A stretch of 64,000 nt of DNA from the NCBI GenBank assembly GCA_913057245.1, contig CAJXNH010000002.1, positions 1 to 64,000 of the forward strand, in the 5' to 3' direction. The stretch is from an uncultured Phaeodactylibacter sp. (GTDB taxonomy: Bacteria > Bacteroidota > Bacteroidia > Chitinophagales > Saprospiraceae). Each line of letters opens with the position of its first letter. The first letter of the stretch is position 1. The notes beneath the pieces were generated by a model. The model searched no databases, was not told the origin of the DNA, and worked only from the letters and a program-made list of their open reading frames with translations. The position numbers were made by a program, and so were the translations under genes. Shown in pieces: positions 1 to 64,000 of this stretch.

Positions 1-2
1 AA

Positions 3-452
3 TGGCTGAACGAATTCCAGGCCTATCTCAACGAGTACCCGGAAAGGGAGAAGCCCGTTATCCTTTGGGCGCTGGGAGGCATCAATGATCTGGCTAACGA
101 TGCTGTAGAGATCGAAGGGCAAACCTGTAAAGTCTTCAAATCTACATGGACGATGCTTGTCAATGCTGTACAGTCTGAGCGCCAGAAACAGGAATCAATC
201 CTACAGTCATCCCATCTGGATAGAATCTTTTCCGATCTGATTTTCGCATTCCAGTTCCATGGCTTTTTCGTGGGGGAATGGTTTGCCGACAGCAGACTGA
301 AACCTCTCGGCTGGAGTAGCCATAGCCTTAACTTCTTTTCTGAAAATAAGCGGAGGTTTGACAGTGACAAATGGCTCTATTCCTTAACCCAGCCTGTAAG
401 ATACAACCTAAACCACAAAGCCCTTGAAACATGGGACATAGCAATCAGATAG
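3..452 (+). CDS. Unrecognised protein, C-terminal part (5' end outside window)
   Basis: The reading frame is open from the first complete codon of the window to a TAG at 450-452, so this is the last ~149 residues of a longer protein. An internal ATG at 153 exists, but the frame upstream of it has protein-like composition and no stop. It is soluble-looking, with aromatic patches such as FAFQFHGFFVGEW. I recognise no family. The next gene starts inside it at 431, a 22-base overlap typical of one operon. Its place as the first visible gene of the defence operon suggests a defence role, but that is inference only. Confidence 0.6.
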   Translation, partial: WLNEFQAYLNEYPEREKPVILWALGGINDLANDAVEIEGQTCKVFKSTWTMLVNAVQSERQKQESILQSSHLDRIFSDLIFAFQFHGFFVGEWFADSRLKPLGWSSHSLNFFSENKRRFDSDKWLYSLTQPVRYNLNHKALETWDIAIR

Positions 453-1087
453 CCAAGCAATTCGATGAAGTTTTGAAAGATGTTAGGAGCTCCTATCGAT
501 TCTTGTATCAATACCAAAAGCGGCTGATGGACTTGGTTGCCTTTATCAGTAATCACTGGGGGTTTTTATTTGCAAATGGTGAATCTCACTTTCATAATAA
601 TGCACACAAATCCTTTAGTAATATAGAACCCGGAGATCACTGGGCGTGGAATTCACTTCAGTTATATCATTACAACTTTGTACATAAATCTAAGACTATT
701 GGTAAATGGGAAAAAGTTATGTTAATGATCAACACCGTATCTGACACTGGATTTTACGACAGCCAAGACCAGGTAAAAACCCGCGTTCAGGACTTTGCCC
801 CCGTTGAAGAATCGAAAACACAATTGCACATTATCCTTAAAACCCAAGGCATAGGGTGGAGGAATTATATGGATAAGTAATTTACAGCCCTGTCAGAAAA
901 TGATGGATTCGTGCAAAATGAAAACAAAGACCAGCTACTCATTGGCAAAAAGTATGGCCTGAGCCGCTTCATTGATGAAGAAAGGACTCTTTTAGTTCTA
1001 AAAGACTTTGAGGACTTCTGTAAGTTGAATGGGGTGGGGTTAGTACCTAATCAAGGTAAAGAAGAACTATCGAGTATAAACAAGTAG
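431..1087 (+). pseudogene. Unrecognised gene interrupted by an in-frame TAA
   Basis: An ATG at 431, overlapping the previous gene, opens a frame that runs 149 codons to a TAA at 878-880. The same frame then continues without a stop for 68 codons to a TAG at 1085-1087, directly abutting the ATG of the next gene. The part after the TAA has normal protein composition (for example GLSRFIDEERTLLVLKDFED). The simplest reading is one ancestral gene of about 218 codons with a nonsense mutation or sequencing error. A genuinely shorter 149-residue protein remains possible. No family was recognised; the N-terminal part is rich in aromatic residues and histidine. Confidence 0.6.
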
Positions 1088-1951
1088 ATGATGAGCGTAG
1101 AAGATATTTGTAAAATCGGGGAATCGGATTGGCGTGTGATTGGGGTAGACCCGGCGCCTGCCAATAAATCCACCGTATGCTTTTTGGGTGAAAACGGACT
1201 TGCTTTTAAAGACCTGAAGCATCACGAACTACTTCATTTTATTCAGAGTTGCAAAGGAAAACCTGAAGTGCTTGTCGTCTGGGATGCGCCACTGACGGGG
1301 CCTCCTGAGCTTGAGCATTTGACTAAAGGCGAATACACTCAAGGCTATTTCACTCAGCGCGACATCGAGAAGTTATTTATGCGTCAAGAGTATGGCTATC
1401 AACCCCCTACAGGAATAAACACACAGGGTTACTCAGGCTGCCAACACTGGACCATCACAAAAGCGATGACCGGGCTTCCATTACTTGGCCCTTACTGCCA
1501 AAAGCAAAATCTGCCTTTTAATCACGTCTCTGAAAACGTAGAATCTAAGGTATTAAGGGGATTAAGCCAACCTTGTATCGTTGAAGCCCATCCTGCTTTA
1601 GCCATATACCTATGGTTGAAAGATACTTTCCAAAAGGATGATCCAGTTTGGAAATACAAGGTAAAAACTGAAAAAAATGATGGAACTGTCTTCACAAAAG
1701 CAAAGAAAAGAGAAAAGATCCTCAGTGGGCTTAAAACGAAAATCAAGACATCTGTACCTGAAACAGTAGCATCAGATGACGAACTCGACGCCTTCGTAGC
1801 CTGGGCGCTAGGCTACTTGTACGTTACACAATCCGAGAAACAAACAGCAGTACGCATTCTGGGAAACCAGAAAACAGGCTCCATGCTATTACCCTACGAT
1901 GAAAAGCTATTTGATAAGTTCAAAACCGAATTTATGGAACCGGAATCCTAA
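1088..1951 (+). CDS. DUF429-like RNase H-fold protein
   Basis: 287 residues starting at tandem ATG codons right after the preceding stop. The N-terminal strand with an acidic residue (VIGVDPAPANKST, ~18-30), the later VVWDAPLTGP (~62-71), the VEAHPA block (~161) and the C-terminal DELDAFVAWALGYL (~232) match the layout of DUF429 proteins. That family is predicted to adopt an RNase H-like fold, with the acidic positions as candidate metal ligands. Nuclease activity is therefore family inference and has not been shown. It sits 33 bases upstream of the OLD-type nuclease gene, in the same operon. No signal peptide or membrane segment is seen. Confidence 0.6.
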   Translation: MMSVEDICKIGESDWRVIGVDPAPANKSTVCFLGENGLAFKDLKHHELLHFIQSCKGKPEVLVVWDAPLTGPPELEHLTKGEYTQGYFTQRDIEKLFMRQEYGYQPPTGINTQGYSGCQHWTITKAMTGLPLLGPYCQKQNLPFNHVSENVESKVLRGLSQPCIVEAHPALAIYLWLKDTFQKDDPVWKYKVKTEKNDGTVFTKAKKREKILSGLKTKIKTSVPETVASDDELDAFVAWALGYLYVTQSEKQTAVRILGNQKTGSMLLPYDEKLFDKFKTEFMEPES

Positions 1952-1984
1952 GCCCTAAACCTTATACCCTAACCAGAGCAAAAC

Positions 1985-3754
1985 ATGCAAATCAAATTAA
2001 CCAGCTTAACCATTGAGAATTATAAATCCGTCAAATCTGAGACCTTCAGGCTTTCGGATTATACGGCGCTTGTGGGGTACAATAATGCGGGTAAGTCTAA
2101 TATCCTCGATGCCTGTTACTGGCTCTTGAGAAGGTCAACCCTCCAAAAGGAGGACTTTAATGACCCTGCTCAGGCGGTCTTTGTCATTGGAGTTGTCGAT
2201 GGCATCACTACGGAAGTACTCGATACAATCCACCAAAAGCACCGCACGGCAATTGAGCCTTACATCGTGGATCATAAATTATGGATTCAGCGTAGGCAGG
2301 CAAGCCCGGGAGGGAGTGCCAGAGATATTGAACTCAATGTGAAACGGATCGATGAAGGTGGCTCTGAGGAGTGGGTAAGCAACCCCGGAGGAATTGATGC
2401 GGCCATACAGAAGTTGTTTCCTGAGCCCATTCACATAAAAGCTATGGATAACGCTGAGGAGGACGTGGGTAAATTCCAAACGACCACGACCATTGGCAAG
2501 CTCATCAAGGAGATCATTACGCCAATTGAAAAGAAATACAGCGGAGAAGTGGCCGATGCGATGAACAAGGTCAGCGCTATATTTGGAGCTGATGGTGAAG
2601 CAAGGGCGGAAGAGCTGTCTGCTTTCGACCGGGCGGCCAATGAAAAACTAAGCGCCCTATTCCCCGATGTAAACATCAAATTGGATATCCCTACGCCTAA
2701 AGTGGATGACTTTTTCAAGTCTGGGACGATCAAGGTGTATGAGCGGGCGGGGGATGAGGGCAAGGACATCCGCTCAATGGGTACCGGGGCGCAGCGCAGT
2801 ATCCAAATGGCGCTCATCCGCCAACTGGCAGAAGCCAAGAAGGGCGAAGGTGATGGTCCAACCCGTACACTGCTGCTAATCGACGAACCGGAGCTTTATC
2901 TCCACCCACAGGCCATTGAACAGGTGCGGGCAGCACTGAAAGCACTTTCTAAAGAAGGGTATCAGGTACTGTTCTCTACACATTCACCAATAATGGTCAC
3001 CAAAGAGGATGTACACGCTGCGATATTGGTAAGAAAGTGCGAAGAAAAGGGGACTTATTGCCGAAAACGGATTGAGGAGGCAGTTAGAAAAGTGGTGCAA
3101 GAATCTACCTCGCAGATGGATATTATTTTTGAACTCAGTAATTCCAGCAAAATTCTTTTCTCAGAGAACGTTGTACTGGCGGAGGGTAAAACAGAACGAA
3201 TATTGATGCCTAAGTTGTTTGAGGCAATTATTGGTGAATCTTTTGGGTTTTACAAATCTGCTTTCATTCCGCTTCATGGAGTAGGTAACACAGTCAAAAC
3301 CATGCAGGTACTTGAAGCCATGGATATGCCAGTCAAGGCATTAGTTGATTTGGATTTCGCCTTTGTACATGCTACAAGGAATAATCTTCTGGAGCCGGAA
3401 GACGAAGATATCGCTACTTGTCTTGAAATTTTCAAATCTCTGGAATCAAGTGGACAAATCAAACTGAAAAACGGGTTGCCTACAAAGTACAATAACACCA
3501 AGGCAGCTCATGGGTATTTTCTGATGGCTCAATCCTCAGATGCAACTACTCCAATTCAAAGACTTCACGACAAGCTCAAAGCACAGAATATCTGGATTTG
3601 GAAACAAGGCAGTATAGAAACCCCGTGCGGGCTAAATGGAAAAAGCAACGCTCATTGGATCGGTCTGAGCCAGCGCCTGGAGTACGAAAACTACAAAACA
3701 GTTTTACCACATTGGCAGGAGGTGGAACAACTTGTCAACTGGCTTACCGAATAA
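1985..3754 (+). CDS. OLD-family ATP-dependent endonuclease (AAA ATPase + TOPRIM)
   Basis: 589 residues. The N-terminal ABC/SMC-type ATPase has Walker A GYNNAGKSN at ~31-39. A signature-like region (RSMGTGAQRS) lies near 262, and Walker B LLLIDEPELYLHPQ near 297. The C-terminal half carries a TOPRIM domain: the glutamate in VVLAEGKTER (~398) and the acidic pair in LVDLDFAF (~455). OLD proteins couple ATP hydrolysis to DNA nicking or cleavage, and many act in phage defence (Gabija GajA is a relative). No GajB-like UvrD gene is adjacent, so this is not a simple Gabija pair. It is separated from the DUF499 gene by an inverted repeat at 3773-3812 and may form its own unit with DUF429. Confidence 0.88.
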   Translation: MQIKLTSLTIENYKSVKSETFRLSDYTALVGYNNAGKSNILDACYWLLRRSTLQKEDFNDPAQAVFVIGVVDGITTEVLDTIHQKHRTAIEPYIVDHKLWIQRRQASPGGSARDIELNVKRIDEGGSEEWVSNPGGIDAAIQKLFPEPIHIKAMDNAEEDVGKFQTTTTIGKLIKEIITPIEKKYSGEVADAMNKVSAIFGADGEARAEELSAFDRAANEKLSALFPDVNIKLDIPTPKVDDFFKSGTIKVYERAGDEGKDIRSMGTGAQRSIQMALIRQLAEAKKGEGDGPTRTLLLIDEPELYLHPQAIEQVRAALKALSKEGYQVLFSTHSPIMVTKEDVHAAILVRKCEEKGTYCRKRIEEAVRKVVQESTSQMDIIFELSNSSKILFSENVVLAEGKTERILMPKLFEAIIGESFGFYKSAFIPLHGVGNTVKTMQVLEAMDMPVKALVDLDFAFVHATRNNLLEPEDEDIATCLEIFKSLESSGQIKLKNGLPTKYNNTKAAHGYFLMAQSSDATTPIQRLHDKLKAQNIWIWKQGSIETPCGLNGKSNAHWIGLSQRLEYENYKTVLPHWQEVEQLVNWLTE

Positions 3755-3772
3755 TTATACAATTTAAAAAAC

Positions 3773-3812
3773 CTGGCTTTTTAATCGTACAAATATTGTA
3801 TGTTAAGGCCAG
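3773..3812. promoter_or_regulatory. Nested inverted repeat between OLD and DUF499 genes
   Basis: Outer arms CTGGC...TTTTTAA and TTAAGGCCAG enclose an inner TACAA-ATA-TTGTA repeat (3788-3800). It lies 20-60 bases before the DUF499 start and after the OLD stop. It could be an operator or a weak terminator of the upstream unit; the sequence alone does not decide. Confidence 0.4.
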
Positions 3813-3834
3813 CAATTAAGAAATATCCAACTTT

Positions 3835-6800
3835 ATGAAAACCCTCGGAGAAATTTTAACCCCGCGTCAAACCGTCTTTGACCAAAGCTATAAAGACGTT
3901 GTGCTCGACTTGACAGACCTTAACGAGGATAAAATTGACCCTGACCGGTTCTTTGCAGAGAACTATATCACCAAGGGTATGGAGCAGCTTTACCAGAGCG
4001 TCTTTAAGCGCATGGAAGGCACCATGGATGATGGGGTCTTCAAACTCACGCAAGCCATGGGCGGTGGTAAGACCCACACCATGATTGCAGTAGGCTTACT
4101 GGCTAAATACCCGGAGTACCGGAAACCGGTTATGTCTGAAATTTATGACACTTCATTCCGGGGCGCGGCTAAAGTCGTTGCCTTCTCCGGGCGTGAAAAG
4201 CCGAAGAATGGCATCTGGACCTTCATCGCAGAAAGCATCGGAAAGAAAGATGTCTTTCAGGAGCTCAACCGGGAAGGAGAACCTCCTGGACAGTCTGACT
4301 GGATTCGGCTGCTGCAGGGCGAGCCTACGCTGATTCTGCTGGATGAGCTGCCTGATTATTTGAATTATGCAGCAACGGTATCAAGTGGACTGGGCACCTT
4401 GGCCGATAAGACAGCTAGAGCGCTAACAACGCTACTCAATGCCCTGGGTAAAGAAGAACTATCCAATGTTGCACTAGTCATCTCCGACCTGCAAAATGCT
4501 TACGCTAAGGGCTCCGGGCAGATTGATGAGCTACTGGGGAACTTTGAGAAGGAAACCCGCCGCTTAGCCAAGAACTTTACTCCGGTAAGGCAAAACACCA
4601 ATGAGATCTATCACATCCTCCGCAAACGGCTGTTCAAAGAGGAGGTCGAGGAGGAGGTCATTCAGGAGACCGCAGCTGCTTACGGCAAGGCACTGGATCA
4701 GGTCGTCAAAATGGAATTGACCAATGAATCTCCCCGCCAACTGGAGGCGGCTATTCGTGAAAGCTATCCCTTCCACCCCTTTATGCGGGAACTCTATGCC
4801 CGGTTCAAGGAAAACCCGGGCTTCATGCAGACCCGGGGGCTGATACGGCTCATGCGGGCGATTACCGCACGCATGTTTGACCCTCAATCCGGTTGGGCGA
4901 AAGAGAGTTATCTGATCCACCCCTACGATATTGATGCCAATGACGATAGCGTAAGCGCTCAACTGAATGAGATCAACAATAAACTCATCAATGCGGTATC
5001 CAACGATATTGCTTCCGGAGGTAATGCCGCAGCCGAGAAAATCGATGAGGAGCTGGGCTCTTCCTTACCCACCAAAACCGCCAAGCTCATCTTTATGTCT
5101 TCCCTCAGTATGGTACAGGGAGGGCTCAAAGGCTTAAAGCTGACTGAAATTTATGCTTCTCTGGCTACACCAGGGATCGATATTTCTCAGTTAAAAAACG
5201 CCATCCTTCCCGCGCTTCGCGAACGCTCCTGGTATTTGCATGCGGATAAAAATGGGGCACTGCTTTACAAAGACGTTGCTAACGTATCTGCTAAAATCAA
5301 TACCTATCGAAAAGGCTACAATCCTGAAGCCATTCGCAAGGAAATGAAGGCGCAGATGAAGGAGCTTTTCGAGCCTAAAATGAAAGACCTTTACCAGCAG
5401 CTTTATATACTACCCGCCCTTGATGAAATTGAGGTGGATAAGGACAAAATCGCACTGGTTATTTTCCAGCCCTATGCTCAGGGCGGCTTACAACCGGAGA
5501 TGCAGGAATGGTATGAGAACCTTCGCTACAAAAACCGGGTGTTTTTTCTGACTGGTGACCAACAGTCTATCGACTCTGTATTTGAAAATGCCCGGAGTAT
5601 CCGTGCTGCTGAAGATGTAAAGGCAGAGTTTGATAGTGAGAAAGTACCTACCAATGACCCACAGTATCAGGAAATTGAGCAACTGATCGAAACCTACCGG
5701 TTCCGCTTCTACTCTGCGACAACTAATGTCTTTACCAAGCTCATTTTCCCTACCAGGCGCGGGCTGATGGATACCAACATCAACCTCCAATTTGAGAAAA
5801 ACAAGCTGGAAGGAGAAGAGCAGATCCGGCAGACGATGATCGAAAAGCGGAAGTTTACAACGGAAACCGAAAAAGAGGCTTTTCTCAAGCAACTGGAGCA
5901 GAAACTCTTTGAAGGCAATAAAGAGCGCCCCTGGGGTGAAATTATAGATGCTGCGGCTACCAATACCAGTTGGTTATGGCATAAGCCCAACGCACTCAGT
6001 CAAACCCGACGAGAGCAGGTTTCTAAAGACCACTGGCGGGAAGACGGGAACTGGATCAAAATTGGCCCTTTCCCCAAGCCACCTACCGATGTCCGCATTC
6101 AGGAAATGGGCAGGGATGAGAAAACCGGAAAGATGCGATTGCGCATTCAGCCGGTCCGGGGCAGCGTAGTTCACTATGCTTATGGTAAAAAGGTAAGTGA
6201 TAACGACCCGGTTTGGGATCCCAAAAAAGACCTGGAGACAGACGAACTGTATGTGGCATTCCTTTGTGTAGACCCTGAGGGTACACACGAAACGGGAGAT
6301 ACAAAGGTTTGGCAAAACACTATCGACCTAAAATATGAGTTCTACCCTCAGGGAGATGTATTCCGGGTAGAATTTAAAGTGGCGCCCAGAAATGCGGAGA
6401 TATTTTATTCTACCGATGGCAGTGAGCCAATTGAGTACGGCGGCACTTATGCCGACCCTTTTGAGGCAAAACCAAAAACCAAAATTCTGGCCGTTGCAAA
6501 AAAGGAGGAGCTGGAATCCAAGCGTATTGAGTTCGACCTGCCTGATATTGGGGCTTCAGCCGAACTGGAAATCAACCCGGTCACGCCGCTCACTTATAAA
6601 AAGCGATCGGAAATGACCACTACCGCTGAAACCTTCCACCTTATCAATCTGCTGAAACGCTTTGAAATTGAAGGGTTCGGTTTGGCCGTTAATGTGGATG
6701 GCGATCAGTGGCTGAGTATGGAAGTGGACGAAAGAGTAAGCTATAAAGCCGAGCAAATCGAAGAAGCCGTTAACTTTGTATGGGACAAGTTGCTGCACAC

Positions 6801-6921
6801 GGGTGAACTCAGCCTGGCGCTCTCCCGCCTGAAGTTCTCTACCGGGCAGCATTTTTTAGATTTTGCCAGAGAGGCGACTTTGGAATATAAACCACAGGAC
6901 ATTGAGCAACGCAACGAATAA
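3835..6921 (+). CDS. DUF499 AAA ATPase of a helicase-methylase-ATPase defence system
   Basis: 1028 residues. The Walker A motif GGGKTHT is at ~76-82, and a Walker B-like LILLDELPDYLNYA is near 168. The length and the run DUF499-DUF3780-DUF1156-SNF2 helicase are characteristic of a predicted anti-phage locus; the set was catalogued as Hma (helicase, methylase, ATPase), a name I give from memory. In this family the ATPase is thought to work with the methylase and helicase to recognise or process invading DNA, with no settled mechanism. The C-terminal ~250 residues have beta-rich, Ig-like composition (FKVAPRNAEIFYSTDGSEP). The next gene's longest frame overlaps its 3' end. Confidence 0.85.
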   Translation: MKTLGEILTPRQTVFDQSYKDVVLDLTDLNEDKIDPDRFFAENYITKGMEQLYQSVFKRMEGTMDDGVFKLTQAMGGGKTHTMIAVGLLAKYPEYRKPVMSEIYDTSFRGAAKVVAFSGREKPKNGIWTFIAESIGKKDVFQELNREGEPPGQSDWIRLLQGEPTLILLDELPDYLNYAATVSSGLGTLADKTARALTTLLNALGKEELSNVALVISDLQNAYAKGSGQIDELLGNFEKETRRLAKNFTPVRQNTNEIYHILRKRLFKEEVEEEVIQETAAAYGKALDQVVKMELTNESPRQLEAAIRESYPFHPFMRELYARFKENPGFMQTRGLIRLMRAITARMFDPQSGWAKESYLIHPYDIDANDDSVSAQLNEINNKLINAVSNDIASGGNAAAEKIDEELGSSLPTKTAKLIFMSSLSMVQGGLKGLKLTEIYASLATPGIDISQLKNAILPALRERSWYLHADKNGALLYKDVANVSAKINTYRKGYNPEAIRKEMKAQMKELFEPKMKDLYQQLYILPALDEIEVDKDKIALVIFQPYAQGGLQPEMQEWYENLRYKNRVFFLTGDQQSIDSVFENARSIRAAEDVKAEFDSEKVPTNDPQYQEIEQLIETYRFRFYSATTNVFTKLIFPTRRGLMDTNINLQFEKNKLEGEEQIRQTMIEKRKFTTETEKEAFLKQLEQKLFEGNKERPWGEIIDAAATNTSWLWHKPNALSQTRREQVSKDHWREDGNWIKIGPFPKPPTDVRIQEMGRDEKTGKMRLRIQPVRGSVVHYAYGKKVSDNDPVWDPKKDLETDELYVAFLCVDPEGTHETGDTKVWQNTIDLKYEFYPQGDVFRVEFKVAPRNAEIFYSTDGSEPIEYGGTYADPFEAKPKTKILAVAKKEELESKRIEFDLPDIGASAELEINPVTPLTYKKRSEMTTTAETFHLINLLKRFEIEGFGLAVNVDGDQWLSMEVDERVSYKAEQIEEAVNFVWDKLLHTGELSLALSRLKFSTGQHFLDFAREATLEYKPQDIEQRNE

Positions 6922-7528
6922 TAACGACCTACTCGGATTTGGTTTTGTGCCGGCGCAAAGTGAACACCACTTTGTAGTGGTGATCCCAAGGTCTCCCAAG
7001 CAGGAAATCACTGTGCATGAGCTGCAACAGTATGATCCTGATATGACGCTGGAAGGGCTGCAAATGCGGTTTGTAGGTCCTGCCTATACCGGTAAGGTAC
7101 GCATTAGTCAGGCCAGATGGAACCTGCTTGAGCGCTACCTCAAAAGCGAGTTCAACCAACGACTGCGCGATTCCGGGGCGACCAAAAAGAGTACCAACTG
7201 GAAAAAAGGTATCAACTACGTCCACCGCCTATTTGGCAAAGAACTGATGGTCCTGCTTTGGGCTATGGAGGAGGCGGATCCGCAGCGGGCTCCCCAAGCC
7301 GTCGAAAACTGGCTGGGGCTGCGCCCTGAAGAGCGGTGGTGGCTGTACACCATCACGAATGCCGCTACCGGGCACCCGGAAAACAGCCGGGGCCGGGGCT
7401 GGCGCAAAGCTCTCCGATTTGCCCTTACTGAAAACCCCGTACCCGAAGGGACGTACACGCAGGGCTTGCTTGATAAGGAAAAACTGATGCTCTTTGAAGA
7501 AGAAAATGAATACCCGGCCAAAAAATAA
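6863..7528 (+). CDS. DUF3780 protein of the Hma-like operon
   Basis: About 221 residues from the first ATG, which overlaps the DUF499 gene by 59 bases. A TTG at 6902 in the same frame would leave only a 20-base overlap and begins closer to the conserved opening GFGFVPAQSEHHFVVVIP, so the true start is uncertain. The family is small and found next to DUF499 and DUF1156 genes; its biochemical role is unknown to me. The protein is soluble and basic, with many Trp and Arg residues (ENWLGLRPEERWWLYTITNA), which would suit nucleic-acid or protein contacts. The stop is 5 bases before the methylase start. Confidence 0.75.
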   Translation: MPERRLWNINHRTLSNATNNNDLLGFGFVPAQSEHHFVVVIPRSPKQEITVHELQQYDPDMTLEGLQMRFVGPAYTGKVRISQARWNLLERYLKSEFNQRLRDSGATKKSTNWKKGINYVHRLFGKELMVLLWAMEEADPQRAPQAVENWLGLRPEERWWLYTITNAATGHPENSRGRGWRKALRFALTENPVPEGTYTQGLLDKEKLMLFEEENEYPAKK

Positions 7529-7533
7529 TCCCG

Positions 7534-10518
7534 ATGAAATCAAGTGCATTTATTGAACAGCAATTCCCGGTATCAAAAGTCTCTAAGGAAAGTTACAAGG
7601 AGCGAAAAGGAGTGCAAAGTCAGACTCTAACCCCATTGGGTAAATGGTGGGGGCGCAAGCCTTTGGTACTGGTGCGTGCCACTATCATCGGCTTATTATT
7701 GCCAGCTACCCAAGACCCGGAAAAAGATCAGGAAGTATTCCTGCGGCTGATGACGATGGATGAGGATGGGCTGCTGCGCCGCCGTAATAAAAATCTAAAG
7801 ATTAGCGAGGTGGCAGAGCTGCTGACTGAAGAAGAGCGGGCCCCTTACCTGCGAATTAATGATAGCGGGAACTGGGCCTGGAAAAAAAAGTTGGATGCGG
7901 AGCTCAAAAAGGAAGCGCAGGATATGGCTTTTCTGAAATTGTCCTACGATGAACAGTTAAAATACGCTGCCCGTCCGGAGCAGATTGACGGCCCCTCTTC
8001 CGAATCCTGGAAAGTCATTAATGCCCACTGTGGCACCACGGCTAGCAACTTGCAGGAATGGGTGCAGCAAATGGGAGAAAAACAATTTGGGCATACGCCT
8101 AAGGTCGGTGATGCATTCTGCGGTGGCGGTTCTATACCTTTTGAAGCGGCCCGCCTCGGCTGCGAGGCGTACGGCAGTGACCTGAATCCAGTGGCAGCCC
8201 TGCTTACCTGGGCATCCATTAATATCATCGGTGGTGGCCCAGAGATGAAAGCCGGAATCGAAAAAGCCCAGGAAGAAGTCTTCAGCGCTGTTGACCAACA
8301 AATTACCGATTGGGGCATTGAACACAACGAAGACGGCTGGCGGGCTGATGCTTACCTCTACTGTGTAGAAGCCAAAAGCCCGGCAACCGGGTATTGGGTG
8401 CCGCTTGCACCGAGTTGGGTGATTTCGGAAAAATACCGGGTCTGTGCAATACTACATCCTGACCACGATCACAAACGGTATGATATTGAAATTAAGACTT
8501 ATGCCGACAAGGGGACCTTTGAACAGGCCAAAAAGGGGACGGTACAGGACGGTCGGATGATATGTCCTGAAACAGGTAAAGACTATAATATTTCAACCCT
8601 TAGAGGGGATCGCCGTGTGGATGGTGAGACCCAATACGGGCTGCGTATGTGGGAAAACGAGGATATTGTGCCCCGCCCGGATGATTTGTTTCAGGAACGC
8701 TTATATTGTATCCGGTATTTGGAATATCACTATTTTGATTCGAAAACCAAGGAACGGTACACACAAAAACAGGCAGAGTCCCTTCCTGAGTTCAAAAAAT
8801 GGCTGGAGTCCGGAAGGTTAACTGTGAGTAACAGGCGACACTATATAGCCCCCACTGAGAATGATATCCAACGAGAAGCTAAAGTATTGCGGCTCCTCAA
8901 AGAACGCTTTTCTGAATGGCAGGAAAAAGGGTATATCCCTTCTGCTAAGATTCCAGATGGTGACAAAACCGAAGAACCTAAACGAACGCGAGGCTGGACG
9001 CATTGGCATCATTTGTTTAATGCTAGACAATTATTGATAAATGGTCTTTTTATTGCCTTTCTTGAAAATAGGATAAATGAAAGGAACTCCGAAGTCTTTT
9101 TAACTCTATCCGTATTAAAACTGTCAGACTGGCATAGCAGATTGTGTAGATATGGAGTAGGGGCTTCTAGAGAACTTACCGCTCAGACCTTTTTTAACAT
9201 GGCTTTCAACCCTCTTTATAATTATGGTTCAAAGTCAATCAACCAGTTATCAACCTCTTGGCACATTGAGCTCCCTCATAGAGCAACGATAAACGATAAT
9301 CGTTTTGGTAAAGGAACTGTTAATTTGATTGATGCAAGAAAGATAGAAAAAAGGTGCACATTTTGGGTCACAGATCCTCCCTATGCAGACGCCATTAACT
9401 ATCATGAATTAAGTGATTTCTTTTTAGCATGGATAAATAAAAGGATTCCTAAACTATTTCAAAGATGGTATAATAACAGCAAAGCCGCACTAGCAGTAAA
9501 GGGCAAGGGTCAATCCTTCAACCGCTCGATGGTGGAGGTCTATCGCAACCTTACCGCCCACATGCCCGACAACGGGGCGCAAGTTGTAATGTTTACCCAT
9601 CAGGATGCCGCAGTTTGGGCCGATCTGGCCCTTATCCTCTGGGCATCCGGGCTACGGGTCACCGCCGCCTGGACCATACAAACAGAAACCGATGCGGGTG
9701 GTATCAAAAAAGGCAACTATGTGCAGGGTACGGTCATCATGGTGCTGCGCAAGCAAACCTCGGATGAGATGGGCTTCCTATCCGATATACAAATGGATGT
9801 AGAACAAGGCGTGAAGGAGCAGATTGCCTTCATGCAGCAGCTGGATGATAAGGACGATCCCAATTTCGGAGACGCTGACTATCAGCTGGCTGCTTATGCG
9901 GCTGCCCTCCGGGAGCTTACCCGCTACAGCAAGCTGGACGTGGTCGATGTAGACTACGAGCTCAACAAAGAGCGGCAAAGTGGAGAAGACAATGAGATTG
10001 TAAAGATTATTGAGTCTGCCGTCCGGGTAGCGATGGATGTACTGGTCCCTAATGGCTTTTCCGAAGCCGACTGGCGCAAGCTCAGCCCGATCGAGCGCTT
10101 CTACCTCAAGGGGCTGGAAGTGGAACAAGGCGGCGAGTACCGCAGTGGTGTGTACACCGAAATGGCACGCGGCTATGGGCTGCGGGAATACCGCCATCTG
10201 CTCAAAGTCAAAGCCAATGAAACCCGGCTGATCACTCCTCTGGAGTATAAAAACAAAGATTTGGGCGGAGAGGACTTTGGCGGCAGCCTGACCCGGCAGA
10301 TCCTCTTTGCCATCCACGAAACCCACAAGGCAGAAAGCCCGGTGGAAGGCCGCAACTGGCTTTATCACGAGTGGCCAGACTACTGGAGCAGCCGCAGCCT
10401 TATGCTGACCATTTTGAAGTACCTCATCCTTAAAACCAAAGACATCAAACACTGGGCGAAGGATGTGGAAGCAGCTGAGCTGCTGAAGGGGTATTTGGAG
10501 AATGATACGATGGGGTAA
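7534..10518 (+). CDS. DUF1156 adenine-specific DNA methylase
   Basis: 994 residues. The N-terminal DUF1156 segment contains SQTLTPLGKWWGRKPLVLVR (~29-48). The SAM-binding motif GDAFCGGGSIPFEA starts at 192, followed by GSDLNPVAALL. The catalytic TDPPYADAINYHE lies near 613, so the SAM site and DPPY motif are ~400 residues apart with a specificity or structural insert between. Family knowledge predicts N6-adenine methylation of a target sequence for self versus non-self marking. The DNA of codons ~490-650 is markedly AT-rich (about 35% GC by hand count, against about 55-65% on either side). This looks like a swapped segment covering the presumed target-recognition region and the catalytic motif. 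Confidence 0.88.
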   Translation: MKSSAFIEQQFPVSKVSKESYKERKGVQSQTLTPLGKWWGRKPLVLVRATIIGLLLPATQDPEKDQEVFLRLMTMDEDGLLRRRNKNLKISEVAELLTEEERAPYLRINDSGNWAWKKKLDAELKKEAQDMAFLKLSYDEQLKYAARPEQIDGPSSESWKVINAHCGTTASNLQEWVQQMGEKQFGHTPKVGDAFCGGGSIPFEAARLGCEAYGSDLNPVAALLTWASINIIGGGPEMKAGIEKAQEEVFSAVDQQITDWGIEHNEDGWRADAYLYCVEAKSPATGYWVPLAPSWVISEKYRVCAILHPDHDHKRYDIEIKTYADKGTFEQAKKGTVQDGRMICPETGKDYNISTLRGDRRVDGETQYGLRMWENEDIVPRPDDLFQERLYCIRYLEYHYFDSKTKERYTQKQAESLPEFKKWLESGRLTVSNRRHYIAPTENDIQREAKVLRLLKERFSEWQEKGYIPSAKIPDGDKTEEPKRTRGWTHWHHLFNARQLLINGLFIAFLENRINERNSEVFLTLSVLKLSDWHSRLCRYGVGASRELTAQTFFNMAFNPLYNYGSKSINQLSTSWHIELPHRATINDNRFGKGTVNLIDARKIEKRCTFWVTDPPYADAINYHELSDFFLAWINKRIPKLFQRWYNNSKAALAVKGKGQSFNRSMVEVYRNLTAHMPDNGAQVVMFTHQDAAVWADLALILWASGLRVTAAWTIQTETDAGGIKKGNYVQGTVIMVLRKQTSDEMGFLSDIQMDVEQGVKEQIAFMQQLDDKDDPNFGDADYQLAAYAAALRELTRYSKLDVVDVDYELNKERQSGEDNEIVKIIESAVRVAMDVLVPNGFSEADWRKLSPIERFYLKGLEVEQGGEYRSGVYTEMARGYGLREYRHLLKVKANETRLITPLEYKNKDLGGEDFGGSLTRQILFAIHETHKAESPVEGRNWLYHEWPDYWSSRSLMLTILKYLILKTKDIKHWAKDVEAAELLKGYLENDTMG

Positions 10519-10564
10519 CCCGGTAGCATCAATATTGGTTTGAGGTTTCAAACATCAGAAGAAT

Positions 10565-13249
10565 ATGAAGCGATACTCTTCGCGGAGGCAGTCCCTCGGA
10601 AAGCACTTTTTTCAAGACCGACTGGCAAAAGCTATTCGATATGACCGTATTGCCGGGTACTTCAGCTCTTCTATGCTTGAAATTGCCGGCGAGGAAATTG
10701 AAAAAATGCCCGGGAAGGTCCGGATGATCGCCAATTCATCCCTGAACCCCCTTGATGTACAAACAGCCAAAGCAGCCAATCAGGCCCTCACACAAGAGTG
10801 GAAACAACAGATAGATGAATTATACAATGATCAGCTACAGGCGCGTTTTGTACGTTTGTACGAGCTGCTGAAGTCAGGAAAACTGGAAATCCGCATTCTG
10901 CCCGATCAGGCTTTTGGGCTCGTACATGGAAAGGCAGGTGTGCTCACCTTTGAAGATGGCAGTCAAACCTCTTTCCTGGGCAGCGCTAATGAAAGTAAAT
11001 CAGGCTGGACATTAAATTATGAATTGATCTGGGAAGACCCCTCCAAAGAATCAATTGCATGGGTACAAGAAGAGTTTGATGCCCTGTGGAATGACGGCAG
11101 AGCCTGTTCTTTATCCGAAGCTATAATTGTTGATATCAAGCGCCTTGGCGGCCGGAAAGTAGTACCTCTGGAGAAATGGCAGGAACAGCCTGAGCCTGAA
11201 GCTGCTATAGTTGAAAACCCAATCTACCGCGAGCACTTCGGGCTATGGGGGCACCAAAAATACTTTGTAAAGTTAGCTTATGAAGAGCACCGGTCTGGCC
11301 GGGGAGCCAGGTTTGTACTGGCCGATCAGGTAGGCCTGGGGAAGACCGTACAATTGGCAATGGCAGCCATGCTCATGGCATTGCAGAGCGATAAGCCGGT
11401 GTTGGTCATTGCTCCCAAAACTTTGGTGTATCAGTGGCAGGATGAACTACTCAAACTCCTGGGGCTCCCGTCAGCGGTTTGGGACCACAACTCCTGGATA
11501 GATGAAACCGGACACGTGTATGTCAATAACAATCCGGAAAAAGCCATCTTAAAATGCCCGCGGCGGTTTGGCATCATCAGTCAGGGGTTGGTAATACACG
11601 GCTCTAATGTCGTACATCGTCTACTCGACAAAGATTATGAATGTGTAATTGTGGACGAGGCACACCGCTCCCGCCGCCGTAACCTTAAAGAAAAAGGACA
11701 GGAAGAACCAGCGGAGCCCAATAATTTAATGAGTTACCTGCTGCAAATTTCTCAACGGACAAAAAGCATGTTGTTGGGTACAGCCACCCCCGTCCAATTA
11801 TACCCAATAGAAGCTTATGATTTGCTTTGTGTATTAGGTGCAGGTGCCCCACATGTGCTTGGTAATGATTTCTCTTTTTGGCGAACGCAGTCTAAATCCT
11901 CCGGGTTCAAGCTCGTAGACGGCACCGCCCGTACATTCCGGGACAAAAGCAGGCTTTGGGAATGGCTTCGCAATCCATTTCCTCCGGCTTATGAAAATGA
12001 TCGTTTGTTTGGGCGAATACGGCGTGCCCTCAATATGTCTCCCACGGATTACGTCATCAAGCCCAATATCATCGATAAGCTCAATCCGGGATATAAGCGC
12101 TCCATTGAACGGGAAGAGGGGTTGTTTGAGCAGTACAACCCTTACGTCCGGCACATCATACGCCGTACCCGTACGTTTCTGGAAGAAACCATCAATGAAG
12201 AGACCGGAGAGCCTTACTTGCAGAAGGTAGAAGTTGAACTCTACGGTGAGGAGCCTAAAGATGCCATTCCCCTGAAAGGTTATCTGGAAGATGCCTATCA
12301 GACCGCAACGGAATTTAGTAAGTCGCTGGGTGAAGTCATGAAGGGGGCAGGTTTCATCAAGACTCTGCTGCTAAGGCGTATCGGTAGTAGCATGGAAGCC
12401 GGACGTAAAACAGCCATTAAAATGTTGGGCAATGACTTTGACTTCAGCGAGGAAGAGGACATTGAAGACGAGCCAAAATCCGGTATTGCTGCAAGAATTG
12501 GACCTGAGCAACAAGAAATCTTGAATCGCTTAATCCGGCAACTCGACGAGTTTACAGACTCGGACCCCAAATTGGAGCAGTTAAATACATTGCTCTTTTC
12601 CTATGGCTGGAGCGACTTAGGTTGTATCATATTTAGTCAATATTACGATACGGTACAGTATTTCTCAGAACTGGTAGCCAAGGAACACCCCGACAAAAAA
12701 ATAGGTGTATATGCAGGTGCCGGAAAATCTGGTGTTTGGCACAAAGGGCTATATCAAAGAGTGGAAAAGGATACTATTAAACGAGCCGTACAAAATGACG
12801 AGATTCGGATCCTTTTCGGTACCGATAGTGCAAGTGAAGGCTTAAACCTGCAAAGGCTTGGGACGCTGATCAATCTTGACTTACCCTGGAACCCTACAAG
12901 GCTTGAGCAGCGCAAGGGCCGGATACAGCGCATCGGGCAACGACTGGATAAAGTCAAAGTTTACAACATGCGTTACCGAGGCACAGTGGAGGACCGAGTG
13001 CATGAACTGCTTAGCAACCGCCTAAATAATATCTTCAGCATCTTCGGCCAGATCCCGGATATTTTGCAAGATGTATGGGTGGATGTTGCCATGGGTGAAA
13101 AAGAAAAAGCGCAGGAGCGCATCCGGGAAGTAGAAACCCGTTCCGCGTTTGAAATCCGATATGACCGGATTGATAATACGGATTTTGAGTCTTGCAATCG
13201 GGTGCTGAATAAAGTGGATGTGCGGGAGGCGTTGGGAAAGGGGTGGTAG
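10565..13249 (+). CDS. PLD-domain SNF2-type helicase
   Basis: 894 residues. The N-terminal ~150 residues form a phospholipase-D-like domain with an HGKAG...GSANES HKD-type motif (H121, K123; SAN at ~140-142). Only one HKD motif is seen, so an active nuclease would need to dimerise. The superfamily 2 helicase core follows: Walker A DQVGLGKT (~254-261), DEAH at 364-367, GTATP, and motif VI NPTRLEQRKGRIQRIGQ near 795. Such PLD-SNF2 proteins occur in DISARM-like and Hma-like defence loci, where the motor is thought to translocate on target DNA. It is transcribed with the methylase, 46 bases downstream. Confidence 0.87.
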   Translation: MKRYSSRRQSLGKHFFQDRLAKAIRYDRIAGYFSSSMLEIAGEEIEKMPGKVRMIANSSLNPLDVQTAKAANQALTQEWKQQIDELYNDQLQARFVRLYELLKSGKLEIRILPDQAFGLVHGKAGVLTFEDGSQTSFLGSANESKSGWTLNYELIWEDPSKESIAWVQEEFDALWNDGRACSLSEAIIVDIKRLGGRKVVPLEKWQEQPEPEAAIVENPIYREHFGLWGHQKYFVKLAYEEHRSGRGARFVLADQVGLGKTVQLAMAAMLMALQSDKPVLVIAPKTLVYQWQDELLKLLGLPSAVWDHNSWIDETGHVYVNNNPEKAILKCPRRFGIISQGLVIHGSNVVHRLLDKDYECVIVDEAHRSRRRNLKEKGQEEPAEPNNLMSYLLQISQRTKSMLLGTATPVQLYPIEAYDLLCVLGAGAPHVLGNDFSFWRTQSKSSGFKLVDGTARTFRDKSRLWEWLRNPFPPAYENDRLFGRIRRALNMSPTDYVIKPNIIDKLNPGYKRSIEREEGLFEQYNPYVRHIIRRTRTFLEETINEETGEPYLQKVEVELYGEEPKDAIPLKGYLEDAYQTATEFSKSLGEVMKGAGFIKTLLLRRIGSSMEAGRKTAIKMLGNDFDFSEEEDIEDEPKSGIAARIGPEQQEILNRLIRQLDEFTDSDPKLEQLNTLLFSYGWSDLGCIIFSQYYDTVQYFSELVAKEHPDKKIGVYAGAGKSGVWHKGLYQRVEKDTIKRAVQNDEIRILFGTDSASEGLNLQRLGTLINLDLPWNPTRLEQRKGRIQRIGQRLDKVKVYNMRYRGTVEDRVHELLSNRLNNIFSIFGQIPDILQDVWVDVAMGEKEKAQERIREVETRSAFEIRYDRIDNTDFESCNRVLNKVDVREALGKGW

Positions 13250-13300
13250 GGACTCAACAGGCTATCCTGACAGACATTTAAAATCCAAAACCAAGAGTTT

Positions 13301-14431
13301 ATGTACACCATAGACAAGCATAAAAACCGAATCAACCGCCTCGAAGAGCGCACTTTTTCCGACTTGGCATTTAAAGAACGAGAGCATTTACAGGAGTGGA
13401 TCGCTCAAGAGCCTACTTGCCTGGGTGAAGATTTGCTAATCATACAAAAGGAGTTCGACGGCTTTCAGGATACGAGGGAGCGATTGGACTTGCTTGCGGT
13501 GGATAAGCAAGGGAATCTAGTAATTATAGAGAACAAACTGGACGACAGTGGGCGGGATGTCACCTGGCAGGTGCTGAAGTATGCTTCCTACTGCAGCAGC
13601 CTGAGCAAAGATGACATTCGTAGCATATTCCAGCAATATCTAAAGCGCATTGGCAGTGATGCTGACGCAGAAGAAATCCTGGCCGAATTTTTGGAAAAGG
13701 AAGATTTCTCGGAAGTACAGCTCAATCAGGGTTACGCCCAGCGTATTATGATGATCGCTGCCAAATTCAGGAAAGAGGTAACTTCCACCGTCCTGTGGCT
13801 GATGAACTTCAATATGCGGATTCAGTGCTTCAAAATCACGCCCTACAAATTTGGAGAGCAACTTTTCCTAAAGATTGATCAAATACTCCCCGTACAGGAT
13901 ACTCAGGATTATTCAATAAGCATGGCCACCAAGGCACAGGAGGAAATCGCCACCCAGGAGAACTTAAAACAGCGTCACCACGTCCGATTGGATTTTTGGT
14001 CCGCTTTTCTCAAGGCAGCCAACCAAAAAAACAGCCTCTTTGCAAATACCTCCCCCTCGAAAGACAGCTGGATCGGTCTTGGTATCGGGATGAGCGGCGT
14101 GACCATAAATCTGGTGGTTTCCAAAAACTACACCCGCAGCGAAGTCTACTTTAACCGGGGTTCTCAGGAAGAAAACAAGTGGTGCTTTGACTTCATGAAA
14201 GAGCAGCAAACTAAAATAGAAGAAGAGTTTGGGGAGCCCCTAATTTGGGAGCGGATGGATGACAAAGTCACCTCCCGTATTAAAACCGAGCGAACGGATG
14301 TGTCGCTTTATGAGAAAAGCGATTGGGAGCAGATGATTGATTTTCTGATTGATGCTTCAGAGCGGATGGTGAGGGCGTTCAAGGGACCAGTGCGGGCGTT
14401 GAATAAGAAGTTGAAGGAACAAAACCAGTAA
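13301..14431 (+). CDS. PD-(D/E)XK nuclease-like DUF4268 protein
   Basis: 376 residues. The N-terminal domain (~35-130) has the restriction-fold pattern: D in RERLDLLAVDKQGN, then VIIENKLDD (E-x-K) two strands later, as in the DUF91/NucS-like group. The C-terminal half matches the DUF4268 pattern (FWSAFLKAAN, the SWIGLGIGMSGVTINLV core, helical end EQMIDFLIDASERM). I infer it is the cutting partner of the methylase/helicase operon; single-gene DUF4268 proteins also occur alone. A degraded second copy of its C-terminal end lies at about 18830-18940, on the far side of the two DUF262 genes. Confidence 0.72.
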   Translation: MYTIDKHKNRINRLEERTFSDLAFKEREHLQEWIAQEPTCLGEDLLIIQKEFDGFQDTRERLDLLAVDKQGNLVIIENKLDDSGRDVTWQVLKYASYCSSLSKDDIRSIFQQYLKRIGSDADAEEILAEFLEKEDFSEVQLNQGYAQRIMMIAAKFRKEVTSTVLWLMNFNMRIQCFKITPYKFGEQLFLKIDQILPVQDTQDYSISMATKAQEEIATQENLKQRHHVRLDFWSAFLKAANQKNSLFANTSPSKDSWIGLGIGMSGVTINLVVSKNYTRSEVYFNRGSQEENKWCFDFMKEQQTKIEEEFGEPLIWERMDDKVTSRIKTERTDVSLYEKSDWEQMIDFLIDASERMVRAFKGPVRALNKKLKEQNQ

Positions 14432-14562
14432 AGTATGGATGCGAAGAGTAGACCGAAGTCTTGGGATAGGCTCCAGGTAGAGCAACCTAATACCCCATTG
14501 CTGCAATTCCGGTGTATGGATATGGGATGGGCGTTATTGACGGGGAAAAAGTGGTTGGGGAG

Positions 14563-16377
14563 ATGAATGAAGATGGAAATAGCGTAGATCTGTATGATAT
14601 TGGTTTTTATTCCATCGGAGCACTAATAAAGGCTATTGGTGATACTTCATTTTATGTGGCTCCATACCAACGGGGGTATCGCTGGGGCGAGACAGAAATC
14701 AATTATCTGCTCAATGATATTTGGCAGGCTGCTGACAACCGTAAATATAGCCTTCAGCCAATTACAGTGGTTTCGAATACTGTTGAGGGTGAAGAAGTTT
14801 GGGAGTTGGTAGACGGTCAGCAACGACTTACTACGATTTATCTGATTTTGACTGTACTGAATAAACGGCTCAATAAACAGTTGCCTTCTTATAGTATCAG
14901 GTATAACACCCGCGAAACAACTGCTAGTTTCCTTCAAGATATTAGAGAGCACTCCTTACTAGAAGATTGGCAAGAAACGGAAGAAAGCCCGGTTGAACTT
15001 TGGGAAGACTTTACTGGAAAGAATCCCAAAAGAGATAATATTGACAATTTCCATTTATTCCAGGCTTATCTTCTAATCAGCAAATGGTTTTCATTAAAAG
15101 GTTTAGAGGCCGCAGAAAAACTGGCGGCTAAACTATTGGATAACACTAATCTGATCTGGTATCCAATTGCTAAAGACGGTCAGTCGGTTGAAGGTCGTTT
15201 TATCAATATCAATGCCGGAAAAATAAAGCTTACCGATGCAGAATTAATAAAAGCACTGTTCATTTTGAAGCTCCAACGAAATGATGATGATTCATGGGAC
15301 ATCCAACAGTATAAGATAAAACAGTTGGCCGAAGAGTGGGATGCCATCGAAAAACAGTTGCATGATGACGACTTTTGGTATTTCATAAATCAAAAGGACA
15401 CTGATTCCTATCAAACCCGTATAGGTTTATTATTTGATATCCTTTCATCAAGGCGGGAAAACCAGAGTCCGTATGATTGGTTTGCGGAGGAAGAAGACAG
15501 GTTGGTTTGGGACGACTTACTAAATCTCTATCATAGACTGACAGAATGGTATAGTGATTTGGAGGTGTACCATAAAGTGGGTTTTCTCATTAACGCCGGT
15601 ATAAAGCAGTTAGAAGATTTGGTTAAAGAAATGAAGGATATCCGTAAATCGAAAATTAAACAGAAGCTGGACTGGTATATTCGTGAAAAAATGAAAAGCA
15701 CTAAGCAAAGAGACGGTCAGCGCCTACCCCGCTTTAGTTTTGATTACCTGAGTTATGAAGATGATAGAAATGATTGCCAGATATTCTTGCTATTGTACAA
15801 TATCAAACTTTTAGAAAGCACTTTCCCGGGACAAAGGTTCCCATTTCATTTGTACCGAAGTGAATCCTGGTCCCTTGAGCACATTCATCCGCAAAATCCA
15901 AATGCCATAAAGAGTAAAGAACACGCAAAAGCATGGCTAGCTGATTTTTCAGAAAGAGCAAATGAACTGGAAGGCGATCAAAAGCGATCATTTGAGGAAA
16001 CCATTACTCGGCTTCAGAGCGGAATAGAGAACATCGATACAGCCAATATCACTCAGGAGATTCAGGACAAACTGTCTGAATTTACGGAGAAGTATAAGGA
16101 TGATTTCGACTTACATGGTATTCTGAATTTGGCTCTGCTCGACAAACAAACGAATAGTGCCTTAAGCAATTTACCCTTCAAAGAAAAACGGAATTCGATT
16201 CTTAAGCATGAAAACCGACGATATATCCCCTTAGGCACCTTGAATTGTTTTTTAAAAAAGGCAAGTAGCAAAGATCATTTACAACTGGAGTATTGGTCTC
16301 GTTGTGATATGGAAGGGTACTGTGATTCTATCAAAAGCGTATTAAAAGAATACTTACCAGATGAAAAGGAAGCATGA
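14563..16377 (+). CDS. DUF262/DUF1524 protein, GmrSD type IV restriction family
   Basis: About 604 residues from ATG 14563. An upstream in-frame ATG at 14512 would add 17 poorly conserved residues; I prefer the second because DUF262 proteins usually begin just before the IGALIKAI strand. The DUF262 domain has the ParB-like motif PYQRGYRW and the diagnostic VDGQQRLTTIYLIL (nucleotide-dependent). The C-terminal DUF1524 HNH nuclease has SLEHIHPQNP near 440. GmrS/GmrD proteins cleave DNA carrying modified cytosines such as glucosylated hydroxymethylcytosine. The stop overlaps the start of the next DUF262 gene (ATGATG). Confidence 0.82.
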   Translation: MNEDGNSVDLYDIGFYSIGALIKAIGDTSFYVAPYQRGYRWGETEINYLLNDIWQAADNRKYSLQPITVVSNTVEGEEVWELVDGQQRLTTIYLILTVLNKRLNKQLPSYSIRYNTRETTASFLQDIREHSLLEDWQETEESPVELWEDFTGKNPKRDNIDNFHLFQAYLLISKWFSLKGLEAAEKLAAKLLDNTNLIWYPIAKDGQSVEGRFININAGKIKLTDAELIKALFILKLQRNDDDSWDIQQYKIKQLAEEWDAIEKQLHDDDFWYFINQKDTDSYQTRIGLLFDILSSRRENQSPYDWFAEEEDRLVWDDLLNLYHRLTEWYSDLEVYHKVGFLINAGIKQLEDLVKEMKDIRKSKIKQKLDWYIREKMKSTKQRDGQRLPRFSFDYLSYEDDRNDCQIFLLLYNIKLLESTFPGQRFPFHLYRSESWSLEHIHPQNPNAIKSKEHAKAWLADFSERANELEGDQKRSFEETITRLQSGIENIDTANITQEIQDKLSEFTEKYKDDFDLHGILNLALLDKQTNSALSNLPFKEKRNSILKHENRRYIPLGTLNCFLKKASSKDHLQLEYWSRCDMEGYCDSIKSVLKEYLPDEKEA

Positions 16378-18773
16378 TGGAACAAACTTTTTGGCAAATT
16401 ATTGATAAGAGTAAAATTGAAATCCCGGAAATTCAGCGTGATTATGCTCAGGGGCGTGATACCCCCAAAGCTAATGCTATCAGAAAGAAGTTTATTGACG
16501 ATCTGATACGTTGCTGTCTTCAACAAGGACAACCTCTTCATTTAGACTTCATCTTCGGTCAATCAATCCACAAGAAAAGTATCGCCCAGTTTGAGAAGAA
16601 CAAGGAAAGCTTAAAGCAAATGGTTGCTGTTCTGGAACGTTTTAGTGCTGAACAGGGAATTGAGTTTTATTACAATATTGGTGCCAGTCCAGCAGAGGCT
16701 GTTAATGACCGTACGCTTATCCCTATTGATGGTCAACAGCGGCTGACAACCTTATTCCTTTTTCACTTATATGTAGGCGCTCAACTTTCAAAAAAAGAAA
16801 TTCAAAAGCTAAAAAGTTTTGAATACAAAACCCGGAAGAGCTCTACAAGTTTCATAACCAAATTAGTAGAGCATGTACAGCTTTTAAAACAGAGTGACGA
16901 TTGTAGAGAGGCTAACCTATCAGAGAAAATCAGAGATCAAGCCTGGTATTTCAAGTTTTGGGACAAAGACCCTACTGTTGCAGGAATGTTGGTGGTTCTG
17001 GATGAGATACATACCCAATGCAAAAAAAAAGTCCAGCAAAAGACCTTTAACAGGATATGGGAGAATTTGGTCAATGAAAATCCTAAGTATGTTTCATTCG
17101 ATTTTTTTGACCTCAAGGAAGAAGGTCTTGAGGATGACTTATATATAAAAATGAACGCGCGCGGCAAGCCATTATCTGATTTCGAAAATTTTAAGGCTTG
17201 GCTGGAAAACAAGTACAAGGAATCAAAAGAAATCAATAATGTAGGGTGGCTAATTAAACTGGATAAGGAATGGTTAGATATATTCTGGTCGGAAAGGGCT
17301 GATATTGAAAGTGTGGATCAACACTACTTGTCCTTTTTTAACACCCTCGCCTTATTCAAAAAAATTGAAATGACTGAAGGAGGGGATGAAATTGATGAAG
17401 ACTTAAAAGCATTAATTAATCGCCTTGGTTCTTATAAATTTATTCCTACATCCTTTTACGAGGACAAGGATGTGCATTCGGTTGATTCAGTCAATTGGTC
17501 CTTTTCTGTGCTTGAAATGTTAAGTAGTAAGGAAGACAGGAGTGAATTGAATAGAATAATTGGAGAAGTTTGGACAGATACATTCTACAAACCTGAGAAA
17601 GACAAGCGCCAAGATTTTACATCAGCCTTACTACTCTATTTTTCTGGATTAAACCTGTATCACAAGGTATTTGTGTATGCGGTGCTAATTTATTTTCGTC
17701 ATATTGCAAAGCCTGTAATTGAATTTTCCGAAGAGGAAAAGGAGAACTTTCAATCGTGGCTGCGAGTAGCTCGTAATATTATTTACAACTCTCGAATTGA
17801 TAACAACATAACATACATAAATGCCATTCAGTCGATTAATAAGTTCGATGCTAATGCTGTTCTCAACATAAATGAATTCCTTAAAAAAGATGTCCTTAAT
17901 GAACCATGGATTAGATTTTTTAACCAAAAGCAGCAAAAGGAAGAAGGAGAAAAGGTCAAGCTGGGCTTAGAATGGCAGGAGGCCTTGTGCGAAGCAGAAA
18001 ATCATTTTTACTTCTTCGGTCAAATCGGGTTTATTATTGAATTATCAAAAAACGAGCAAGGGGCAAGCCTTGAATCTTTTAAAAAATATTGGCACAGACT
18101 GAATCAGTTATTCACCACGGAGCACTTAGACAACGGTCGTTTCATCATTCAACGGGTTCTTTTAGTAAATGGAGATAGGAATGCTTCCTGGATGAGGCCT
18201 CTGACCTCAAATAGAAAGAGTTTCCATCGTTCCATTAGAGCTAACAGCAGACAGCGTGATGAAAACTGGCGATATTTATTTGTCAAAGATGGTAATGGGA
18301 ACAGATTGACGTTGCTTAAAGAACTGTTAGACGAATCTGATTGCTCCACAAGTTCATTAGAATCTATTATAAAGGAAAAGGGAAAAACTATTCGCGATTG
18401 GAGAATTTATTTCATCAGAGAGTCAAAGCTTTTTGGTTACTGTAGTCAGGCATTAATCAATTGGGGAAGTGAAAGAAATATCAGGCTTTTAGGGTCTTCA
18501 AGATTGAGCCATTACCATAGTGAACTTAGAATTACCGCTCTACATGAGTGGCTTAAAGACAAAGCAATAGACTCTAAACTAATAAAAGTAAAAAGAGGCT
18601 TACACAGCAGTTTACTTGAAATTGGAGATACTCAGTCCAGGTGTAAGGTTGAATATAAAATTGATAACCAAGTATTTCAGTATCAACAAAATGATGGTGA
18701 CGAGTTTAAAGCAATTGACAAAGACTTTGTCTATTTCAAAGAACTACAAGAGTTTAATCAATTAGAACTATGA
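16374..18773 (+). CDS. DUF262 protein without a visible HNH domain
   Basis: 799 residues, starting inside the previous stop. IQRDYAQGRD (~20) and IDGQQRLTTLFLFHLY (~117) mark a DUF262 nucleotide-binding domain. A long helical and charged C-terminal region follows, in which I find no HxxP or HNH pattern. Paired DUF262 genes, one with and one without the nuclease, suggest a two-subunit enzyme in which this one regulates or recognises. The DNA is clearly AT-richer than the DUF499 to helicase genes, so the pair was probably acquired separately and inserted into the operon. Its last codon overlaps the pseudogene ATG at 18770. Confidence 0.75.
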   Translation: MMEQTFWQIIDKSKIEIPEIQRDYAQGRDTPKANAIRKKFIDDLIRCCLQQGQPLHLDFIFGQSIHKKSIAQFEKNKESLKQMVAVLERFSAEQGIEFYYNIGASPAEAVNDRTLIPIDGQQRLTTLFLFHLYVGAQLSKKEIQKLKSFEYKTRKSSTSFITKLVEHVQLLKQSDDCREANLSEKIRDQAWYFKFWDKDPTVAGMLVVLDEIHTQCKKKVQQKTFNRIWENLVNENPKYVSFDFFDLKEEGLEDDLYIKMNARGKPLSDFENFKAWLENKYKESKEINNVGWLIKLDKEWLDIFWSERADIESVDQHYLSFFNTLALFKKIEMTEGGDEIDEDLKALINRLGSYKFIPTSFYEDKDVHSVDSVNWSFSVLEMLSSKEDRSELNRIIGEVWTDTFYKPEKDKRQDFTSALLLYFSGLNLYHKVFVYAVLIYFRHIAKPVIEFSEEEKENFQSWLRVARNIIYNSRIDNNITYINAIQSINKFDANAVLNINEFLKKDVLNEPWIRFFNQKQQKEEGEKVKLGLEWQEALCEAENHFYFFGQIGFIIELSKNEQGASLESFKKYWHRLNQLFTTEHLDNGRFIIQRVLLVNGDRNASWMRPLTSNRKSFHRSIRANSRQRDENWRYLFVKDGNGNRLTLLKELLDESDCSTSSLESIIKEKGKTIRDWRIYFIRESKLFGYCSQALINWGSERNIRLLGSSRLSHYHSELRITALHEWLKDKAIDSKLIKVKRGLHSSLLEIGDTQSRCKVEYKIDNQVFQYQQNDGDEFKAIDKDFVYFKELQEFNQLEL

Positions 18774-18940
18774 GCCAAGCATATCGGGAAGAACACCAGA
18801 TTTATAACCGCGTCCTCCATCTCTTCTAGGATCAGATGATTACTTGCCTTTTTGAGACATCAGAATGGATGACAAAGGTTTTCAAAGACCCCGTTCTGAA
18901 ATTGAATAAAAAATTGAAGGCATTCGATCAAGGAACATAA
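18770..18940 (+). pseudogene. Scar of a second DUF4268 gene (C-terminal end)
   Basis: An ATG overlapping the previous stop opens 19 codons (MSQAYREEHQIYNRVLHLF), then TAG. The same frame goes on for 37 codons to TAA at 18938. That second part aligns residue by residue with the end of the 13301-14431 protein: DQMITCLFETSEWM against EQMIDFLIDASERM, then VFKDPVLKLNKKLK against AFKGPVRALNKKLK. The nucleotide sequences are clearly diverged, so this is not a recent duplication. It looks like a deletion product joining the start of one gene to the tail of a DUF4268 gene. Confidence 0.75.
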
Positions 18941-19034
18941 GCAGAAGTATATGCCTCAAAAAACCTTTCAAATCTTTACCTTTAAGGTGCAACATTCCTA
19001 GTGGAAAGCCGTATAAACTTAAAATTGTCCATTC

Positions 19035-19895
19035 ATGAACCCTCAGCTCGACTTATTTGGTGATGAAAAGACACCGGAACGGCGCACCAAAATGGGACAG
19101 AGTAAGATTGCTTACAAGCAAGCTTCTTCCATCCTGACGGCTACCTCTGGCTTCATGAAGGACTATGATTATTCTATCAATCCGTATTCGGGATGTTCCT
19201 TTGGATGCACTTACTGTTATGCTGCATTTTTTTCGAGGGATAAGGAAAAGATGGACAATTGGGGCTACTGGGTGGATGTGAAAGAAAATGCGCTGACACT
19301 GTTAAAGAAAAAGCGTAAAAAGCCTATGATAGGCAAAACGCTGTACATGAGCAGCGTAACAGACCCCTACCAACCGATCGAGAAAGAGCTGGAGTTGGTG
19401 AGAGGCATCCTTGAAGAGCTCTTGGAGTTCCATCAGGTACGGCTTGTTATTCAGACCCGTTCACCGATGGTCATCCGGGACATAGACTTGCTAAGGCAGT
19501 TCAAAGTTTTACAAGTCAATATGACCATTACTACCGATAGTGAGATTATACGCAAAGCCTTCGAGCCGCTTTGCCCTTCAAATAAGGTGAGGCTAAAAGC
19601 GATACAGGAAATAAAAGAAGCAGGTATACAATCCTGTATAACGCTTACCCCCTTACTGCCAGTAGATGAACCAAGGTTGTTTGCACAATCGCTGAAAGCA
19701 ACCGGAGTGGAACGATTTATTATTCAACCATTTCACCCATCTAAGGGTAAATTTGTAAGGGGGACACGCGATGAGGCATTGCAGTTGTTGGAAGAGCACA
19801 ACTGGGACAAGAGAGAGTACCAGCGTATATTGCAAATTATGCAGGAAGAGTTGCCACAGCTGGGCATCGGACAGTCAGGTTTTGCTCCTATTTAG
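19035..19895 (+). CDS. Radical SAM protein, SplB/Rv2578c-like
   Basis: 286 residues. It has a C-x3-C-x2-C cluster, CSFGCTYC (C54, C58, C61), rather than plain CxxxCxxC spacing in a random context, followed by YAAFF. Later blocks are YMSSVTDPYQPIEKELELVR and VIQTRSPMVIRDIDLL. This pattern is that of the spore-photoproduct-lyase-like radical SAM group, which binds a 4Fe-4S cluster and SAM to make a 5'-deoxyadenosyl radical. The substrate is unknown; DNA or RNA is plausible from the family. It lies 27 bases before a methyltransferase-helicase fusion on the same strand, suggesting a two-gene module. Confidence 0.8.
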   Translation: MNPQLDLFGDEKTPERRTKMGQSKIAYKQASSILTATSGFMKDYDYSINPYSGCSFGCTYCYAAFFSRDKEKMDNWGYWVDVKENALTLLKKKRKKPMIGKTLYMSSVTDPYQPIEKELELVRGILEELLEFHQVRLVIQTRSPMVIRDIDLLRQFKVLQVNMTITTDSEIIRKAFEPLCPSNKVRLKAIQEIKEAGIQSCITLTPLLPVDEPRLFAQSLKATGVERFIIQPFHPSKGKFVRGTRDEALQLLEEHNWDKREYQRILQIMQEELPQLGIGQSGFAPI

Positions 19896-19922
19896 CGAGC
19901 CCCCCTCAAACAGCAGGACAAA

Positions 19923-22397
19923 ATGAAAGCGATAATTGTCAAATGGTTACAAAGCCATCAAAACGAAATTGAAGGAGCCATAGTGGAGGCCTCAGAAAGG
20001 TTTGTGCAAACCAGGTATGCCGACAGAACAAGTTCCAATTTCCTTTTTGATCTTAAAGAATGTGAGCGAGAGTCTCTTGGGCTGAGTAGAGGAGAAGATT
20101 TGTGTTATGACCGCCATACAATTGGTTTGTCCTACGCATTATGGTATCAGGGCAGAAGGATTAATACCTCTATGTCATTCATTATTGATATGGTTGTAGA
20201 GGCTATAGAGGATAAAAAACCAATTGAGCTATTCGATCTTGGGGCAGGTACAGGAGCAATTCAAGTGGCTGTTGGGCTTTGTTTGCAGGCTGCGAAGGAT
20301 TCCGGTATTGATTTAATCGAAGCAAACATAATCAATGTTGACATAAGCCCTTTTATGCTGGACTTTAACCGGTCATTTTTGGAGCCGGCATTCCGTAGAC
20401 GTTTTGATGCGTTTAGAGAATTACGGGTAGACTATAGTGTAAACTCATGGATGAATATTGACCGCATACGGTTGTCGACACCTTACATTGTGGCGTCATA
20501 TCTATTTGATCACGAAGAGAATCAACTGGAAATTGCGAAGTATTTTGAAGAGATTGTCCGCACCTATCAGCCGGAAAAATTGGTACTGTTAACCTCCAAT
20601 CAGCAGAATAAGGTTAAGTTTTTGAATGGGGTTGCCAAGCATATTGAGGAGGGTGGATACAATAGCCAGGTACTAATGAAAAATAGTGTTTTTTCCGGTA
20701 GCATGGGTGTTGTAAAATCCTATCGCGAGCGCTTTAATAAAAAGTATGGTAATATCCTTTCAACAAATACGCCGAGTTGGGATGTTCGTGCGTTTTACGC
20801 TAAAATCATCATCCGGGATATCTCGCAGCTTCCTCTTCAGTACCAACTTGAAATGCCCCAGCCTCAGGAAATTGACGACCTGAACCTGTACATTCCTCCA
20901 ATTAAAATAAGGCGGGAAATCAGATTGAATTCAGAACAGAAAGCTGCAGCGAAGCATAATAACCGCCCAACTATTATTCTAGGTCCTGCAGGCTGTGGGA
21001 AAAGCGTGGTCATCACCGAACGCATTAAGAACTTGTGTGAAGAAGCCAGGTACAATCCTAACATTTGTATTCTTCTAACTACCTTCAATAAGTCCCTAAT
21101 GAGTTATTTAGGAGGTTGGTTAGAAGATATTCTTGATTCACAATATTGTAGAAGGCAAGGGGGCAAATTTTATTTCCATGACAGCAATACTCCCAATATA
21201 GAGCTTTTGCACTTTGATGTTTTGGCTCCGAGAATAGGAAAACACCTGGGAATTCTGGAATTCGATAATACGCAACGATTTTACATCGGTAGAACGATTC
21301 AGGAACTTTCTGAAGCAGGAGAAATAGATAGAGAACAGTTCGAAAAATACCTTGATACTCGCTTTTTACTGAGTGAATATCAGCGGGTAATCTATGGGCA
21401 GCAGTATGATACCCTTGAGAAGTACCAAAATGGGACGCGATCCGGTAGGCCCTACCCTCACCTCAGAACCAATAGCGAAGAGCGCAAGACAATCTGGACA
21501 GTCATTCGGCATTATTTGGAATATCTGGAAAACCATAACAAAGCCACTATCCATACCAGGCGGCATAAGCTACTGAAAGATTTAAGAGAAGGCAGCTATA
21601 ATGGCCGATATACGCATATATTTGTAGATGAGTTTCAAGATTGTACGCAGGCCGATTATCAGATTTTCTACGGCTTGTTGAGAGACAACAACAATCTCGT
21701 AATAGCTGGTGATTATGCCCAGGCCGTGCACCTCGGAAAGACAGCAGATATTCCAAGAGAGGATAGAGTATTTCAGGGCAAGGAAAGAATGGGCAATAGA
21801 GAAACGAAAAAGCTAAATGGATCTTTCAGGCTTCCGTTCAGGATTAGTGAGTGCATCCGCCCTTTTTCTAAACATATAAAAACAGGCAATGGACAAGAGG
21901 TAGATGAGATTTCGCCATACAAGGGAGCTCCTCCCGGCGCAAGGCCCATCGTTGTACACGGTCAGAGTTCAGAAGACATGAAAAACAAGCTTTTGTGGAT
22001 CTTTTGGTATTTCCAGGTATTTGATTTATTCGATTCTGAGTTGCCGCGCCGTAAGAAAATCACGATCCTTGAAAAGGATCAACAACTTACAAAAGCCTTA
22101 AATGACCGGCTACCGGAAATAGCCGAAACCGATACGATTCTTAAGCTAAAAGGTATGGAAAAAGATTGTATTGTTTGGTCAACCCGATCTGATGTGGGCA
22201 ATGAAGATGATGCATACTACTACATCTATACCATTTTGACCCGGACATGTTCCGTACTCATTATTGCTCTGTTTGAGGATACCCCGGACTATGTATACGA
22301 TGTGCTATCAAAAATGGAAAGAAAGAGGTTAATGTTTTGGGATGAAGCCTCTGCCAAAGCCTATCAGCAAGGTTTACGGTTGATAGAGGCGGCATGA
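19923..22397 (+). CDS. Methyltransferase-UvrD/SF1 helicase fusion
   Basis: 824 residues. Residues ~60-280 look like a class I SAM methyltransferase: FDLGAGTGA at 104-112, then IINVDISPFML at motif II position. Residues ~335-800 are an SF1 UvrD-like helicase: Walker A ILGPAGCGKS (~352), motif II FVDEFQD (~566), GDYAQAVH at motif III, and SFRLPFRISE as a motif IV-like arginine. The C-terminal motif VI is short (YIYTILTRTCSVLII). I know of no well-described protein with this order. It could be a defence effector that senses nucleic acid. The fusion is continuous with no stop or composition break. Confidence 0.78.
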   Translation: MKAIIVKWLQSHQNEIEGAIVEASERFVQTRYADRTSSNFLFDLKECERESLGLSRGEDLCYDRHTIGLSYALWYQGRRINTSMSFIIDMVVEAIEDKKPIELFDLGAGTGAIQVAVGLCLQAAKDSGIDLIEANIINVDISPFMLDFNRSFLEPAFRRRFDAFRELRVDYSVNSWMNIDRIRLSTPYIVASYLFDHEENQLEIAKYFEEIVRTYQPEKLVLLTSNQQNKVKFLNGVAKHIEEGGYNSQVLMKNSVFSGSMGVVKSYRERFNKKYGNILSTNTPSWDVRAFYAKIIIRDISQLPLQYQLEMPQPQEIDDLNLYIPPIKIRREIRLNSEQKAAAKHNNRPTIILGPAGCGKSVVITERIKNLCEEARYNPNICILLTTFNKSLMSYLGGWLEDILDSQYCRRQGGKFYFHDSNTPNIELLHFDVLAPRIGKHLGILEFDNTQRFYIGRTIQELSEAGEIDREQFEKYLDTRFLLSEYQRVIYGQQYDTLEKYQNGTRSGRPYPHLRTNSEERKTIWTVIRHYLEYLENHNKATIHTRRHKLLKDLREGSYNGRYTHIFVDEFQDCTQADYQIFYGLLRDNNNLVIAGDYAQAVHLGKTADIPREDRVFQGKERMGNRETKKLNGSFRLPFRISECIRPFSKHIKTGNGQEVDEISPYKGAPPGARPIVVHGQSSEDMKNKLLWIFWYFQVFDLFDSELPRRKKITILEKDQQLTKALNDRLPEIAETDTILKLKGMEKDCIVWSTRSDVGNEDDAYYYIYTILTRTCSVLIIALFEDTPDYVYDVLSKMERKRLMFWDEASAKAYQQGLRLIEAA

Positions 22398-22469
22398 TTG
22401 TCACACTCTTCTATGCCATCCGTTTTCCTGATAAGAGCTATGCTTACCCCCCAAATTCTAGCCAGTGGC

Positions 22470-25400
22470 TCAGTTTTTATCACGCAATGCTATGTACTTT
22501 CGCTGAACCTCTGCTAATTCGCGGTAAAGTTCAATATTTTCCCTTTCTAGCTTGGAATTAGAGTTTTTCAAATCTTCTAATTCTAAATAGATCTTTTTCA
22601 GTTCATTGATTGCCTGCTCATTACTCTGTATTTTATTGGTGAGAGACTTATGCGAGTCAGAGAAACCCTGAAATTGTTCTTTTAATTCCTGTATTTCTTT
22701 GAGGGCTCTTGAGCCCGACGTATCTAGGCTTTGACCCTTAGCTCCTGCATTATCAGGTTTTTCATCATCTGTAGATTTGCCCTTCGGTTTTTCGTTTGTT
22801 TTGGTCTGTTCTTCTGGTTTATCAAGAGAAGTGGTTGTATCATCTCGAGGGTCATCCTGTTTCTTATTGGAGTCGTTTTCTTTGTCTTTATCAATGTTGT
22901 TTTCCTCCTCTTTTTTTGGACTTTGATCTGTATCAGATTCATCGAGAATGGGCGATTCCTCCTCGCTAATTTTGTTATCTGCCAGAGAGTAAAAATCAGG
23001 AAACAATGGTTCTTTATCCACGTCTTCAATACCTAACGAGGTGATGTTAAAACCTGTATCTTTATTTTGTTGTTGCTCAAGTTCGAAGAGTCTCTTAAAG
23101 TATTTTTCTTTTTCTTGCTCCAAGTTCTGAAGTCTTGTGTTGCCTTGTGCACCAACATCAATCATGACTTTTTTGAACTGTAACTTCTGAATGCGATTGG
23201 ATATAAAGGTAGAGCTTTCTGTACCTGAGATATTAAGTTTCCTAATTGCTTTAATTGCATCTAAGAATTTATCATGAGTGCGCTCAATTGCACATACCTT
23301 TTCAATTGCTGATATAGAATTGGTTGGTGCAATATTCCCTTTTACCAGAGCCATCCTTACAAGCGCATATACTGCTGGAGATTCTGTAAAATCTTTGGGG
23401 CTGTTTTTTGAGCGAGCTAATAACTTGATAAAAAGCCTGGTCAATTCAGATACGCCCTCTGCATCTTTCAAACGTCCAGCAATACGTTTTAGCTTGTTAA
23501 GTTCATTTTCCTCCTTATAATATGGAGTAAGGATAAAGTTAGCTATGGAAATAATGAAACCTTGAGTTAAAATAGTATTTCGTAAGGCAGGGTTGTCGTC
23601 TACTACAGACAGCGTAGATAATAGAAATAACTCCACCTGCTTCTTATGAGTACGCTTTTTAAATATTTTTTCTTCAAGATAAGCCCATAGATCTGTTCCT
23701 GAAGCACCAAGTTTCACTACTTCTTCATAACGTTGCATTTCTAGATAGGCGTCAGCTACCACTCTGAGGTCGGTCTCCTGCCATTCCTGAGCTGCATCTT
23801 TTTCATAAGCGCTAAGAATATCTTCATATTTTTCTAATTGAAATAGGTAGAATATCTTTTCTCCTGTATCAATTGGTGTTTGAAGCTTAGCCCTGTAGTA
23901 ATCTTCATGATTATATTCTTCACATAATTCCCAAAATTCAACAGCTTTGGCATGATTGCCTGCAAAAGCATATAGCTTAGCAATACTATTGTAGTAGGTA
24001 TCACCAGACCACTTTATAGAAGACATAAGCCCTGCTAATTGCTCAACGGCATCCTTATCTTCATGATGAATCCAATCGGCTGACGCTGATTCCAATTTTA
24101 CAAGGAACTCATTCTTCCAAAATAGTCGACCCCGGCAGCTTCGGTCATTAAAGATTTTTTCTGCTTTAGTTATGTATTTAAGCGCCTCATTTATATCCAC
24201 AGGCACATCGCTCATTATCTTAGCGATAAATCGTAGGGAATTAACTTTTTCAGAATTAGTCTCTTCTTGGTCTAATATTTTCTCCCAAGCTTCTCCTAAT
24301 AGATAAGCTAAATTAGCTTCGTAAGCGAAGCTGTTGTAGTATTGAATCAAAACATCACCTGCTTCTTCGAATTTATGCTCAAATTCTAAGGCTTTGGCGC
24401 TGCAGTAGTCTGCATCTTTTTTGTATTGTATATCCGGTACTTGAGAAAAGGCCTTCGCAGCATCTCTTAAGCGATCAGGGTCTTCAAAAGCTAATCCGTT
24501 TTCTTTCTCCTCTTTTGCAATTTTCAGGAGGCTTTCCAGGTCTGTATTATTAACCATTTCAATGTTGCCTTCTACCAAGAAACCAGGCTTGATAGCATCA
24601 TTCCATTTTTCATCAATATCCGACAGAGCGCTAATCTGGCGTATTGGTTCCCAAAAACCAGCTATTCCTTCAGCCGTATCGATAACGTAACAGTCTTCCT
24701 GAGCGCGAGTAATGGCAACATATAGCTTGTTGAAAAAGAATGAAATTTCAAATTGCTGACTAGAACTCAGGTTGTCGTAATTCTGCTCTAGGGAAAGTAA
24801 TCCCTTGATCATATCATCTCCGTAGGTGTCTATAAAATGCTGCCCAAACCCATAAATAGCCACATTAGGGTACTCTGATCCCTTCGCTCTGGCTGCACTT
24901 TTAACAATGTATTCTTCTCCAAGCCAAGGATCATTATTTACAAGGTCATTCTCTTCTCCGTCGTTACAGCTTACCAAGTATACAACACCTTTACCTAAAC
25001 GATTAAACAATCCTCTAGCGTTTTCATTTAAACAGAATAGCTGGGGAGATGGCGACTTGCCCAATCTCTTTGCTTCTTGAGGGCTATCAAGGTCTGGTGT
25101 ATTCAAAAATCGGCGCCTGAAATATTGCACAACATTAGCCAAATCAACAATAGGGCTGCTTGACCTATAATTGTAGCTTAGTTCTGATATGAGCCGATCG
25201 TGAGAAAGCTCGAATTTGAGTTCTTCTTCCAGTTCTTTTCCAAATAATCTTTTGAGTTTTTCTAAGCTAAAACCAGTTGGATTAACAGTTTGAAAAGGGT
25301 CACCGGCAAATGAAATAGGTACTTGATTTAAGCCAGAAAGATCAAAATCCGAAAAGCGGGATAATCTAATAATTAGCTGTAGTTCAATCCGGGTAAAGTC

Positions 25401-27047
25401 CTGAGATTCATCACACAGGATCACTGTTAGCTTTTCAGAAGACGGAATCTTATGGTATCGATTGAGCACGTCTCTCACTAAGTCGAGCTGATCCCAGTAC
25501 CCTTTCCTGCGCAAATTAGAATAAAATGGCTTCCAAATTTTTTCATAAACTTCGCGGAAAGTCCCTTTATCCAGCCTTCCTTTATCTTTTTTGTATAGAT
25601 TTTCAAAGCCATCTGTGTCAAGAGCTTCTATATCAGCTCTTTGTCCTTTTATAAAAGTATAAATAACGTACCAAGCAATTTCGGCAGAATACCGCTTTTT
25701 GGTGTAATCTGGTAAATTGCTATTTTGATACAATTTTCGAAAACGCGAAAAATTTACAAACTTATCCTCAGGAAAAATGCTTGAGTCGTCTACAAAGTTG
25801 TCAAGCAAAAAACGACGAAAAGGAGAAAAGTACTTTTGTAGATCGACATTTTGTAAGTCAATATCCTTATACTGAGAATTATAAACCAACTTACTTCTAG
25901 TATCCTGCAGTGCTTTTTTTAACAGCTCTTCATTCTCTGTTAAGAATATAATCTTATCCTCAAATTCATAAACCTGCTGCCGGAAGATAACTTCCGCAAT
26001 AAGGTAATACAGCATTTCAGACTTACCACTTCCAGCTTGCCCGTTAATGAATTTTGGGAAATCATAATTTTTGAGAAGTGTAAGCTGTTCCGGTGAAAGT
26101 GCAAGATTAGATTTGTTATTGTACATTTGAACAGCGCGCCAGGACTTCCTGTCTTTTAGTAGATTAGCTGGATAGGCACGTACTGCTCCTTTTGCAAAAT
26201 CGTTCTCACTATATAGTTCATTTTCAATGTTTTTCAGAGGTGAAAACTCAATGGCTCCTTGAATTTTTCTAATGCGTTCTTCTTCGCTAAACTCCTGGCC
26301 CAATATACCTCCATCATGTACTAGCATAAATTGCTCTAATTGCTCTCCATGCTCCTGCAGATAAGCCTCGTGTATAAGATACACTTCTTGATATTGAGAA
26401 ACTAATAAATTTCGTTTACCCTCTAATTCTGCAACTGGCTCATGTGTTATTCCATGATGATTCGTTTGATGGTAAACCGAATCAAGGATGAGAAAGAAAT
26501 CCCCTAAATAGGTACTCCCATACTCTGCTGAAAATGTGACCCAGTTCTGAGTTTCGTATATCCTAAACTCTGGTTCTATTCCAAAACCTTCTTCCTGGAA
26601 CCAACTAACTAGAGCATGAGGAGGCATTTCTTTATCTAAACCATTCTGAATTTGATCAAGGTACTCCTCTTTTGCCTTTTCTATTTCTTCAGGAGGAATC
26701 GGGTGGCGTTCTTTGTAAATCCCATCTTCGATTTCAGGCAAAATGTAGTTTCTCCATCGCGGTTCGTATTTAGACTGCGGTACATATTCTCTTAGAAAGT
26801 AGATTACATGCTCTTGTCCTAAATGCTCAAATTTATATTCCTGTATGAGAATCCGCATATTCATCCTTTGCCCCATAAACCGTTGTACATAGAGACCGGC
26901 TCGATCGTATACTTTGAGCGTTTTATTTGGGATAAATGCATTCCTTGCTTGAAGATGTTCAAGTTTTTTCTTTACTATACGAATTGTGGCGTTGTCCTCT
27001 TGTTGGAATTCGGAATCAAACTGCTGACAAATATGAAAGTATAACAT
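22470..27047 (-). CDS. Very large UvrD-like helicase with helical-repeat and coiled-coil tail
   Basis: 1525 residues, convergent with the methyltransferase-helicase gene (72 bases between stops). The first ~315 residues are unrecognised. The SF1 helicase core follows: Walker A NGQAGSGKSE (336-344), CDESQDF (~545), SFAGDPFQTVNPTG (motif III region), SYNYRSSSPIVDLAN (motif IV), and YVAITRAQ (motif VI) near 780. After ~840 comes a long helical region resembling TPR-type repeats (AYPANLAYLLGEAW-like pairs of helices) to ~1330. Then an acidic low-complexity linker and a terminal coiled coil (~1460-1520) follow. The design resembles STAND-like sensors, with a scaffold fused to a motor. The gene is AT-rich compared with the core genome. 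Confidence 0.75.
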   Translation of the reverse strand: MLYFHICQQFDSEFQQEDNATIRIVKKKLEHLQARNAFIPNKTLKVYDRAGLYVQRFMGQRMNMRILIQEYKFEHLGQEHVIYFLREYVPQSKYEPRWRNYILPEIEDGIYKERHPIPPEEIEKAKEEYLDQIQNGLDKEMPPHALVSWFQEEGFGIEPEFRIYETQNWVTFSAEYGSTYLGDFFLILDSVYHQTNHHGITHEPVAELEGKRNLLVSQYQEVYLIHEAYLQEHGEQLEQFMLVHDGGILGQEFSEEERIRKIQGAIEFSPLKNIENELYSENDFAKGAVRAYPANLLKDRKSWRAVQMYNNKSNLALSPEQLTLLKNYDFPKFINGQAGSGKSEMLYYLIAEVIFRQQVYEFEDKIIFLTENEELLKKALQDTRSKLVYNSQYKDIDLQNVDLQKYFSPFRRFLLDNFVDDSSIFPEDKFVNFSRFRKLYQNSNLPDYTKKRYSAEIAWYVIYTFIKGQRADIEALDTDGFENLYKKDKGRLDKGTFREVYEKIWKPFYSNLRRKGYWDQLDLVRDVLNRYHKIPSSEKLTVILCDESQDFTRIELQLIIRLSRFSDFDLSGLNQVPISFAGDPFQTVNPTGFSLEKLKRLFGKELEEELKFELSHDRLISELSYNYRSSSPIVDLANVVQYFRRRFLNTPDLDSPQEAKRLGKSPSPQLFCLNENARGLFNRLGKGVVYLVSCNDGEENDLVNNDPWLGEEYIVKSAARAKGSEYPNVAIYGFGQHFIDTYGDDMIKGLLSLEQNYDNLSSSQQFEISFFFNKLYVAITRAQEDCYVIDTAEGIAGFWEPIRQISALSDIDEKWNDAIKPGFLVEGNIEMVNNTDLESLLKIAKEEKENGLAFEDPDRLRDAAKAFSQVPDIQYKKDADYCSAKALEFEHKFEEAGDVLIQYYNSFAYEANLAYLLGEAWEKILDQEETNSEKVNSLRFIAKIMSDVPVDINEALKYITKAEKIFNDRSCRGRLFWKNEFLVKLESASADWIHHEDKDAVEQLAGLMSSIKWSGDTYYNSIAKLYAFAGNHAKAVEFWELCEEYNHEDYYRAKLQTPIDTGEKIFYLFQLEKYEDILSAYEKDAAQEWQETDLRVVADAYLEMQRYEEVVKLGASGTDLWAYLEEKIFKKRTHKKQVELFLLSTLSVVDDNPALRNTILTQGFIISIANFILTPYYKEENELNKLKRIAGRLKDAEGVSELTRLFIKLLARSKNSPKDFTESPAVYALVRMALVKGNIAPTNSISAIEKVCAIERTHDKFLDAIKAIRKLNISGTESSTFISNRIQKLQFKKVMIDVGAQGNTRLQNLEQEKEKYFKRLFELEQQQNKDTGFNITSLGIEDVDKEPLFPDFYSLADNKISEEESPILDESDTDQSPKKEEENNIDKDKENDSNKKQDDPRDDTTTSLDKPEEQTKTNEKPKGKSTDDEKPDNAGAKGQSLDTSGSRALKEIQELKEQFQGFSDSHKSLTNKIQSNEQAINELKKIYLELEDLKNSNSKLERENIELYRELAEVQRKYIALRDKN

Positions 27048-27836
27048 AGGAGCTATTTAAAAAATGAACTCTAAACGGATTAAGGAGAGAAAGTGAATGA
27101 TCCTCAAAAACTCAAAATACTAAAGAGCTATTCACCAATATTCTCTTTAAAATCATGATATTATGTTTTCGTAAAAACATGAATTCGAAATCCGTGAGGT
27201 TAAAAAACGGTAGGGTGATTGCCTTTTTTACGAAAGAAATTAGAATTCGTTTCAAAAAGCAGTAAGTATTGAATTGAAATTTGCACCTATATCCTGCAGC
27301 AGTGTTCACTTCCCCCTCTCCCCGAAACCCTACCTTCACTCCATTCACAAAAGGGGGCGCATGCAAATCAACCTCATTTTAGTCAAAAGTAGTATAAGCT
27401 AACCTAGAAGTCCGTTCAATGATTTCAAAATCAAAGTCAACTTTCAAAGTAATTGCTGTAGAGATACTCGTACTGATAATCAAGAAACAGTGATCCTGTT
27501 GAAATCTGTTTTGGTGTATTTGGCTCATCAAATATGCTAAAAAAGATTCCACCAAGTTCATAAGTGTTTAGTTTACAACAGGGCCGAGCTCTAAACATGG
27601 TCTTACCCTTTAGTTAATCGTATAGTCTTACTGCTACATCATAGTAAAATGCAAATTTACCAAAGTAGACAAGCTTTAGATTTTAAAGAATTTGCACTAA
27701 ACTAGGCACAATAGACGTTTATAAAGCACGATATTTGCCTAGCAATATTATTCTAATCTCAAGTCATTTTAAGACGGGTAACCTAAACCTCTGTTATAGT
27801 TTTTAACTGGACAGCAAAACATCAGAATCCAACCAA
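27048..27836. other. 789-base AT-rich intergenic region with an inverted repeat
   Basis: No convincing gene: the short frames here lack conserved composition and plausible starts. An 11-base inverted repeat, TTTCGTAAAAA at 27167-27177 and TTTTTACGAAA at 27225-27235, has a 47-base loop. The right part presumably holds the promoter of the secreted protein at 27837. The left part would hold that of the leftward helicase gene, but no exact Bacteroidota box was found. Confidence 0.4.
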
Positions 27837-28415
27837 ATGAAAAAAGCAATTATCCTGTTAGGTCTGCTATCCTCAACCTTGAGCTTGTGCGGGCAGGCGC
27901 CTGAAGAGGAATACTCCTATTGGGGCCCTTTTGAAGAAGTCGTTAACCCGGTCGATGAATACCGATCCTTAATTGATGACATACGTGATTGGGATGATAT
28001 CCGAACCATCACCGGAGCAGACTCGCTTGGGCCTACTGTGGCACGCTATTTCATCCTTGAAGATGAAATTAAATATATTGAATATTACCATACAGGTAAG
28101 CGCCGATACTTTATTGACACCTATTACCCGAAAGGCAAGCAATTAGTTGCTTCCACGAGCCACGCTGATCACTATTCAGAAGATATTCCATGGCAAAAGC
28201 TACCCGATATTTGGGATTACCCCAGCTACGGAATCAGCAAAGATTTGATTGCCGAAAGCTTTTTTACAATCACTTACTATTCTAATGGCGAAGCCATCCA
28301 TCAACTGGCGAGTGGCGACTGTGCGGGTGTACTGATGGACGAATACCTGGACGAGGTGGAGGCATTTGAGGTTGCGGAAATGAGGCGGTTACTTGGCTTG
28401 TTTAAACGGTATTAA
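27837..28415 (+). CDS. Secreted protein of unknown function
   Basis: 192 residues. The N-terminus is a typical Sec signal: MKK, a hydrophobic run IILLGLLSSTLSL, then CGQAPEEE. The residue before the cysteine is Leu, which does not fit a lipobox well, so signal peptidase I cleavage after the GQA segment is more likely. The mature part is acidic and Tyr/Asp-rich with no recognised domain. It is isolated between non-coding stretches and seems unrelated to the defence genes around it. Confidence 0.7.
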   Translation: MKKAIILLGLLSSTLSLCGQAPEEEYSYWGPFEEVVNPVDEYRSLIDDIRDWDDIRTITGADSLGPTVARYFILEDEIKYIEYYHTGKRRYFIDTYYPKGKQLVASTSHADHYSEDIPWQKLPDIWDYPSYGISKDLIAESFFTITYYSNGEAIHQLASGDCAGVLMDEYLDEVEAFEVAEMRRLLGLFKRY

Positions 28416-28639
28416 AAATGCACCACGTACCGGATAAAAAAGTGCGTAATCGAGAGGAAAGGTAAATTGGTGGCGCTAACCGCGCCTACTTGAGCTTTAT
28501 AGAGCGGTGCGACCAAAATATTGCAGTCTAGAATCTGGCGGGCGCGCTGGGGGTGGCGGAGTTGTTGGGGAAGAGTGAAAGGGTTGGCAGAGTAGAAACT
28601 CTATTGTATATTGCCTCCTTGGTAATATAAGTATAGCCT

Positions 28640-29284
28640 ATGCCCGGCAACATACCCGATGAGATATGGCTGTTTCGTATTGTGCACATCGACAACCTCC
28701 CTTTCCTGTTGGAGCGAGGAATGTTCGCAAGTACACATCCGGATAAAGACCCGGACTATGTCTTCATAGGGGACACAAAGCTCACTGAACAGCGCAGGCA
28801 TTATCCAATTCCGCTGGAGGGGCGTGGCCATATTGGAGAGTATGTAGCTTTTTACTTCGGGCACCTTTCTCCGATGTTGTACAATATTCACACGGGTTAT
28901 AGAGGTATTGTGCAACGCCCACAGAGCGATATTGTATATATTTGCTGCACATTGGGTACAATAGAAGCGGCTAATTGCAACTATCTTTTTACAGATGGTC
29001 ATGCCAAACAGCGAATTACGCAGTTTTATAAGGACAAATCTGACCTGGAACAAGTAGACTGGGACATTGTCTATCAAAAATACTGGCGAAACGATGAAGA
29101 AGACCGCGACCGTATGCGCCGTAAGCAGGCAGAGCTGTTGGTCAAGGGACACGTACCTGTTAGCTGCATAGATCGGTTGGTTGTATTTGATGACGAATCG
29201 AAACAGGCAGTCAGCCCAATACTTGAAAAACTGGGCTTAAATCTGGATATTTATGTTAACCCAAAAGGTAAATTCTACTACTGA
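28640..29284 (+). CDS. darT: DarT-like ssDNA thymidine ADP-ribosyltransferase toxin
   Basis: 214 residues. Features of DarT (DUF4433): the NAD-site opening IWLFRIVHIDNLPFLLERG (~9-27), the EYVAFYFGHLSPMLY block (~67-81), and the catalytic Glu in RRKQAELLVKG (E165). DarT attaches ADP-ribose to thymidine in single-stranded DNA, blocking replication of host or phage. It is followed after 2 bases by a DarG-type macrodomain gene, which confirms the assignment. The length is usual for the family and all the core motifs I know are present, so it should be active. Confidence 0.92.
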   Translation: MPGNIPDEIWLFRIVHIDNLPFLLERGMFASTHPDKDPDYVFIGDTKLTEQRRHYPIPLEGRGHIGEYVAFYFGHLSPMLYNIHTGYRGIVQRPQSDIVYICCTLGTIEAANCNYLFTDGHAKQRITQFYKDKSDLEQVDWDIVYQKYWRNDEEDRDRMRRKQAELLVKGHVPVSCIDRLVVFDDESKQAVSPILEKLGLNLDIYVNPKGKFYY

Positions 29285-29286
29285 TC

Positions 29287-30339
29287 ATGTTACACTACAC
29301 CACAGGAAACCTCCTCAATTCAGATGCTCAGGCACTGGTCAATACCGTCAACACCATGGGGGTGATGGGTAAGGGTATAGCATTGCAGTTCAAAGAAGCC
29401 TATCCCGAGAACTACCGGCAATACCGTGCAGCTTGCAAAAAGGGTGCTCTGAAGCCAGGTCAGTTGCTGATAGTAGAAGATCAGGATCTTATGGGGCCGC
29501 GTACCATTATTAACTTTCCCACCAAGACACAGTGGTGGCTGAAATCTAAATATGATTATATAAAAGACGGTCTGACCGCACTGGCAAAAGAGATAGCATT
29601 AAGAAATATCAAAAGTATTGCCATCCCGCCCCTGGGCTGTGGGAACGGTGGATTGAAGTGGGAAAAAGTTAAGACAATGATAGAGCAGCAACTAGGTAAA
29701 CTAAATGCTGAGGTGTATGTCTACGAACCTAATGAAGCCATCAAAAAGGTCTTACAAAAAGAAGATAAGCATAAAAAAGCCCACCTGACATCGGCAAGAG
29801 CTATGTTGCTCTCCGCCCTCTACCAGTACGAAGGGCTGGGAGAACATGCCAACCTGTTTGTTGCCAATAAACTAGCCTATTTCTTGCAGCGGATGGGAGA
29901 GCCGCTGAGATTGAAATTTGTCGCCCATCATTATGGTCCTTACTCCGTTCAGATACGCCATGTATTGTATGCTTTAAATGGCACCTACCTGAATGGGCTG
30001 GAACAAAAAGACGCCCGACCCTTTGAGCCACTCTTGCTCAGCTATGAGAAACAAGCAGAGGTGCAAGCCTATATTGATTCTAACCTTGATACTACTCAGA
30101 AAAAGCGGCTAGACAACTTGCTGGGCTTCATTCAGGGCTTTGAATCTGCTTTCTCTATGGAATTATTGGCCACAGTAGCTTTCATGATGGAAGAGAATCC
30201 TGGCCTGGATATTACAGATATAGAGAAACGCCTGAAGGACTGGTCAGAGCGAAAGGTGAAGATGTTCAAGCCGGCTTATCTCAAAGTCGCCTATCAACAC
30301 CTCAAATCGTATGAGCAGCTGAGCCTGCCAAAAGCGTAG
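29287..30339 (+). CDS. darG: DarG-like antitoxin: macrodomain + C-terminal toxin-binding domain
   Basis: 350 residues. The N-terminal macrodomain (~1-155) has TGNLLNSDAQALVNTVNT, GVMGKGIALQFK and the IPPLGCGNGGL loop that binds ADP-ribose. It removes the ADP-ribose that DarT adds to DNA. The C-terminal ~190 residues (from SARAMLLSALYQYE) are helical with an HHYGPYS motif like that seen in long-form DarG proteins, where this part binds and neutralises DarT directly. It is transcribed with the toxin, which precedes it by 2 bases. Confidence 0.92.
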   Translation: MLHYTTGNLLNSDAQALVNTVNTMGVMGKGIALQFKEAYPENYRQYRAACKKGALKPGQLLIVEDQDLMGPRTIINFPTKTQWWLKSKYDYIKDGLTALAKEIALRNIKSIAIPPLGCGNGGLKWEKVKTMIEQQLGKLNAEVYVYEPNEAIKKVLQKEDKHKKAHLTSARAMLLSALYQYEGLGEHANLFVANKLAYFLQRMGEPLRLKFVAHHYGPYSVQIRHVLYALNGTYLNGLEQKDARPFEPLLLSYEKQAEVQAYIDSNLDTTQKKRLDNLLGFIQGFESAFSMELLATVAFMMEENPGLDITDIEKRLKDWSERKVKMFKPAYLKVAYQHLKSYEQLSLPKA

Positions 30340-30498
30340 AAGCAGTATGTGCAAACGCACCCACAGGATGAATGATGGGTGTCCCGCTGCTGGACGGATT
30401 ACCTCCGTTGTTGGGCTAGTAAAGACATCAACCTGGTTTAAATTTAAAAAAAGCCAACCGGGCACCACAATAGCTTTTTCGATCAAACGGATTTAAAC

Positions 30499-31410
30499 AT
30501 GACCACCCCAACCGACCTCATCGGCGACATCCACGGCCACGCCGACCGACTGAAAGCCCTGCTCCGCAAGCTCGGCTACGAGCGTAAAAACGGTGCGTAC
30601 CGTCACCCCGACCGTAAAATCATCTTTGTTGGCGACTATATCGACCGTGGGCCGGACAGCCCGGAGGTGGTGGATATCGTCCGGGCGATGGTGGATGCCG
30701 AGAGTGCGGTTGCCTTGTGCGGCAACCACGAGTTTAATGCGATCTGCTACAATACGCCAAAGGAAGGAGGCGGGTACCTGCGGCCGCATACGGCAAAAAA
30801 CACGCATCAGCATGCCGCTACGCTGGAGCAGTACCGTGGGAAGCCGGGCAACTACAACTCGGCCATTGCCTGGTTCAGGACGCTCCCGCTCTTCCTGGAA
30901 ACAGAAGACTTACGTGCTGTACATGCCTGTTGGGATGAAGCGGTGATCAGCAAGCTGCACAAGGCACTGGGCGGGGCGGCCCTTCCCGATCGCTTACTGC
31001 CCGAAGCCGCAGAAAAGGGCACCGATTTATACCATTGGGTGGAAGTCACCTGCAAAGGCAGGGAAGCCGACCTGCCGGAGGGCTATAGCTTTCACGACAA
31101 AGACGGGCACGAGCGGCGGGAAATACGCATCAAGTGGTGGCAAGATCCGGAGGGGCAGTCCTTTCAGGATATGAGCGTCATCCCGGGCCTGGGGCTCGAC
31201 CACCTTGATTTCCGGGGCGCGGATACCGCCCACTATGCCGCCGAAGCCCGGCCGGTTTTCTTCGGGCACTACTGGCTCAAGGGCACGCCTCAGCTTTTGA
31301 CGCCCAATGCCTGCTGCCTCGACTATAGCGTGGCAAAGGGCGGGGTGCTCACTGCTTACCGGTTTGATGGGGAGCGGGAGCTGAATGAGGGGAAATTGGT
31401 TTGGGTGTAG
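30499..31410 (+). CDS. PP2A/PrpE-like metallophosphoesterase
   Basis: 303 residues. The metal-binding motifs are in order: GDIHGHADRL (~8-17), GDYIDRGPDSPE (~45-56) and GNHEFNA (~76-82), with a later GHYWLKG histidine near 258. This is the calcineurin-like family close to bis(5'-nucleosyl)-tetraphosphatase PrpE and bacterial PP2A-type phosphatases; the substrate (protein phosphate or Ap4A) cannot be told from sequence. GC content is high, unlike the neighbouring island, so it may be resident core genome marking the left border of the element at 31.4-43.6 kb. Confidence 0.85.
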   Translation: MTTPTDLIGDIHGHADRLKALLRKLGYERKNGAYRHPDRKIIFVGDYIDRGPDSPEVVDIVRAMVDAESAVALCGNHEFNAICYNTPKEGGGYLRPHTAKNTHQHAATLEQYRGKPGNYNSAIAWFRTLPLFLETEDLRAVHACWDEAVISKLHKALGGAALPDRLLPEAAEKGTDLYHWVEVTCKGREADLPEGYSFHDKDGHERREIRIKWWQDPEGQSFQDMSVIPGLGLDHLDFRGADTAHYAAEARPVFFGHYWLKGTPQLLTPNACCLDYSVAKGGVLTAYRFDGERELNEGKLVWV

Positions 31411-31489
31411 AGGCAGTGGTGCATGAGCCCTTTATAAGCTTCTGCTTCGCAGCGGTAGCAGGCTAAGGTGTACATTTTGACTTCCTTGA

Positions 31490-32059
31490 TCATAGCTCTC
31501 GTTTTTCCGGTTCGGCATACTTCACGCCCGCATAGCAAAAGAGGTCTTCCTCCGTTTTAATGTTGATGCGCCGGCCCTTGTGCGTCAGATAGCCGTCTTC
31601 ACCTTTGTAGCCTCGCTGTTTCCAGCTTTGTGCCAGCATCTTGCTAAAGGCGGCACTACCGGTACGAATAGCCATGATGTAGCCCCAGTTGCCCGGCTCC
31701 GCAAAGAACAGGTCGAGCTTGATGCCTTCCGGCAAAATACGCTGGGTGTACTTGCAGGGCAGTTCGCCTTTTACCTTTTGCCACTCATTCACCACCGTAG
31801 CAATGCCGCTGGCAAACAAGCTGGTCTGGTAAGGCTTGGGGATGGCAACGATCTCGATGTCGCTTACCTGGGGGCGCAGGCGGCGGATGCTCCCAGCTAT
31901 GGCTATGCGTTCGCAGTGGGGCTCCAAAGCGGCTTTTACGCGCTCGGCGATGGCTAAAGCTGATGAGTAGTCATATTTTTTAGTATTTAGCTTCATTTTA
32001 TCTTTGTTTAATTTTCGTAATTGCCGCACTACTTTGGTGCCATCACAATCAACTAGCAT
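31490..32059 (-). CDS. Minimal DNA polymerase X palm-thumb nucleotidyltransferase
   Basis: 189 residues if the start is ATG 32059, whose ATGCTAG overlaps the preceding small ORF's stop. A second start at 31996 gives 168. The palm has AGSIRRLRPQVSDIEIV (GS, RR, D-x-E) and KLDLFF (third carboxylate). The thumb is recognisable as RTGSAAFSKMLAQSW...GYKGEDGYL and TEEDLFCYAGVKYAEP. Pol X enzymes fill short DNA gaps. Here the N-terminal 8-kDa lyase/HhH domain is absent, so it is a stripped catalytic unit, as seen in some phage or plasmid genes. It is the last gene of the leftward block. Confidence 0.8.
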   Translation of the reverse strand: MLVDCDGTKVVRQLRKLNKDKMKLNTKKYDYSSALAIAERVKAALEPHCERIAIAGSIRRLRPQVSDIEIVAIPKPYQTSLFASGIATVVNEWQKVKGELPCKYTQRILPEGIKLDLFFAEPGNWGYIMAIRTGSAAFSKMLAQSWKQRGYKGEDGYLTHKGRRINIKTEEDLFCYAGVKYAEPEKREL

Positions 32060-32187
32060 ATTCCCGTTTTGCCCCGGATGCACTTCCCATTGGGCTGAAG
32101 TACGCCCTGGCAGATTTGCCCTGCATAAGGGACGAGCTTTGCCAATCGGTCGCCCCGGTACACGTATTGCTTACCATTTGTGTCCAT
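32053..32187 (-). CDS. Small Cys-containing ORF, 44 residues
   Basis: MDTNGKQYVYRGDRLAKLVP begins a 44-residue frame with protein-like composition and three cysteine/glycine turns near its end. Its ATG overlaps the end of the broken gene upstream (TAA at 32171-32173), and its TAG overlaps the ATG of the Pol X gene. This is the tight coupling seen across the whole leftward block and is the main support for it being real. Function unknown. Confidence 0.5.
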   Translation of the reverse strand: MDTNGKQYVYRGDRLAKLVPYAGQICQGVLQPNGKCIRGKTGIC

Positions 32188-32456
32188 CGGTATCGCCGTA
32201 CTTGCGGGTTACCTGACGGGTAAGTCCAGATTTTACTGATAGCAATCTCTTTTTCTATTGTTGGCCAGCTGCGGGTCTGAACCCATGCTTTATCGCTCCA
32301 GTAGTGCTCATTGCGGATGGCTTTCCAGTCTGCTATCGTGAGGTCGCGGGAAAGCTCGAACAGGCGTTTTTCAAGCCGGGCCAGATAGTAGGCCCGACAG
32401 TCTTCCCGCTACGTCCGGCGCTCAAATTGAGCTAAGGCTTCGGTGTAGTAGTCCAT
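32171..32456 (-). pseudogene. Broken gene with a nonsense codon and a frameshift
   Basis: The frame opens with MDYYTEALAQFERRT, meets TAG at 32409-32411, then continues with clear coding character (AYYLARLEKRLFELSRDLT, NEHYWSDKAWVQTRSWPTIE). To end at the TAA that overlaps the next ORF (RKYGDTDGHKW), it needs a one-base frame change near 32235. The start overlaps the 32432-32656 gene. Two lesions in ~95 codons imply decay, or poor sequence here. No family was recognised. Confidence 0.6.
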
Positions 32457-32656
32457 TGCGAAGAGGGTAGAAGTTCAACTGCTGCTGCATTTGGCTCCCA
32501 GCCACCTAGATAGAAGGTTCGCCAGGTACCATTACGTAGGCAAACAGTAGATGTATTGGGATATGCTTTTACCAATTCATCATGAAATAAGTTTCTTAGC
32601 CATTTCAAATAGTTCAAATCCATTTGTCTGTTAACTTTTAATTGAATATTCATCAT
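32432..32656 (-). CDS. Unrecognised 74-residue protein
   Basis: It starts by ATGA overlap with the gene before it (ATG at 32654-32656) and runs to 32432. The first ~15 residues may be optional, as MDLNYLKWLRNLFHDELVKA is a second plausible start. It is Trp- and Asn-rich (TWRTFYLGGWEPNA). It has no known motif. Real by operon packing rather than by homology. Confidence 0.5.
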   Translation of the reverse strand: MMNIQLKVNRQMDLNYLKWLRNLFHDELVKAYPNTSTVCLRNGTWRTFYLGGWEPNAAAVELLPSSQWTTTPKP

Positions 32657-33210
32657 CCCCGCTGCTTCAAAATCTCCGCCTCCGTCCAGTCACTGGCCCA
32701 GCGGTCAGCAGCTTTGGCTTTGTGGGCAGTGCCGTGGTGCCGGTGCGCCCATTCTTCTGCCACTTCGCAGTAGCGGTCGAAGGATGGGGCCATTACTAAG
32801 TAGCGGTGCAGTTGTGGGTTGATAGGGGGCATTGCTACAACTTCCTCCATATCTTCTACCGGGTTGTGCTCGTAGTACATAATGATGACTTTAAGCTTGC
32901 CTGCTGCATACTCAGCGTTTTGGCTGTCTTTTAACAGGTGTACTTCCTCCATTGCCCGGGCTTTGACCGTATCGTCCTGCTCATCTTCGGCGTACACAAA
33001 GATGTCGTCTACCTGTCTGGCATACTTTTCCATCAGCAGCCTTATCTCCCGTGCAATTTGCCATTTGTGGGCATAGTAATACAGCAGCATGGCAGGAAAT
33101 ACAGCAATGGCGAATCCGGATATGCCGTAAATAAGGGAGATAATGATGGTAGCCGCCGCTACAAACATCAGGGTGATTTGGTCTACGTTGTTTTTGATAA
33201 GGTTGATCAT
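32653..33210 (-). CDS. Membrane-anchored protein with cytoplasmic helical domain
   Basis: 185 residues. Two closely spaced hydrophobic helices (TLMFVAAATIIISLIYGISG and FAIAVFPAMLLYYYAH, residues ~13-48) form a hairpin anchor. An acidic helical stretch (~55-105) and a C-terminal Trp/His-rich tail follow. No family was recognised. It overlaps both neighbours by ATGA-type junctions, so it is co-translated with them. With the 34641-35492 gene it makes the element's second membrane protein, which could suggest cell-envelope contact such as transfer, exclusion or release; that is speculation. Confidence 0.65.
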   Translation of the reverse strand: MINLIKNNVDQITLMFVAAATIIISLIYGISGFAIAVFPAMLLYYYAHKWQIAREIRLLMEKYARQVDDIFVYAEDEQDDTVKARAMEEVHLLKDSQNAEYAAGKLKVIIMYYEHNPVEDMEEVVAMPPINPQLHRYLVMAPSFDRYCEVAEEWAHRHHGTAHKAKAADRWASDWTEAEILKQRG

Positions 33211-33734
33211 GCTCTTTGATTTACTTCAATTTCAATGTTGATTTCAACGTTGTTTTTCCCGCAACCTTGCCGGGGCTCGTATGTCTCCTGTTCCCACCGG
33301 TTGCCGTACTTGTCAGGTATGTCCATCGGGTCTATGTCCGGGTCGTCATTACGGATGATGTCGTTTAAAGTCCACCAGCTTTTTGACCAGTCCGACACAC
33401 AGACAGCTATTGCCCGACAGGTGTCCAGTCCAATTTTCCATGACGCTACTGCGATGTGTCGGACACCACGGGCGGCGACAGTGGACAGGTGTCGGGCGTA
33501 CTGTCCGGACAGGTGTCCGATAGGATGCCGGACAATTGTCCGGACAATCTGCTGGACACTACGCTGGACAGGGTTGCGGCTGGGCAATTCATACCCGTAA
33601 GTACGCATATCGGCCCGGTCGCAAAGTTCTTCCCACTCGCGGGCGAGCTGAGGGTCAATCTGCTGGAATTTCGCCTCCATTTGGCGGTAAAAGGGGGTGT
33701 TTTTGTACGCTTTTGTACGTGATTGTACAGGCAT
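33207..33734 (-). CDS. Unrecognised basic protein upstream of the membrane protein
   Basis: I take ATG 33734 (MPVQSRTKAYKNTPFYRQME) as the start, giving 175 residues. The frame is open to 33968, but that extension is Pro/Gln/Arg low complexity. It also reads through both the TGTAC boxes and the GGTGTC array, so it is more likely leader DNA. The core is basic (QIVRTIVRHPIGHLSGQYAR) and the C-terminus acidic (DDPDIDPMDIPDKYGNRWEQ). About 170 bases of the coding region itself carry GGTGTC-type repeats, which appears to be constraint from DNA, not protein. No family was recognised. Confidence 0.5.
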   Translation of the reverse strand: MPVQSRTKAYKNTPFYRQMEAKFQQIDPQLAREWEELCDRADMRTYGYELPSRNPVQRSVQQIVRTIVRHPIGHLSGQYARHLSTVAARGVRHIAVASWKIGLDTCRAIAVCVSDWSKSWWTLNDIIRNDDPDIDPMDIPDKYGNRWEQETYEPRQGCGKNNVEINIEIEVNQRA

Positions 33735-34150
33735 GTGTCTAAATTTTGTACTTGTAACTAATTGAAAATCAGTTGCCCACTGTACAATTGTACGTAATTG
33801 TACTAAGGGCGGCGGTTTCAGCCCCTTTCCTGGTGGGGGAGGGGCTGCTCCCTGGCTTGATCTATGCCTGTTTCTCTCGCTTTGGGAAGCTGCCCGGCGT
33901 TCCGGGTCGGCTTGGAAGTTGGTGTCAGGTTTCGGTGTCAGGTCGGGTGTCGGGTGCCGACTGGACACCTGTCAGGTTTTTGACTGGATACCTGTCTGGA
34001 CAACAGTCCATTTGTCGGGCTGACACCTGTCCGGGTGTCAGGTTTTAGTGTCGGGCTGTCTAGTTGTGATTTATTGGTGTCGTGTCCGTTTGACTGGACA
34101 GGTGTCCGGTCAAATGTCAGACCGGGGTGTCCAGTCAGGTGTCAGGTTTT
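33390..34150. repeat. Dense GGTGTC-type repeat array, two clusters
   Basis: At least 14 copies of GGTGTC or its complement GACACC occur in about 730 bases, in two clusters: ~33419-33520 (within the end of a coding region) and ~33921-34145 (non-coding). They sit mostly in longer units such as GGTGTCAGG, AGGTGTCCGG and CTGGACACCTGTC, and many form inverted pairs (TGTCCGGACAGGTGTCC). Hits by position include 33419, 33488, 33512, 33921, 33934, 33946, 34034, 34076, 34101, 34126 and 34138, with reverse copies at 33462, 33964 and 34022. Chance would give well under one per 700 bases per strand. The form is that of iterons or a partition/packaging site. Confidence 0.75.
33704..33803. promoter_or_regulatory. 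Cluster of seven TGTAC boxes with ~10-base phasing
   Basis: TGTAC occurs at 33704, 33714, 33724, 33747, 33781, 33789 and 33799. The first three and the last two are spaced exactly 10 bases, one helical turn, and the 33781-33793 pair is the palindrome TGTACAATTGTAC. The cluster lies directly upstream of the preferred start (33734) of the leftward gene, partly overlapping it. This is the form of a cooperative operator. Confidence 0.55.
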
Positions 34151-34155
34151 AATAA

Positions 34156-34644
34156 TTAATTTACAGTTTGATTTTCTAATTCCTGCTTGCGCGAAGCAGA
34201 CAGGACCGCGTAGATTGCGCCGATATTGCTGACGCTATAGCCCTTGTTCTCGCCAAACTTCCGGGTCAGAATGGCGCTGGCTTCTTTGCGGCCGGTACCG
34301 ATGATCCAGTACGGCTTCAGGTGGATGGCAACGCCGACGTTCAGGTTCTTCTCATTCAGCAGGAGAATATCCAGCTCGGTCAGTTCCTTCTTAGTCCCGC
34401 GCTCAAGGCGAAGCTTCATATCTACCTGGCTTTCGGCGCTGGCGCTGGCGGGTGTTTCGAGGTCCGGGTCGTTCATGTAGACGTTGGTGCCGACTACCGT
34501 ATATTCTTCTCCCAGTCCCTGGGCAGCTCGCTTCCGTTCTGCCTTAGTAGGCGAAGGGGATGCCGGGCGAACGTAGCCGGTCGGGTCGTATTCGTTCAGG
34601 ATGGCCCGGCGGAACCAGGCGCGTAGGTCATTCATAAGGCTCAT
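34156..34644 (-). CDS. Unrecognised 162-residue protein
   Basis: It starts by ATGA overlap with the membrane-protein gene before it and ends just before the repeat array. The N-terminal ~25 residues (MNDLRAWFRRAILNEYDPTG) are a basic amphipathic helix. A Pro/Ser/Ala linker follows, then a domain from ~85 with GTKKELTELDILLLNEKNLN and VSNIGAIYAVLSASRKQE. No known family. Position and composition suggest a soluble partner of the membrane protein upstream. Confidence 0.55.
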   Translation of the reverse strand: MSLMNDLRAWFRRAILNEYDPTGYVRPASPSPTKAERKRAAQGLGEEYTVVGTNVYMNDPDLETPASASAESQVDMKLRLERGTKKELTELDILLLNEKNLNVGVAIHLKPYWIIGTGRKEASAILTRKFGENKGYSVSNIGAIYAVLSASRKQELENQTVN

Positions 34645-35492
34645 GCTTTTCCGTTTATAGCGTTATCGAGAGCTACGGTCACGCCAAAGGTGGCGAGGGT
34701 GAGCCCTACGGATAGGATGATCATGCCTGCGTTCTTCTCCGGCATAGCAAATACGTGCAGGACGAACTGGAAGACGGAGAATAGCGCCTTCAGAGCATTC
34801 TTGTATTCCTGGTCGCCTTCCCATTTGACTATGGTCACGATGGTGATGTAGCCGATGGCAATGCCCATCAGGATAGCCATGATGACGGCGTAGAGCAAAA
34901 CGGGGTTGCTGCCCAAGGACTGCACCGCTTGACTGATGGCGTGGAGGCGATTCCCGTCCTCCGGTATATCGGCATAAGTCTGTATGACGATCATAGCTGC
35001 CGAGAACCCATCAAATCCTACAAAGACCATACCGGCCAGCATGAGGGAGATCAGATAGACGATACCATGCAGCTGTATCGGCGTTGGCTTTTCTGCAATT
35101 GTTGCTGCCAAAGGAGCGCCTTTGAGCAGCTCAGGCGTTGATTTTACTGAGGTTTTGGGCTTCTCTGGTGCTGGCTTTGGCTGGGGTGCTGGCTTGCTGG
35201 GCGCATCTTTCTGCAGGCTGTAGTCTTCCAGGAAGATGTCGCGCTCTTTAGCGAAGATCCGGGCAGCGTTGGCGATGCGCACGTTGCGATTGCTGGCATA
35301 GTGCTGCACGATCTGGGCTTCTACTGATTCGTAGATGGTATCTTCTGCACTCATTTTGATGCCCTGAGCATTCAGATACTTATACAGCTTGCGCCATGCC
35401 TTGAACTCATCCTCCGGGTTCAACTGGAGCTTTTGGGCAAGCTCTGCGCCGTTTAGGGCTACGTTTGGTGGCATAATTTTCGTATCTTGCAT
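34641..35492 (-). CDS. Multi-pass membrane protein with cytoplasmic N-terminal domain
   Basis: 283 residues. The first ~110 residues are soluble, with LQLNPEDEFKAWRKLYKYLN and a basic region around 75-90. Then comes a Pro/Lys-rich linker (APQPKPAPEKPKTS). Hydrophobic helices follow at ~143-165, ~200-222 and ~255-275, with a weaker one near 232-250. No recognised family, and it is not similar to known holins or conjugation proteins as far as I can tell by eye. The start is preceded by ATGGT-rich non-coding DNA; the upstream gene ends 56 bases away. Confidence 0.65.
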   Translation of the reverse strand: MQDTKIMPPNVALNGAELAQKLQLNPEDEFKAWRKLYKYLNAQGIKMSAEDTIYESVEAQIVQHYASNRNVRIANAARIFAKERDIFLEDYSLQKDAPSKPAPQPKPAPEKPKTSVKSTPELLKGAPLAATIAEKPTPIQLHGIVYLISLMLAGMVFVGFDGFSAAMIVIQTYADIPEDGNRLHAISQAVQSLGSNPVLLYAVIMAILMGIAIGYITIVTIVKWEGDQEYKNALKALFSVFQFVLHVFAMPEKNAGMIILSVGLTLATFGVTVALDNAINGKA

Positions 35493-35547
35493 GGTCTTTG
35501 TTCATAATGGGAGGCGTTGTCTTTACTGGGCTCGCCTCCCTTTTTAT

Positions 35548-35856
35548 TTAATTGATGGTGGCTTGGTTATCATTTACGTATTTCTCGTAATCGTAAAACT
35601 CCAAGCCCCCCCCACTTTCAATTGTCGGCACAATCACTGTTATCTCGGCTTCCCCAAAAAAAGCGGTTGGCTTTGCGCTTTTGTCGTTAGAGTTCTCTGC
35701 CACGACAACTCTTTTGTACCATTTGCCCTCATGTTCAAGCATGGTAGTGGCAGGATCAACACTTATATCAGTCAAGCATTGATCTAAAAATCTTACCGTG
35801 CCTGTATGTAGTCTTGCCACTTTTTTAGGCGGTGATTTGAGTAGAATTACGTCCAT
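35548..35856 (-). CDS. Unrecognised 102-residue protein
   Basis: Starts MDVILLKSPPKKVARLHTG, ends at 35548. It is beta-rich in appearance (KWYKRVVVAENS, EITVIVPTIESGG). A CACTAAG box, a variant of the element's CTTAGTAA motif on the other strand, lies about 5 bases upstream of the ATG. The start lies immediately after the tandem duplication of the neighbouring gene's end, so its promoter/leader region may have been created or moved by that duplication. Confidence 0.5.
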   Translation of the reverse strand: MDVILLKSPPKKVARLHTGTVRFLDQCLTDISVDPATTMLEHEGKWYKRVVVAENSNDKSAKPTAFFGEAEITVIVPTIESGGGLEFYDYEKYVNDNQATIN

Positions 35857-36012
35857 TTGTCCTTAGTGATTTTAAGCGGTTTTGAGGCTGCGGTACAGGT
35901 TTCGGGTATACCGCATGTCCTTAGTAAATTGGTTGATTTGTCCTTAGTAATTTTAAGCGGTTTTGAGGCTGCGGTACAGGTTTCGGGTGTGCCGCACGTC
36001 CTTAGTAAATTG
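35855..36012. repeat. Tandem duplication, 81-base period, of a gene end
   Basis: Bases 35855-35931 and 35936-36012 match at an 81-base (27-codon) offset with about four or five substitutions. The right copy is the 3' end of the 35953-36306 gene. The left copy repeats its last residues (TRNLYRSLKTA and stop) beyond the true stop and is no longer translated from it. The low divergence points to a fairly recent event. Confidence 0.8.
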
Positions 36013-36306
36013 TTGCCGCAACGGTTCCATGCAGCGCTTAGTAATGTTCTGGAAGGGCTCATCGGTATGCCGCATAGTTTCCGGGCTAAACAGTGCAAAG
36101 AATTGCGCCTTAGTAAGCTGGATGTTGCTGCGGCGGTTGTCCTCAACGCGCTCTAGGGTTTCTTCGAGTAGCCACCAGAGTTCAACTGGATCTGCTTTAG
36201 TAAGGCGGGCCATACGCTGGCGGAGGGCGTGGATCATCACCGTCCACTCTTCGTCTGTCATGGTCACGCTGACCTTTCCGTTAATCGTTGCCTTGACTGG
36301 GTTCAT
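35953..36306 (-). CDS. Unrecognised 117-residue helical protein
   Basis: It starts by ATGA overlap with the gene before it. The N-terminal VKATINGKVSVTMTDEEWTV is a short beta segment; the rest is helical and basic (IHALRQRMARLTKADPVEL, WWLLEETLERVEDNRRS). No family recognised. Three CTTAGTAA octamers fall within its coding DNA as LTK/ITK/FTK codons. Its last 27 codons are duplicated just downstream. Confidence 0.55.
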   Translation of the reverse strand: MNPVKATINGKVSVTMTDEEWTVMIHALRQRMARLTKADPVELWWLLEETLERVEDNRRSNIQLTKAQFFALFSPETMRHTDEPFQNITKRCMEPLRQQFTKDVRHTRNLYRSLKTA

Positions 36307-36707
36307 GCTTCTTGTAATTTTTGAAGTTCTTCTTTTCTGGCTTCCAGGTGTGCATCTTCGTCGCCTCTAATTTTTTTGAAGCTGCTCACATCATTGTTCC
36401 ATCCGCTTTTAGCCGTATAAATCGCTATAGGTAGCTCATTCCATTTGCCGTAGCCAGCATAATAATTCAAATACACTTCTGCATATACGGCTGGAACTTC
36501 CCCGTTCTCTGAACTAATCTTAGCGTTTTTGGGGTATGGAAATCGCCGTACTTTATTACGGTTGTTTACATAGAAGGGTAGCAAAGGGCCTTTTCGGTAG
36601 GATTCATCGTCCTTGTTGCAATAAGCAAATCGTTTGGTATATACAACGGGTTTCAATACTACCCTGTATTTAGCTGTATATTTTCCTGTCCGATCATTTC
36701 TCATCAA
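36303..36707 (-). CDS. Unrecognised 134-residue protein
   Basis: Starts at ATGATG (36707 or 36704). It is Tyr-, Lys- and Arg-rich (KYTAKYRVVLKPVVYTKRFA; LNYYAGYGKWNELPIAIYTA) and predicted to be mostly beta. The last ~30 residues form a charged helix (DEDAHLEARKEELQKLQEA). A TTACTAAA box sits about 20 bases before the start, overlapping the stop of the upstream gene. No family is recognised. Confidence 0.55.
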   Translation of the reverse strand: MMRNDRTGKYTAKYRVVLKPVVYTKRFAYCNKDDESYRKGPLLPFYVNNRNKVRRFPYPKNAKISSENGEVPAVYAEVYLNYYAGYGKWNELPIAIYTAKSGWNNDVSSFKKIRGDEDAHLEARKEELQKLQEA

Positions 36708-36726
36708 AATTTGATTTTGTCTTTGT

Positions 36727-37887
36727 TTAGTAATTCAGCACGTCCCCGAGTTGGTTGGTGCCTTTGGACCGACCCCGGCACGAAAGCCGGGCAGCGGCCT
36801 GAATGCGGTACGTTTGCCGCTCTGGCAGGGGATATTTTTCCTCATTGCACCACCATTCCCGGGTTTTGGTGAAGTTTTCCACTGATGCGCTGGGGTCAAA
36901 GAAGACCTCAGCTTCCGGCAGGGCTCCTACCTCGCTGTGCCAGTAGAGCTGGGCAAGTTTCATGCGCTGTATGTAGGTTGTGTAAATCTTCAGTAGCTTC
37001 TCCTCCGGTGCTCTCCCGAATAGCACCTCGATTTTTTGGATGATGCGCTCTTTGTCGGCGGCTTTAAAGGGCTCGCCGGGGTAAAGCCAGGTCTTGGAGC
37101 GGTTGAAAAGGGCCTTGGAGAAGCCCCGGACCGCCTTTTTGCGGCTAGATTCAGCGGCTTCGGCCGCGCCCCGGCCCTCTTCGGTCAATTTTTCCGCGCC
37201 GCCCGCGGCCTTTTCGTCGGTTCTTGTTTCATCCTGTACGGGCATCTGTCTACTTTGGCCGTTCCTGTTCCCCAGTTCTTGTAAGTTATCAACATGGGGT
37301 TCGTGTTTTTTTCCGCTAACAGTACTTGTTATAGTACTTGTTAGGTAACATGTACTTGTAGGTGGAAAAATTTGCATTGGTGCGAAGTAATCCGGCACGC
37401 CCTGAACCTCGACTCGGGCGGTGTGCAAATTGCTCACAATCCAGAGAAGACGGGGGTTTAGCGCCAATTCGTAGTTGCTTTGCCAGCCGTGGCCGACTCG
37501 GAAGGCCTTGTTGCCTTCATCTTCGCTTACAGGCATTAAAATCCCGGCTTGTGCGAGCTTCTTCCGGTAGTTCCGGATGGTGCGACCAGACTTGCCTAGT
37601 TCATCGCCCAGAAACTCGTTATTGACGCTTACGTGGGGCAAGTTCTCGTTGGTGATTTCTACGTCGTAGCCCATTATAGCCTGCCAACGGACAAACTGTT
37701 TAGCATAGAGGTCTACTAAGCATAGTGCAAGGTGCCGGGCATTCTTGATGCGCTTCTTGTTGTCCTCCTGCTGCTCGTTGTACCAGGTAATGTATTCCTT
37801 GATCAGGAGCTTGGTACGTCCAGCATTCACCGCATAGCGCCGCCGTTGAACTTTGTCGCCTTTGATTGATGTTAAGTGTACAGACAT
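36727..37887 (-). CDS. Winged-helix replication-initiator-like protein
   Basis: About 386 residues from ATG 37887 (MSVHLTSIKGDKVQ); an in-frame ATG at 37917 adds ten residues. Residues ~40-130 hold a DNA-binding region: ARHLALCLVDLYAKQFVRW, then LGKSGRTIRNYRKKLAQAG, which reads as a helix-turn-helix recognition unit of a winged helix. After a GGAEKLTEEGRGAAEAAE linker, a C-terminal helical domain (~235-340) follows. This layout, and its place in the middle of the element's early block next to perfect inverted repeats, resembles plasmid/phage replication initiators. A transcription factor cannot be excluded. Confidence 0.5.
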   Translation of the reverse strand: MSVHLTSIKGDKVQRRRYAVNAGRTKLLIKEYITWYNEQQEDNKKRIKNARHLALCLVDLYAKQFVRWQAIMGYDVEITNENLPHVSVNNEFLGDELGKSGRTIRNYRKKLAQAGILMPVSEDEGNKAFRVGHGWQSNYELALNPRLLWIVSNLHTARVEVQGVPDYFAPMQIFPPTSTCYLTSTITSTVSGKKHEPHVDNLQELGNRNGQSRQMPVQDETRTDEKAAGGAEKLTEEGRGAAEAAESSRKKAVRGFSKALFNRSKTWLYPGEPFKAADKERIIQKIEVLFGRAPEEKLLKIYTTYIQRMKLAQLYWHSEVGALPEAEVFFDPSASVENFTKTREWWCNEEKYPLPERQTYRIQAAARLSCRGRSKGTNQLGDVLNY

Positions 37888-37921
37888 TGCACTAATTTTT
37901 CTTAGTAAGATTTTCACTTAG

Positions 37922-37949
37922 CTCACCGCCGCAACTAAGCGGCGGTGAG
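37922..37949. promoter_or_regulatory. Perfect 11-bp hairpin upstream of the initiator-like gene
   Basis: CTCACCGCCGC and GCGGCGGTGAG flank the loop AACTAA. It is not followed by a T-run on either strand, so it is a poor intrinsic terminator. It lies 35 bases upstream of the winged-helix gene's start. A perfect 16-base palindrome (AGTAGCAG + CTGCTACT) follows at 37967-37982. Together they look like a protein-binding or origin-type site. Confidence 0.5.
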
Positions 37950-37997
37950 AAAGTCTCATTATGATGAGTAGCAGCTGCTACTTCGGCCCAAAATTGA

Positions 37998-38064
37998 GGG
38001 AGCCTGCGACAATCTTGCAGGAACGCTTCTGTGCTTGGTTAAGCAATAGAAGATGCAGGCTCCC
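37998..38064 (-). terminator. Long-arm inverted repeat at a gene end
   Basis: GGGAGCCTGC (37998-38007) and GCAGGCTCCC (38055-38064) flank the stop of the 38039-38443 gene. Read leftward, the second arm is followed by CTCAATTTT. It may be a terminator, although the loop (47 bases) is large. Confidence 0.35.
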
Positions 38065-38443
38065 TTTCTTCATAGTGTTTGATGACCTCCTTTAGCGTAA
38101 AGAAGTCTCTTTTCAAGCCCCTGGACGGGTAGTATTCTACGTACCGTTCCAGTTGCCCGAGTTTGTCTGTTAGCGCCGGGATATAGCCCTCTTGGGGCAA
38201 CTGCTGCACCGACCGGGCGAAGCGCCCGAACCGCTGACTGGGTTGTCCAATCTGGCTTAGTAACCGGTTGGCTATGTGTTGTGCGTATTTGTTTAACATC
38301 CGGCGTTCTATTGCCGCCTGTAAACGTTCTATTTTGTCGCCGGGAACGGTGGCTATGTCGCGGGCTTGCCCATTAACACGAAGAGTGATCTTTACATTCA
38401 CTTTTCCCTCCGAGAATACCTGTTGAGGCACGAATCTAATCAT
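38039..38443 (-). CDS. Unrecognised 134-residue basic protein
   Basis: I start it at ATG 38443 (MIRFVPQQVFSEGKVNV), whose ATGATTAG overlaps the previous stop; the open frame begins at 38473. The first 30 residues are beta-like (VKITLRVNGQARDIATVPGD). A long basic helix follows (IERLQAAIERRMLNKYAQH), then the tail FTLKEVIKHYEEREPASS. No recognised family. Co-translation with the gene before it is clear from the overlap. Confidence 0.55.
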   Translation of the reverse strand: MIRFVPQQVFSEGKVNVKITLRVNGQARDIATVPGDKIERLQAAIERRMLNKYAQHIANRLLSQIGQPSQRFGRFARSVQQLPQEGYIPALTDKLGQLERYVEYYPSRGLKRDFFTLKEVIKHYEEREPASSIA

Positions 38444-38729
38444 CGCTCTGGCGGTCTTTTTCGAGTTGCGCACTGATTGCCTTAAATCGACTCAGATAGT
38501 ACGATTCGATACCTCTTGCAGCATCTTTCATGATGTTTGCCGGACAGTTGTCCTCATCGGTCTGCAATGTGAACACCTCAGCCGTTTCAGGCTTAGTTAA
38601 GCTGGCAAAGTTGAACCCATGCTCGGCATAGTACGCGGCGGTATTTATCTTTTTTGATAGGTCGCTATGCTGCCGCTGTAGTTCGATGCGCTCTTCTACG
38701 TCCATTTCTCTTGAGTTTTCAGGGCCCAT
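38436..38729 (-). CDS. Unrecognised 97-residue protein
   Basis: Starts MGPENSREMDVEERIELQRQ, although MDVEERIELQ eight residues on is an alternative. It is charged and helical at both ends with a central FASLTKPETAEVFTLQTDED. No motif recognised. First gene after the 38730-39251 non-coding gap, so it likely has its own promoter there. Coupled by overlap to the next gene. Confidence 0.5.
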   Translation of the reverse strand: MGPENSREMDVEERIELQRQHSDLSKKINTAAYYAEHGFNFASLTKPETAEVFTLQTDEDNCPANIMKDAARGIESYYLSRFKAISAQLEKDRQSDD

Positions 38730-39251
38730 ATTGGGGCAGGACTACTCCCGTCCTGCCCCGTCTGCCGCTCAGATTAGAAAAGAGTTATCTTGATAAACCA
38801 GTACACGGCGTGGTATTGCCTGCCGTGCGGTTCAGTTGTTTCTGATAGATTAGTTGCTGTTGATTCATGATTGTGCTTTAAAATGCAGCCGGTACTAAGC
38901 CCGACTGCATGGAATAACCCCATGATGCCTCCGAGGAGGCCCAATTGCCCCATACGGGTAAACCCCATACGGTAAACCCAATACGGGTAAACAATGCTAT
39001 TTTGATCGGTAGTCAAAAGCCCGGAGGGTAAACTTTAAAACCCTCCGGTCTATAATGAGTAACTAAACCATAAGACTCATGAAAAAATGACTACTCGTGA
39101 TCTTCAAAATTAGCCGGGCGGTTGCGAGTTCCCCAACAAGAACAACCTTCGCCCGGCTTGCCCGGCCCTCGTTTGGGCGGGGACTTTTACCTGCCTGACT
39201 CCTTACTGTCCGATTTCCCAAAGCGGAGAGACAGGGCATAAATCAAAACTT
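38730..39251. other. Non-coding gap with tandem repeats and hairpins
   Basis: No supported gene; an 80-codon leftward frame exists but reads through the repeats. Three direct repeats ATACGG(G)TAAAC at 38952, 38967 and 38981 (period 14-15 bases) look like iterons. A perfect hairpin, CCGGAGGGT/ACCCTCCGG at 39021-39048, followed on the minus strand by GCTTTT, is a likely terminator for the HTH genes. A second strong inverted repeat, AGCCGGGCG...CGCCCGGCT at 39112-39158, has inner GTTG/CAAC arms and could be a structured RNA. Confidence 0.55.
39021..39048 (-). terminator. Intrinsic terminator downstream of the HTH gene pair
   Basis: A perfect 9-base stem (CCGGAGGGT/ACCCTCCGG) with a 10-base AT loop. 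In the leftward direction it continues GGCTTTTGAC, a short U-run. It lies between the end of the 39252-39638 gene and the next leftward gene, so it would separate regulatory from later transcription. Confidence 0.6.
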
Positions 39252-39638
39252 CTATGTGATAAGCTGGGTGTAAGTCGGAATGACCACTCTCCCTTCCTGG
39301 ATTTTGCGTGAAAGCTCTTTCACCTCCTGACGGCTAAACTGCCGGTTGTTTACGCCTTGCACGGTAGGCAAACGCCCGATTTCGTGCAGGTGATTCAGGA
39401 CGCGTACAAAGTGCTTTTTTCGCTTAGTAGCGATGCCCAGCTCTACCGCAGCCTCTTCCTGTGTCATCCACGGGCTGTTGTTGCGCTGCTGGGCGGTGAG
39501 CAAGTCCTTCAGGAGCCGGTTGTTTTGCTCCAGGGCGCTGTTTTGGCGCTTCATTTCAGCAACTTGCTGGCTCAACAGCGCTATGATGCGCTCCTGATCT
39601 GTGCTGGGTGCTGATATGTCGTGGACTTGCTGGGTCAT
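39252..39638 (-). CDS. Coiled-coil + helix-turn-helix DNA-binding protein
   Basis: 128 residues. A leucine-rich coiled coil (ERIIALLSQQVAEMKRQNSA; residues ~17-50) precedes a MerR/excisionase-like HTH: WMTQEEAAVELGIATKRKKH (~58-77), then RLPTVQGVNNRQFSRQEVKE. This is the form of the small Bacteroidota element proteins that hold a dimerising N-terminus and an excisionase-type wing. It lies 2 bases after the other HTH gene in the same leftward transcript. Role: regulator or excisionase-like, inferred. Confidence 0.65.
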   Translation of the reverse strand: MTQQVHDISAPSTDQERIIALLSQQVAEMKRQNSALEQNNRLLKDLLTAQQRNNSPWMTQEEAAVELGIATKRKKHFVRVLNHLHEIGRLPTVQGVNNRQFSRQEVKELSRKIQEGRVVIPTYTQLIT

Positions 39639-39640
39639 GG

Positions 39641-39961
39641 TTAGGCGGCGTGATCCATCAGTGCCAGGTCAAGACTTTTGCCTGACTGATTAATGATTTC
39701 ATTCACCTCAGCCATGCTCAGGCTTTCATAGCCGCAGCCATACCGATACCAAAGTTCAGAAGGCTCCACATCAAGGGCTTTGGCCCAAGCTGTGATTTCT
39801 GTCTTTGACATCTTCAGGTGGCGCTGGTTCTTCATGACCAAGGTTACATGGTAGCCGGTCAGCCCCAGTGCCTGGTGAAGGTCGTCCGGCCAGTTAGGAT
39901 ACTTGGAAGCTACTAAGCGGCGGAAAGCTTCGTAACGCTCATCTATCGTTTGTACATCCAT
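39641..39961 (-). CDS. Cro-like HTH protein
   Basis: 106 residues from ATG 39961 (MDVQTIDERYEAFRRLVASK); an open frame extends 10 codons upstream to 39991. ALGLTGYHVTLVMKNQRHLK and MSKTEITAWAKALDVEPSEL form a five-helix XRE/Cro-type HTH. It is divergent from the repressor-like gene at 40210, with a shared 248-base control region holding a 26-base perfect palindrome. The arrangement is that of a phage lysis-lysogeny switch. Confidence 0.65.
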   Translation of the reverse strand: MDVQTIDERYEAFRRLVASKYPNWPDDLHQALGLTGYHVTLVMKNQRHLKMSKTEITAWAKALDVEPSELWYRYGCGYESLSMAEVNEIINQSGKSLDLALMDHAA

Positions 39962-40029
39962 GATTGGAGTGTTGATTGAAAAATTGTACATTTACAAGAC
40001 TGGTAAGCACTTTTTGGCGAGATCATTAA

Positions 40030-40055
40030 AAAATCAATGGATATCCATTGATTTT
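40030..40055. promoter_or_regulatory. 26-base perfect palindrome in the divergent control region
   Basis: The half-site is AAAATCAATGGAT, mirrored exactly without a gap. It sits 69 bases upstream of the Cro-like gene and 155 bases before the repressor-like gene. A second, smaller palindrome TGATTTAAATCA lies at 40132-40143. They are probable operators of one or both regulators; chance occurrence of a 26-base perfect palindrome here is negligible. Confidence 0.75.
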
Positions 40056-40209
40056 ATTCGCCTTGCACTTTTAGCCTAAGAGGGATTGCTTCAAATCCTT
40101 GCTTTTTCGTTTCTCTGAAACAAATTTATCATGATTTAAATCACTTTTACAAATTTTAACAAGGGTTTTTAGTGATTAAATTAATAAAATAGATTTATTG
40201 CAACCATTT

Positions 40210-40668
40210 ATGTCTGTAAGAAAGCGGTTTATGTGGCTTTTGGAGGCTCATAAAATTTCACGGGAAAGTTTTGGTAGACAGGCAGACTATAACCCTAATA
40301 CCATTACTGCTTTTGTTAACGGGAAAACCAAATCACCCCGGCAAGACTTCTTCGAAGCTGTAAAGAAGGTGTTCCCCTACGTCAATCTGAACTGGTTCAT
40401 AGTAGGGGAAGGGGAGAAGTGGGTAAGTGCGCCGCCGGAGGGCATTGATCCGGAGTGGGCGGGGCCCGGGAAAATCGAGGAAGGCGCAACCCCTTCTGAA
40501 AAGAAGCTGCTGGCAGAGAGCACGCCGCAGGAGTTGGCCCAGGCGGAGTCCTTGGTCACGAAGCTACTGCTGCGCGAGATCAAGCGAATGCGCGATGATA
40601 TGAAAGACAGCAACCCCGGCCTGGTGGATAAGTATGGGCTGGATGAGTTGTTGGAGGATGTGGAGTAA
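40210..40668 (+). CDS. CI-like XRE repressor
   Basis: 152 residues from ATG 40210 (MSVRKRFMWLLEAHKISRES). The XRE HTH is at ~5-60: SFGRQADYNPNTITAFVNGK is the recognition segment, followed by KSPRQDFFEAVKKVFPYVNL and NWFIVGEGEKW, the typical end of phage repressor HTH domains. The C-terminal ~70 residues are helical and acidic. There is no peptidase (LexA/CI) fold, so induction by RecA-driven self-cleavage is not expected. It is the only sizeable rightward gene of the element, divergent from the Cro-like gene. Confidence 0.7.
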   Translation: MSVRKRFMWLLEAHKISRESFGRQADYNPNTITAFVNGKTKSPRQDFFEAVKKVFPYVNLNWFIVGEGEKWVSAPPEGIDPEWAGPGKIEEGATPSEKKLLAESTPQELAQAESLVTKLLLREIKRMRDDMKDSNPGLVDKYGLDELLEDVE

Positions 40669-40945
40669 GGGGATCTGTATTCAATCAAAAAACGCGTCAG
40701 ATTCGATCGGGATTGAATTTTGGGCATATGGAAGTTCCAAATTCAAGTTGTTACTTGTTGGCAAATAAATTCCAGACAGAACAAGGCTGGTATGATCGTG
40801 TAAAAGAGATGTTTACTTCCATTTACGTTGAGATTGAATTATAAAACAATTTATGTTTTATTTCACCTCAAAAAGTTGTCAAAAAAGCGATGTTTAAACA
40901 ATTTGTTTTTATATTTTAGCCGCAGAATAAATCTATGCACTTACA
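40669..40945. other. Gap with possible 38-codon ORF
   Basis: Between the repressor gene and the small basic ORF. A rightward frame from ATG 40728 to TAA 40844 reads MEVPNSSCYLLANKFQTEQG and is open upstream too, but nothing else supports it. AT-rich DNA from 40840 to 40925 probably contains the promoter of the 40946 ORF. Confidence 0.3.
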
Positions 40946-41095
40946 ATGGCGGCTAAACCTACTTTTTCTGATGCGAATCCCCCCAAGAATACGCAGCGGT
41001 TCAAACTAATTCGCATGGCGCTATTGTTGATCAAAATCCGCAAGGCACAAAAAAAGCCGAAGCGTGGGGGCTCCGGCAAAAAACGATTATTGTGA
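40946..41095 (+). CDS. Small basic protein, 49 residues
   Basis: MAAKPTFSDANPPKNTQRFK, then a hydrophobic ALLLIKI and a Lys/Arg/Gly tail (KKPKRGGSGKKRLL). The net charge is strongly positive, suiting nucleic-acid binding. It is in the same direction as the repressor. The hairpin-like DNA in its tail (GCCGAAGC...GCTCCGGC flanked by A-runs) is also terminator-like for leftward transcription, so the coding call is uncertain. Confidence 0.4.
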   Translation: MAAKPTFSDANPPKNTQRFKLIRMALLLIKIRKAQKKPKRGGSGKKRLL

Positions 41096-41099
41096 AAGA

Positions 41100-41366
41100 C
41101 TAAAATAATTTCAAATATAGGATAAAGTTGCTATTTGCGCAACACCCTCTTTTTAGGAACTTTCTTCCCTTTCTCAGCACCACCTCCTGGGCGGTGATTA
41201 TGCCCATCATGAGGCGCCCGTAAAGCACAGGCGGCAGCACTCGGGCGGCTTTGTCCTGGAATTGGAGCATAGCCTCTCGGTAGGTTTCCCAGTCTTCCTT
41301 GGTGGGTTCGGGCTGCGCTCCTGCTTGTGTAGCCAATGACCAGGAGGATGTTTTTTGCTTGCTCAT
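41100..41366 (-). CDS. Unrecognised 88-residue protein
   Basis: Begins MSKQKTSSWSLATQAGAQPE; the middle is helical (EDWETYREAMLQFQDKAARV, LPPVLYGRLMMGIITAQEVV). The last ~18 codons include a full GTTGC-N7-GCAAC operator motif (41127-41143), encoding a low-quality tail (RGCCANSNFILYLK). The functional end may therefore be earlier, or the tail may be under DNA-level selection. No family recognised. Confidence 0.45.
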   Translation of the reverse strand: MSKQKTSSWSLATQAGAQPEPTKEDWETYREAMLQFQDKAARVLPPVLYGRLMMGIITAQEVVLRKGRKFLKRGCCANSNFILYLKLF

Positions 41367-41411
41367 AGCTCTTTTTGTATAAAGATACGATGGGGTAGGA
41401 GTTGGGGCAAG

Positions 41412-41657
41412 TTAAGGGTTGATTGCCGATATGCCTGCATTCACAATAATTGATTCGTTTTTGCCGTCAAGCAACTCTATTTTGTACAGCAGTTCGCCCT
41501 CGATGTTTATAAAGCGCTCAGAAATTAGGCCTAACCCCTGATCGGTCTGAATAACATCTCCGAGTACTTCTGGATCTGCTGCTTTCATAGCTACGGCTAT
41601 ACAGGCTAGAAGGATGGTGATGCCGCCGAGTACCCTGATGTGGTTTTCTTCTGTCAT
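41412..41657 (-). CDS. Small single-pass membrane protein
   Basis: 81 residues. One hydrophobic helix (VLGGITILLACIAVAM, ~9-24) precedes a soluble beta-like segment (GLGLISERFINIEGELLYKI). The start overlaps the end of the ASCH-like gene by ATGA, so it is co-translated. No family recognised. Confidence 0.5.
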   Translation of the reverse strand: MTEENHIRVLGGITILLACIAVAMKAADPEVLGDVIQTDQGLGLISERFINIEGELLYKIELLDGKNESIIVNAGISAINP

Positions 41658-42193
41658 GTTGTTTGCTTTCTTTTGTTATTGTAAACCTCATATTCCAGTT
41701 CCGGATCGAGATTGCTGTAGTTGAGCACACTGTCCAGGTGGATGGCGAAACAGGGTTTGCCTGGCTGGCCGCCCCATTCTGGCTTAGTAACATTCGTGGC
41801 AGCAAGCTGGAAGAATTCTACCAGAACTGCCGGTGAGGTGCTGGCGTAGCCATTCACGAATAGCGCATACTGCCAGGGTTTCTTAGGCTGATGGAAAGCT
41901 ACCAGATTTCTGGTTGGTGCCGGGTTCCAGTCATGCAGCACCTGTTTGCGCTTATGCTCAGGCAATAGCCGTATGGCCCAGTACCTGGACAAGTCCCTGT
42001 ATTCCTCTTTCTTTTCCCCCTTGGCTATCATATCGAACCATTTCTTTTGCAGGCGAAGGAAAAGCACCTCATCATCGACGGTCTGCCAGCCGCTCATTAG
42101 CATTTCCATGAAGCCTTCTTGTGTAGGTAGTAAGCTGGTATGTGTTACCCTTCCGGATGAAAGAGTTTTTTTAAGCTTTATTTTTTCGTACAT
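41654..42193 (-). CDS. ASCH-like (PUA-fold) protein
   Basis: 179 residues. FLRLQKKWFDMIAKGEKKEE followed by YRDLSRYW (~45-73) matches the ASCH pattern: a hydrophobic strand, then M-I-x-G-x-K-x-x-E-x-R. ASCH domains bind RNA or modified nucleotides and are frequent in phages. The rest (HQPKKPWQYALFVNGYA) is compatible with the barrel. The start is preceded by CTTAGTAA (42217) and the GTTGC operator (42249-42265), so the gene appears to be under element control. Confidence 0.6.
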   Translation of the reverse strand: MYEKIKLKKTLSSGRVTHTSLLPTQEGFMEMLMSGWQTVDDEVLFLRLQKKWFDMIAKGEKKEEYRDLSRYWAIRLLPEHKRKQVLHDWNPAPTRNLVAFHQPKKPWQYALFVNGYASTSPAVLVEFFQLAATNVTKPEWGGQPGKPCFAIHLDSVLNYSNLDPELEYEVYNNKRKQTT

Positions 42194-42248
42194 GCTTTAG
42201 GAATACCACATTTATTCTTAGTAAAGAGAGCCCCTAAGATAGGCATAA

Positions 42249-42265
42249 GTTGCTAAATTCGCAAC
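42249..42265. promoter_or_regulatory. GTTGC-N7-GCAAC operator, copy 2
   Basis: GTTGCTAAATTCGCAAC, 56 bases upstream of the ASCH-like gene start. Other copies with the same arms and AT-rich centre lie at 41127-41143, 42383-42399 (one arm base changed) and 43506-43522. Four such 17-base sites within 2.4 kb, three of them non-coding, imply a specific binding protein. Confidence 0.7.
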
Positions 42266-42382
42266 AAAAAGAAAACGCCCAGATTGAGAGGCTGAGCGTT
42301 TTGAAACAAACAAATATGCACTTTAAGAAGGTAAGCTTAAAGAGATAGGATCATCTTGGTAAGCTTTACAAAGATATAAAAA

Positions 42383-42399
42383 GTTGCTTAAATAGCAAT
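42383..42399. promoter_or_regulatory. GTTGC-N7-GCAAC operator, copy 3 (degenerate)
   Basis: GTTGCTTAAATAGCAAT, between the ASCH-like gene and the PP-loop gene. Between copies 2 and 3 is a small stem AAAACGC...GCGTTTT (42271-42301), perhaps a terminator of the PP-loop transcript. Confidence 0.55.
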
Positions 42400-42471
42400 A
42401 TTTAGATGCTTTTGCTTCAGTCCTACGGGCTAAGGTGCTGCTGCTTTTCTTTCATTGCAGGCATATAGCCC

Positions 42472-43488
42472 TTAAATTGCCCCGGATAGCTCCCGGGAGA
42501 ATGCCCCCTCCGGATGCCGCCAGTTGCTGATGAAAATAGGGCTGTTGAACTTGCCCATGACTTCTTTGCCCCAGCGCCGTACCATATCCGGGCGGAGGAA
42601 GGAGCGCCCCTTTGCTACTTTCTGGCGGATATGCAGACCATTGTAGAGGGTATGGCTGAGGTCTTCTTCCATTTCCGCCAGCTCGTCAATCTTCCATGGG
42701 GCAAGCTCATTGATACTGGCCCAAGTATTTGGGCTGCTGAAGATGCACAACTGGCAACTGCACCTGCTCCATCCCAGCTCGTAGCATGGATGAGGCTGCA
42801 CCCGGTACTTTTCGTACAAGTCCCAAACCTGCTTCTCGTGAAAGTCGATCACTGGCCGCCATTGCCAGGCGTTGCGGCTTTTCGTCCAGGAGCGGTATTT
42901 TTCGAACTTCGTGTATTTACTACGGGCAGCACTTTCCTGCCGCCGTTCGCCCGTCAGGACCAGCAGATTGCCAGATTTGAACCGGTCATTTACTACCCGG
43001 CTCAGTACGTCAATTTTGACCACACTGGAGCACCATCGCGTCCGCAGGTCTGCCGCTACGGCCGGGAACTTCCGCCTGGTGCTGTTGCCCCTACGGGAAG
43101 GCAGATGGTGAAGCCGGTCGGTCTGGTAGTAGACATCCTGCAAGCCCTCATTTTCCCGGTATATCTCCCGCCGGATGCCGCCCTGCCTCCATGAGAAAAC
43201 AATAGGCAGTTCAAACGCATCTGCAAACGCCTGGCAGTAGCTCGGGGTACAGGGCCAGTCGAACAAATTGCCGCCATGCCCGTCCACATCATGGTGGTGG
43301 AGCTCCATTCTGCTTTTCGGTATGCCCATATCCAGTAAGTACAATACCATAGCCACGCTATCCTTACCGCCCGAGAAAGCGATTAGGATTTTGCAGCCCG
43401 GATCATCTAACATACGCTGCATTTTTTCCGGCACGGTCGGTTCTTTATACTCAGGCTCCTGCTCGAAGAGCGGTAGTTGATACACCAT
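42472..43488 (-). CDS. PAPS-reductase-like PP-loop protein, phage type
   Basis: 338 residues. PP-loop ILIAFSGGKDSVAMVLYLLD (~34-53), a HHHDVDGHGGN segment, RWCSSVVKIDVLSRVV, LVLTGERRQESAARSKY and C-terminal cysteines in GWSRCSCQLCIFS. This is the phosphoadenosine phosphosulfate reductase/CysH-like family often carried by phages and mobile elements, distinct from the assimilatory enzyme. Its substrate is unknown; nucleic-acid thiolation or PAPS use are options. No dnd genes are nearby, so DndC is unlikely. A CTTAGTAA box and operator copy 4 lie 6 and 18 bases before the ATG. Confidence 0.8.
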   Translation of the reverse strand: MVYQLPLFEQEPEYKEPTVPEKMQRMLDDPGCKILIAFSGGKDSVAMVLYLLDMGIPKSRMELHHHDVDGHGGNLFDWPCTPSYCQAFADAFELPIVFSWRQGGIRREIYRENEGLQDVYYQTDRLHHLPSRRGNSTRRKFPAVAADLRTRWCSSVVKIDVLSRVVNDRFKSGNLLVLTGERRQESAARSKYTKFEKYRSWTKSRNAWQWRPVIDFHEKQVWDLYEKYRVQPHPCYELGWSRCSCQLCIFSSPNTWASINELAPWKIDELAEMEEDLSHTLYNGLHIRQKVAKGRSFLRPDMVRRWGKEVMGKFNSPIFISNWRHPEGAFSRELSGAI

Positions 43489-43505
43489 GTCTACTTAGTA
43501 AGCTT

Positions 43506-43522
43506 GTTGCTAATATCGCAAC
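43506..43522. promoter_or_regulatory. GTTGC-N7-GCAAC operator, copy 4
   Basis: GTTGCTAATATCGCAAC, 18 bases upstream of the PP-loop gene start, overlapping its expected promoter or leader. It shares GTTGCTAA and CGCAAC with copy 2. Confidence 0.7.
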
Positions 43523-43630
43523 TTTTTAAATAGGGTGCAAAAAAAGGCAGATTTGGTACCTACCGCGATTTTTAAGTATTTGGAGTTACCGATGTCTTCA
43601 GTGTTTGTATATTGCGATTGACTCAGTATT

Positions 43631-43666
43631 AAAGTACCGTTACCGATTACGGCACGGTGCTTTTTT
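43631..43666 (+). terminator. Intrinsic terminator-like hairpin
   Basis: The stem AAAGTACCGT...ACGGTGCTTT has a CCG/CGG inner stem and the loop ATTA, followed by TTTTTT on the plus strand. No rightward gene ends before it in this window, so it may be a relic of a host gene displaced or truncated by the element. Confidence 0.55.
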
Positions 43667-43853
43667 AAGATATTTTAAACTAGGTATCTTTTTTGATTTT
43701 AAATAATTGATTTTCAAAGGTTTGTTTTTGGTTTAAGGAGAATAGTTATTTTCCCGGCCATTACACAACCAACAGCGCGGAACGGCGCGATGATTTTTCG
43801 CACCTCTTCTCTGATGGGGCGGAATCCAGCCGTGGCGCGGTAAAACCAAATTT

Positions 43854-45827
43854 ATGATTGATCAACCCCGGCAGCTGTGGGCACCTACCGAGGCCTTCCG
43901 GGCGCAATCCCGCCTGGCTCACTACCGGCAATGGCTTAGCAGGCACCACCAACTGAACTTCGACGATTATAAGGCGCTTTGGTCCTGGTCGGTCAGCGAA
44001 CCGGCTGCCTTCTGGGCCTCCCTCTGGGATTATTTTGACATCATTGCACATCAGCCCTATACCCAGGTGATGTCAGATGACCCTATGCCGGATACCAAAT
44101 GGTTTGAAGGGAGCACGCTGAATTACGCCGAGCATATTTTCCGCAACCGAAACAGTGAGCACCCTGCTCTGATGGCGCAGTCCGAAACCCGGCCGCTGCA
44201 CAGCCTCAGTTGGGCAGAGCTGGAAGAACAGGTCGCTGCCTTTGCGGCCTTCCTCGAAGCACAGGGCGTGGAAAAAGGCGACCGGGTCGTTGGGTTCTTA
44301 GCCAATGCGGAAGAGGCAAGCATTGCTTTCCTGGCGGCCTGCTCACTGGGCGCCATTTGGTCAAGTTGCTCGCCAGACTTCGGGACCAGCAGCGTAACGG
44401 ACCGTTTTCAGCAAATTGAGCCCAAGGTGCTCATCGCTGTAGACGGCTACACCTATAATGGTAAGCCCTACGATAAAATTGAGGTGGTACAGGAGATTGT
44501 AGCGGCACTGCCCACTTTGAAGCGGGTCGTTCTTGTACCTTTTCTGGATGAAAATGCAAAGGCAGCAGCCATTCCCAAAGCCGTAAAATGGGGCGATGCC
44601 CTCGGGGCACCCCATGATGGACTGAAATTTGAGCCGGTGCCGTTTGCCCACCCGATCTGGGTGTTGTACTCCTCTGGTACCACAGGGATTCCCAAAGCCA
44701 TCACCCATAGCCATGGGGGCGTGCTGCTGGAACACATGAAGTACCTGGCTTTTCACAATGATGTACACCCCGGAGAGCGCTTCTTTTGGTTCTCTACAAC
44801 GGGGTGGATGATGTGGAACTTCGTGCAGGCGGCTATGCTGGCAGGTGCTACACCAGTGTTGTACGATGGAAGCCCCGGTTATCCGGACATGACCGTTATG
44901 TGGGCATTTGCCGCAAAGGCGAAGATCAACCACTTCGGTACGAGTGCGCCCTTCCTGGTAGCCAGTATGAAACAAGGCATAAACCCTTCAAAAGATTTCG
45001 ACCTGAGCGCACTGCGGTCCATCGGTTCAACGGGAGCGCCCCTGCCACCGGAAGCTTTCGATTATGTGTATCAGCATATTAAGGAAGACCTCTGGCTTTG
45101 TTCGATGAGCGGCGGTACGGATGTTTGTACGGCATTCGTGGGTGGCTGCCCGGAGCGGCCGGTCTACATGGGCGAAATTCAGTGCCGTGCCCTTGGCTGC
45201 GCCCTGTATGCCTACGATGAGGAAGGCCAGCCACTGGAAGAGGAAGTTGGCGAAATGGTGATCACAAAACCGATGCCCAGCATGCCGGTCTACTTTTGGA
45301 ATGATGGCGGCAAGGCCCGTTACCGGGAAAGCTATTTTGAACTGTTCCCGGGCATTTGGCGGCACGGCGACTGGGTGAAAATTACCGGCCGGGACTCTCT
45401 TGTTATCCTCGGGCGATCGGATGCCACGCTCAACCGGCACGGCGTCCGCATCGGCACTGCGGAAATCTACCGGGCGGTTAATAAGGTGAAAGCCATAAAG
45501 GACAGCCTGATCGTGAACCTGGAACTCGAAGGCGGGCGGCACTACATGCCCCTGTTTGTACTAATGAATGAGGGAGAAGCGCTGACAGAAACCGTTATAG
45601 CGGAATTGAAAACGACTCTCCGCCAAACCTATTCGCCCCGTCATGTGCCAGACGATATCATTGAGGTGGCTGATATCCCCTATACCATCAGCGGCAAAAA
45701 GCTGGAGGCACCGGTGAAGAAAATCCTGCTTGGGCACCCGGTAGGAAAAGCGGCTAACCGCGATGCCATGCGCAATCCGGAGGCCCTGGACTTCTTTATC
45801 GACTTTGCAAAACGGGTTAATGGCTAA
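43854..45827 (+). CDS. aacS: Acetoacetate-CoA ligase
   Basis: 657 residues, the usual family length. N-terminal ACS-type extension (LWSWSVSEPAAFWASLWDYF). AMP-binding core LYSSGTTGIPKAITHSHGG (~271-289), FWFSTTGWMMWNF, GSTGAPLPPEAFDYV, HGDWVKITGRDSLVILGRSD, and the C-terminal catalytic Lys in TISGKKLEAPVKK near 620. It activates free acetoacetate with ATP and CoA, giving acetoacetyl-CoA. With the acetoacetyl-CoA reductase and thiolase at 60.8-63.0 kb it links acetoacetate to PHB synthesis or breakdown. It is convergent with, and overlaps by 4 bases, the deoxynucleoside kinase gene. Confidence 0.93.
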   Translation: MIDQPRQLWAPTEAFRAQSRLAHYRQWLSRHHQLNFDDYKALWSWSVSEPAAFWASLWDYFDIIAHQPYTQVMSDDPMPDTKWFEGSTLNYAEHIFRNRNSEHPALMAQSETRPLHSLSWAELEEQVAAFAAFLEAQGVEKGDRVVGFLANAEEASIAFLAACSLGAIWSSCSPDFGTSSVTDRFQQIEPKVLIAVDGYTYNGKPYDKIEVVQEIVAALPTLKRVVLVPFLDENAKAAAIPKAVKWGDALGAPHDGLKFEPVPFAHPIWVLYSSGTTGIPKAITHSHGGVLLEHMKYLAFHNDVHPGERFFWFSTTGWMMWNFVQAAMLAGATPVLYDGSPGYPDMTVMWAFAAKAKINHFGTSAPFLVASMKQGINPSKDFDLSALRSIGSTGAPLPPEAFDYVYQHIKEDLWLCSMSGGTDVCTAFVGGCPERPVYMGEIQCRALGCALYAYDEEGQPLEEEVGEMVITKPMPSMPVYFWNDGGKARYRESYFELFPGIWRHGDWVKITGRDSLVILGRSDATLNRHGVRIGTAEIYRAVNKVKAIKDSLIVNLELEGGRHYMPLFVLMNEGEALTETVIAELKTTLRQTYSPRHVPDDIIEVADIPYTISGKKLEAPVKKILLGHPVGKAANRDAMRNPEALDFFIDFAKRVNG

Positions 45828-46477
45828 TAAAAACTGGCCCGGTGCAGCCCAGGCCGGTAGGGCCGGTTGATGAGGTCAAGGATTTTCTGATAATCCTCCG
45901 GGTTGTTCAGGAAGTCCAGGTCCTCAATATCGATGATCAGGATAGGGAGTTGTTCGTTAGAGCGGAAAAACTCAAAGTAGGACTGCTGGATTTGCTGCAG
46001 GTAGGAAGGCTCGATTTCCTGCTCAAAGGATCGCCCCCGCTTTCGGATGTTATCCATCAGGCGGTCTACGGAACGGTGGAGGTACACGAGCAGGTCCGGC
46101 TTTGGAAAAGCGGCGTTCAGGATGTTGAACAAACGCTGGAACAGGCGGTACTCCTCGGTATTGAGGTTGTTGCGGGCAAAAAGCAGGGTTTTGTAAAAAA
46201 TATAATCAGCAACGATGCCCTCCTGAAAAAGGTCGCGCTGTGCCAGTTCCTGCTGCAATTGCTTGTGGCGCTCGGTCATAAAGAAGAGCTCCACCGGGAA
46301 GGCATAGCGGTCCGGATTTTGATAAAAATGTGGCAGGAAGGGATTGTCAGCAAACTCTTCGAGCAGGAGTTTAAAGCCAAAGTCTTCGGCCAGCATTTGA
46401 GAAAGGGTCGTCTTGCCCGCTCCAATATTCCCCTCGATGATCAGGAACTGATGTTGCATGGATGGGTTGTTGTTCAT
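45824..46477 (-). CDS. Deoxynucleoside kinase (dNK/dGK family)
   Basis: 217 residues. P-loop IIEGNIGAGKTTLSQML (~13-29), then EEFADNPFLPHFYQNPDRYA and FFMTERHKQL, with the phosphate-binding DRLMDNIRKRGRSFEQEIE (ERS/lid region). Phosphorylates deoxynucleosides in salvage; which base is preferred cannot be read from sequence. It follows murB by 15 bases on the same strand. Confidence 0.88.
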   Translation of the reverse strand: MNNNPSMQHQFLIIEGNIGAGKTTLSQMLAEDFGFKLLLEEFADNPFLPHFYQNPDRYAFPVELFFMTERHKQLQQELAQRDLFQEGIVADYIFYKTLLFARNNLNTEEYRLFQRLFNILNAAFPKPDLLVYLHRSVDRLMDNIRKRGRSFEQEIEPSYLQQIQQSYFEFFRSNEQLPILIIDIEDLDFLNNPEDYQKILDLINRPYRPGLHRASFY

Positions 46478-46492
46478 GATTCTCGTCTCGGT

Positions 46493-47503
46493 TTACAGCA
46501 CATTGACTTCCGGTTGGAGGGTAATGCCGAACTGCCGCTCCACATCCTCCATAATCTGTTGCGCCAGCGCCCAAACTTCCGCCCCGGTCGCACCTCCGTG
46601 ATTGACGAGAACGAGCGCTTGTTGGTGGTAAGTGCCTGCATTCCCGAGCCGCCTGCCCTTCCACCCGGCCTGCTCAATCAGCCATCCGGCGGGGACTTTG
46701 GTATGCGTATCCCCTTGCGGATACCCGGGAATGGCCGGATATTGGTCCCGTAAGGCTTCAAATCGGATATTGGTAATCACCGGATTCTTAAAAAAGCTGC
46801 CGCTGTTGCCCAGTACTGCGGGGTCGGGCAGTTTGCTTTGCCGGATATGGATGACCGCCCGGCTGATGTCTTTGGGCTCCGGCCGTTGAATGCCCCACTG
46901 CTCCAGCGTGTCGGATAAGGCACCATAACTGGTATGTAGGCGGTGCCCACGGCGGGTGAGCCTAAGGTGGATATGAGTGATAAAGATTTGCCCCTTAAGA
47001 GACCGCTTGAAGAGGCTGTCCCGATAGCCGAAAGCGGCGTCTTCCTTAGTGAATTCAAGGGCTTTACCCGTGCTTAAGTCGATGGCTTCCAGGCGTTCGA
47101 ACACATCCGACAATTCCACGCCGTAGGCACCGATGTTCTGAATCGGAGCAGCTCCGGCAGTGCCTGGTATGAGCGACAGGTTTTCCAGGCCACCCAGGTT
47201 TTGTTCCAGAGCCCAAAGCACGGTCTTATGCCAGTCTTCACCTCCGCCGATGCGCACCAAAGTGGTGTCCGTATCTTCAGCAAGGATGGATTTGCCCAGA
47301 ATCCGGTTGTGCAGTACCCACTGCTCTAGGTCCCGGGTCAGCAGGAGGTTACTGCCGCCGCCCAGGACAAATACAGGGCGCTCCGGGTTTTGCCGGCGAA
47401 GGCCTTGCAGCATCTCAGGACTTTCGATATCCGAAAAGAAAGCTGCCCTGGCGTTGATGCCAAAGGTATTGTAAGCCCGCAGTGATTGTTGTTCCTGAAT
47501 CAT
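46493..47503 (-). CDS. murB: UDP-N-acetylenolpyruvoylglucosamine reductase
   Basis: About 336 residues from ATG 47503 (MIQEQQSLRAYNTFGINARA), which overlaps the preceding stop by ATGA; the open frame reaches 47542. FAD-binding VFVLGGGSNLLLT and NIGAYGVELSDVFERLEA are typical. The catalytic serine is in NSGSFFKNPVI, and YRDSLFK marks a type I MurB. It makes UDP-MurNAc in the cytoplasm for peptidoglycan. The C-terminus EVNVL is complete. Confidence 0.95.
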   Translation of the reverse strand: MIQEQQSLRAYNTFGINARAAFFSDIESPEMLQGLRRQNPERPVFVLGGGSNLLLTRDLEQWVLHNRILGKSILAEDTDTTLVRIGGGEDWHKTVLWALEQNLGGLENLSLIPGTAGAAPIQNIGAYGVELSDVFERLEAIDLSTGKALEFTKEDAAFGYRDSLFKRSLKGQIFITHIHLRLTRRGHRLHTSYGALSDTLEQWGIQRPEPKDISRAVIHIRQSKLPDPAVLGNSGSFFKNPVITNIRFEALRDQYPAIPGYPQGDTHTKVPAGWLIEQAGWKGRRLGNAGTYHQQALVLVNHGGATGAEVWALAQQIMEDVERQFGITLQPEVNVL

Positions 47504-48045
47504 TGTACCGCTGCTTTCTTTAGAATAACCTCGCACCCCCACAGTCCTGGTTTGATGTTGATCAGGACGGTGTCGCCCCGTTCCAGCGTGCTCGGGTAGG
47601 GGGTTAGGCTAGTGATTTGCCGGATTTTCTGCCGGTAGTAAAATTCAATATCAAAGGCATTCGGAGCAGGTTTTTCTCCGGCTATGGGCCCGCTGCGGCT
47701 GGCGTAGCGGGCGCTTTGGGATACGAACTCCACCGGCGTTGGTTTTGCAGGAGGCCCGAGCAGGCGATTGCTCAGGCTGCCGGCCAGCGGCCCAAAAATA
47801 GTACAGGAAAGCCCAAAAAAAATATAAATCTGGATTTTTTCGGTTAGCCCATGCTCCTTTCGTGCGGCGTAGTGTCCCAGTGCGAGGCCGATGCAGCCAC
47901 CCACGCCCATGCTGTAAAACGCCAGCCGGGACATATCCAAGGTATGGTTGAACCCTGCGAATTCCAGCGCGTAGACGACAACCAGCCCGAGCATTGCCAG
48001 CCCCGCAAGGGTGTACGTCAGCCGCTCTTTAAGCGTGTAGGCCAT
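47500..48045 (-). CDS. Conserved membrane protein of unknown function
   Basis: 181 residues with three predicted membrane helices: TYTLAGLAMLGLVVVYALEF (~10-29), FYSMGVGGCIGLALGHYA (~43-60) and IYIFFGLSCTIFGPLAGSL (~72-90). A soluble C-terminal domain (FDIEFYYRQKIRQITSLTPY, LERGDTVLINIKPGLWGCEV) follows. No named family. It lies between the ABC exporter gene and murB, overlapping murB by 4 bases. Confidence 0.7.
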   Translation of the reverse strand: MAYTLKERLTYTLAGLAMLGLVVVYALEFAGFNHTLDMSRLAFYSMGVGGCIGLALGHYAARKEHGLTEKIQIYIFFGLSCTIFGPLAGSLSNRLLGPPAKPTPVEFVSQSARYASRSGPIAGEKPAPNAFDIEFYYRQKIRQITSLTPYPSTLERGDTVLINIKPGLWGCEVILKKAAVQ

Positions 48046-48047
48046 GG

Positions 48048-49847
48048 TCAGATGGGTTCGAATTGCAGCTTGGCAAGGGTGTTGTAAGCGCCTTCTTCCT
48101 GCTGGGAAAGCTCGGTATGTGTGCCCTGCTCAATGATCTGGCCATTTTCAATAACGAAAATCTGATCCACATCGCGAATTGTAGCCAGTCGGTGTGCGAT
48201 GATGATAGAGGTACGTCCCTCCATCAGCGTGGCGAGGGCATCCTGAACGGCTTTCTCTGATTCGGCATCCAGGCTGGAAGTTGCTTCGTCGAGGAGGAGA
48301 ATAGCCGGGTCTTTGAGAATAGCCCGCGCAATAGCAATACGCTGCCGCTGTCCCCCCGAGAGCTTTACGCCCCGCTCGCCCACCAGGGTGTCCAGCCCTT
48401 CCGGGAAGGTTTGGATGAAATCCCAGGCATTGGCTTTCTTTGCTGCCTCAATGATTGCTTCCTCCGCAGCATTCGGGTTGCCGTAGAGGATGTTCTCCCG
48501 GATGGAGCCCCCGAAGAGGATGACCTCCTGAGGCACGATGGCAATATTACGTCGGTAAGCAGTGGTGTTGAAGGTGGAAATTGACTGCCCGTCCAGCAGG
48601 ATATCGCCTTCATCGATCTTGTAGAAGCGCAGGAGCAATTGTACGATAGTAGACTTTCCGGCCCCGCTCGTCCCTACGAGTGCGACCTTCTGACCGGGCT
48701 CTACTTTTAAGCTTAGATCTTTCAGCACCTCTATATCGGGGCGGGTGGGGTAGCGGAAACGTACATTTTTATACTCAATGTGCCCTTTGACGGGGGCATC
48801 AGGGATTTGGCCTGCATGTTGAATGTCAATTTCCTGGTCTTCCAACAAGATTTCCCGAATGCGCTCGGTCGCCCCAATCGCCCCCAGCAGCTCCGTGTAA
48901 AAGTTCCCAAGACCGGCAATAGAGGCACCAATAATAGCGGTATAGGCTACAAATTCAATGAGGACGCCCACGCTCATAGTCCCATCCTGAACCATCATGG
49001 CTCCCTGCCAGATGATGAAGAAAAGCGCCCCAAACAGAAAAGTAACGATGAAGACAGAAAATAAAGCCCGCCATCGTGCGTACTTCAGTGACATACCCAC
49101 CACTCGGTTGATCCGGTTGCTGTAGCGAACCGACTCAAACAACTCATTGGTGAATGCCTTTACCGCCTGAATGGCCTGCATGGTTTCGTTGAGGATGTTA
49201 TTGGACTCCGCCAGCTCCTCCTGCCGCTCCTTGGAAAGCTTACGGATGAAGCGCCCGAAGAACATCGCACCGATAATAACGACCGGAAAGGTGGCCAGCA
49301 TGATGAGGGAAAGCTGTGGCGCACGGAAAGCAAGAAAAATAATACCTGCCAGCAGGATAATGATCTGACGCAGGAATTCGGCAAGTGTAATGGAAAAAGC
49401 ATTATAGAGTTTCTCGACATCTGCCGTAAGCCGGCTTACCAATTCGCCTACACGAGCGTGCTCAAAAAAGGACATGGGCATGGAAATGAGCTTCTCGTAC
49501 AAGGCCCTTCTTACATCAGCAATCCCCTTCTCACTGACGATGGAAAACAGGTATATCCTAAAATAAGATACTGCGCCCTGCACCACCAGGATAAGTGCCA
49601 GTATCCAGCCCACATCGACGAGGGAATAGGGCATTTCCTTTTCGCCGGAAGCGATATCGACCATTAGCCCGGAAAGGTAGGGGAACACCATGAAGGTGAT
49701 CGAAGAAACAAACAGCAACACCAGCCCAAAACCAAATGCGAAACGGTAAGGGCGGATAAACCTGAAAATTTTAGCGGCAGCGGCCAGCTTTTCCCGGGTG
49801 AGGCGTACTTTGGGCGCATCATCGGCGCCTGACTTGCGTCTGGACAT
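48048..49847 (-). CDS. ABC exporter, fused permease-ATPase (MsbA-like)
   Basis: 599 residues: six membrane helices in the first ~320 residues, then the nucleotide-binding domain. Walker A is VGTSGAGKSTIVQLLL, the Q-loop AIVPQEVILFGGSI, the signature KLSGGQRQRIAIARAI, Walker B ILLLDEATSSLD, and the H-loop IIIAHRLATI. Half-size exporters of this type carry lipids or drugs; the substrate is not deducible. First gene of a leftward core operon ending with the dNK gene. Confidence 0.93.
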   Translation of the reverse strand: MSRRKSGADDAPKVRLTREKLAAAAKIFRFIRPYRFAFGFGLVLLFVSSITFMVFPYLSGLMVDIASGEKEMPYSLVDVGWILALILVVQGAVSYFRIYLFSIVSEKGIADVRRALYEKLISMPMSFFEHARVGELVSRLTADVEKLYNAFSITLAEFLRQIIILLAGIIFLAFRAPQLSLIMLATFPVVIIGAMFFGRFIRKLSKERQEELAESNNILNETMQAIQAVKAFTNELFESVRYSNRINRVVGMSLKYARWRALFSVFIVTFLFGALFFIIWQGAMMVQDGTMSVGVLIEFVAYTAIIGASIAGLGNFYTELLGAIGATERIREILLEDQEIDIQHAGQIPDAPVKGHIEYKNVRFRYPTRPDIEVLKDLSLKVEPGQKVALVGTSGAGKSTIVQLLLRFYKIDEGDILLDGQSISTFNTTAYRRNIAIVPQEVILFGGSIRENILYGNPNAAEEAIIEAAKKANAWDFIQTFPEGLDTLVGERGVKLSGGQRQRIAIARAILKDPAILLLDEATSSLDAESEKAVQDALATLMEGRTSIIIAHRLATIRDVDQIFVIENGQIIEQGTHTELSQQEEGAYNTLAKLQFEPI

Positions 49848-50295
49848 TATTGTGCTTGATTTTTTTGCATTCCACGATCATAAACAAATCGGCTGGCTTT
49901 AAGTTAAAATTATGAAAACATTAATCGGGTAAATGCTTACTTTCACTCAAGCCATTTTTTTAATCCGGGTTATTGTATTGCACTCATACCATTGAAGTAA
50001 CGCCTGCCTTTAATTTTCTACCAATAGTTTTTTTGTTTATGTATCCAGGTGCATTTCTTGTAGGGTGTCAGAAAAAAAATTAGCTTTGTAGTCACTCACA
50101 CACAGGTATGCCGGGCAGTCCAGTGAGACCCACTGGGTGCCTGCCGATATAAAGCGACTCCCTAATTTAAAGTTTCTATTTTTTCATCCGTTCCCCAGCA
50201 ATTGAATGAGAATTAATAGCCAGTCCACGCACTACTTATGTCAAGGACTTTAAGGCTAATTGAATTGGGCCTTCGATTCCCAAATTCCATTAACT
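49848..50295. other. Divergent intergenic region with promoter and structured leader
   Basis: 448 bases between the leftward ABC gene and the rightward outer-membrane gene. It contains an exact Bacteroidota promoter (50058-50088) and a GC-rich hairpin region near 50110-50147 (GGCAGTCCAGTG...CACTGGGTGCC). About 200 bases follow before the ORF. This implies either a long 5' leader or a small RNA. No tRNA fold seen. Confidence 0.5.
50058..50088 (+). promoter_or_regulatory. Bacteroidota-type promoter
   Basis: TTG at 50058-50060 and TAGCTTTG at 50081-50088, a perfect match to TAnnTTTG with a 20-base spacer. The predicted transcript would start near 50095, 200 bases upstream of the outer-membrane protein gene. 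Confidence 0.65.
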
Positions 50296-51147
50296 ATGCA
50301 AAGACAATTTTCGGTCCTTATTTTTTGCTTTTTGATGCATACGACTCTAACTGCCCAGTTCGTAGATATTGGCTTCACTTTCGGCAGTATGTTCTACAGC
50401 GGGGATATATCACCCAGTGATCCGAGAGCGATGATTCAGGAAATGCGCCCGGCAGGCGGTATTTTTTGCAGGCTCTCCTCCAGTAATGTATTCTCCACAC
50501 GGTTTTCCTTCAATTTAGGCAGTGTTCAAGGCGATGACTTTCGGAACAATCGCGAACAAAGGGGGCTGGCTTTCCGTACCAACATTACGGAGTTTTCAGC
50601 AATCGGCGAGTTACATGCCTGGCGCATTCGGCATACCGAATACAGTTTTACTTTTCCATATTTGTACGGTGGCGTAGGGTTATTGCATTTTAATCCCAAG
50701 AGGGAAGTGGACGGGGAGTGGATAGACCTTCAGCCACTGGGTACAGAGGGGCAGGGCATCCCGGGGTATGCGCAAAAGTACAATCTGACTCAGTTCTTTG
50801 CACCCTTTGGAGCGGGGATCAAATTTATCACCCGGAAGTTTACGTTTGGGTTTGAGTTCGGGCCTCGATTTTTGCTGACGGACTACCTGGATGATGTGAC
50901 CGGAGCAGAGGTGAACCATCGTGATATTTTTCTCAACAACGGTCCCCTGGCTGCACAACTGAGCCGGCCTGCCCTGGGGGGGGAGGTAGGTGTGGACCAA
51001 ACTTATCGTCGGGGCGTGACTTCCCGGGACTGGTATTACATGATGAATATTACGGTTTCCTACAACTTCGGAGCCGGGCTCAATAAAATGCTATCTGACC
51101 CGGTGCCTTGCCCAAAATGGTATAAGCGAACCAGCCGAAGACTATAA
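50296..51147 (+). CDS. DUF6089-like outer-membrane beta-barrel protein
   Basis: 283 residues from ATG 50296 (MQRQFSVLIFCFLMHTTLTA = Sec signal peptide). The frame opens 12 codons earlier at 50260, but that start would spoil the signal. Alternating aromatic/hydrophobic strands are typical of a barrel. Shared with the next gene are SLYSGDLSP-type opening (MFYSGDISPSD), RGLAFRTNITEFSAIGELHA, LQPLGTEGQGIPGY and LLTDYLDDVTGAEVN. DUF6089 proteins occur widely in Bacteroidota; function unknown, probably structural or transport. Confidence 0.8.
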   Translation: MQRQFSVLIFCFLMHTTLTAQFVDIGFTFGSMFYSGDISPSDPRAMIQEMRPAGGIFCRLSSSNVFSTRFSFNLGSVQGDDFRNNREQRGLAFRTNITEFSAIGELHAWRIRHTEYSFTFPYLYGGVGLLHFNPKREVDGEWIDLQPLGTEGQGIPGYAQKYNLTQFFAPFGAGIKFITRKFTFGFEFGPRFLLTDYLDDVTGAEVNHRDIFLNNGPLAAQLSRPALGGEVGVDQTYRRGVTSRDWYYMMNITVSYNFGAGLNKMLSDPVPCPKWYKRTSRRL

Positions 51148-51247
51148 TAAAACCCAGTACTTAATAATTATTTTGGATTGGAAAGCGTTTCTTAATCATG
51201 AAGCGTCTATCCTTCAGACTAATACCCTAATTGATCATTAAATCCCA

Positions 51248-52102
51248 ATGAACAGCATTATGACACGCAAGCTTATCCACTTTATTCAACCCCTTTCCCT
51301 ATCTATTTTACTGACCGGACTCCTTGGTTTTGCTGCCCAGGGTCTTCAGGCGCAGGCGCATCTTGGGGTCATGGGAGGCGTTTCCCTGTACAGCGGCGAC
51401 CTTTCTCCAAAAGAATTCGGCGTTTACTTTGGGGAGGTACGTCCCGCATTCGGCGTATTTGCCCGGTTTGAAATGGGGCGTGCTGCTGCATTACGGGTAG
51501 GGATCAACGGAGGTTCTGTGGAAGGCGATGATGCCCGGCATGGCCGTGAGGACCGCGGCTTAGCCTTCCGAAGCCGAATTACTGAGTTTTCTCTTATCGG
51601 GGAGTTGAACCTTTTCAAAATTGGTGCCGCCCGGAACCGTGGCCTGGTCCCTTACCTTTTTGGTGGGGTAGCCGTTTTCCGATTCAATCCGGAGGCGCCC
51701 TTTGACGGAGATTATATTGAACTACAGCCTTTAGGTACGGAAGGGCAGGGGCTGCCCAATTATGAAGACCCCTATCGCCTTACCCAATTCGCAGTGCCAA
51801 TGGGCGTTGGTGTTAAGGTCCTGCTGAGCGATCAACTGACACTTGGACTGGAATTTGGAGGCCGTATGCTCTTCACCGATTATCTTGACGATATGAGTAA
51901 TGCTGAAGTCAACTACTTTGATGTATTGGAAGGCAATGGGGAATTGGCTGCCAGGCTAAGCCGCCCAACCGTGGAAGACCCTACTGCCGGCACGAGCTAC
52001 CGGCGCGGAGGACAATATAACGATTGGTATTATATGGTGGCGTATCTCTTGCCTTTCGAATCGGTGGGCACAACCGGGGCGTACAAAGCGGACGTGGCAT
52101 AG
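51248..52102 (+). CDS. DUF6089-like outer-membrane beta-barrel protein, second copy
   Basis: 284 residues with a signal peptide (ILLTGLLGFAAQGLQAQA, cleavage probably after AQA). It matches the upstream protein in blocks: SLYSGDLSPKEF, DRGLAFRSRITEFSLIGEL, LQPLGTEGQGLPNYEDPYRL, LFTDYLDDMSNAEVNYFDV and NDWYYMVAYLLP at the barrel end. It arose by tandem gene duplication; divergence is high, so the event is old. The intergenic 100 bases lack a clear terminator, so both may share one transcript. Confidence 0.8.
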   Translation: MNSIMTRKLIHFIQPLSLSILLTGLLGFAAQGLQAQAHLGVMGGVSLYSGDLSPKEFGVYFGEVRPAFGVFARFEMGRAAALRVGINGGSVEGDDARHGREDRGLAFRSRITEFSLIGELNLFKIGAARNRGLVPYLFGGVAVFRFNPEAPFDGDYIELQPLGTEGQGLPNYEDPYRLTQFAVPMGVGVKVLLSDQLTLGLEFGGRMLFTDYLDDMSNAEVNYFDVLEGNGELAARLSRPTVEDPTAGTSYRRGGQYNDWYYMVAYLLPFESVGTTGAYKADVA

Positions 52103-52336
52103 GTTGCCCAACCTTCTGAGATTGATAGCGTTCTGAGAGAATCCCTGCTATTTTTTCAGCACCGGTAATAAATTGGGTAAAAAACTATCGTAACAGAATT
52201 GCTGAGAATTCCATTTGCTTAAATTTGTAACGCACAAGGCAGATTGAAAGCCGCCTGTAATGTTTCCGGAATAATTTCCTGCCCGCAAGCCGGGTCAACC
52301 CTTTTAAACTTTGCAAATCCATTTTTAAGGTTTCCA

Positions 52337-52361
52337 TTGTCCGTTTTTAATGTTAACTTTG
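52337..52361 (+). promoter_or_regulatory. Bacteroidota-type promoter
   Basis: TTG at 52337-52339 and TAACTTTG at 52354-52361, 28 bases before the arsC-like start. The -7 box matches TAnnTTTG exactly; the spacer (14 bases) is short, so another upstream TTG may be used. Confidence 0.55.
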
Positions 52362-52388
52362 TGTTAACCAGACATTAAATACACTGCA

Positions 52389-52823
52389 ATGAAAAGGGTA
52401 TTAGTGCTTTGCACTGGCAATTCCTGCCGAAGCCAAATGGCGGAAGGTTATCTTAAGTTTTACGCCGGTGGGAAACTGGATGTTTACAGCGCAGGACTCA
52501 AAGCTCAACACTTAAACCCTTACACCTTACGAGTGATGGAGGAGGACAATATTGACATGAGCGAGCATGTTGCCAAATCCATTGACGACTTCAGCAATCA
52601 GCACTTTGATTACCTGATTACGGTTTGTGATGAAGCTACTGAGGCTAAACTCAAAAATGTCCACTTCGGTAAAAAAATCCACTTCAGTATTCCGGACCCT
52701 GCAGAGGCCACGGGCACAGATCAGGAGGTGGAAGCCGTCTTCCTTAAAGTCCGGGAAACGGTAAAGCGGTATATGCTCAAGTTTCTGGGTAAAACACTTG
52801 CCGAAAATATTGAGGTAGCTTAA
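52389..52823 (+). CDS. ArsC-like low-molecular-weight phosphatase
   Basis: 144 residues. CX5R P-loop C8-TGNSC-R14 in VLCTGNSCRSQMAEGYL, and a late acid loop SIPDPAEATG with the general-acid Asp (~101). Family members are thioredoxin-coupled arsenate reductases or protein-tyrosine phosphatases. Of the extra cysteines used by arsenate reductases, C13 is present, and one more is in ITVCDEATEAK (~81). That fits arsenate reductase somewhat better. No ars operon genes are adjacent. Convergent overlap of 4 bases with the methyltransferase gene. Confidence 0.8.
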   Translation: MKRVLVLCTGNSCRSQMAEGYLKFYAGGKLDVYSAGLKAQHLNPYTLRVMEEDNIDMSEHVAKSIDDFSNQHFDYLITVCDEATEAKLKNVHFGKKIHFSIPDPAEATGTDQEVEAVFLKVRETVKRYMLKFLGKTLAENIEVA

Positions 52824-53623
52824 TCTTCCTTCTCCTGCATGTTCTTTTTGCCAATCCGTGCTAGTATTACGGGCTGATAAAACCCGCTTAATGCTTCTTC
52901 CATGATTTCGATTTCTGTAAATCCGGCTTTATGATAAGCTACAGCTAATTCTGACAGGGACCATGCCCGGTAGGAAACCTGACGTTTCTTCATGTCCCAT
53001 CGTCCGGTATTATCTGTCTTCAAGGTGTAATGTTCTAATTGATACCGGTCAGTACAGGCTTTCCAGGTCCATTCCTGAAAGGTGTATGCTTTTCCGCCAC
53101 CCTTACCGCTGCACCTAACCGGAGTTCCGCCCGGGCGCTCCCGTCGCAGCTCATCGTAGCGGCGCACGGAAGTGATGAAAAGCCCATCTGGGGTTAGGCA
53201 ATCTCTTATGTTGCTAAGTGCAACGTGAAGATCAGCAGTTGTCAAAAAATGTGGTAAGACGTTATCGATAGCCAGGATTACGCTGAAGAGTTGCGGCGTC
53301 CATGCTGCTAAATCCCGGATATCTACTGAGGCTAATGGGAATTGAAGACCCTGTTTTCGGGCTTCTGCCCCAGCGCGCTGAATAGCACTTTGGCTGATAT
53401 CCGTACCCCAAATTTTACGGTGCCCAAGTGAAGCCAACCCTAATATTTGGGTGCCAATACCACAGGCGCAGTCCAGGATCGGTGCGTTGCGCTGAATACC
53501 CTGAGCCTCCAGCCAACCTGCAATCAACCGGGCCTGACGGGCCTGCGCCGCTTCCCAGTCCTGAAAAATCAGGTGGTAGTTACAAGTTATGCTATCGTAA
53601 AAATGTCGGGTAGGGTTTTCCAT
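52820..53623 (-). CDS. Class I SAM-dependent methyltransferase
   Basis: 267 residues. Motif I ILDCACGIGTQILGLA (~49-64), IWGTDISQSAIQRA (motif II), VILAIDNVLPHFL (motif IV-like), and C-terminal LAVAYHKAGFTEIEIMEEAL. A small-molecule methyltransferase of unknown substrate. Shares the intergenic region with hemL, divergently. Confidence 0.82.
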   Translation of the reverse strand: MENPTRHFYDSITCNYHLIFQDWEAAQARQARLIAGWLEAQGIQRNAPILDCACGIGTQILGLASLGHRKIWGTDISQSAIQRAGAEARKQGLQFPLASVDIRDLAAWTPQLFSVILAIDNVLPHFLTTADLHVALSNIRDCLTPDGLFITSVRRYDELRRERPGGTPVRCSGKGGGKAYTFQEWTWKACTDRYQLEHYTLKTDNTGRWDMKKRQVSYRAWSLSELAVAYHKAGFTEIEIMEEALSGFYQPVILARIGKKNMQEKED

Positions 53624-53678
53624 TCAAAGTTTGGTTTGAGTTTACCAGTGGCTGACAACTGCTCTACCTAAGATTCGT

Positions 53679-53686
53679 TACCTTTG
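53679..53686 (+). promoter_or_regulatory. -7 box of the hemL promoter
   Basis: TACCTTTG matches TAnnTTTG exactly, 24 bases before the hemL start. No clear -33 TTG is seen at the usual distance. Confidence 0.5.
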
Positions 53687-53709
53687 ACACAATCAGAAAA
53701 AAAATCGAC

Positions 53710-55026
53710 ATGGATACCATTTCCCTGGAAAACAGGACGCGTTCTGCGGAATTATTCGAGGAAGCCAAAAAATACTTCCCGGGCGGAGTGAACTCTCCCG
53801 TGCGGGCTTTCAAGTCTGTTTATGGTCCGCCTTTGTTCATCAAGGAAGGGCAGGGGTGCCGGATTACCGATGAAGATGACCATACCTACATCGACTTTTG
53901 CTGTTCCTGGGGACCGCTTATTTTAGGGCACAATAATGCTAAAGTACGGGACTTGGTCACGGAGACCGTAGCCAGGGGGACTTCCTTCGGTACGCCCACC
54001 CGACTGGGCAATGAACTGGGGAAACTCATTGTCAATAATAACCGCTATATCGATAAAATCCGTTTTGTCAGTTCGGGTACGGAGGCGGTGATGTCGGCGC
54101 TGCGCCTGGCGCGGGGCATTACCGGGAAAAGCAAAGTCATCAAATTTGAGGGCTGCTACCACGGCCACGTTGATTCCCTGCTCGTTAAGGCAGGATCAGG
54201 GCTGGCTACATTTGGGGAAAGCACTTCTGCGGGCATCCCCAAGGCATTTGCGGAAGAAACCATTGTCCTGCCACTGGATGACCGCAAACTGCTGGACGAG
54301 ACCCTGCAAAAGTACAGCGACGACATCGCCTGCATCATCGTAGAGCCTGTGCCTGCCAACAACGGGCTGTTGCTGCAGGACCCTTCCTTCCTGGAGTGCC
54401 TGCGCCTGAAGTGTTATAAATATGGTGTACTGCTCATTTTTGATGAAGTGATCTCTGGTTTCCGTGTAGGCTTTGAAGGTGCGGCAGGTTACTATGGTAT
54501 TCAGCCGGATATTATCACGTATGGTAAAATCATTGGCGGGGGTATGCCGGTGGGCGCCTATGGGGGGAGCCATGAGGTGATGAGCCACATTTCTCCGGAT
54601 GGCCCTGTTTATCAAGCTGGTACCTTGTCCGCGAATCCAGTGGCGATGGCTGCCGGATATGCCGCATTAAAGCAGTTGCTGGAGCCTGGTTTTTATGAGG
54701 GTCTGGAAGCCAAAACCAAACGATTGGCAGACCGCCTTCAGGCTTTTGCTTTAAAGTATGATTTGCCAATGCACGTGCAGCAGATTGCCTCTATTTTCTG
54801 GCTGGCCTTTACCCGCGACCGGGTGCTGCGCGCAGATCAGATTGACGCGGCGAGTATGGAACACTTCAAGAACCTGCACCGGGAGCTGCTCAAGCGAGGC
54901 GTGTATCTCGGCCCGAGTGGATATGAAGTAGGGTTTGTTTCGGCTGCTCATACCGAGCAAGACCTTGATGAGGCGGCTTCTATTATGGAGGAGTGCCTGC
55001 ATTTGGTTTTTAAAACCTCAAAGTGA
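53710..55026 (+). CDS. hemL: Glutamate-1-semialdehyde 2,1-aminomutase
   Basis: 438 residues, standard length. FPGGVNSPVRAFKSVYGPPL at the N-terminus, FVSSGTEAVMSALRLARG, FEGCYHGHVDSLLVKAGSG, LIFDEVISGFRVG, and the PLP lysine K273 in TYGKIIGGGMPVGAYGG. It converts glutamate-1-semialdehyde to 5-aminolevulinate in the C5 haem pathway. Its stop overlaps the histidine-kinase start. Confidence 0.96.
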   Translation: MDTISLENRTRSAELFEEAKKYFPGGVNSPVRAFKSVYGPPLFIKEGQGCRITDEDDHTYIDFCCSWGPLILGHNNAKVRDLVTETVARGTSFGTPTRLGNELGKLIVNNNRYIDKIRFVSSGTEAVMSALRLARGITGKSKVIKFEGCYHGHVDSLLVKAGSGLATFGESTSAGIPKAFAEETIVLPLDDRKLLDETLQKYSDDIACIIVEPVPANNGLLLQDPSFLECLRLKCYKYGVLLIFDEVISGFRVGFEGAAGYYGIQPDIITYGKIIGGGMPVGAYGGSHEVMSHISPDGPVYQAGTLSANPVAMAAGYAALKQLLEPGFYEGLEAKTKRLADRLQAFALKYDLPMHVQQIASIFWLAFTRDRVLRADQIDAASMEHFKNLHRELLKRGVYLGPSGYEVGFVSAAHTEQDLDEAASIMEECLHLVFKTSK

Positions 55027-56084
55027 TGGAAAACCGGCGGAATGTAAGGTTGCGTTTATTGTCTTACGTGGTCATCGCCTACATGATGATGGCTTTTGCA
55101 TGGTGGTCGGTGCTGCTTTACACCAAAAATAGTGATGCCTTCGCTGCCAAGCGGGACAAAATGCGCCTGATTATGGTCGCTGAAGGAGTGGTCCAGTCCG
55201 AAGAGGCCTTCCTGCAATCAGCGCCTTACCTGGAGCTCAAACAGCAATACACCCGTCAGGAATACATGATTCTGGGAGAAGCCGGCGTCATTATTCTTAC
55301 CTTACTGATCGGGATGTACCTCATCAACCGGGCCTACAACAAAGAGATGGAAGCTGCCCGGCAGCAGCGGAATTTCCTGTTGTCCATTACTCATGAGCTG
55401 AAATCGCCCATCGCGTCTATTCGTTTGGTGCTGGAAACCTTTCAGCGCCGCCGTCTGCCGCCGGAAAAGACCGAGCGGCTCACCCGGAGTGCACTGTTGG
55501 AAACTGAACGCCTCAATGGCTTGGTTAGCGACCTGCTGTTGTCCGCCCGGCTCGAAGCAGCGTACAAGCCTCACGAGGAAGCACTGGACCTGCCGCAGAT
55601 ACTGGAAGATTTGATAGAGACCCTGGATTCCAAATATCCGGACGCCCGCTTTCACTTCGATAAGCGCTCGGCCATCAGCCCTTTCCGTGGCGATCGCACC
55701 GGTATGACCTCGGTGATGCTCAACCTGATGGAAAACGCCGTGAAGTATTCCCCAAAGCCCGCAGATATTGAAGTGAGCCTGGAAGAAACACCGGATGCAT
55801 TGATTCTCCGGTTCGCAGATCAGGGGCACGGGATACCGGATAAAGAAAAACCGCAGGTCTTTGGGAAGTTCTACCGGATCGGGAACGAGGATACGCGCAA
55901 AACAAAAGGTACAGGTTTGGGTTTATACATTGTGCAGCAAATTGTCGCCGCTCATGATGGCCGGATATCCGTAGAGGACAATCAACCGAAGGGAACAGTT
56001 TTTAAGATCGAACTTCCCTCGGAACGGTTAGACAAGCAAGCAGCACAGCGGTCTGCAGAAATGTCAAAAACACAAAGCCAATAA
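55026..56084 (+). CDS. Sensor histidine kinase
   Basis: 352 residues from ATG 55026 (a GTG at 55023 is also in frame). Two membrane helices (~10-30 and ~85-103) flank a short ~55-residue periplasmic segment. There is no HAMP. The H-box SITHELKSPIASIRL has its phospho-accepting His at ~123. The HATPase part has N-box NLMENAVKYSPKP, G1 FADQGHGIPD and G2 TKGTGLGLYIVQQIV. It translates directly into the response regulator 8 bases downstream, so they form a two-component pair. The signal is unknown. Confidence 0.93.
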   Translation: MENRRNVRLRLLSYVVIAYMMMAFAWWSVLLYTKNSDAFAAKRDKMRLIMVAEGVVQSEEAFLQSAPYLELKQQYTRQEYMILGEAGVIILTLLIGMYLINRAYNKEMEAARQQRNFLLSITHELKSPIASIRLVLETFQRRRLPPEKTERLTRSALLETERLNGLVSDLLLSARLEAAYKPHEEALDLPQILEDLIETLDSKYPDARFHFDKRSAISPFRGDRTGMTSVMLNLMENAVKYSPKPADIEVSLEETPDALILRFADQGHGIPDKEKPQVFGKFYRIGNEDTRKTKGTGLGLYIVQQIVAAHDGRISVEDNQPKGTVFKIELPSERLDKQAAQRSAEMSKTQSQ

Positions 56085-56092
56085 AATAGCAT

Positions 56093-56818
56093 ATGCGCAT
56101 ATTACTCGTTGAGGATGAAGAGAATATTCAGGATGTCATTAAGCTCAATCTTGAAATGGAAGAGTATGAAGTCGTTGCCGCGGATAACGGGAAAGACGCT
56201 CTCAAGTACGCCAAAGAGCAGCACTTTGACCTTCTGATCCTTGATGTGATGCTACCGGAAGTGGATGGATTCCAAATCTGCGAACAGGTCCGCCTCACCA
56301 ACCGCGAAGTGCCGATCATATTCCTTACTGCCAAGGATACCGCTCAGGACCGGATTACCGGTCTAAAAAAAGGCGCAGATGATTATCTGACCAAACCTTT
56401 CAACCTGGAGGAATTGCTTTTGCGCGTCAATAACCTGATCAAGCGTACGAGCAAAAGCCCGGATAATACGCCGGAAGAATACGAGTTTGGGGACAACTGG
56501 GTTAATTTCGCCACCTATGAAGCTAAAGGTAATCCGGGGCATTTTACCCTGACCAAGAAGGAGGCAATGTTGCTGAAGCTACTCGTTGACCGCAGGGGGG
56601 AAGTGGTCTCGCGGCAGCAAATTTTGCAGTCAGTATGGGGCTACGATGTGTACCCTTCTACCCGAACAATCGACAATTTTATTCTGTCTTTCCGCAAGTA
56701 TTTTGAAGCAGACCCTAAAAATCCGGAGTACTTCCTTTCTGTACGTGGAGTAGGGTATAAATTTATTAATGATAAGGGAATAGCCCTTCGTTTTACCGGA
56801 GACTGCCTGAGTAGGTGA
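56093..56818 (+). CDS. OmpR/PhoB-family response regulator
   Basis: 241 residues. The receiver domain has the acidic pocket VEDEE, phospho-acceptor D51 in LILDVMLPEVDG, T79 in FLTAKD and K101 in LTKPF. The C-terminal winged helix has LTKKEAMLLKLLVDRRGEVV, VSRQQILQSVWGYDVYPSTR and RGVGYKF. The partner of the upstream kinase. The extra tail after YKFIND (KGIALRFTGDCLSR) is longer than usual. Confidence 0.94.
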   Translation: MRILLVEDEENIQDVIKLNLEMEEYEVVAADNGKDALKYAKEQHFDLLILDVMLPEVDGFQICEQVRLTNREVPIIFLTAKDTAQDRITGLKKGADDYLTKPFNLEELLLRVNNLIKRTSKSPDNTPEEYEFGDNWVNFATYEAKGNPGHFTLTKKEAMLLKLLVDRRGEVVSRQQILQSVWGYDVYPSTRTIDNFILSFRKYFEADPKNPEYFLSVRGVGYKFINDKGIALRFTGDCLSR

Positions 56819-56885
56819 GATTTTGTTTGGCATTTGTTTTGAAATGCAAAATAAATGCGTAATTTATAGCATGAGATAACACCAA

Positions 56886-57317
56886 ATGCTTCATGCTATG
56901 ATGAACGAGCCCATTTCCTCGATTATGACTAAAAAAGTAGTCACTGTCCGCCCGCAGGACACCTTGGAAGTCGTCAAAGACATTCTTTTCTTTAAGCACG
57001 TCCACCACATTCCGGTGGTGGAAGGGCGTGCCCTCGTCGGAATCATCACTTCTTTTGATCTTGTCCGCCTCGGCCGGTGTCAGGACGAGTACAAGCAAGT
57101 CAAGGTTTCAGAAGTAATGACGACTAAGGTAGCCACGCTTGGTCCCAACGATAAAATCGGTGCAGCGGCAGAGGTCTTTTTGGAAAACCTCTTTCATGGT
57201 CTGCCCATTGTCAATGAAGACAGAGATTTAGTTGGCATCATTACCACCCATGATGTGCTGAAGTACGAGTTCCACAAGGAGTACCCCAATCATAAGATTT
57301 ACTGGGAGCCGGTTTGA
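56886..57317 (+). CDS. Two-CBS-domain protein
   Basis: 143 residues; MNEPISSIMTKKVVTVRPQD (from 56901) is an alternative start. Two CBS repeats: MTKKVV...HHIPVVEGRALVGIITSFDL and MTTKVA...HGLPIVNEDRDLVGIITT. Stand-alone CBS pairs bind adenine nucleotides and act as energy sensors. The neighbouring genes give no further clue. Convergent with the EI24-like gene (7 bases apart). Confidence 0.88.
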   Translation: MLHAMMNEPISSIMTKKVVTVRPQDTLEVVKDILFFKHVHHIPVVEGRALVGIITSFDLVRLGRCQDEYKQVKVSEVMTTKVATLGPNDKIGAAAEVFLENLFHGLPIVNEDRDLVGIITTHDVLKYEFHKEYPNHKIYWEPV

Positions 57318-57324
57318 TAGCGGG

Positions 57325-58056
57325 TTAGAGCCTCCTGACCGCTTCTTTGGTTGCGGCAATCGTGCCCAGAGGCAGTGCAAACAGAAAGCCCACAATAGAA
57401 AACAAGAGCAGGAGAAAAGCGGCGCCGTTGCCAATGCATAGCCCACGGTTGGCTCGTGCAAAAGCAATACTGCCTCTTACATCCCGGTGCCTTTCCAGCG
57501 TGAAGTCCAGGTTGCCAAAGCCGGCATAGTAGGCTTGTACCCCGAATATGGCGAAGGCGATCACAGGGCTGAGCACTGGGATCAATATCCCAAGCAAAAA
57601 CAGCAGCAGGGTAAAGAATAATTCCCGGACAATATTTCTAAGCGCCAGGGTGAGCCCTCGTGCTAAGTCTCGTAGTGCTTTGCTGACCGAAAAAGGTACC
57701 TGTTGGTGATGCCCCTTTAGTTGCTTTTCTATTTTTTCAGACAGGAAACTCATGAAAGGAGAGGAGAGGGCTAATACGAGGTGTTTAAAGACTAATAGCC
57801 CCATGACCAGGACAAAGACACCGCCAAAAATCTGTACGATGGTTTCCAGTGCGCCTTTACCCCAGTCAAAGGGATAAAAGTCAATGAGCCACTGGGCGAT
57901 ATCATCGCTGGCCGTCCAGGCGCCATAAAAAATACCTGCGCCCAGCAACAGGCTCACGAGACCTGGAGCAAGTACGTACCCCCAGAGGTTGTAACGGGAA
58001 GTCAGCCGGATAGCGTCGAAGTAGGCAGTGAAGCCCCGGATAAAGCCAGTGATCAT
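57325..58056 (-). CDS. EI24/CysZ-like membrane protein
   Basis: 243 residues with four to six hydrophobic segments: WGYVLAPGLVSLLLGAGIFY, IFGGVFVLVMGLLVFKHLVL, LLLFLLGILIPVLSPVIAF and CIGNGAAFLLLLFSIVGFLF. The N-terminal FIRGFTAYFDAIRLT and the internal ALSSPFMSFLSEKIE fit the EI24 domain, found in the sulfate permease CysZ. No other sulfate genes are nearby, so the substrate is open. Confidence 0.78.
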   Translation of the reverse strand: MITGFIRGFTAYFDAIRLTSRYNLWGYVLAPGLVSLLLGAGIFYGAWTASDDIAQWLIDFYPFDWGKGALETIVQIFGGVFVLVMGLLVFKHLVLALSSPFMSFLSEKIEKQLKGHHQQVPFSVSKALRDLARGLTLALRNIVRELFFTLLLFLLGILIPVLSPVIAFAIFGVQAYYAGFGNLDFTLERHRDVRGSIAFARANRGLCIGNGAAFLLLLFSIVGFLFALPLGTIAATKEAVRRL

Positions 58057-58138
58057 AGTTTGTTTTCACCCAAATTTGGACAAGCCACTGCCTTTCGCCG
58101 AAAATAATGGACAGAAGCAGGGGATTCTCCGATGAAGG

Positions 58139-60313
58139 TTATTCCGTGAAGCGGCCCAGGAAACGGCGCACATCTTCTACAGAAAGCAGATTGTAGCGGG
58201 CTACAGACTTATCCAAACCTACTTTAATGGTGTGGGCGGTGTCTGGCAGCGCTTTGAACGTATCCTCATCGGTATGATCATCGCCCAGGGCCATAATGAA
58301 GTCCCATTTGCCTTCTTCCAGCCAGTTGAGCGTGGCTTTGCCTTTACTGACGCCTGCATTTTTGATTTCCACGACTTTGTTGCCTTCAAGTACCTGCAGG
58401 TCGTCATTGGCCGTGAGGTATAGCAGGACATCCCGGAATTCACGCACCCGCTTTTCACCCAATTGAGGGTCAATGCGGCGGTAGTGCCAGGCAATGGAGA
58501 AGTCCTTTTCTTCTATGAAGGAGCCCGGTGTACGCTCGACCATGTTCTCCAGTACCTGCCGGATTTTAGCTTTCCAGCTGATGGTCAGGCCGGGATTGCT
58601 TTGCCATTTTCCGTCACGCTTCATCCAAACACCATGCTCGGCAGCCATATCCAGACCGAGATGGCCCAGCCAGTTCTCGAGGGTGGTGCGGTCCCGGCCG
58701 CTGTTGACGACCAGCTTAGTGCCCGGGTGGCTTGAAAGGGCCTTGAGCAGATTGATGACCTCTTCTCCCGGCACCACAGCCTGTGGGTCTTTATGGAATG
58801 GCATAAGCGTGCCATCATAATCAAGGATAATCAGCCGGTTCTCGGCATCGTGGTAATCTTTGACAATTTCTTTTCTTAAATCACGGTCTATTCGTTTCAC
58901 TATATTTTCTTTTTGCGACTCCATCAGCTTTTTTTGTTCATTTATGAAAGTGGCAGCCCAGTTGCGAACGTCGTGCTGCTTGAGCTTTTCCTGCATGCCT
59001 TCCAGGCGCTTTGCCTGTTCTGCTTCGTCCATCGTCAGAGCCTGTAGCAGCGCATTAGTGATGTCCTGCCGGTCCTGCGGGTTGACGGTAATGCTATCAT
59101 TGAGCTCGTTATGAGCGCCAGCCATTTCACTTAGAATGAGTACGCCCTTTTTGGAAGCTTCCTTGCTGGCGATGAATTCTTTGGCTACCAGGTTCATGCC
59201 ATCGCGCAGGGGCGTGATCAGGGCAATGTCTGCTACCTTATAAAGCGTCGTCAAATCACCGAAGTCCAGGCTGCGGTAAAAGTACTGAATGGGCACCCAT
59301 CCAAAATTACCGTATTCACCGTTGACGCGGCCCACCAGGTTGTCAATTTTTTGCTTCAGCGCCTGATACTGGGAAACATTGGCCCGGGACGGCACCACGA
59401 TCATCACCAGGGTGACTTTGCCCCGGTACTCCGGATGCTTCTCCAGAAAGTTGGCATAAGCCCGAACACGTTGCGGGATACCTTTGGAGTAGTCGAGGCG
59501 GTCAATGGAAATGATGAGCTTCTGCTCCTCGGCAAGCTGAATGATTTTTTGTGCCGTTTCCGATTCCTCGCTTGCCGGTTCCGGGTGAGCATATTTATTA
59601 TAGTCGATGCCCATGGGGAACATATCGACGTTGACCAGGCGGTCGCCTACCGTCAACATGCCAAAGTGGTGCTCAAACCCGCAAATCCGGTAGACAGCGC
59701 TCAGGAAGTGCCGCATGTAGCCAAAGGTATGGAAGCCAATCTGATCGGCTCCCAGGATACCTTCCAGAATCTCCTTCCGCCAGGGGAGGATACGGAATAC
59801 TTCGTAGGACGGAAAAGGGATGTGCAGGAAAAAGCCAATAGACACATCAGGGTAAGCCTCGCGGATCATAGCAGGCAGTAGCATGAGCTGGTAATCGTGG
59901 ACCCAGACCAGGTCACCCTCTTTGATGAGCGGGATTACTTCATCGGCAAACTGCCGGTTGACTTGTTGATAGGCTTCCCAGTAGTGGTCCCGGTAGGAGG
60001 TGTACTGCGTGAAATAATGGAAATGTGGCCAGATGGTTTTGTTGCTGTAGCCTTCGTAGTACAGCTCAATCTGTTCCTGAGTCAGGAAAACCGGAAACAA
60101 ACCATCCTTTTTGAGGTCCTGGCGCACCGTCTCGCGCTCCCATTCGTCTTTGATATCCTGACCGGGCCAGCCGATCCATATTTTGTCAAAGGATTCGTCC
60201 AGGGAATTCAAGCCGGTAGCCAGCCCTCCGGCGCTGGGGTGGTAGATCAGGTCTCCGGCTTCTTTTTTAATCGTTACAGGCAATCGGTTGGAAATGATGA
60301 CTAATCGGGACAT
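58139..60313 (-). CDS. otsAB: Bifunctional trehalose-6-phosphate synthase/phosphatase
   Basis: 724 residues from ATG 60313 ([20 protein letters not shown]); an upstream in-frame ATG at 60415 would add 34 unsuitable residues. The N-terminal GT20 domain (~1-460) has [62 protein letters not shown] and [13 protein letters not shown]. The C-terminal HAD phosphatase begins [17 protein letters not shown] and ends with [16 protein letters not shown]. It makes trehalose from UDP-glucose and glucose-6-phosphate in the cytoplasm, an osmolyte fitting a marine lineage. Confidence 0.95.
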
Positions 60314-60595
60314 CCTCTGTGTAGGGTTTTTGTAGGATTGAATAATACGGAATGCATTGGATTTCTCCAAGAAACTTAATGTAAAAATTACACTAAGTTT
60401 TATTAAGGTGTTCAATAATTAAAGTGCTGGCGTTGGCGCAATGTTCGACCGGCAGGAGAGGGGAGAGGGAGGAATGTGGGATCTGGTTGAAATTCATTCT
60501 TTAGATTGGGTCTTATGTAATATTTTATTTGGATTTTTACCTCTTTAAAAATATTTAACGTAAATTGTGGTACTTGGATTTAAACGATTTATCGT

Positions 60596-60760
60596 ATGAA
60601 AAAGCCTGTTACGCCCAAAACCATTCTGAATATACAAGTGGTGCTCCTCTACGGAGTGCTGGCACTGTTATTTTTCCTGTCTTATCAGCAGTTACCGGAA
60701 ATCGCCGAGTTTTTCCGGGAATACAGCAGCAAAATGAAAGCCGCCATCCCCATAAGATAA
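60596..60760 (+). CDS. Small single-pass membrane protein, 54 residues
   Basis: MKKPVTPKTILNIQVVLLYG, then VLALLFFLSY completing one helix (~12-30), then the charged tail IAEFFREYSSKMKAA. The ORF is followed at once by a terminator, and lies in an isolated 280-base-plus gap, which supports a real gene. No family known. Confidence 0.5.
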   Translation: MKKPVTPKTILNIQVVLLYGVLALLFFLSYQQLPEIAEFFREYSSKMKAAIPIR

Positions 60761-60796
60761 AAAAGCACCACCGGGTCTTTGCCAGGCAGTGCTTTT
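60761..60796. terminator. Bidirectional terminator between small ORF and acetoacetyl-CoA reductase gene
   Basis: AAAAGCAC...GTGCTTTT with inner CC/GG pairs, A-runs on one side and T-runs on the other. Located directly after the rightward 54-codon ORF and 22 bases downstream of the leftward reductase gene. Confidence 0.65.
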
Positions 60797-60817
60797 GTCA
60801 GCATTTTACAGCATAGT

Positions 60818-61546
60818 TTATAAAGTCACGCCACCATCAACGTTCAGTACAGCACCGTTGATGAATGCGGCTTCATCTGATGCCAGGAAAGCATAAGCGG
60901 CGGCAATTTCCGAAGGCTCGCCCAGGCGTGGGACCGGTGTCTTTTGCTTGAGCATGTCGATTACCTTCTCGGGGATGGTCAGTACCATTTCGGTACCGAT
61001 GAAGCCCGGTGCTACTGCATTGGCGGTAATACCTTTGCGGCCAAACTCCTTCGCCCACACCTTGGTCATGCCGATGACGCCGGCTTTGGTGGCTACGTAA
61101 TTTGTTTGACCGAAGTTGCCATTGTGCGCGACTACGGAGGCGGCGCTTACGATACGGCCGTATTCCCGCTCCAGCATATAGGGCAAAACGGCTTTAGTGC
61201 AGTTGAACACGCCGGTCAGGTTGACATCGATGACCTGCTGCCACTGATCAGTGCTCATTTTTTTCATTGTCGCATCCCGGGTGATGCCCGCGTTGTTGAT
61301 AAGGATATCGATTTGCCCATAGGCATCCGCTGCTGCTTTGGCGGCAGCTTCGCAGGCAGAGAGATCGGTGGTGTTCACCTTGAAAAACAAGCCGTCAAGC
61401 TCAACCGCAAGCGCCTTGCCTTTTTCCTCGTTAATGTCCCAGATGACAACTTTGGCGCCTTCTTCGGCAAAACGGATAGCGGTAGCCTTGCCAATGCCCA
61501 TTGCGCCGCCGGTGACGATCGCTACTTTTTCCTTCAATTTATTCAT
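60818..61546 (-). CDS. phaB: Acetoacetyl-CoA reductase / SDR (PhaB-like)
   Basis: 242 residues. The NAD(P) site is VTGGAMGIGKATAIRF (~11-26), then ILINNAGITRDATM, and the Ser-Tyr-Lys triad is S137, Y150, K154 (SVVAHNGNFGQTNYVATKAG). FabG and PhaB are hard to separate. The divergent thiolase and phasin genes make PhaB (3-hydroxybutyryl-CoA for PHB) the better call. A TACTTTTG box on the minus strand (61590-61597) is its likely promoter. Confidence 0.8.
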   Translation of the reverse strand: MNKLKEKVAIVTGGAMGIGKATAIRFAEEGAKVVIWDINEEKGKALAVELDGLFFKVNTTDLSACEAAAKAAADAYGQIDILINNAGITRDATMKKMSTDQWQQVIDVNLTGVFNCTKAVLPYMLEREYGRIVSAASVVAHNGNFGQTNYVATKAGVIGMTKVWAKEFGRKGITANAVAPGFIGTEMVLTIPEKVIDMLKQKTPVPRLGEPSEIAAAYAFLASDEAAFINGAVLNVDGGVTL

Positions 61547-61814
61547 AATTCAGTATTAAAAGGTCAGTCAAATTGAGTTCTGATGCGTTCAAAAGTAGGT
61601 AAAGACGGTTTATTCCTGATTCTGTAGCAGGAGTGAAAGGGGTTGACTTCATTCTTTTTCAGCGCCGTAAAAAAATATAAAAGCCACATCACCAAGATTT
61701 TAAGGTGATAATTAATGATGTGGACGAATGCCTGCTCCTTGCAGCAGTCTTTTTATTTTCCGACCTTTACATATAAATATCTAAATAATTTAATTTATCA
61801 AATCCTAACCGAAA

Positions 61815-62993
61815 ATGAAAGAAGTCTATATCGCATCCGCCGTCCGCACGCCGCTGGGAAGTTTTGGGGGCGTATTCGCCAATGTTTCAGCAACGGACCT
61901 TGGTGCAGCTGCTATCAAAGGCGCATTGGAAAAGGCCGGTGTGGATGCCAGTCAGGTCGAAGAGGTCTTCATGGGTAACGTTTGCTCCGCCAATCTCGGT
62001 CAGGCGCCGGCACGTCAGGCCGCACTTGGGGCAGGCATTCCGGATACGGTGCCTTGTACGACCGTAAATAAAGTGTGCTCCTCAGGGGCTAAGGCTATTA
62101 TGTTTGGCGCGCAGTCCATCATGCTGGGGCATCAGGATGTAATTGTCGTGGGGGGTATGGAAAACATGAGTGCCATTCCCTACTATGTCCCTAAAGCCCG
62201 CTACGGCCATAAATACGGACACGGGCAAATCGTGGATGGCCTGCTTAAGGATGGCCTGACAGATGCCTATCAGCAAGTAGCGATGGGTGTATGCGCGGAT
62301 GCCACAGCAAAGAAATACGAGATCACCCGGGAGCAGCAGGATGAATTCGCGATGCTTTCCTATAAGCGCTCTGCGGAGTCTACGAGCTCAGGTGCTTTCG
62401 CCAACGAAATTGTGCCGGTACACGTCCCGCAGCGCAAAGGCGACCCGATCGCGATTACGGAAGACGAAGAATATAAGCGGGTGAAGTTTGAAAAAGTACC
62501 CACCCTGCGCCCGGTATTTACTAAAGATGGTACGGTCACGGCTGCCAATGCCTCCACCATTAATGATGGGGCCACTGCCCTGGTGCTGGTAAGCGAAGAA
62601 AAGCTCAAAGAACTGAACCTGACGCCCCTGGCTAAAGTGGTCAGTTTTGCAGATGCCGCACATGAACCGGAATGGTTTACCACTGCTCCGACTAAGGCTG
62701 CCCCCATTGCGCTGAAGCGGGCCGGGCTTGCCATGAATGATATTGATTATTTTGAGGTCAACGAAGCGTTCGCAGTGGTTACGCTGGCTTTCAATAAAAT
62801 GCTGGATGTGCCCATAGAAAAAACGAACGTCTTTGGAGGCGCGGTCTCCCTGGGGCACCCGCTGGGGGCTAGTGGCGCGCGCATCATTACAACACTGAAT
62901 AACGTACTGCAGCAAAAGAATGCCAAGCGCGGGCTGGCAGCGATCTGCAACGGCGGTGGTGGCGCTTCTTCCATCATCATTGAGAAAGTATAA
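61815..62993 (+). CDS. phaA: Acetyl-CoA acetyltransferase (thiolase)
   Basis: 392 residues. Nucleophilic C88 in CTTVNKVCSSGAKAIMFGAQ, NEAFAVVTLAFNKML, H349 in GGAVSLGHPLGASGARI, and the second Cys in LAAICNGGGGASS (~381). It is a biosynthetic-type length and sequence (PhaA/AtoB). It condenses two acetyl-CoA to acetoacetyl-CoA, the first PHB step, and can run backward for acetoacetate use with the aacS product. Followed by a strong terminator. Confidence 0.92.
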   Translation: MKEVYIASAVRTPLGSFGGVFANVSATDLGAAAIKGALEKAGVDASQVEEVFMGNVCSANLGQAPARQAALGAGIPDTVPCTTVNKVCSSGAKAIMFGAQSIMLGHQDVIVVGGMENMSAIPYYVPKARYGHKYGHGQIVDGLLKDGLTDAYQQVAMGVCADATAKKYEITREQQDEFAMLSYKRSAESTSSGAFANEIVPVHVPQRKGDPIAITEDEEYKRVKFEKVPTLRPVFTKDGTVTAANASTINDGATALVLVSEEKLKELNLTPLAKVVSFADAAHEPEWFTTAPTKAAPIALKRAGLAMNDIDYFEVNEAFAVVTLAFNKMLDVPIEKTNVFGGAVSLGHPLGASGARIITTLNNVLQQKNAKRGLAAICNGGGGASSIIIEKV

Positions 62994-63018
62994 GGTTTAT
63001 TAAAATTGGTTAAGTACC

Positions 63019-63050
63019 AGCCCGGGGCGCTCGCATCGCTCCGGGCTTTT
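63019..63050 (+). terminator. Strong intrinsic terminator after the thiolase gene
   Basis: AGCCCGGGGCG, loop CTCGCAT, CGCTCCGGGCT followed by TTT. Eleven base pairs with one mismatch, 26 bases after the stop. Confidence 0.85.
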
Positions 63051-63217
63051 GCTTTCATAAAGGCAGTTTAGAATTGCATAGGAATTAATTGTCAAGGGCT
63101 TTAAAAATTAAGTCAATGGTTGTTTTTAGTGATGTAAACTATTGAAATACATTTAATTGTGATTAATATTTGCATCTTTAAGTCTTTTAGTCAGGGTGAA
63201 ACATATAAAAAAGCCTA

Positions 63218-63248
63218 TTGATCCCCGACTCTTCTCCGCGTACCTTTA
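63218..63248 (+). promoter_or_regulatory. Probable promoter of the phasin-like gene
   Basis: TTG at 63218-63220 and TACCTTTA at 63241-63248, one base off TAnnTTTG, spacer 20 bases, in the 303-base gap after the thiolase terminator. The rest of the gap is AT-rich with no gene. Confidence 0.45.
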
Positions 63249-63296
63249 ACCTATCAATAAAAACACACATTCTCTTCCACTAAAAAGATACTTATC

Positions 63297-63743
63297 ATGG
63301 CTTCTACAAAATCTTTCTACGATCAGCTGATGGATAATCAGTCCAAACTGTTTAACACAATGACAGAATTTACCAACGCCTGGATGGAAATGATGACACC
63401 ATCATCTGATCTGTCTGACAAGGCGGGCGAGTTGATGGACGAATACTATACCAAGACTTCCGAAATGATGGAAGCTATGGCTTCTAAAGAAAAAATGGAA
63501 GCTTATCAGAAGGACTTCTGGACCGCTTTCACAGCTGATTACACCAAGAACATGGAGGTGAGCATGGAGCTGTACAAGAAGTCAGCAGCGTACTTCAAGA
63601 ACATGTGGTCTGGCAACACCATGGAAACGACACAGGAGCGCACCAAGAAGCTTGGCGAGCTGTACCAGCATTCCATGAAGGCCTTCTATGATACCACCAA
63701 AGCTAACGGTAAGGTGATGCAGGAGTACATGAGCGCTAATTAA
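63297..63743 (+). CDS. Phasin-like PHB granule protein
   Basis: 148 residues, almost wholly helical, Met- and Lys-rich, without Cys: FYDQLMDNQSKLFNTMTEFT, then repeated amphipathic turns (YQKDFWTAFTADYTKNMEVS; FKNMWSGNTMETTQERTKK). Phasins coat PHB granules and control their size. The match is by composition and context, not by a diagnostic motif. The following gene begins with a similar pattern (QKKAMEFWSKLSDQM). Confidence 0.7.
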   Translation: MASTKSFYDQLMDNQSKLFNTMTEFTNAWMEMMTPSSDLSDKAGELMDEYYTKTSEMMEAMASKEKMEAYQKDFWTAFTADYTKNMEVSMELYKKSAAYFKNMWSGNTMETTQERTKKLGELYQHSMKAFYDTTKANGKVMQEYMSAN

Positions 63744-63785
63744 GGCCGCCAAAGACCCTTCCTCCACTTTTAAAACCAATCAACC

Positions 63786-64000
63786 ATGAGTAATCAATTC
63801 GATACCTTGCTAGAGGGCCAGAAAAAAGCAATGGAATTTTGGTCAAAATTATCTGACCAAATGACCAAGCCATTTCAGCAGGAGCAGGCTGACCCTGCGA
63901 AAGCCGGAGAGGCGCTTTTCCAGGAATGGTACAACAAGCAACAGGCTTTTTTCCAGGAAGCCATGAAAGGCAACCCTCAGGAAATGCTGCAGCAAACCCC
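63786..64000 (+). CDS. Phasin/PhaE-like protein, N-terminal part (3' end outside window)
   Basis: Starts MSNQFDTLLEGQKKAMEFWS and is open to the window end (71 codons). It has Gln/Phe/Trp-rich helices (ALFQEWYNKQQAFFQEAMKG) like PhaE, the accessory subunit of class III PHA synthase, or another phasin. If PhaE, phaC should follow just beyond the window. Confidence 0.65.
   Translation, partial: MSNQFDTLLEGQKKAMEFWSKLSDQMTKPFQQEQADPAKAGEALFQEWYNKQQAFFQEAMKGNPQEMLQQT

Follow-up and report, generated by a model that had tools for sequence, protein, structure and literature searches.

In January 2026 Rakesh and Krishnan reported the closest known relative of the locus analysed here, the Type-2 BREX-related (BR) system (PMC12839542). 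As described in that article, the system combines a DUF499 ATPase, DUF3780, a DUF1156 methyltransferase assigned as N6-adenine type, and a helicase with an HKD nuclease domain that is proposed to be the primary effector; a Fn3-like domain precedes the DUF499 C-terminus in 53% of the Type-2 BR taxa. Its published definition further includes a helicase devoid of an N-terminal TUDOR domain and a DUF499 protein that falls within the Type-2 clade of the DUF499 tree. Auxiliary PD-(D/E)XK, GmrSD-type HNH and OLD-TOPRIM effectors beside BREX and BR systems are reported in the same article, the main text of which has no occurrence of either DUF4268 or DUF262. Two further published systems involve DUF262 enzymes. 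BrxU, a single DUF262-DUF1524 protein encoded within a BREX operon, gives complementary protection together with BREX (PMC8565348), and TgvAB of Vibrio, a two-protein DUF262 system located in a type I restriction locus, restricts hypermodified phages (PMC11411939). In a survey of GmrSD enzymes (PMC4619093), GmrSD homologues that contain DUF4268 are described, as are DUF262 genes in the vicinity of other GmrSD genes; DUF499 is not mentioned there.

The window, a stretch of 64,000 nucleotides, belongs to a metagenome-assembled genome listed as 61.9% complete. Between positions 3835 and 18773 it carries seven genes, all on the plus strand, and their coordinates and domain calls agree with a preliminary description of this DNA. 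The first four genes (3835–13249) form a core for which Type-2 BR is the best-fitting published subtype. A DUF499 AAA+ ATPase (3835..6921; NCBIfam DUF499_antiphage 791.8 bits, below the cut-off of 1200) with a Fn3-like domain near its C-terminus (Fn3_assoc 845–894; CHB_HEX_C_1 844–896) is followed by a standalone DUF3780 protein, a marker of Type-2 BR (6863..7528; Pfam 156.4 bits; NCBIfam 147.8 bits, cut-off 200), the true start of which may lie later than the TTG at 6863. The third gene encodes the DUF1156 DNA methyltransferase (7534..10518) with the motifs DPPY and FCGGGS, and the fourth an HKD (PLD) nuclease domain (PLDc_2 45–175) at the N-terminus of a SNF2-type helicase (10565..13249); both score above the NCBIfam cut-offs (DUF1156_antiphage 1342.8 and phospholipD_antiphage 1219.3 bits). 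ATPase, methyltransferase and helicase are thus present in a single locus. The preliminary description had called this core Hma-like, an assignment that we rejected because of the model scores: the best PADLOC models were DUF499 (655 bits), DUF3780 (138), DUF1156_MTase (952) and PLD_Helicase (805), against 151 bits for HmaC, 99 for HmaB and 123 for HmaA. It had also held that the core lacks an obvious cutter, which is at odds with the HKD domain being the subtype's published primary effector (PMC12839542). The HKD residues H121, K123 and N142 were invariant in all four sequences compared.

We surveyed 83 other core loci, of which the 80 named ones are the best 80 of 509 relatives and are therefore biased to close relatives. 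Many of these loci end at contig ends, and genome-wide searches covered 50 of the 83. The gene order of the core was identical in all 55 loci that have all four genes; DUF3780 was undetected in 5 of the 59 loci with room for it.

The gene behind the helicase (13301..14431, plus strand) starts 51 bases after the end of the core at 13249, and the spacing given in the preliminary description was therefore correct. It encodes a PD-(D/E)XK nuclease with a NucS/EndoMS-like catalytic domain at the N-terminus (NCBIfam NucS E 3.2e-7, below the model cut-off); the remainder of the protein is DUF4268. The NucS match spans only profile positions 122–210 of 250, so that the N-terminal EndoMS domain is absent. 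PADLOC model PDC-S11 fits the protein end to end (539.6 bits, 1–373 of 375), with the difference that PDC-S11 is a defence candidate only; such PDC candidates stem from the guilt-by-embedding approach of Payne et al., according to PMC12988326. The structure model (pLDDT 85.6) matched EndoMS with Z 10.5 and an rmsd of 3.0 over 111 aligned residues, and D63, E77, K79 and Q90 were invariant in nine of nine aligned relatives. For the C-terminal DUF4268 domain, the comparison with YbjN and secretion-chaperone folds gave a Z of only about 6 to 7, a level rated as common by the comparison tool, and we claim no fold for it. A sequence search of the PDB for relatives of the protein found none, and at an E-value threshold of 0.001 Foldseek matched neither this model nor that of the second DUF262 protein discussed below. 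The DUF4268 protein is probably a second DNA cutter, a back-up or type IV-like enzyme.

A different role, that of main cutter in place of a weak HKD nuclease, would be in agreement with the catalytic positions kept in the relatives and with NucS-type nucleases in 3 of the 83 other loci, one in the gap between methyltransferase and helicase (L013) and two behind the helicase of near-identical loci (L038, L040). We consider this role improbable, as the HKD residues are themselves invariant, no such gene was present in 80 of the 83 loci within the stretch covered, and the closest plasmid relatives that were read occupy type I loci that have hsdR. The three NucS-type proteins carry another C-terminus and were rejected as recurrences of the DUF4268 gene, having only the nuclease half in common with it; PF14088 had no match in the proteins of L013 and L038, nor in the genomes of L038 and L040.

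Among the plasmid contexts read, the DUF4268 gene lay between hsdS and hsdR in all seven at an identity of at least 44%. Type I restriction genes were not seen in 6 of the 14 plasmid contexts (L153, L154, L156, L157, L158, L160), some of which match over about half the protein, nor in 4 of 9 contigs of the viral collection. The phage collection contained one DUF4268-type record, with a match over about half the protein.

The last two of the seven genes, located 80 bases further downstream, encode DUF262 proteins. The first (14512..16377, plus strand) has the features of a GmrSD type IV enzyme, a DUF262 domain (Pfam GmrSD_N 99.5 bits) with DGQQR at 101 and a DUF1524 HNH domain (GmrSD_C 27.2 bits) with EHIHP at 456. 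The second (16374..18773, plus strand; GmrSD_N 83.8 bits, DGQQR at 119) is devoid of GmrSD_C and of a recognisable HNH domain; its DUF262 part resembles SspE by fold comparison of a model with a mean pLDDT of 67 and a poor C-terminus. The designation GmrSD-type pair thus needs correcting: these are two DUF262 proteins, only the first of which has a recognisable HNH domain, and they do not correspond to separate GmrS and GmrD genes. The two genes constitute a two-gene unit: the HNH gene came first and the HNH-less partner second at all 20 unselected sites outside this window, namely in every one of the 11 other genomes that carried the second gene, out of 395 sampled from the phylum, and on all nine viral-collection contigs. 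Three candidate tandem sites (L121, L122, L123) were rejected because they were not pairs on inspection. In two near-duplicate Lamprocystis records (L119, L120) the first gene of the pair has EHV instead of EHI.P, and in L141 it is split over two ORFs. Within the stretch read, type I restriction genes accompanied the pair at 6 of the 13 genome loci and were not seen at the other 7; for the nine viral-collection contigs the corresponding numbers are 4 and 5.

TgvAB resembles this pair in having two adjacent DUF262 genes with DGQQR in both and DUF1524 in one, and it lies in a type I locus as do many relatives of the pair. The likeness is one of domains and motifs, and the order differs, the DUF262-only tgvA being first there and the HNH gene here. 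BrxU shares the setting of a DUF262-DUF1524 enzyme within a methylation-based operon but is a single protein, whereas the unit described here is a predicted two-protein one.

Beside the core, none of the 83 other loci showed the DUF4268 domain, for which a profile of that part alone was used, or the DUF262 pair. The lack of recurrence that the preliminary description had named as refuting its reading thus applies to the exact gene set, and recurrence of DUF4268 with the core was rejected. It does not apply to the general category, given the NucS-type nucleases mentioned above and the solitary DUF262 genes, which occurred in 6 of the 83 loci. PF14088 had matches in 6 of the 50 core-bearing genomes at E 0.001, five of them above the cut-off. 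As domain and pair were not found beside the 83 other cores, recurrence offers no evidence that they are functionally tied to this core. This negative result would suit a reading in which the core, the nuclease and the pair work independently of one another, each from a promoter of its own, and merely stand in tandem in a defence island. The GC content of the pair (0.394 and 0.368, against 0.482–0.530 in the core), which marks it as compositionally foreign, and its occurrence apart from this core elsewhere point in the same direction, as does the continuation of the window with a DarT gene accompanied by a macro-domain gene and with a UvrD-type helicase.

Chance neighbourhood is a possibility that we take seriously but on the whole doubt. 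The seven genes share one strand at distances of −59, 5, 46, 51, 80 and −4 bases, a spacing that permits a single transcript. Terminator-like sites on the plus strand were absent from the gaps 13250–13300 and 14432–14511, although such sites were overall no commoner than in shuffled sequences (25 versus a mean of 21.2, sd 5.1). Core loci with additional genes inside them are known from print (PMC12839542) and recurred in our sample: same-strand ORFs of at least 100 amino acids, counted with the near-duplicates L019, L040, L056 and L057 omitted, occupied the gap between methyltransferase and helicase in 27 of 77 deduplicated loci and that between DUF3780 and methyltransferase in 6 of 53. AAA_21/OLD-like, Schlafen AlbA, Mrr, RloB, GmrSD and PIN proteins were among the gap contents. 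The count for the downstream slot, 27 loci, includes two with less than 1 kb behind the helicase, and that for the upstream slot, 9 loci, includes one artefact (L036). Of 50 genomes, 4 had DUF262 genes at the locus, compared with 0.35 expected from their own genome-wide numbers, with a P value of 0.0005 that is generous in view of island clustering and the kinship of the loci.

We therefore regard it as likely that the locus is a known Type-2 BR restriction-modification core to which separately acquired auxiliary effector modules have been added. Its biochemical steps and the shared expression are inferred from homology and from published systems. The methyltransferase would mark the host DNA with N6-methyladenine, and the DUF499 ATPase, DUF3780 and the HKD-helicase would detect unmarked incoming DNA, translocate on it and cut it. 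The two DUF262 proteins would together form a nucleotide-dependent type IV enzyme, in which the DUF262 domains presumably sense hypermodified phage DNA and cutting falls to the HNH domain that the first of them carries, and would in this way cover phages whose modified DNA escapes the core. The DUF4268 nuclease would serve as the second cutter. That one of the auxiliary effectors is modification-dependent is probable by analogy, and complementary protection by core and pair is plausible; the proposal that modification-based and modification-dependent systems lie together here draws support from the BREX–BrxU and TgvAB precedents (PMC8565348, PMC11411939).

The system is ordinary in kind, with a core of known type and auxiliary modules known from other restriction loci. 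DUF4268 and DUF262 modules are often carried in type I restriction loci, and because such extra cutter genes often ride in ordinary restriction loci elsewhere, we see a layered, explainable defence and not a new system. This suggests that the auxiliary nucleases of BREX-related and type I restriction loci represent one exchangeable pool. A more far-reaching idea, which we think unlikely, is that DUF4268 serves unrelated nucleases (PD-(D/E)XK here, HNH in GmrSD-DUF4268) as a portable domain for sensing or recruitment. These nucleases would travel with ATP-driven restriction systems, either in the slot between the genes for modification and those for the motor nuclease or just beside them, and would be activated when phage anti-restriction proteins block the motor of the host system or when that motor encounters modified DNA. 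With four core genes, one nuclease and one two-gene module, the locus is a compact test case for whether layered restriction is cooperative or merely co-located, and the fixed order of the pair, HNH gene first, offers a clear handle for the biochemistry of a two-protein type IV enzyme.

The close run of same-strand genes begins farther upstream than the core. An OLD-type ABC ATPase with a TOPRIM nuclease domain (1985..3754, plus strand; PADLOC Old 781.6 bits over 3–587 of 589 residues; Pfam OLD-like_TOPRIM), overlooked in the preliminary description, ends 80 bases ahead of DUF499 and contains the motifs GYNNAGKS, LLIDEPE, AEGKTE and VDLDF. It may belong to the operon as an upstream auxiliary effector, possibly as a further back-up. 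It is preceded at 33 bases by a DUF429-like gene (1088..1951, plus strand; a weak Pfam DUF429 match of 20.8 bits, below the cut-off of 23), the membership of which in the operon is uncertain. At the other end, the 261-base gap behind the DUF262 pair holds a remnant of the C-terminal end of a second DUF4268 gene (18830..18931, plus strand), which shares 18 of 34 residues with the intact protein's C-terminus (tblastn E 1e-8).

All seven genes of the preliminary description were recovered at the same positions on the plus strand. A DUF499 ATPase gene (3835-6921) is followed by those of a DUF3780 protein (6863-7528), a DUF1156 methylase (7534-10518), a helicase with a PLD (HKD) domain (10565-13249), a PD-(D/E)XK nuclease carrying DUF4268 (13301-14431) and two DUF262 proteins, the first with DUF1524 (14512-16377) and the second with DUF262 only (16374-18773); the successive gaps are -59, 5, 46, 51, 80 and -4 bases. 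That gene list omitted two genes upstream: one, 80 bases before DUF499, for a TOPRIM-bearing ATPase of the OLD type (781.6 bits with the PADLOC Old model), and a DUF429-like one 33 bases ahead of it. Still further upstream, at 431-1087, the frame of an ORF (431-880) stays open beyond the stop codon for about 68 more codons, as far as the DUF429-like gene; this may be a broken gene.

The first four genes had been called Hma-like. However, the top PADLOC models for their products were DUF499, DUF3780, DUF1156_MTase and PLD_Helicase, which by far outscored HmaA, HmaB and HmaC, and the set agrees with the Type-2 BREX-related system that Rakesh and Krishnan described in 2026, as presented in the available text (PMC12839542). 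The NCBIfam anti-phage equivalog cut-offs were passed by the methylase (1342.8, cut-off 1000) and the helicase (1219.3, cut-off 1100) and missed by DUF499 (791.8, cut-off 1200) and DUF3780 (147.8, cut-off 200). The same text treats DUF3780 as the marker of the system and proposes the helicase's HKD domain as its primary nuclease, so that the core can no longer be said to lack an obvious cutter. The HKD residues H121, K123 and N142 were unchanged in all four aligned helicases. The window locus is real, well-formed and of a known kind, and it is the combination of known passengers that is unusual.

The survey covered 83 core loci (L numbers below label these and the other loci compared), namely the best 80 of 509 relatives from a helicase alignment search of named genomes, plus three from a phylum sample. 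The four-gene order was identical in all 55 loci that hold the complete core; of the 59 in which the methylase gene is preceded by 1 kb or more, 5 have no detectable DUF3780. After deduplication to 79 loci, additional ORFs on the same strand, each 100 aa or longer, were found between methylase and helicase in 27/77 and between DUF3780 and methylase in 6/53. They lie close downstream of the helicase in 25 of the 65 loci where 1 kb or more follows it, and close upstream of DUF499 in 8/44. The most frequent Pfam matches among the 55 slot proteins were AAA_21 (6), AAA_15 (5) and SMC_N (5), followed by Schlafen AlbA, HATPase_c_4 and AAA_23 (4 each), Mrr_cat (3), and GmrSD_N and RloB (2 each). Three loci carry a similar-sized two-gene insert between methylase and helicase (L010 8032-9998, L011 2712-4756 and, assigned by gene sizes alone, L190 12492-14554); the first gene of the L010 insert gives an AbiLi match of 319.6 bits, and two RloB matches are present among the slot proteins. 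In L190, from a same-family relative, the DUF499 gene (1967-6947) looks disrupted, its two pieces being separated by a 431-aa ORF.

Recurrence of the DUF4268 and DUF262 genes beside the core, which the preliminary description had proposed as a check, was borne out for single DUF262 genes, present in 6 of the 83 loci (L006, L010, L012, L036, L062 and L078, Pfam-confirmed; DUF1524 match in L006 only), and not for the DUF4268 domain or the two-gene pair: a profile of the DUF4268 part matched in none of the 83, and none has two DUF262 genes. Among 50 core-bearing genomes searched in full, DUF262 was observed in the locus four times versus 0.35 expected from their own genome-wide DUF262 numbers (P 0.0005, a value that ignores island clustering and relatedness); PF14088 (DUF4268) matched in six of the 50 at E 0.001, five exceeding the cut-off. 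A NucS-type nuclease with a different C-terminus adjoins the core in 3 of the 83 loci: beside an Mrr gene in the methylase-helicase slot of L013, and downstream of the helicase in the near-identical L038 and L040. In a sample of 298 genomes from the order, three have DUF3780, the window's genome among them; the loci of the other two, both of the same family and one probably the same record as L010, hold different cargo, with neither the DUF4268 gene nor the DUF262 pair.

In the N-terminal half of the DUF4268 nuclease, D63, E77-x-K79 and Q90 were unchanged in nine of nine aligned relatives, and its model (mean pLDDT 85.6) best matched the catalytic domains of EndoMS/NucS (Z 10.5, rmsd 3.0, 111 residues); Foldseek gave no match below E 0.001. 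Plasmid relatives are common: 368 records match and 294 cover at least 80% of the query, among the matches listed mostly at 42-50% identity, with one at 29.6%. In 7 of 14 plasmid contexts the gene is flanked by hsdS and hsdR, allowing for no more than one intervening gene; these are all seven contexts examined at 44% identity or above. It follows hsdM and hsdS in Roseomonas (29.6% identity), and six contexts list no hsd neighbours, two of them being the 42% Klebsiella form. Type I genes also adjoin the relative in 5 of 9 viral-collection contigs, two of the five near-identical. This recurring seat beside hsdR suggests that the nuclease is a helper of, or back-up to, ATP-driven restriction. On another contig of the window's genome (L186 6719-9227) a second DUF4268 domain forms the C-terminal end of a GmrSD-type protein, the N-terminal part of which is in another frame, in line with the GmrSD-DUF4268 fusions reported in the available part of PMC4619093; at a distance of roughly 10-14 kb, that contig also holds an HSDR_N match and a weak one of HsdM-like type.

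Both DUF262 proteins contain DGQQR, and the first, unlike the second, also has an HNH motif (EHIHP). The second-protein profile matched in 12 of 395 phylum genomes, window included; a first-type gene lies directly upstream in all 11 others (as two ORFs in L141) and in 9 of 9 viral-collection contigs. Three further pairs (L118-L120), chosen because two matches adjoined, are excluded from the 11. Of 13 genome loci with the pair (two Lamprocystis records counted as one locus), 6 have type I restriction genes nearby (L118, L136, L137, L142, L143 and L144), as do, with some weak matches, 4 of 9 viral-collection contigs (L170, L171, L176 and L178). For the second protein, the structure model (mean pLDDT 67) gave SspE as top match (Z 12.5, rmsd 4.0, 200 residues within 1-266); longer SspE and DndI alignments had rmsd values of 10 to 20, and BrxU scored 4.6. 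The closest described arrangement, as far as the available text of PMC11411939 shows, is TgvAB of Vibrio cholerae, in which a type I locus encodes two DUF262 proteins that are both needed and of which one carries DUF1524. Since the gene order there is the reverse of the HNH-first order here, and since the comparison is by arrangement, not sequence, we call the pair TgvAB-like rather than TgvAB. Its GC content (0.394 and 0.368) differs from that of the core (0.482-0.530) and the DUF4268 gene (0.468), and directly behind it a remnant of a second DUF4268 gene (18830-18931) retains the C-terminus, with 18 of 34 residues identical. Both points fit a pair that arrived separately, alongside or together with another DUF4268 gene, and a subsequent loss, in an inferred order of events.

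The core would mark host DNA with N6-methyladenine and its HKD-helicase would cut unmarked DNA; phages with bulky cytosine modifications would escape this methylation-based defence, and an enzyme of the DUF262-DUF1524 type is the known counter to them. This was shown for BREX with BrxU (PMC8565348, available text), where complementarity is already established, and by this analogy the earlier idea that the locus may guard against DNA-modifying phages is reasonable. Possibly new are the linkage of the DUF4268 nuclease to type I systems, the HNH-first order and a passenger pool common to type I and BREX-related loci. Within the sources available, a literature search on DUF4268 found no description of that linkage; it is mere added detail, because PADLOC already lists the family as candidate PDC-S11.

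Behind the operon, after 261 bases, a radical SAM gene starts at 19035, followed at 27 bases by the gene of a UvrD-type helicase that is extended at its N-terminus. Beyond it lie a 1525-aa low-GC protein on the opposite strand (22470-27047) and, at 28640-30339, a DarTG-like toxin-antitoxin pair, DarT (thymidine ADP-ribosyltransferase) with a macro-domain protein 2 bases later.
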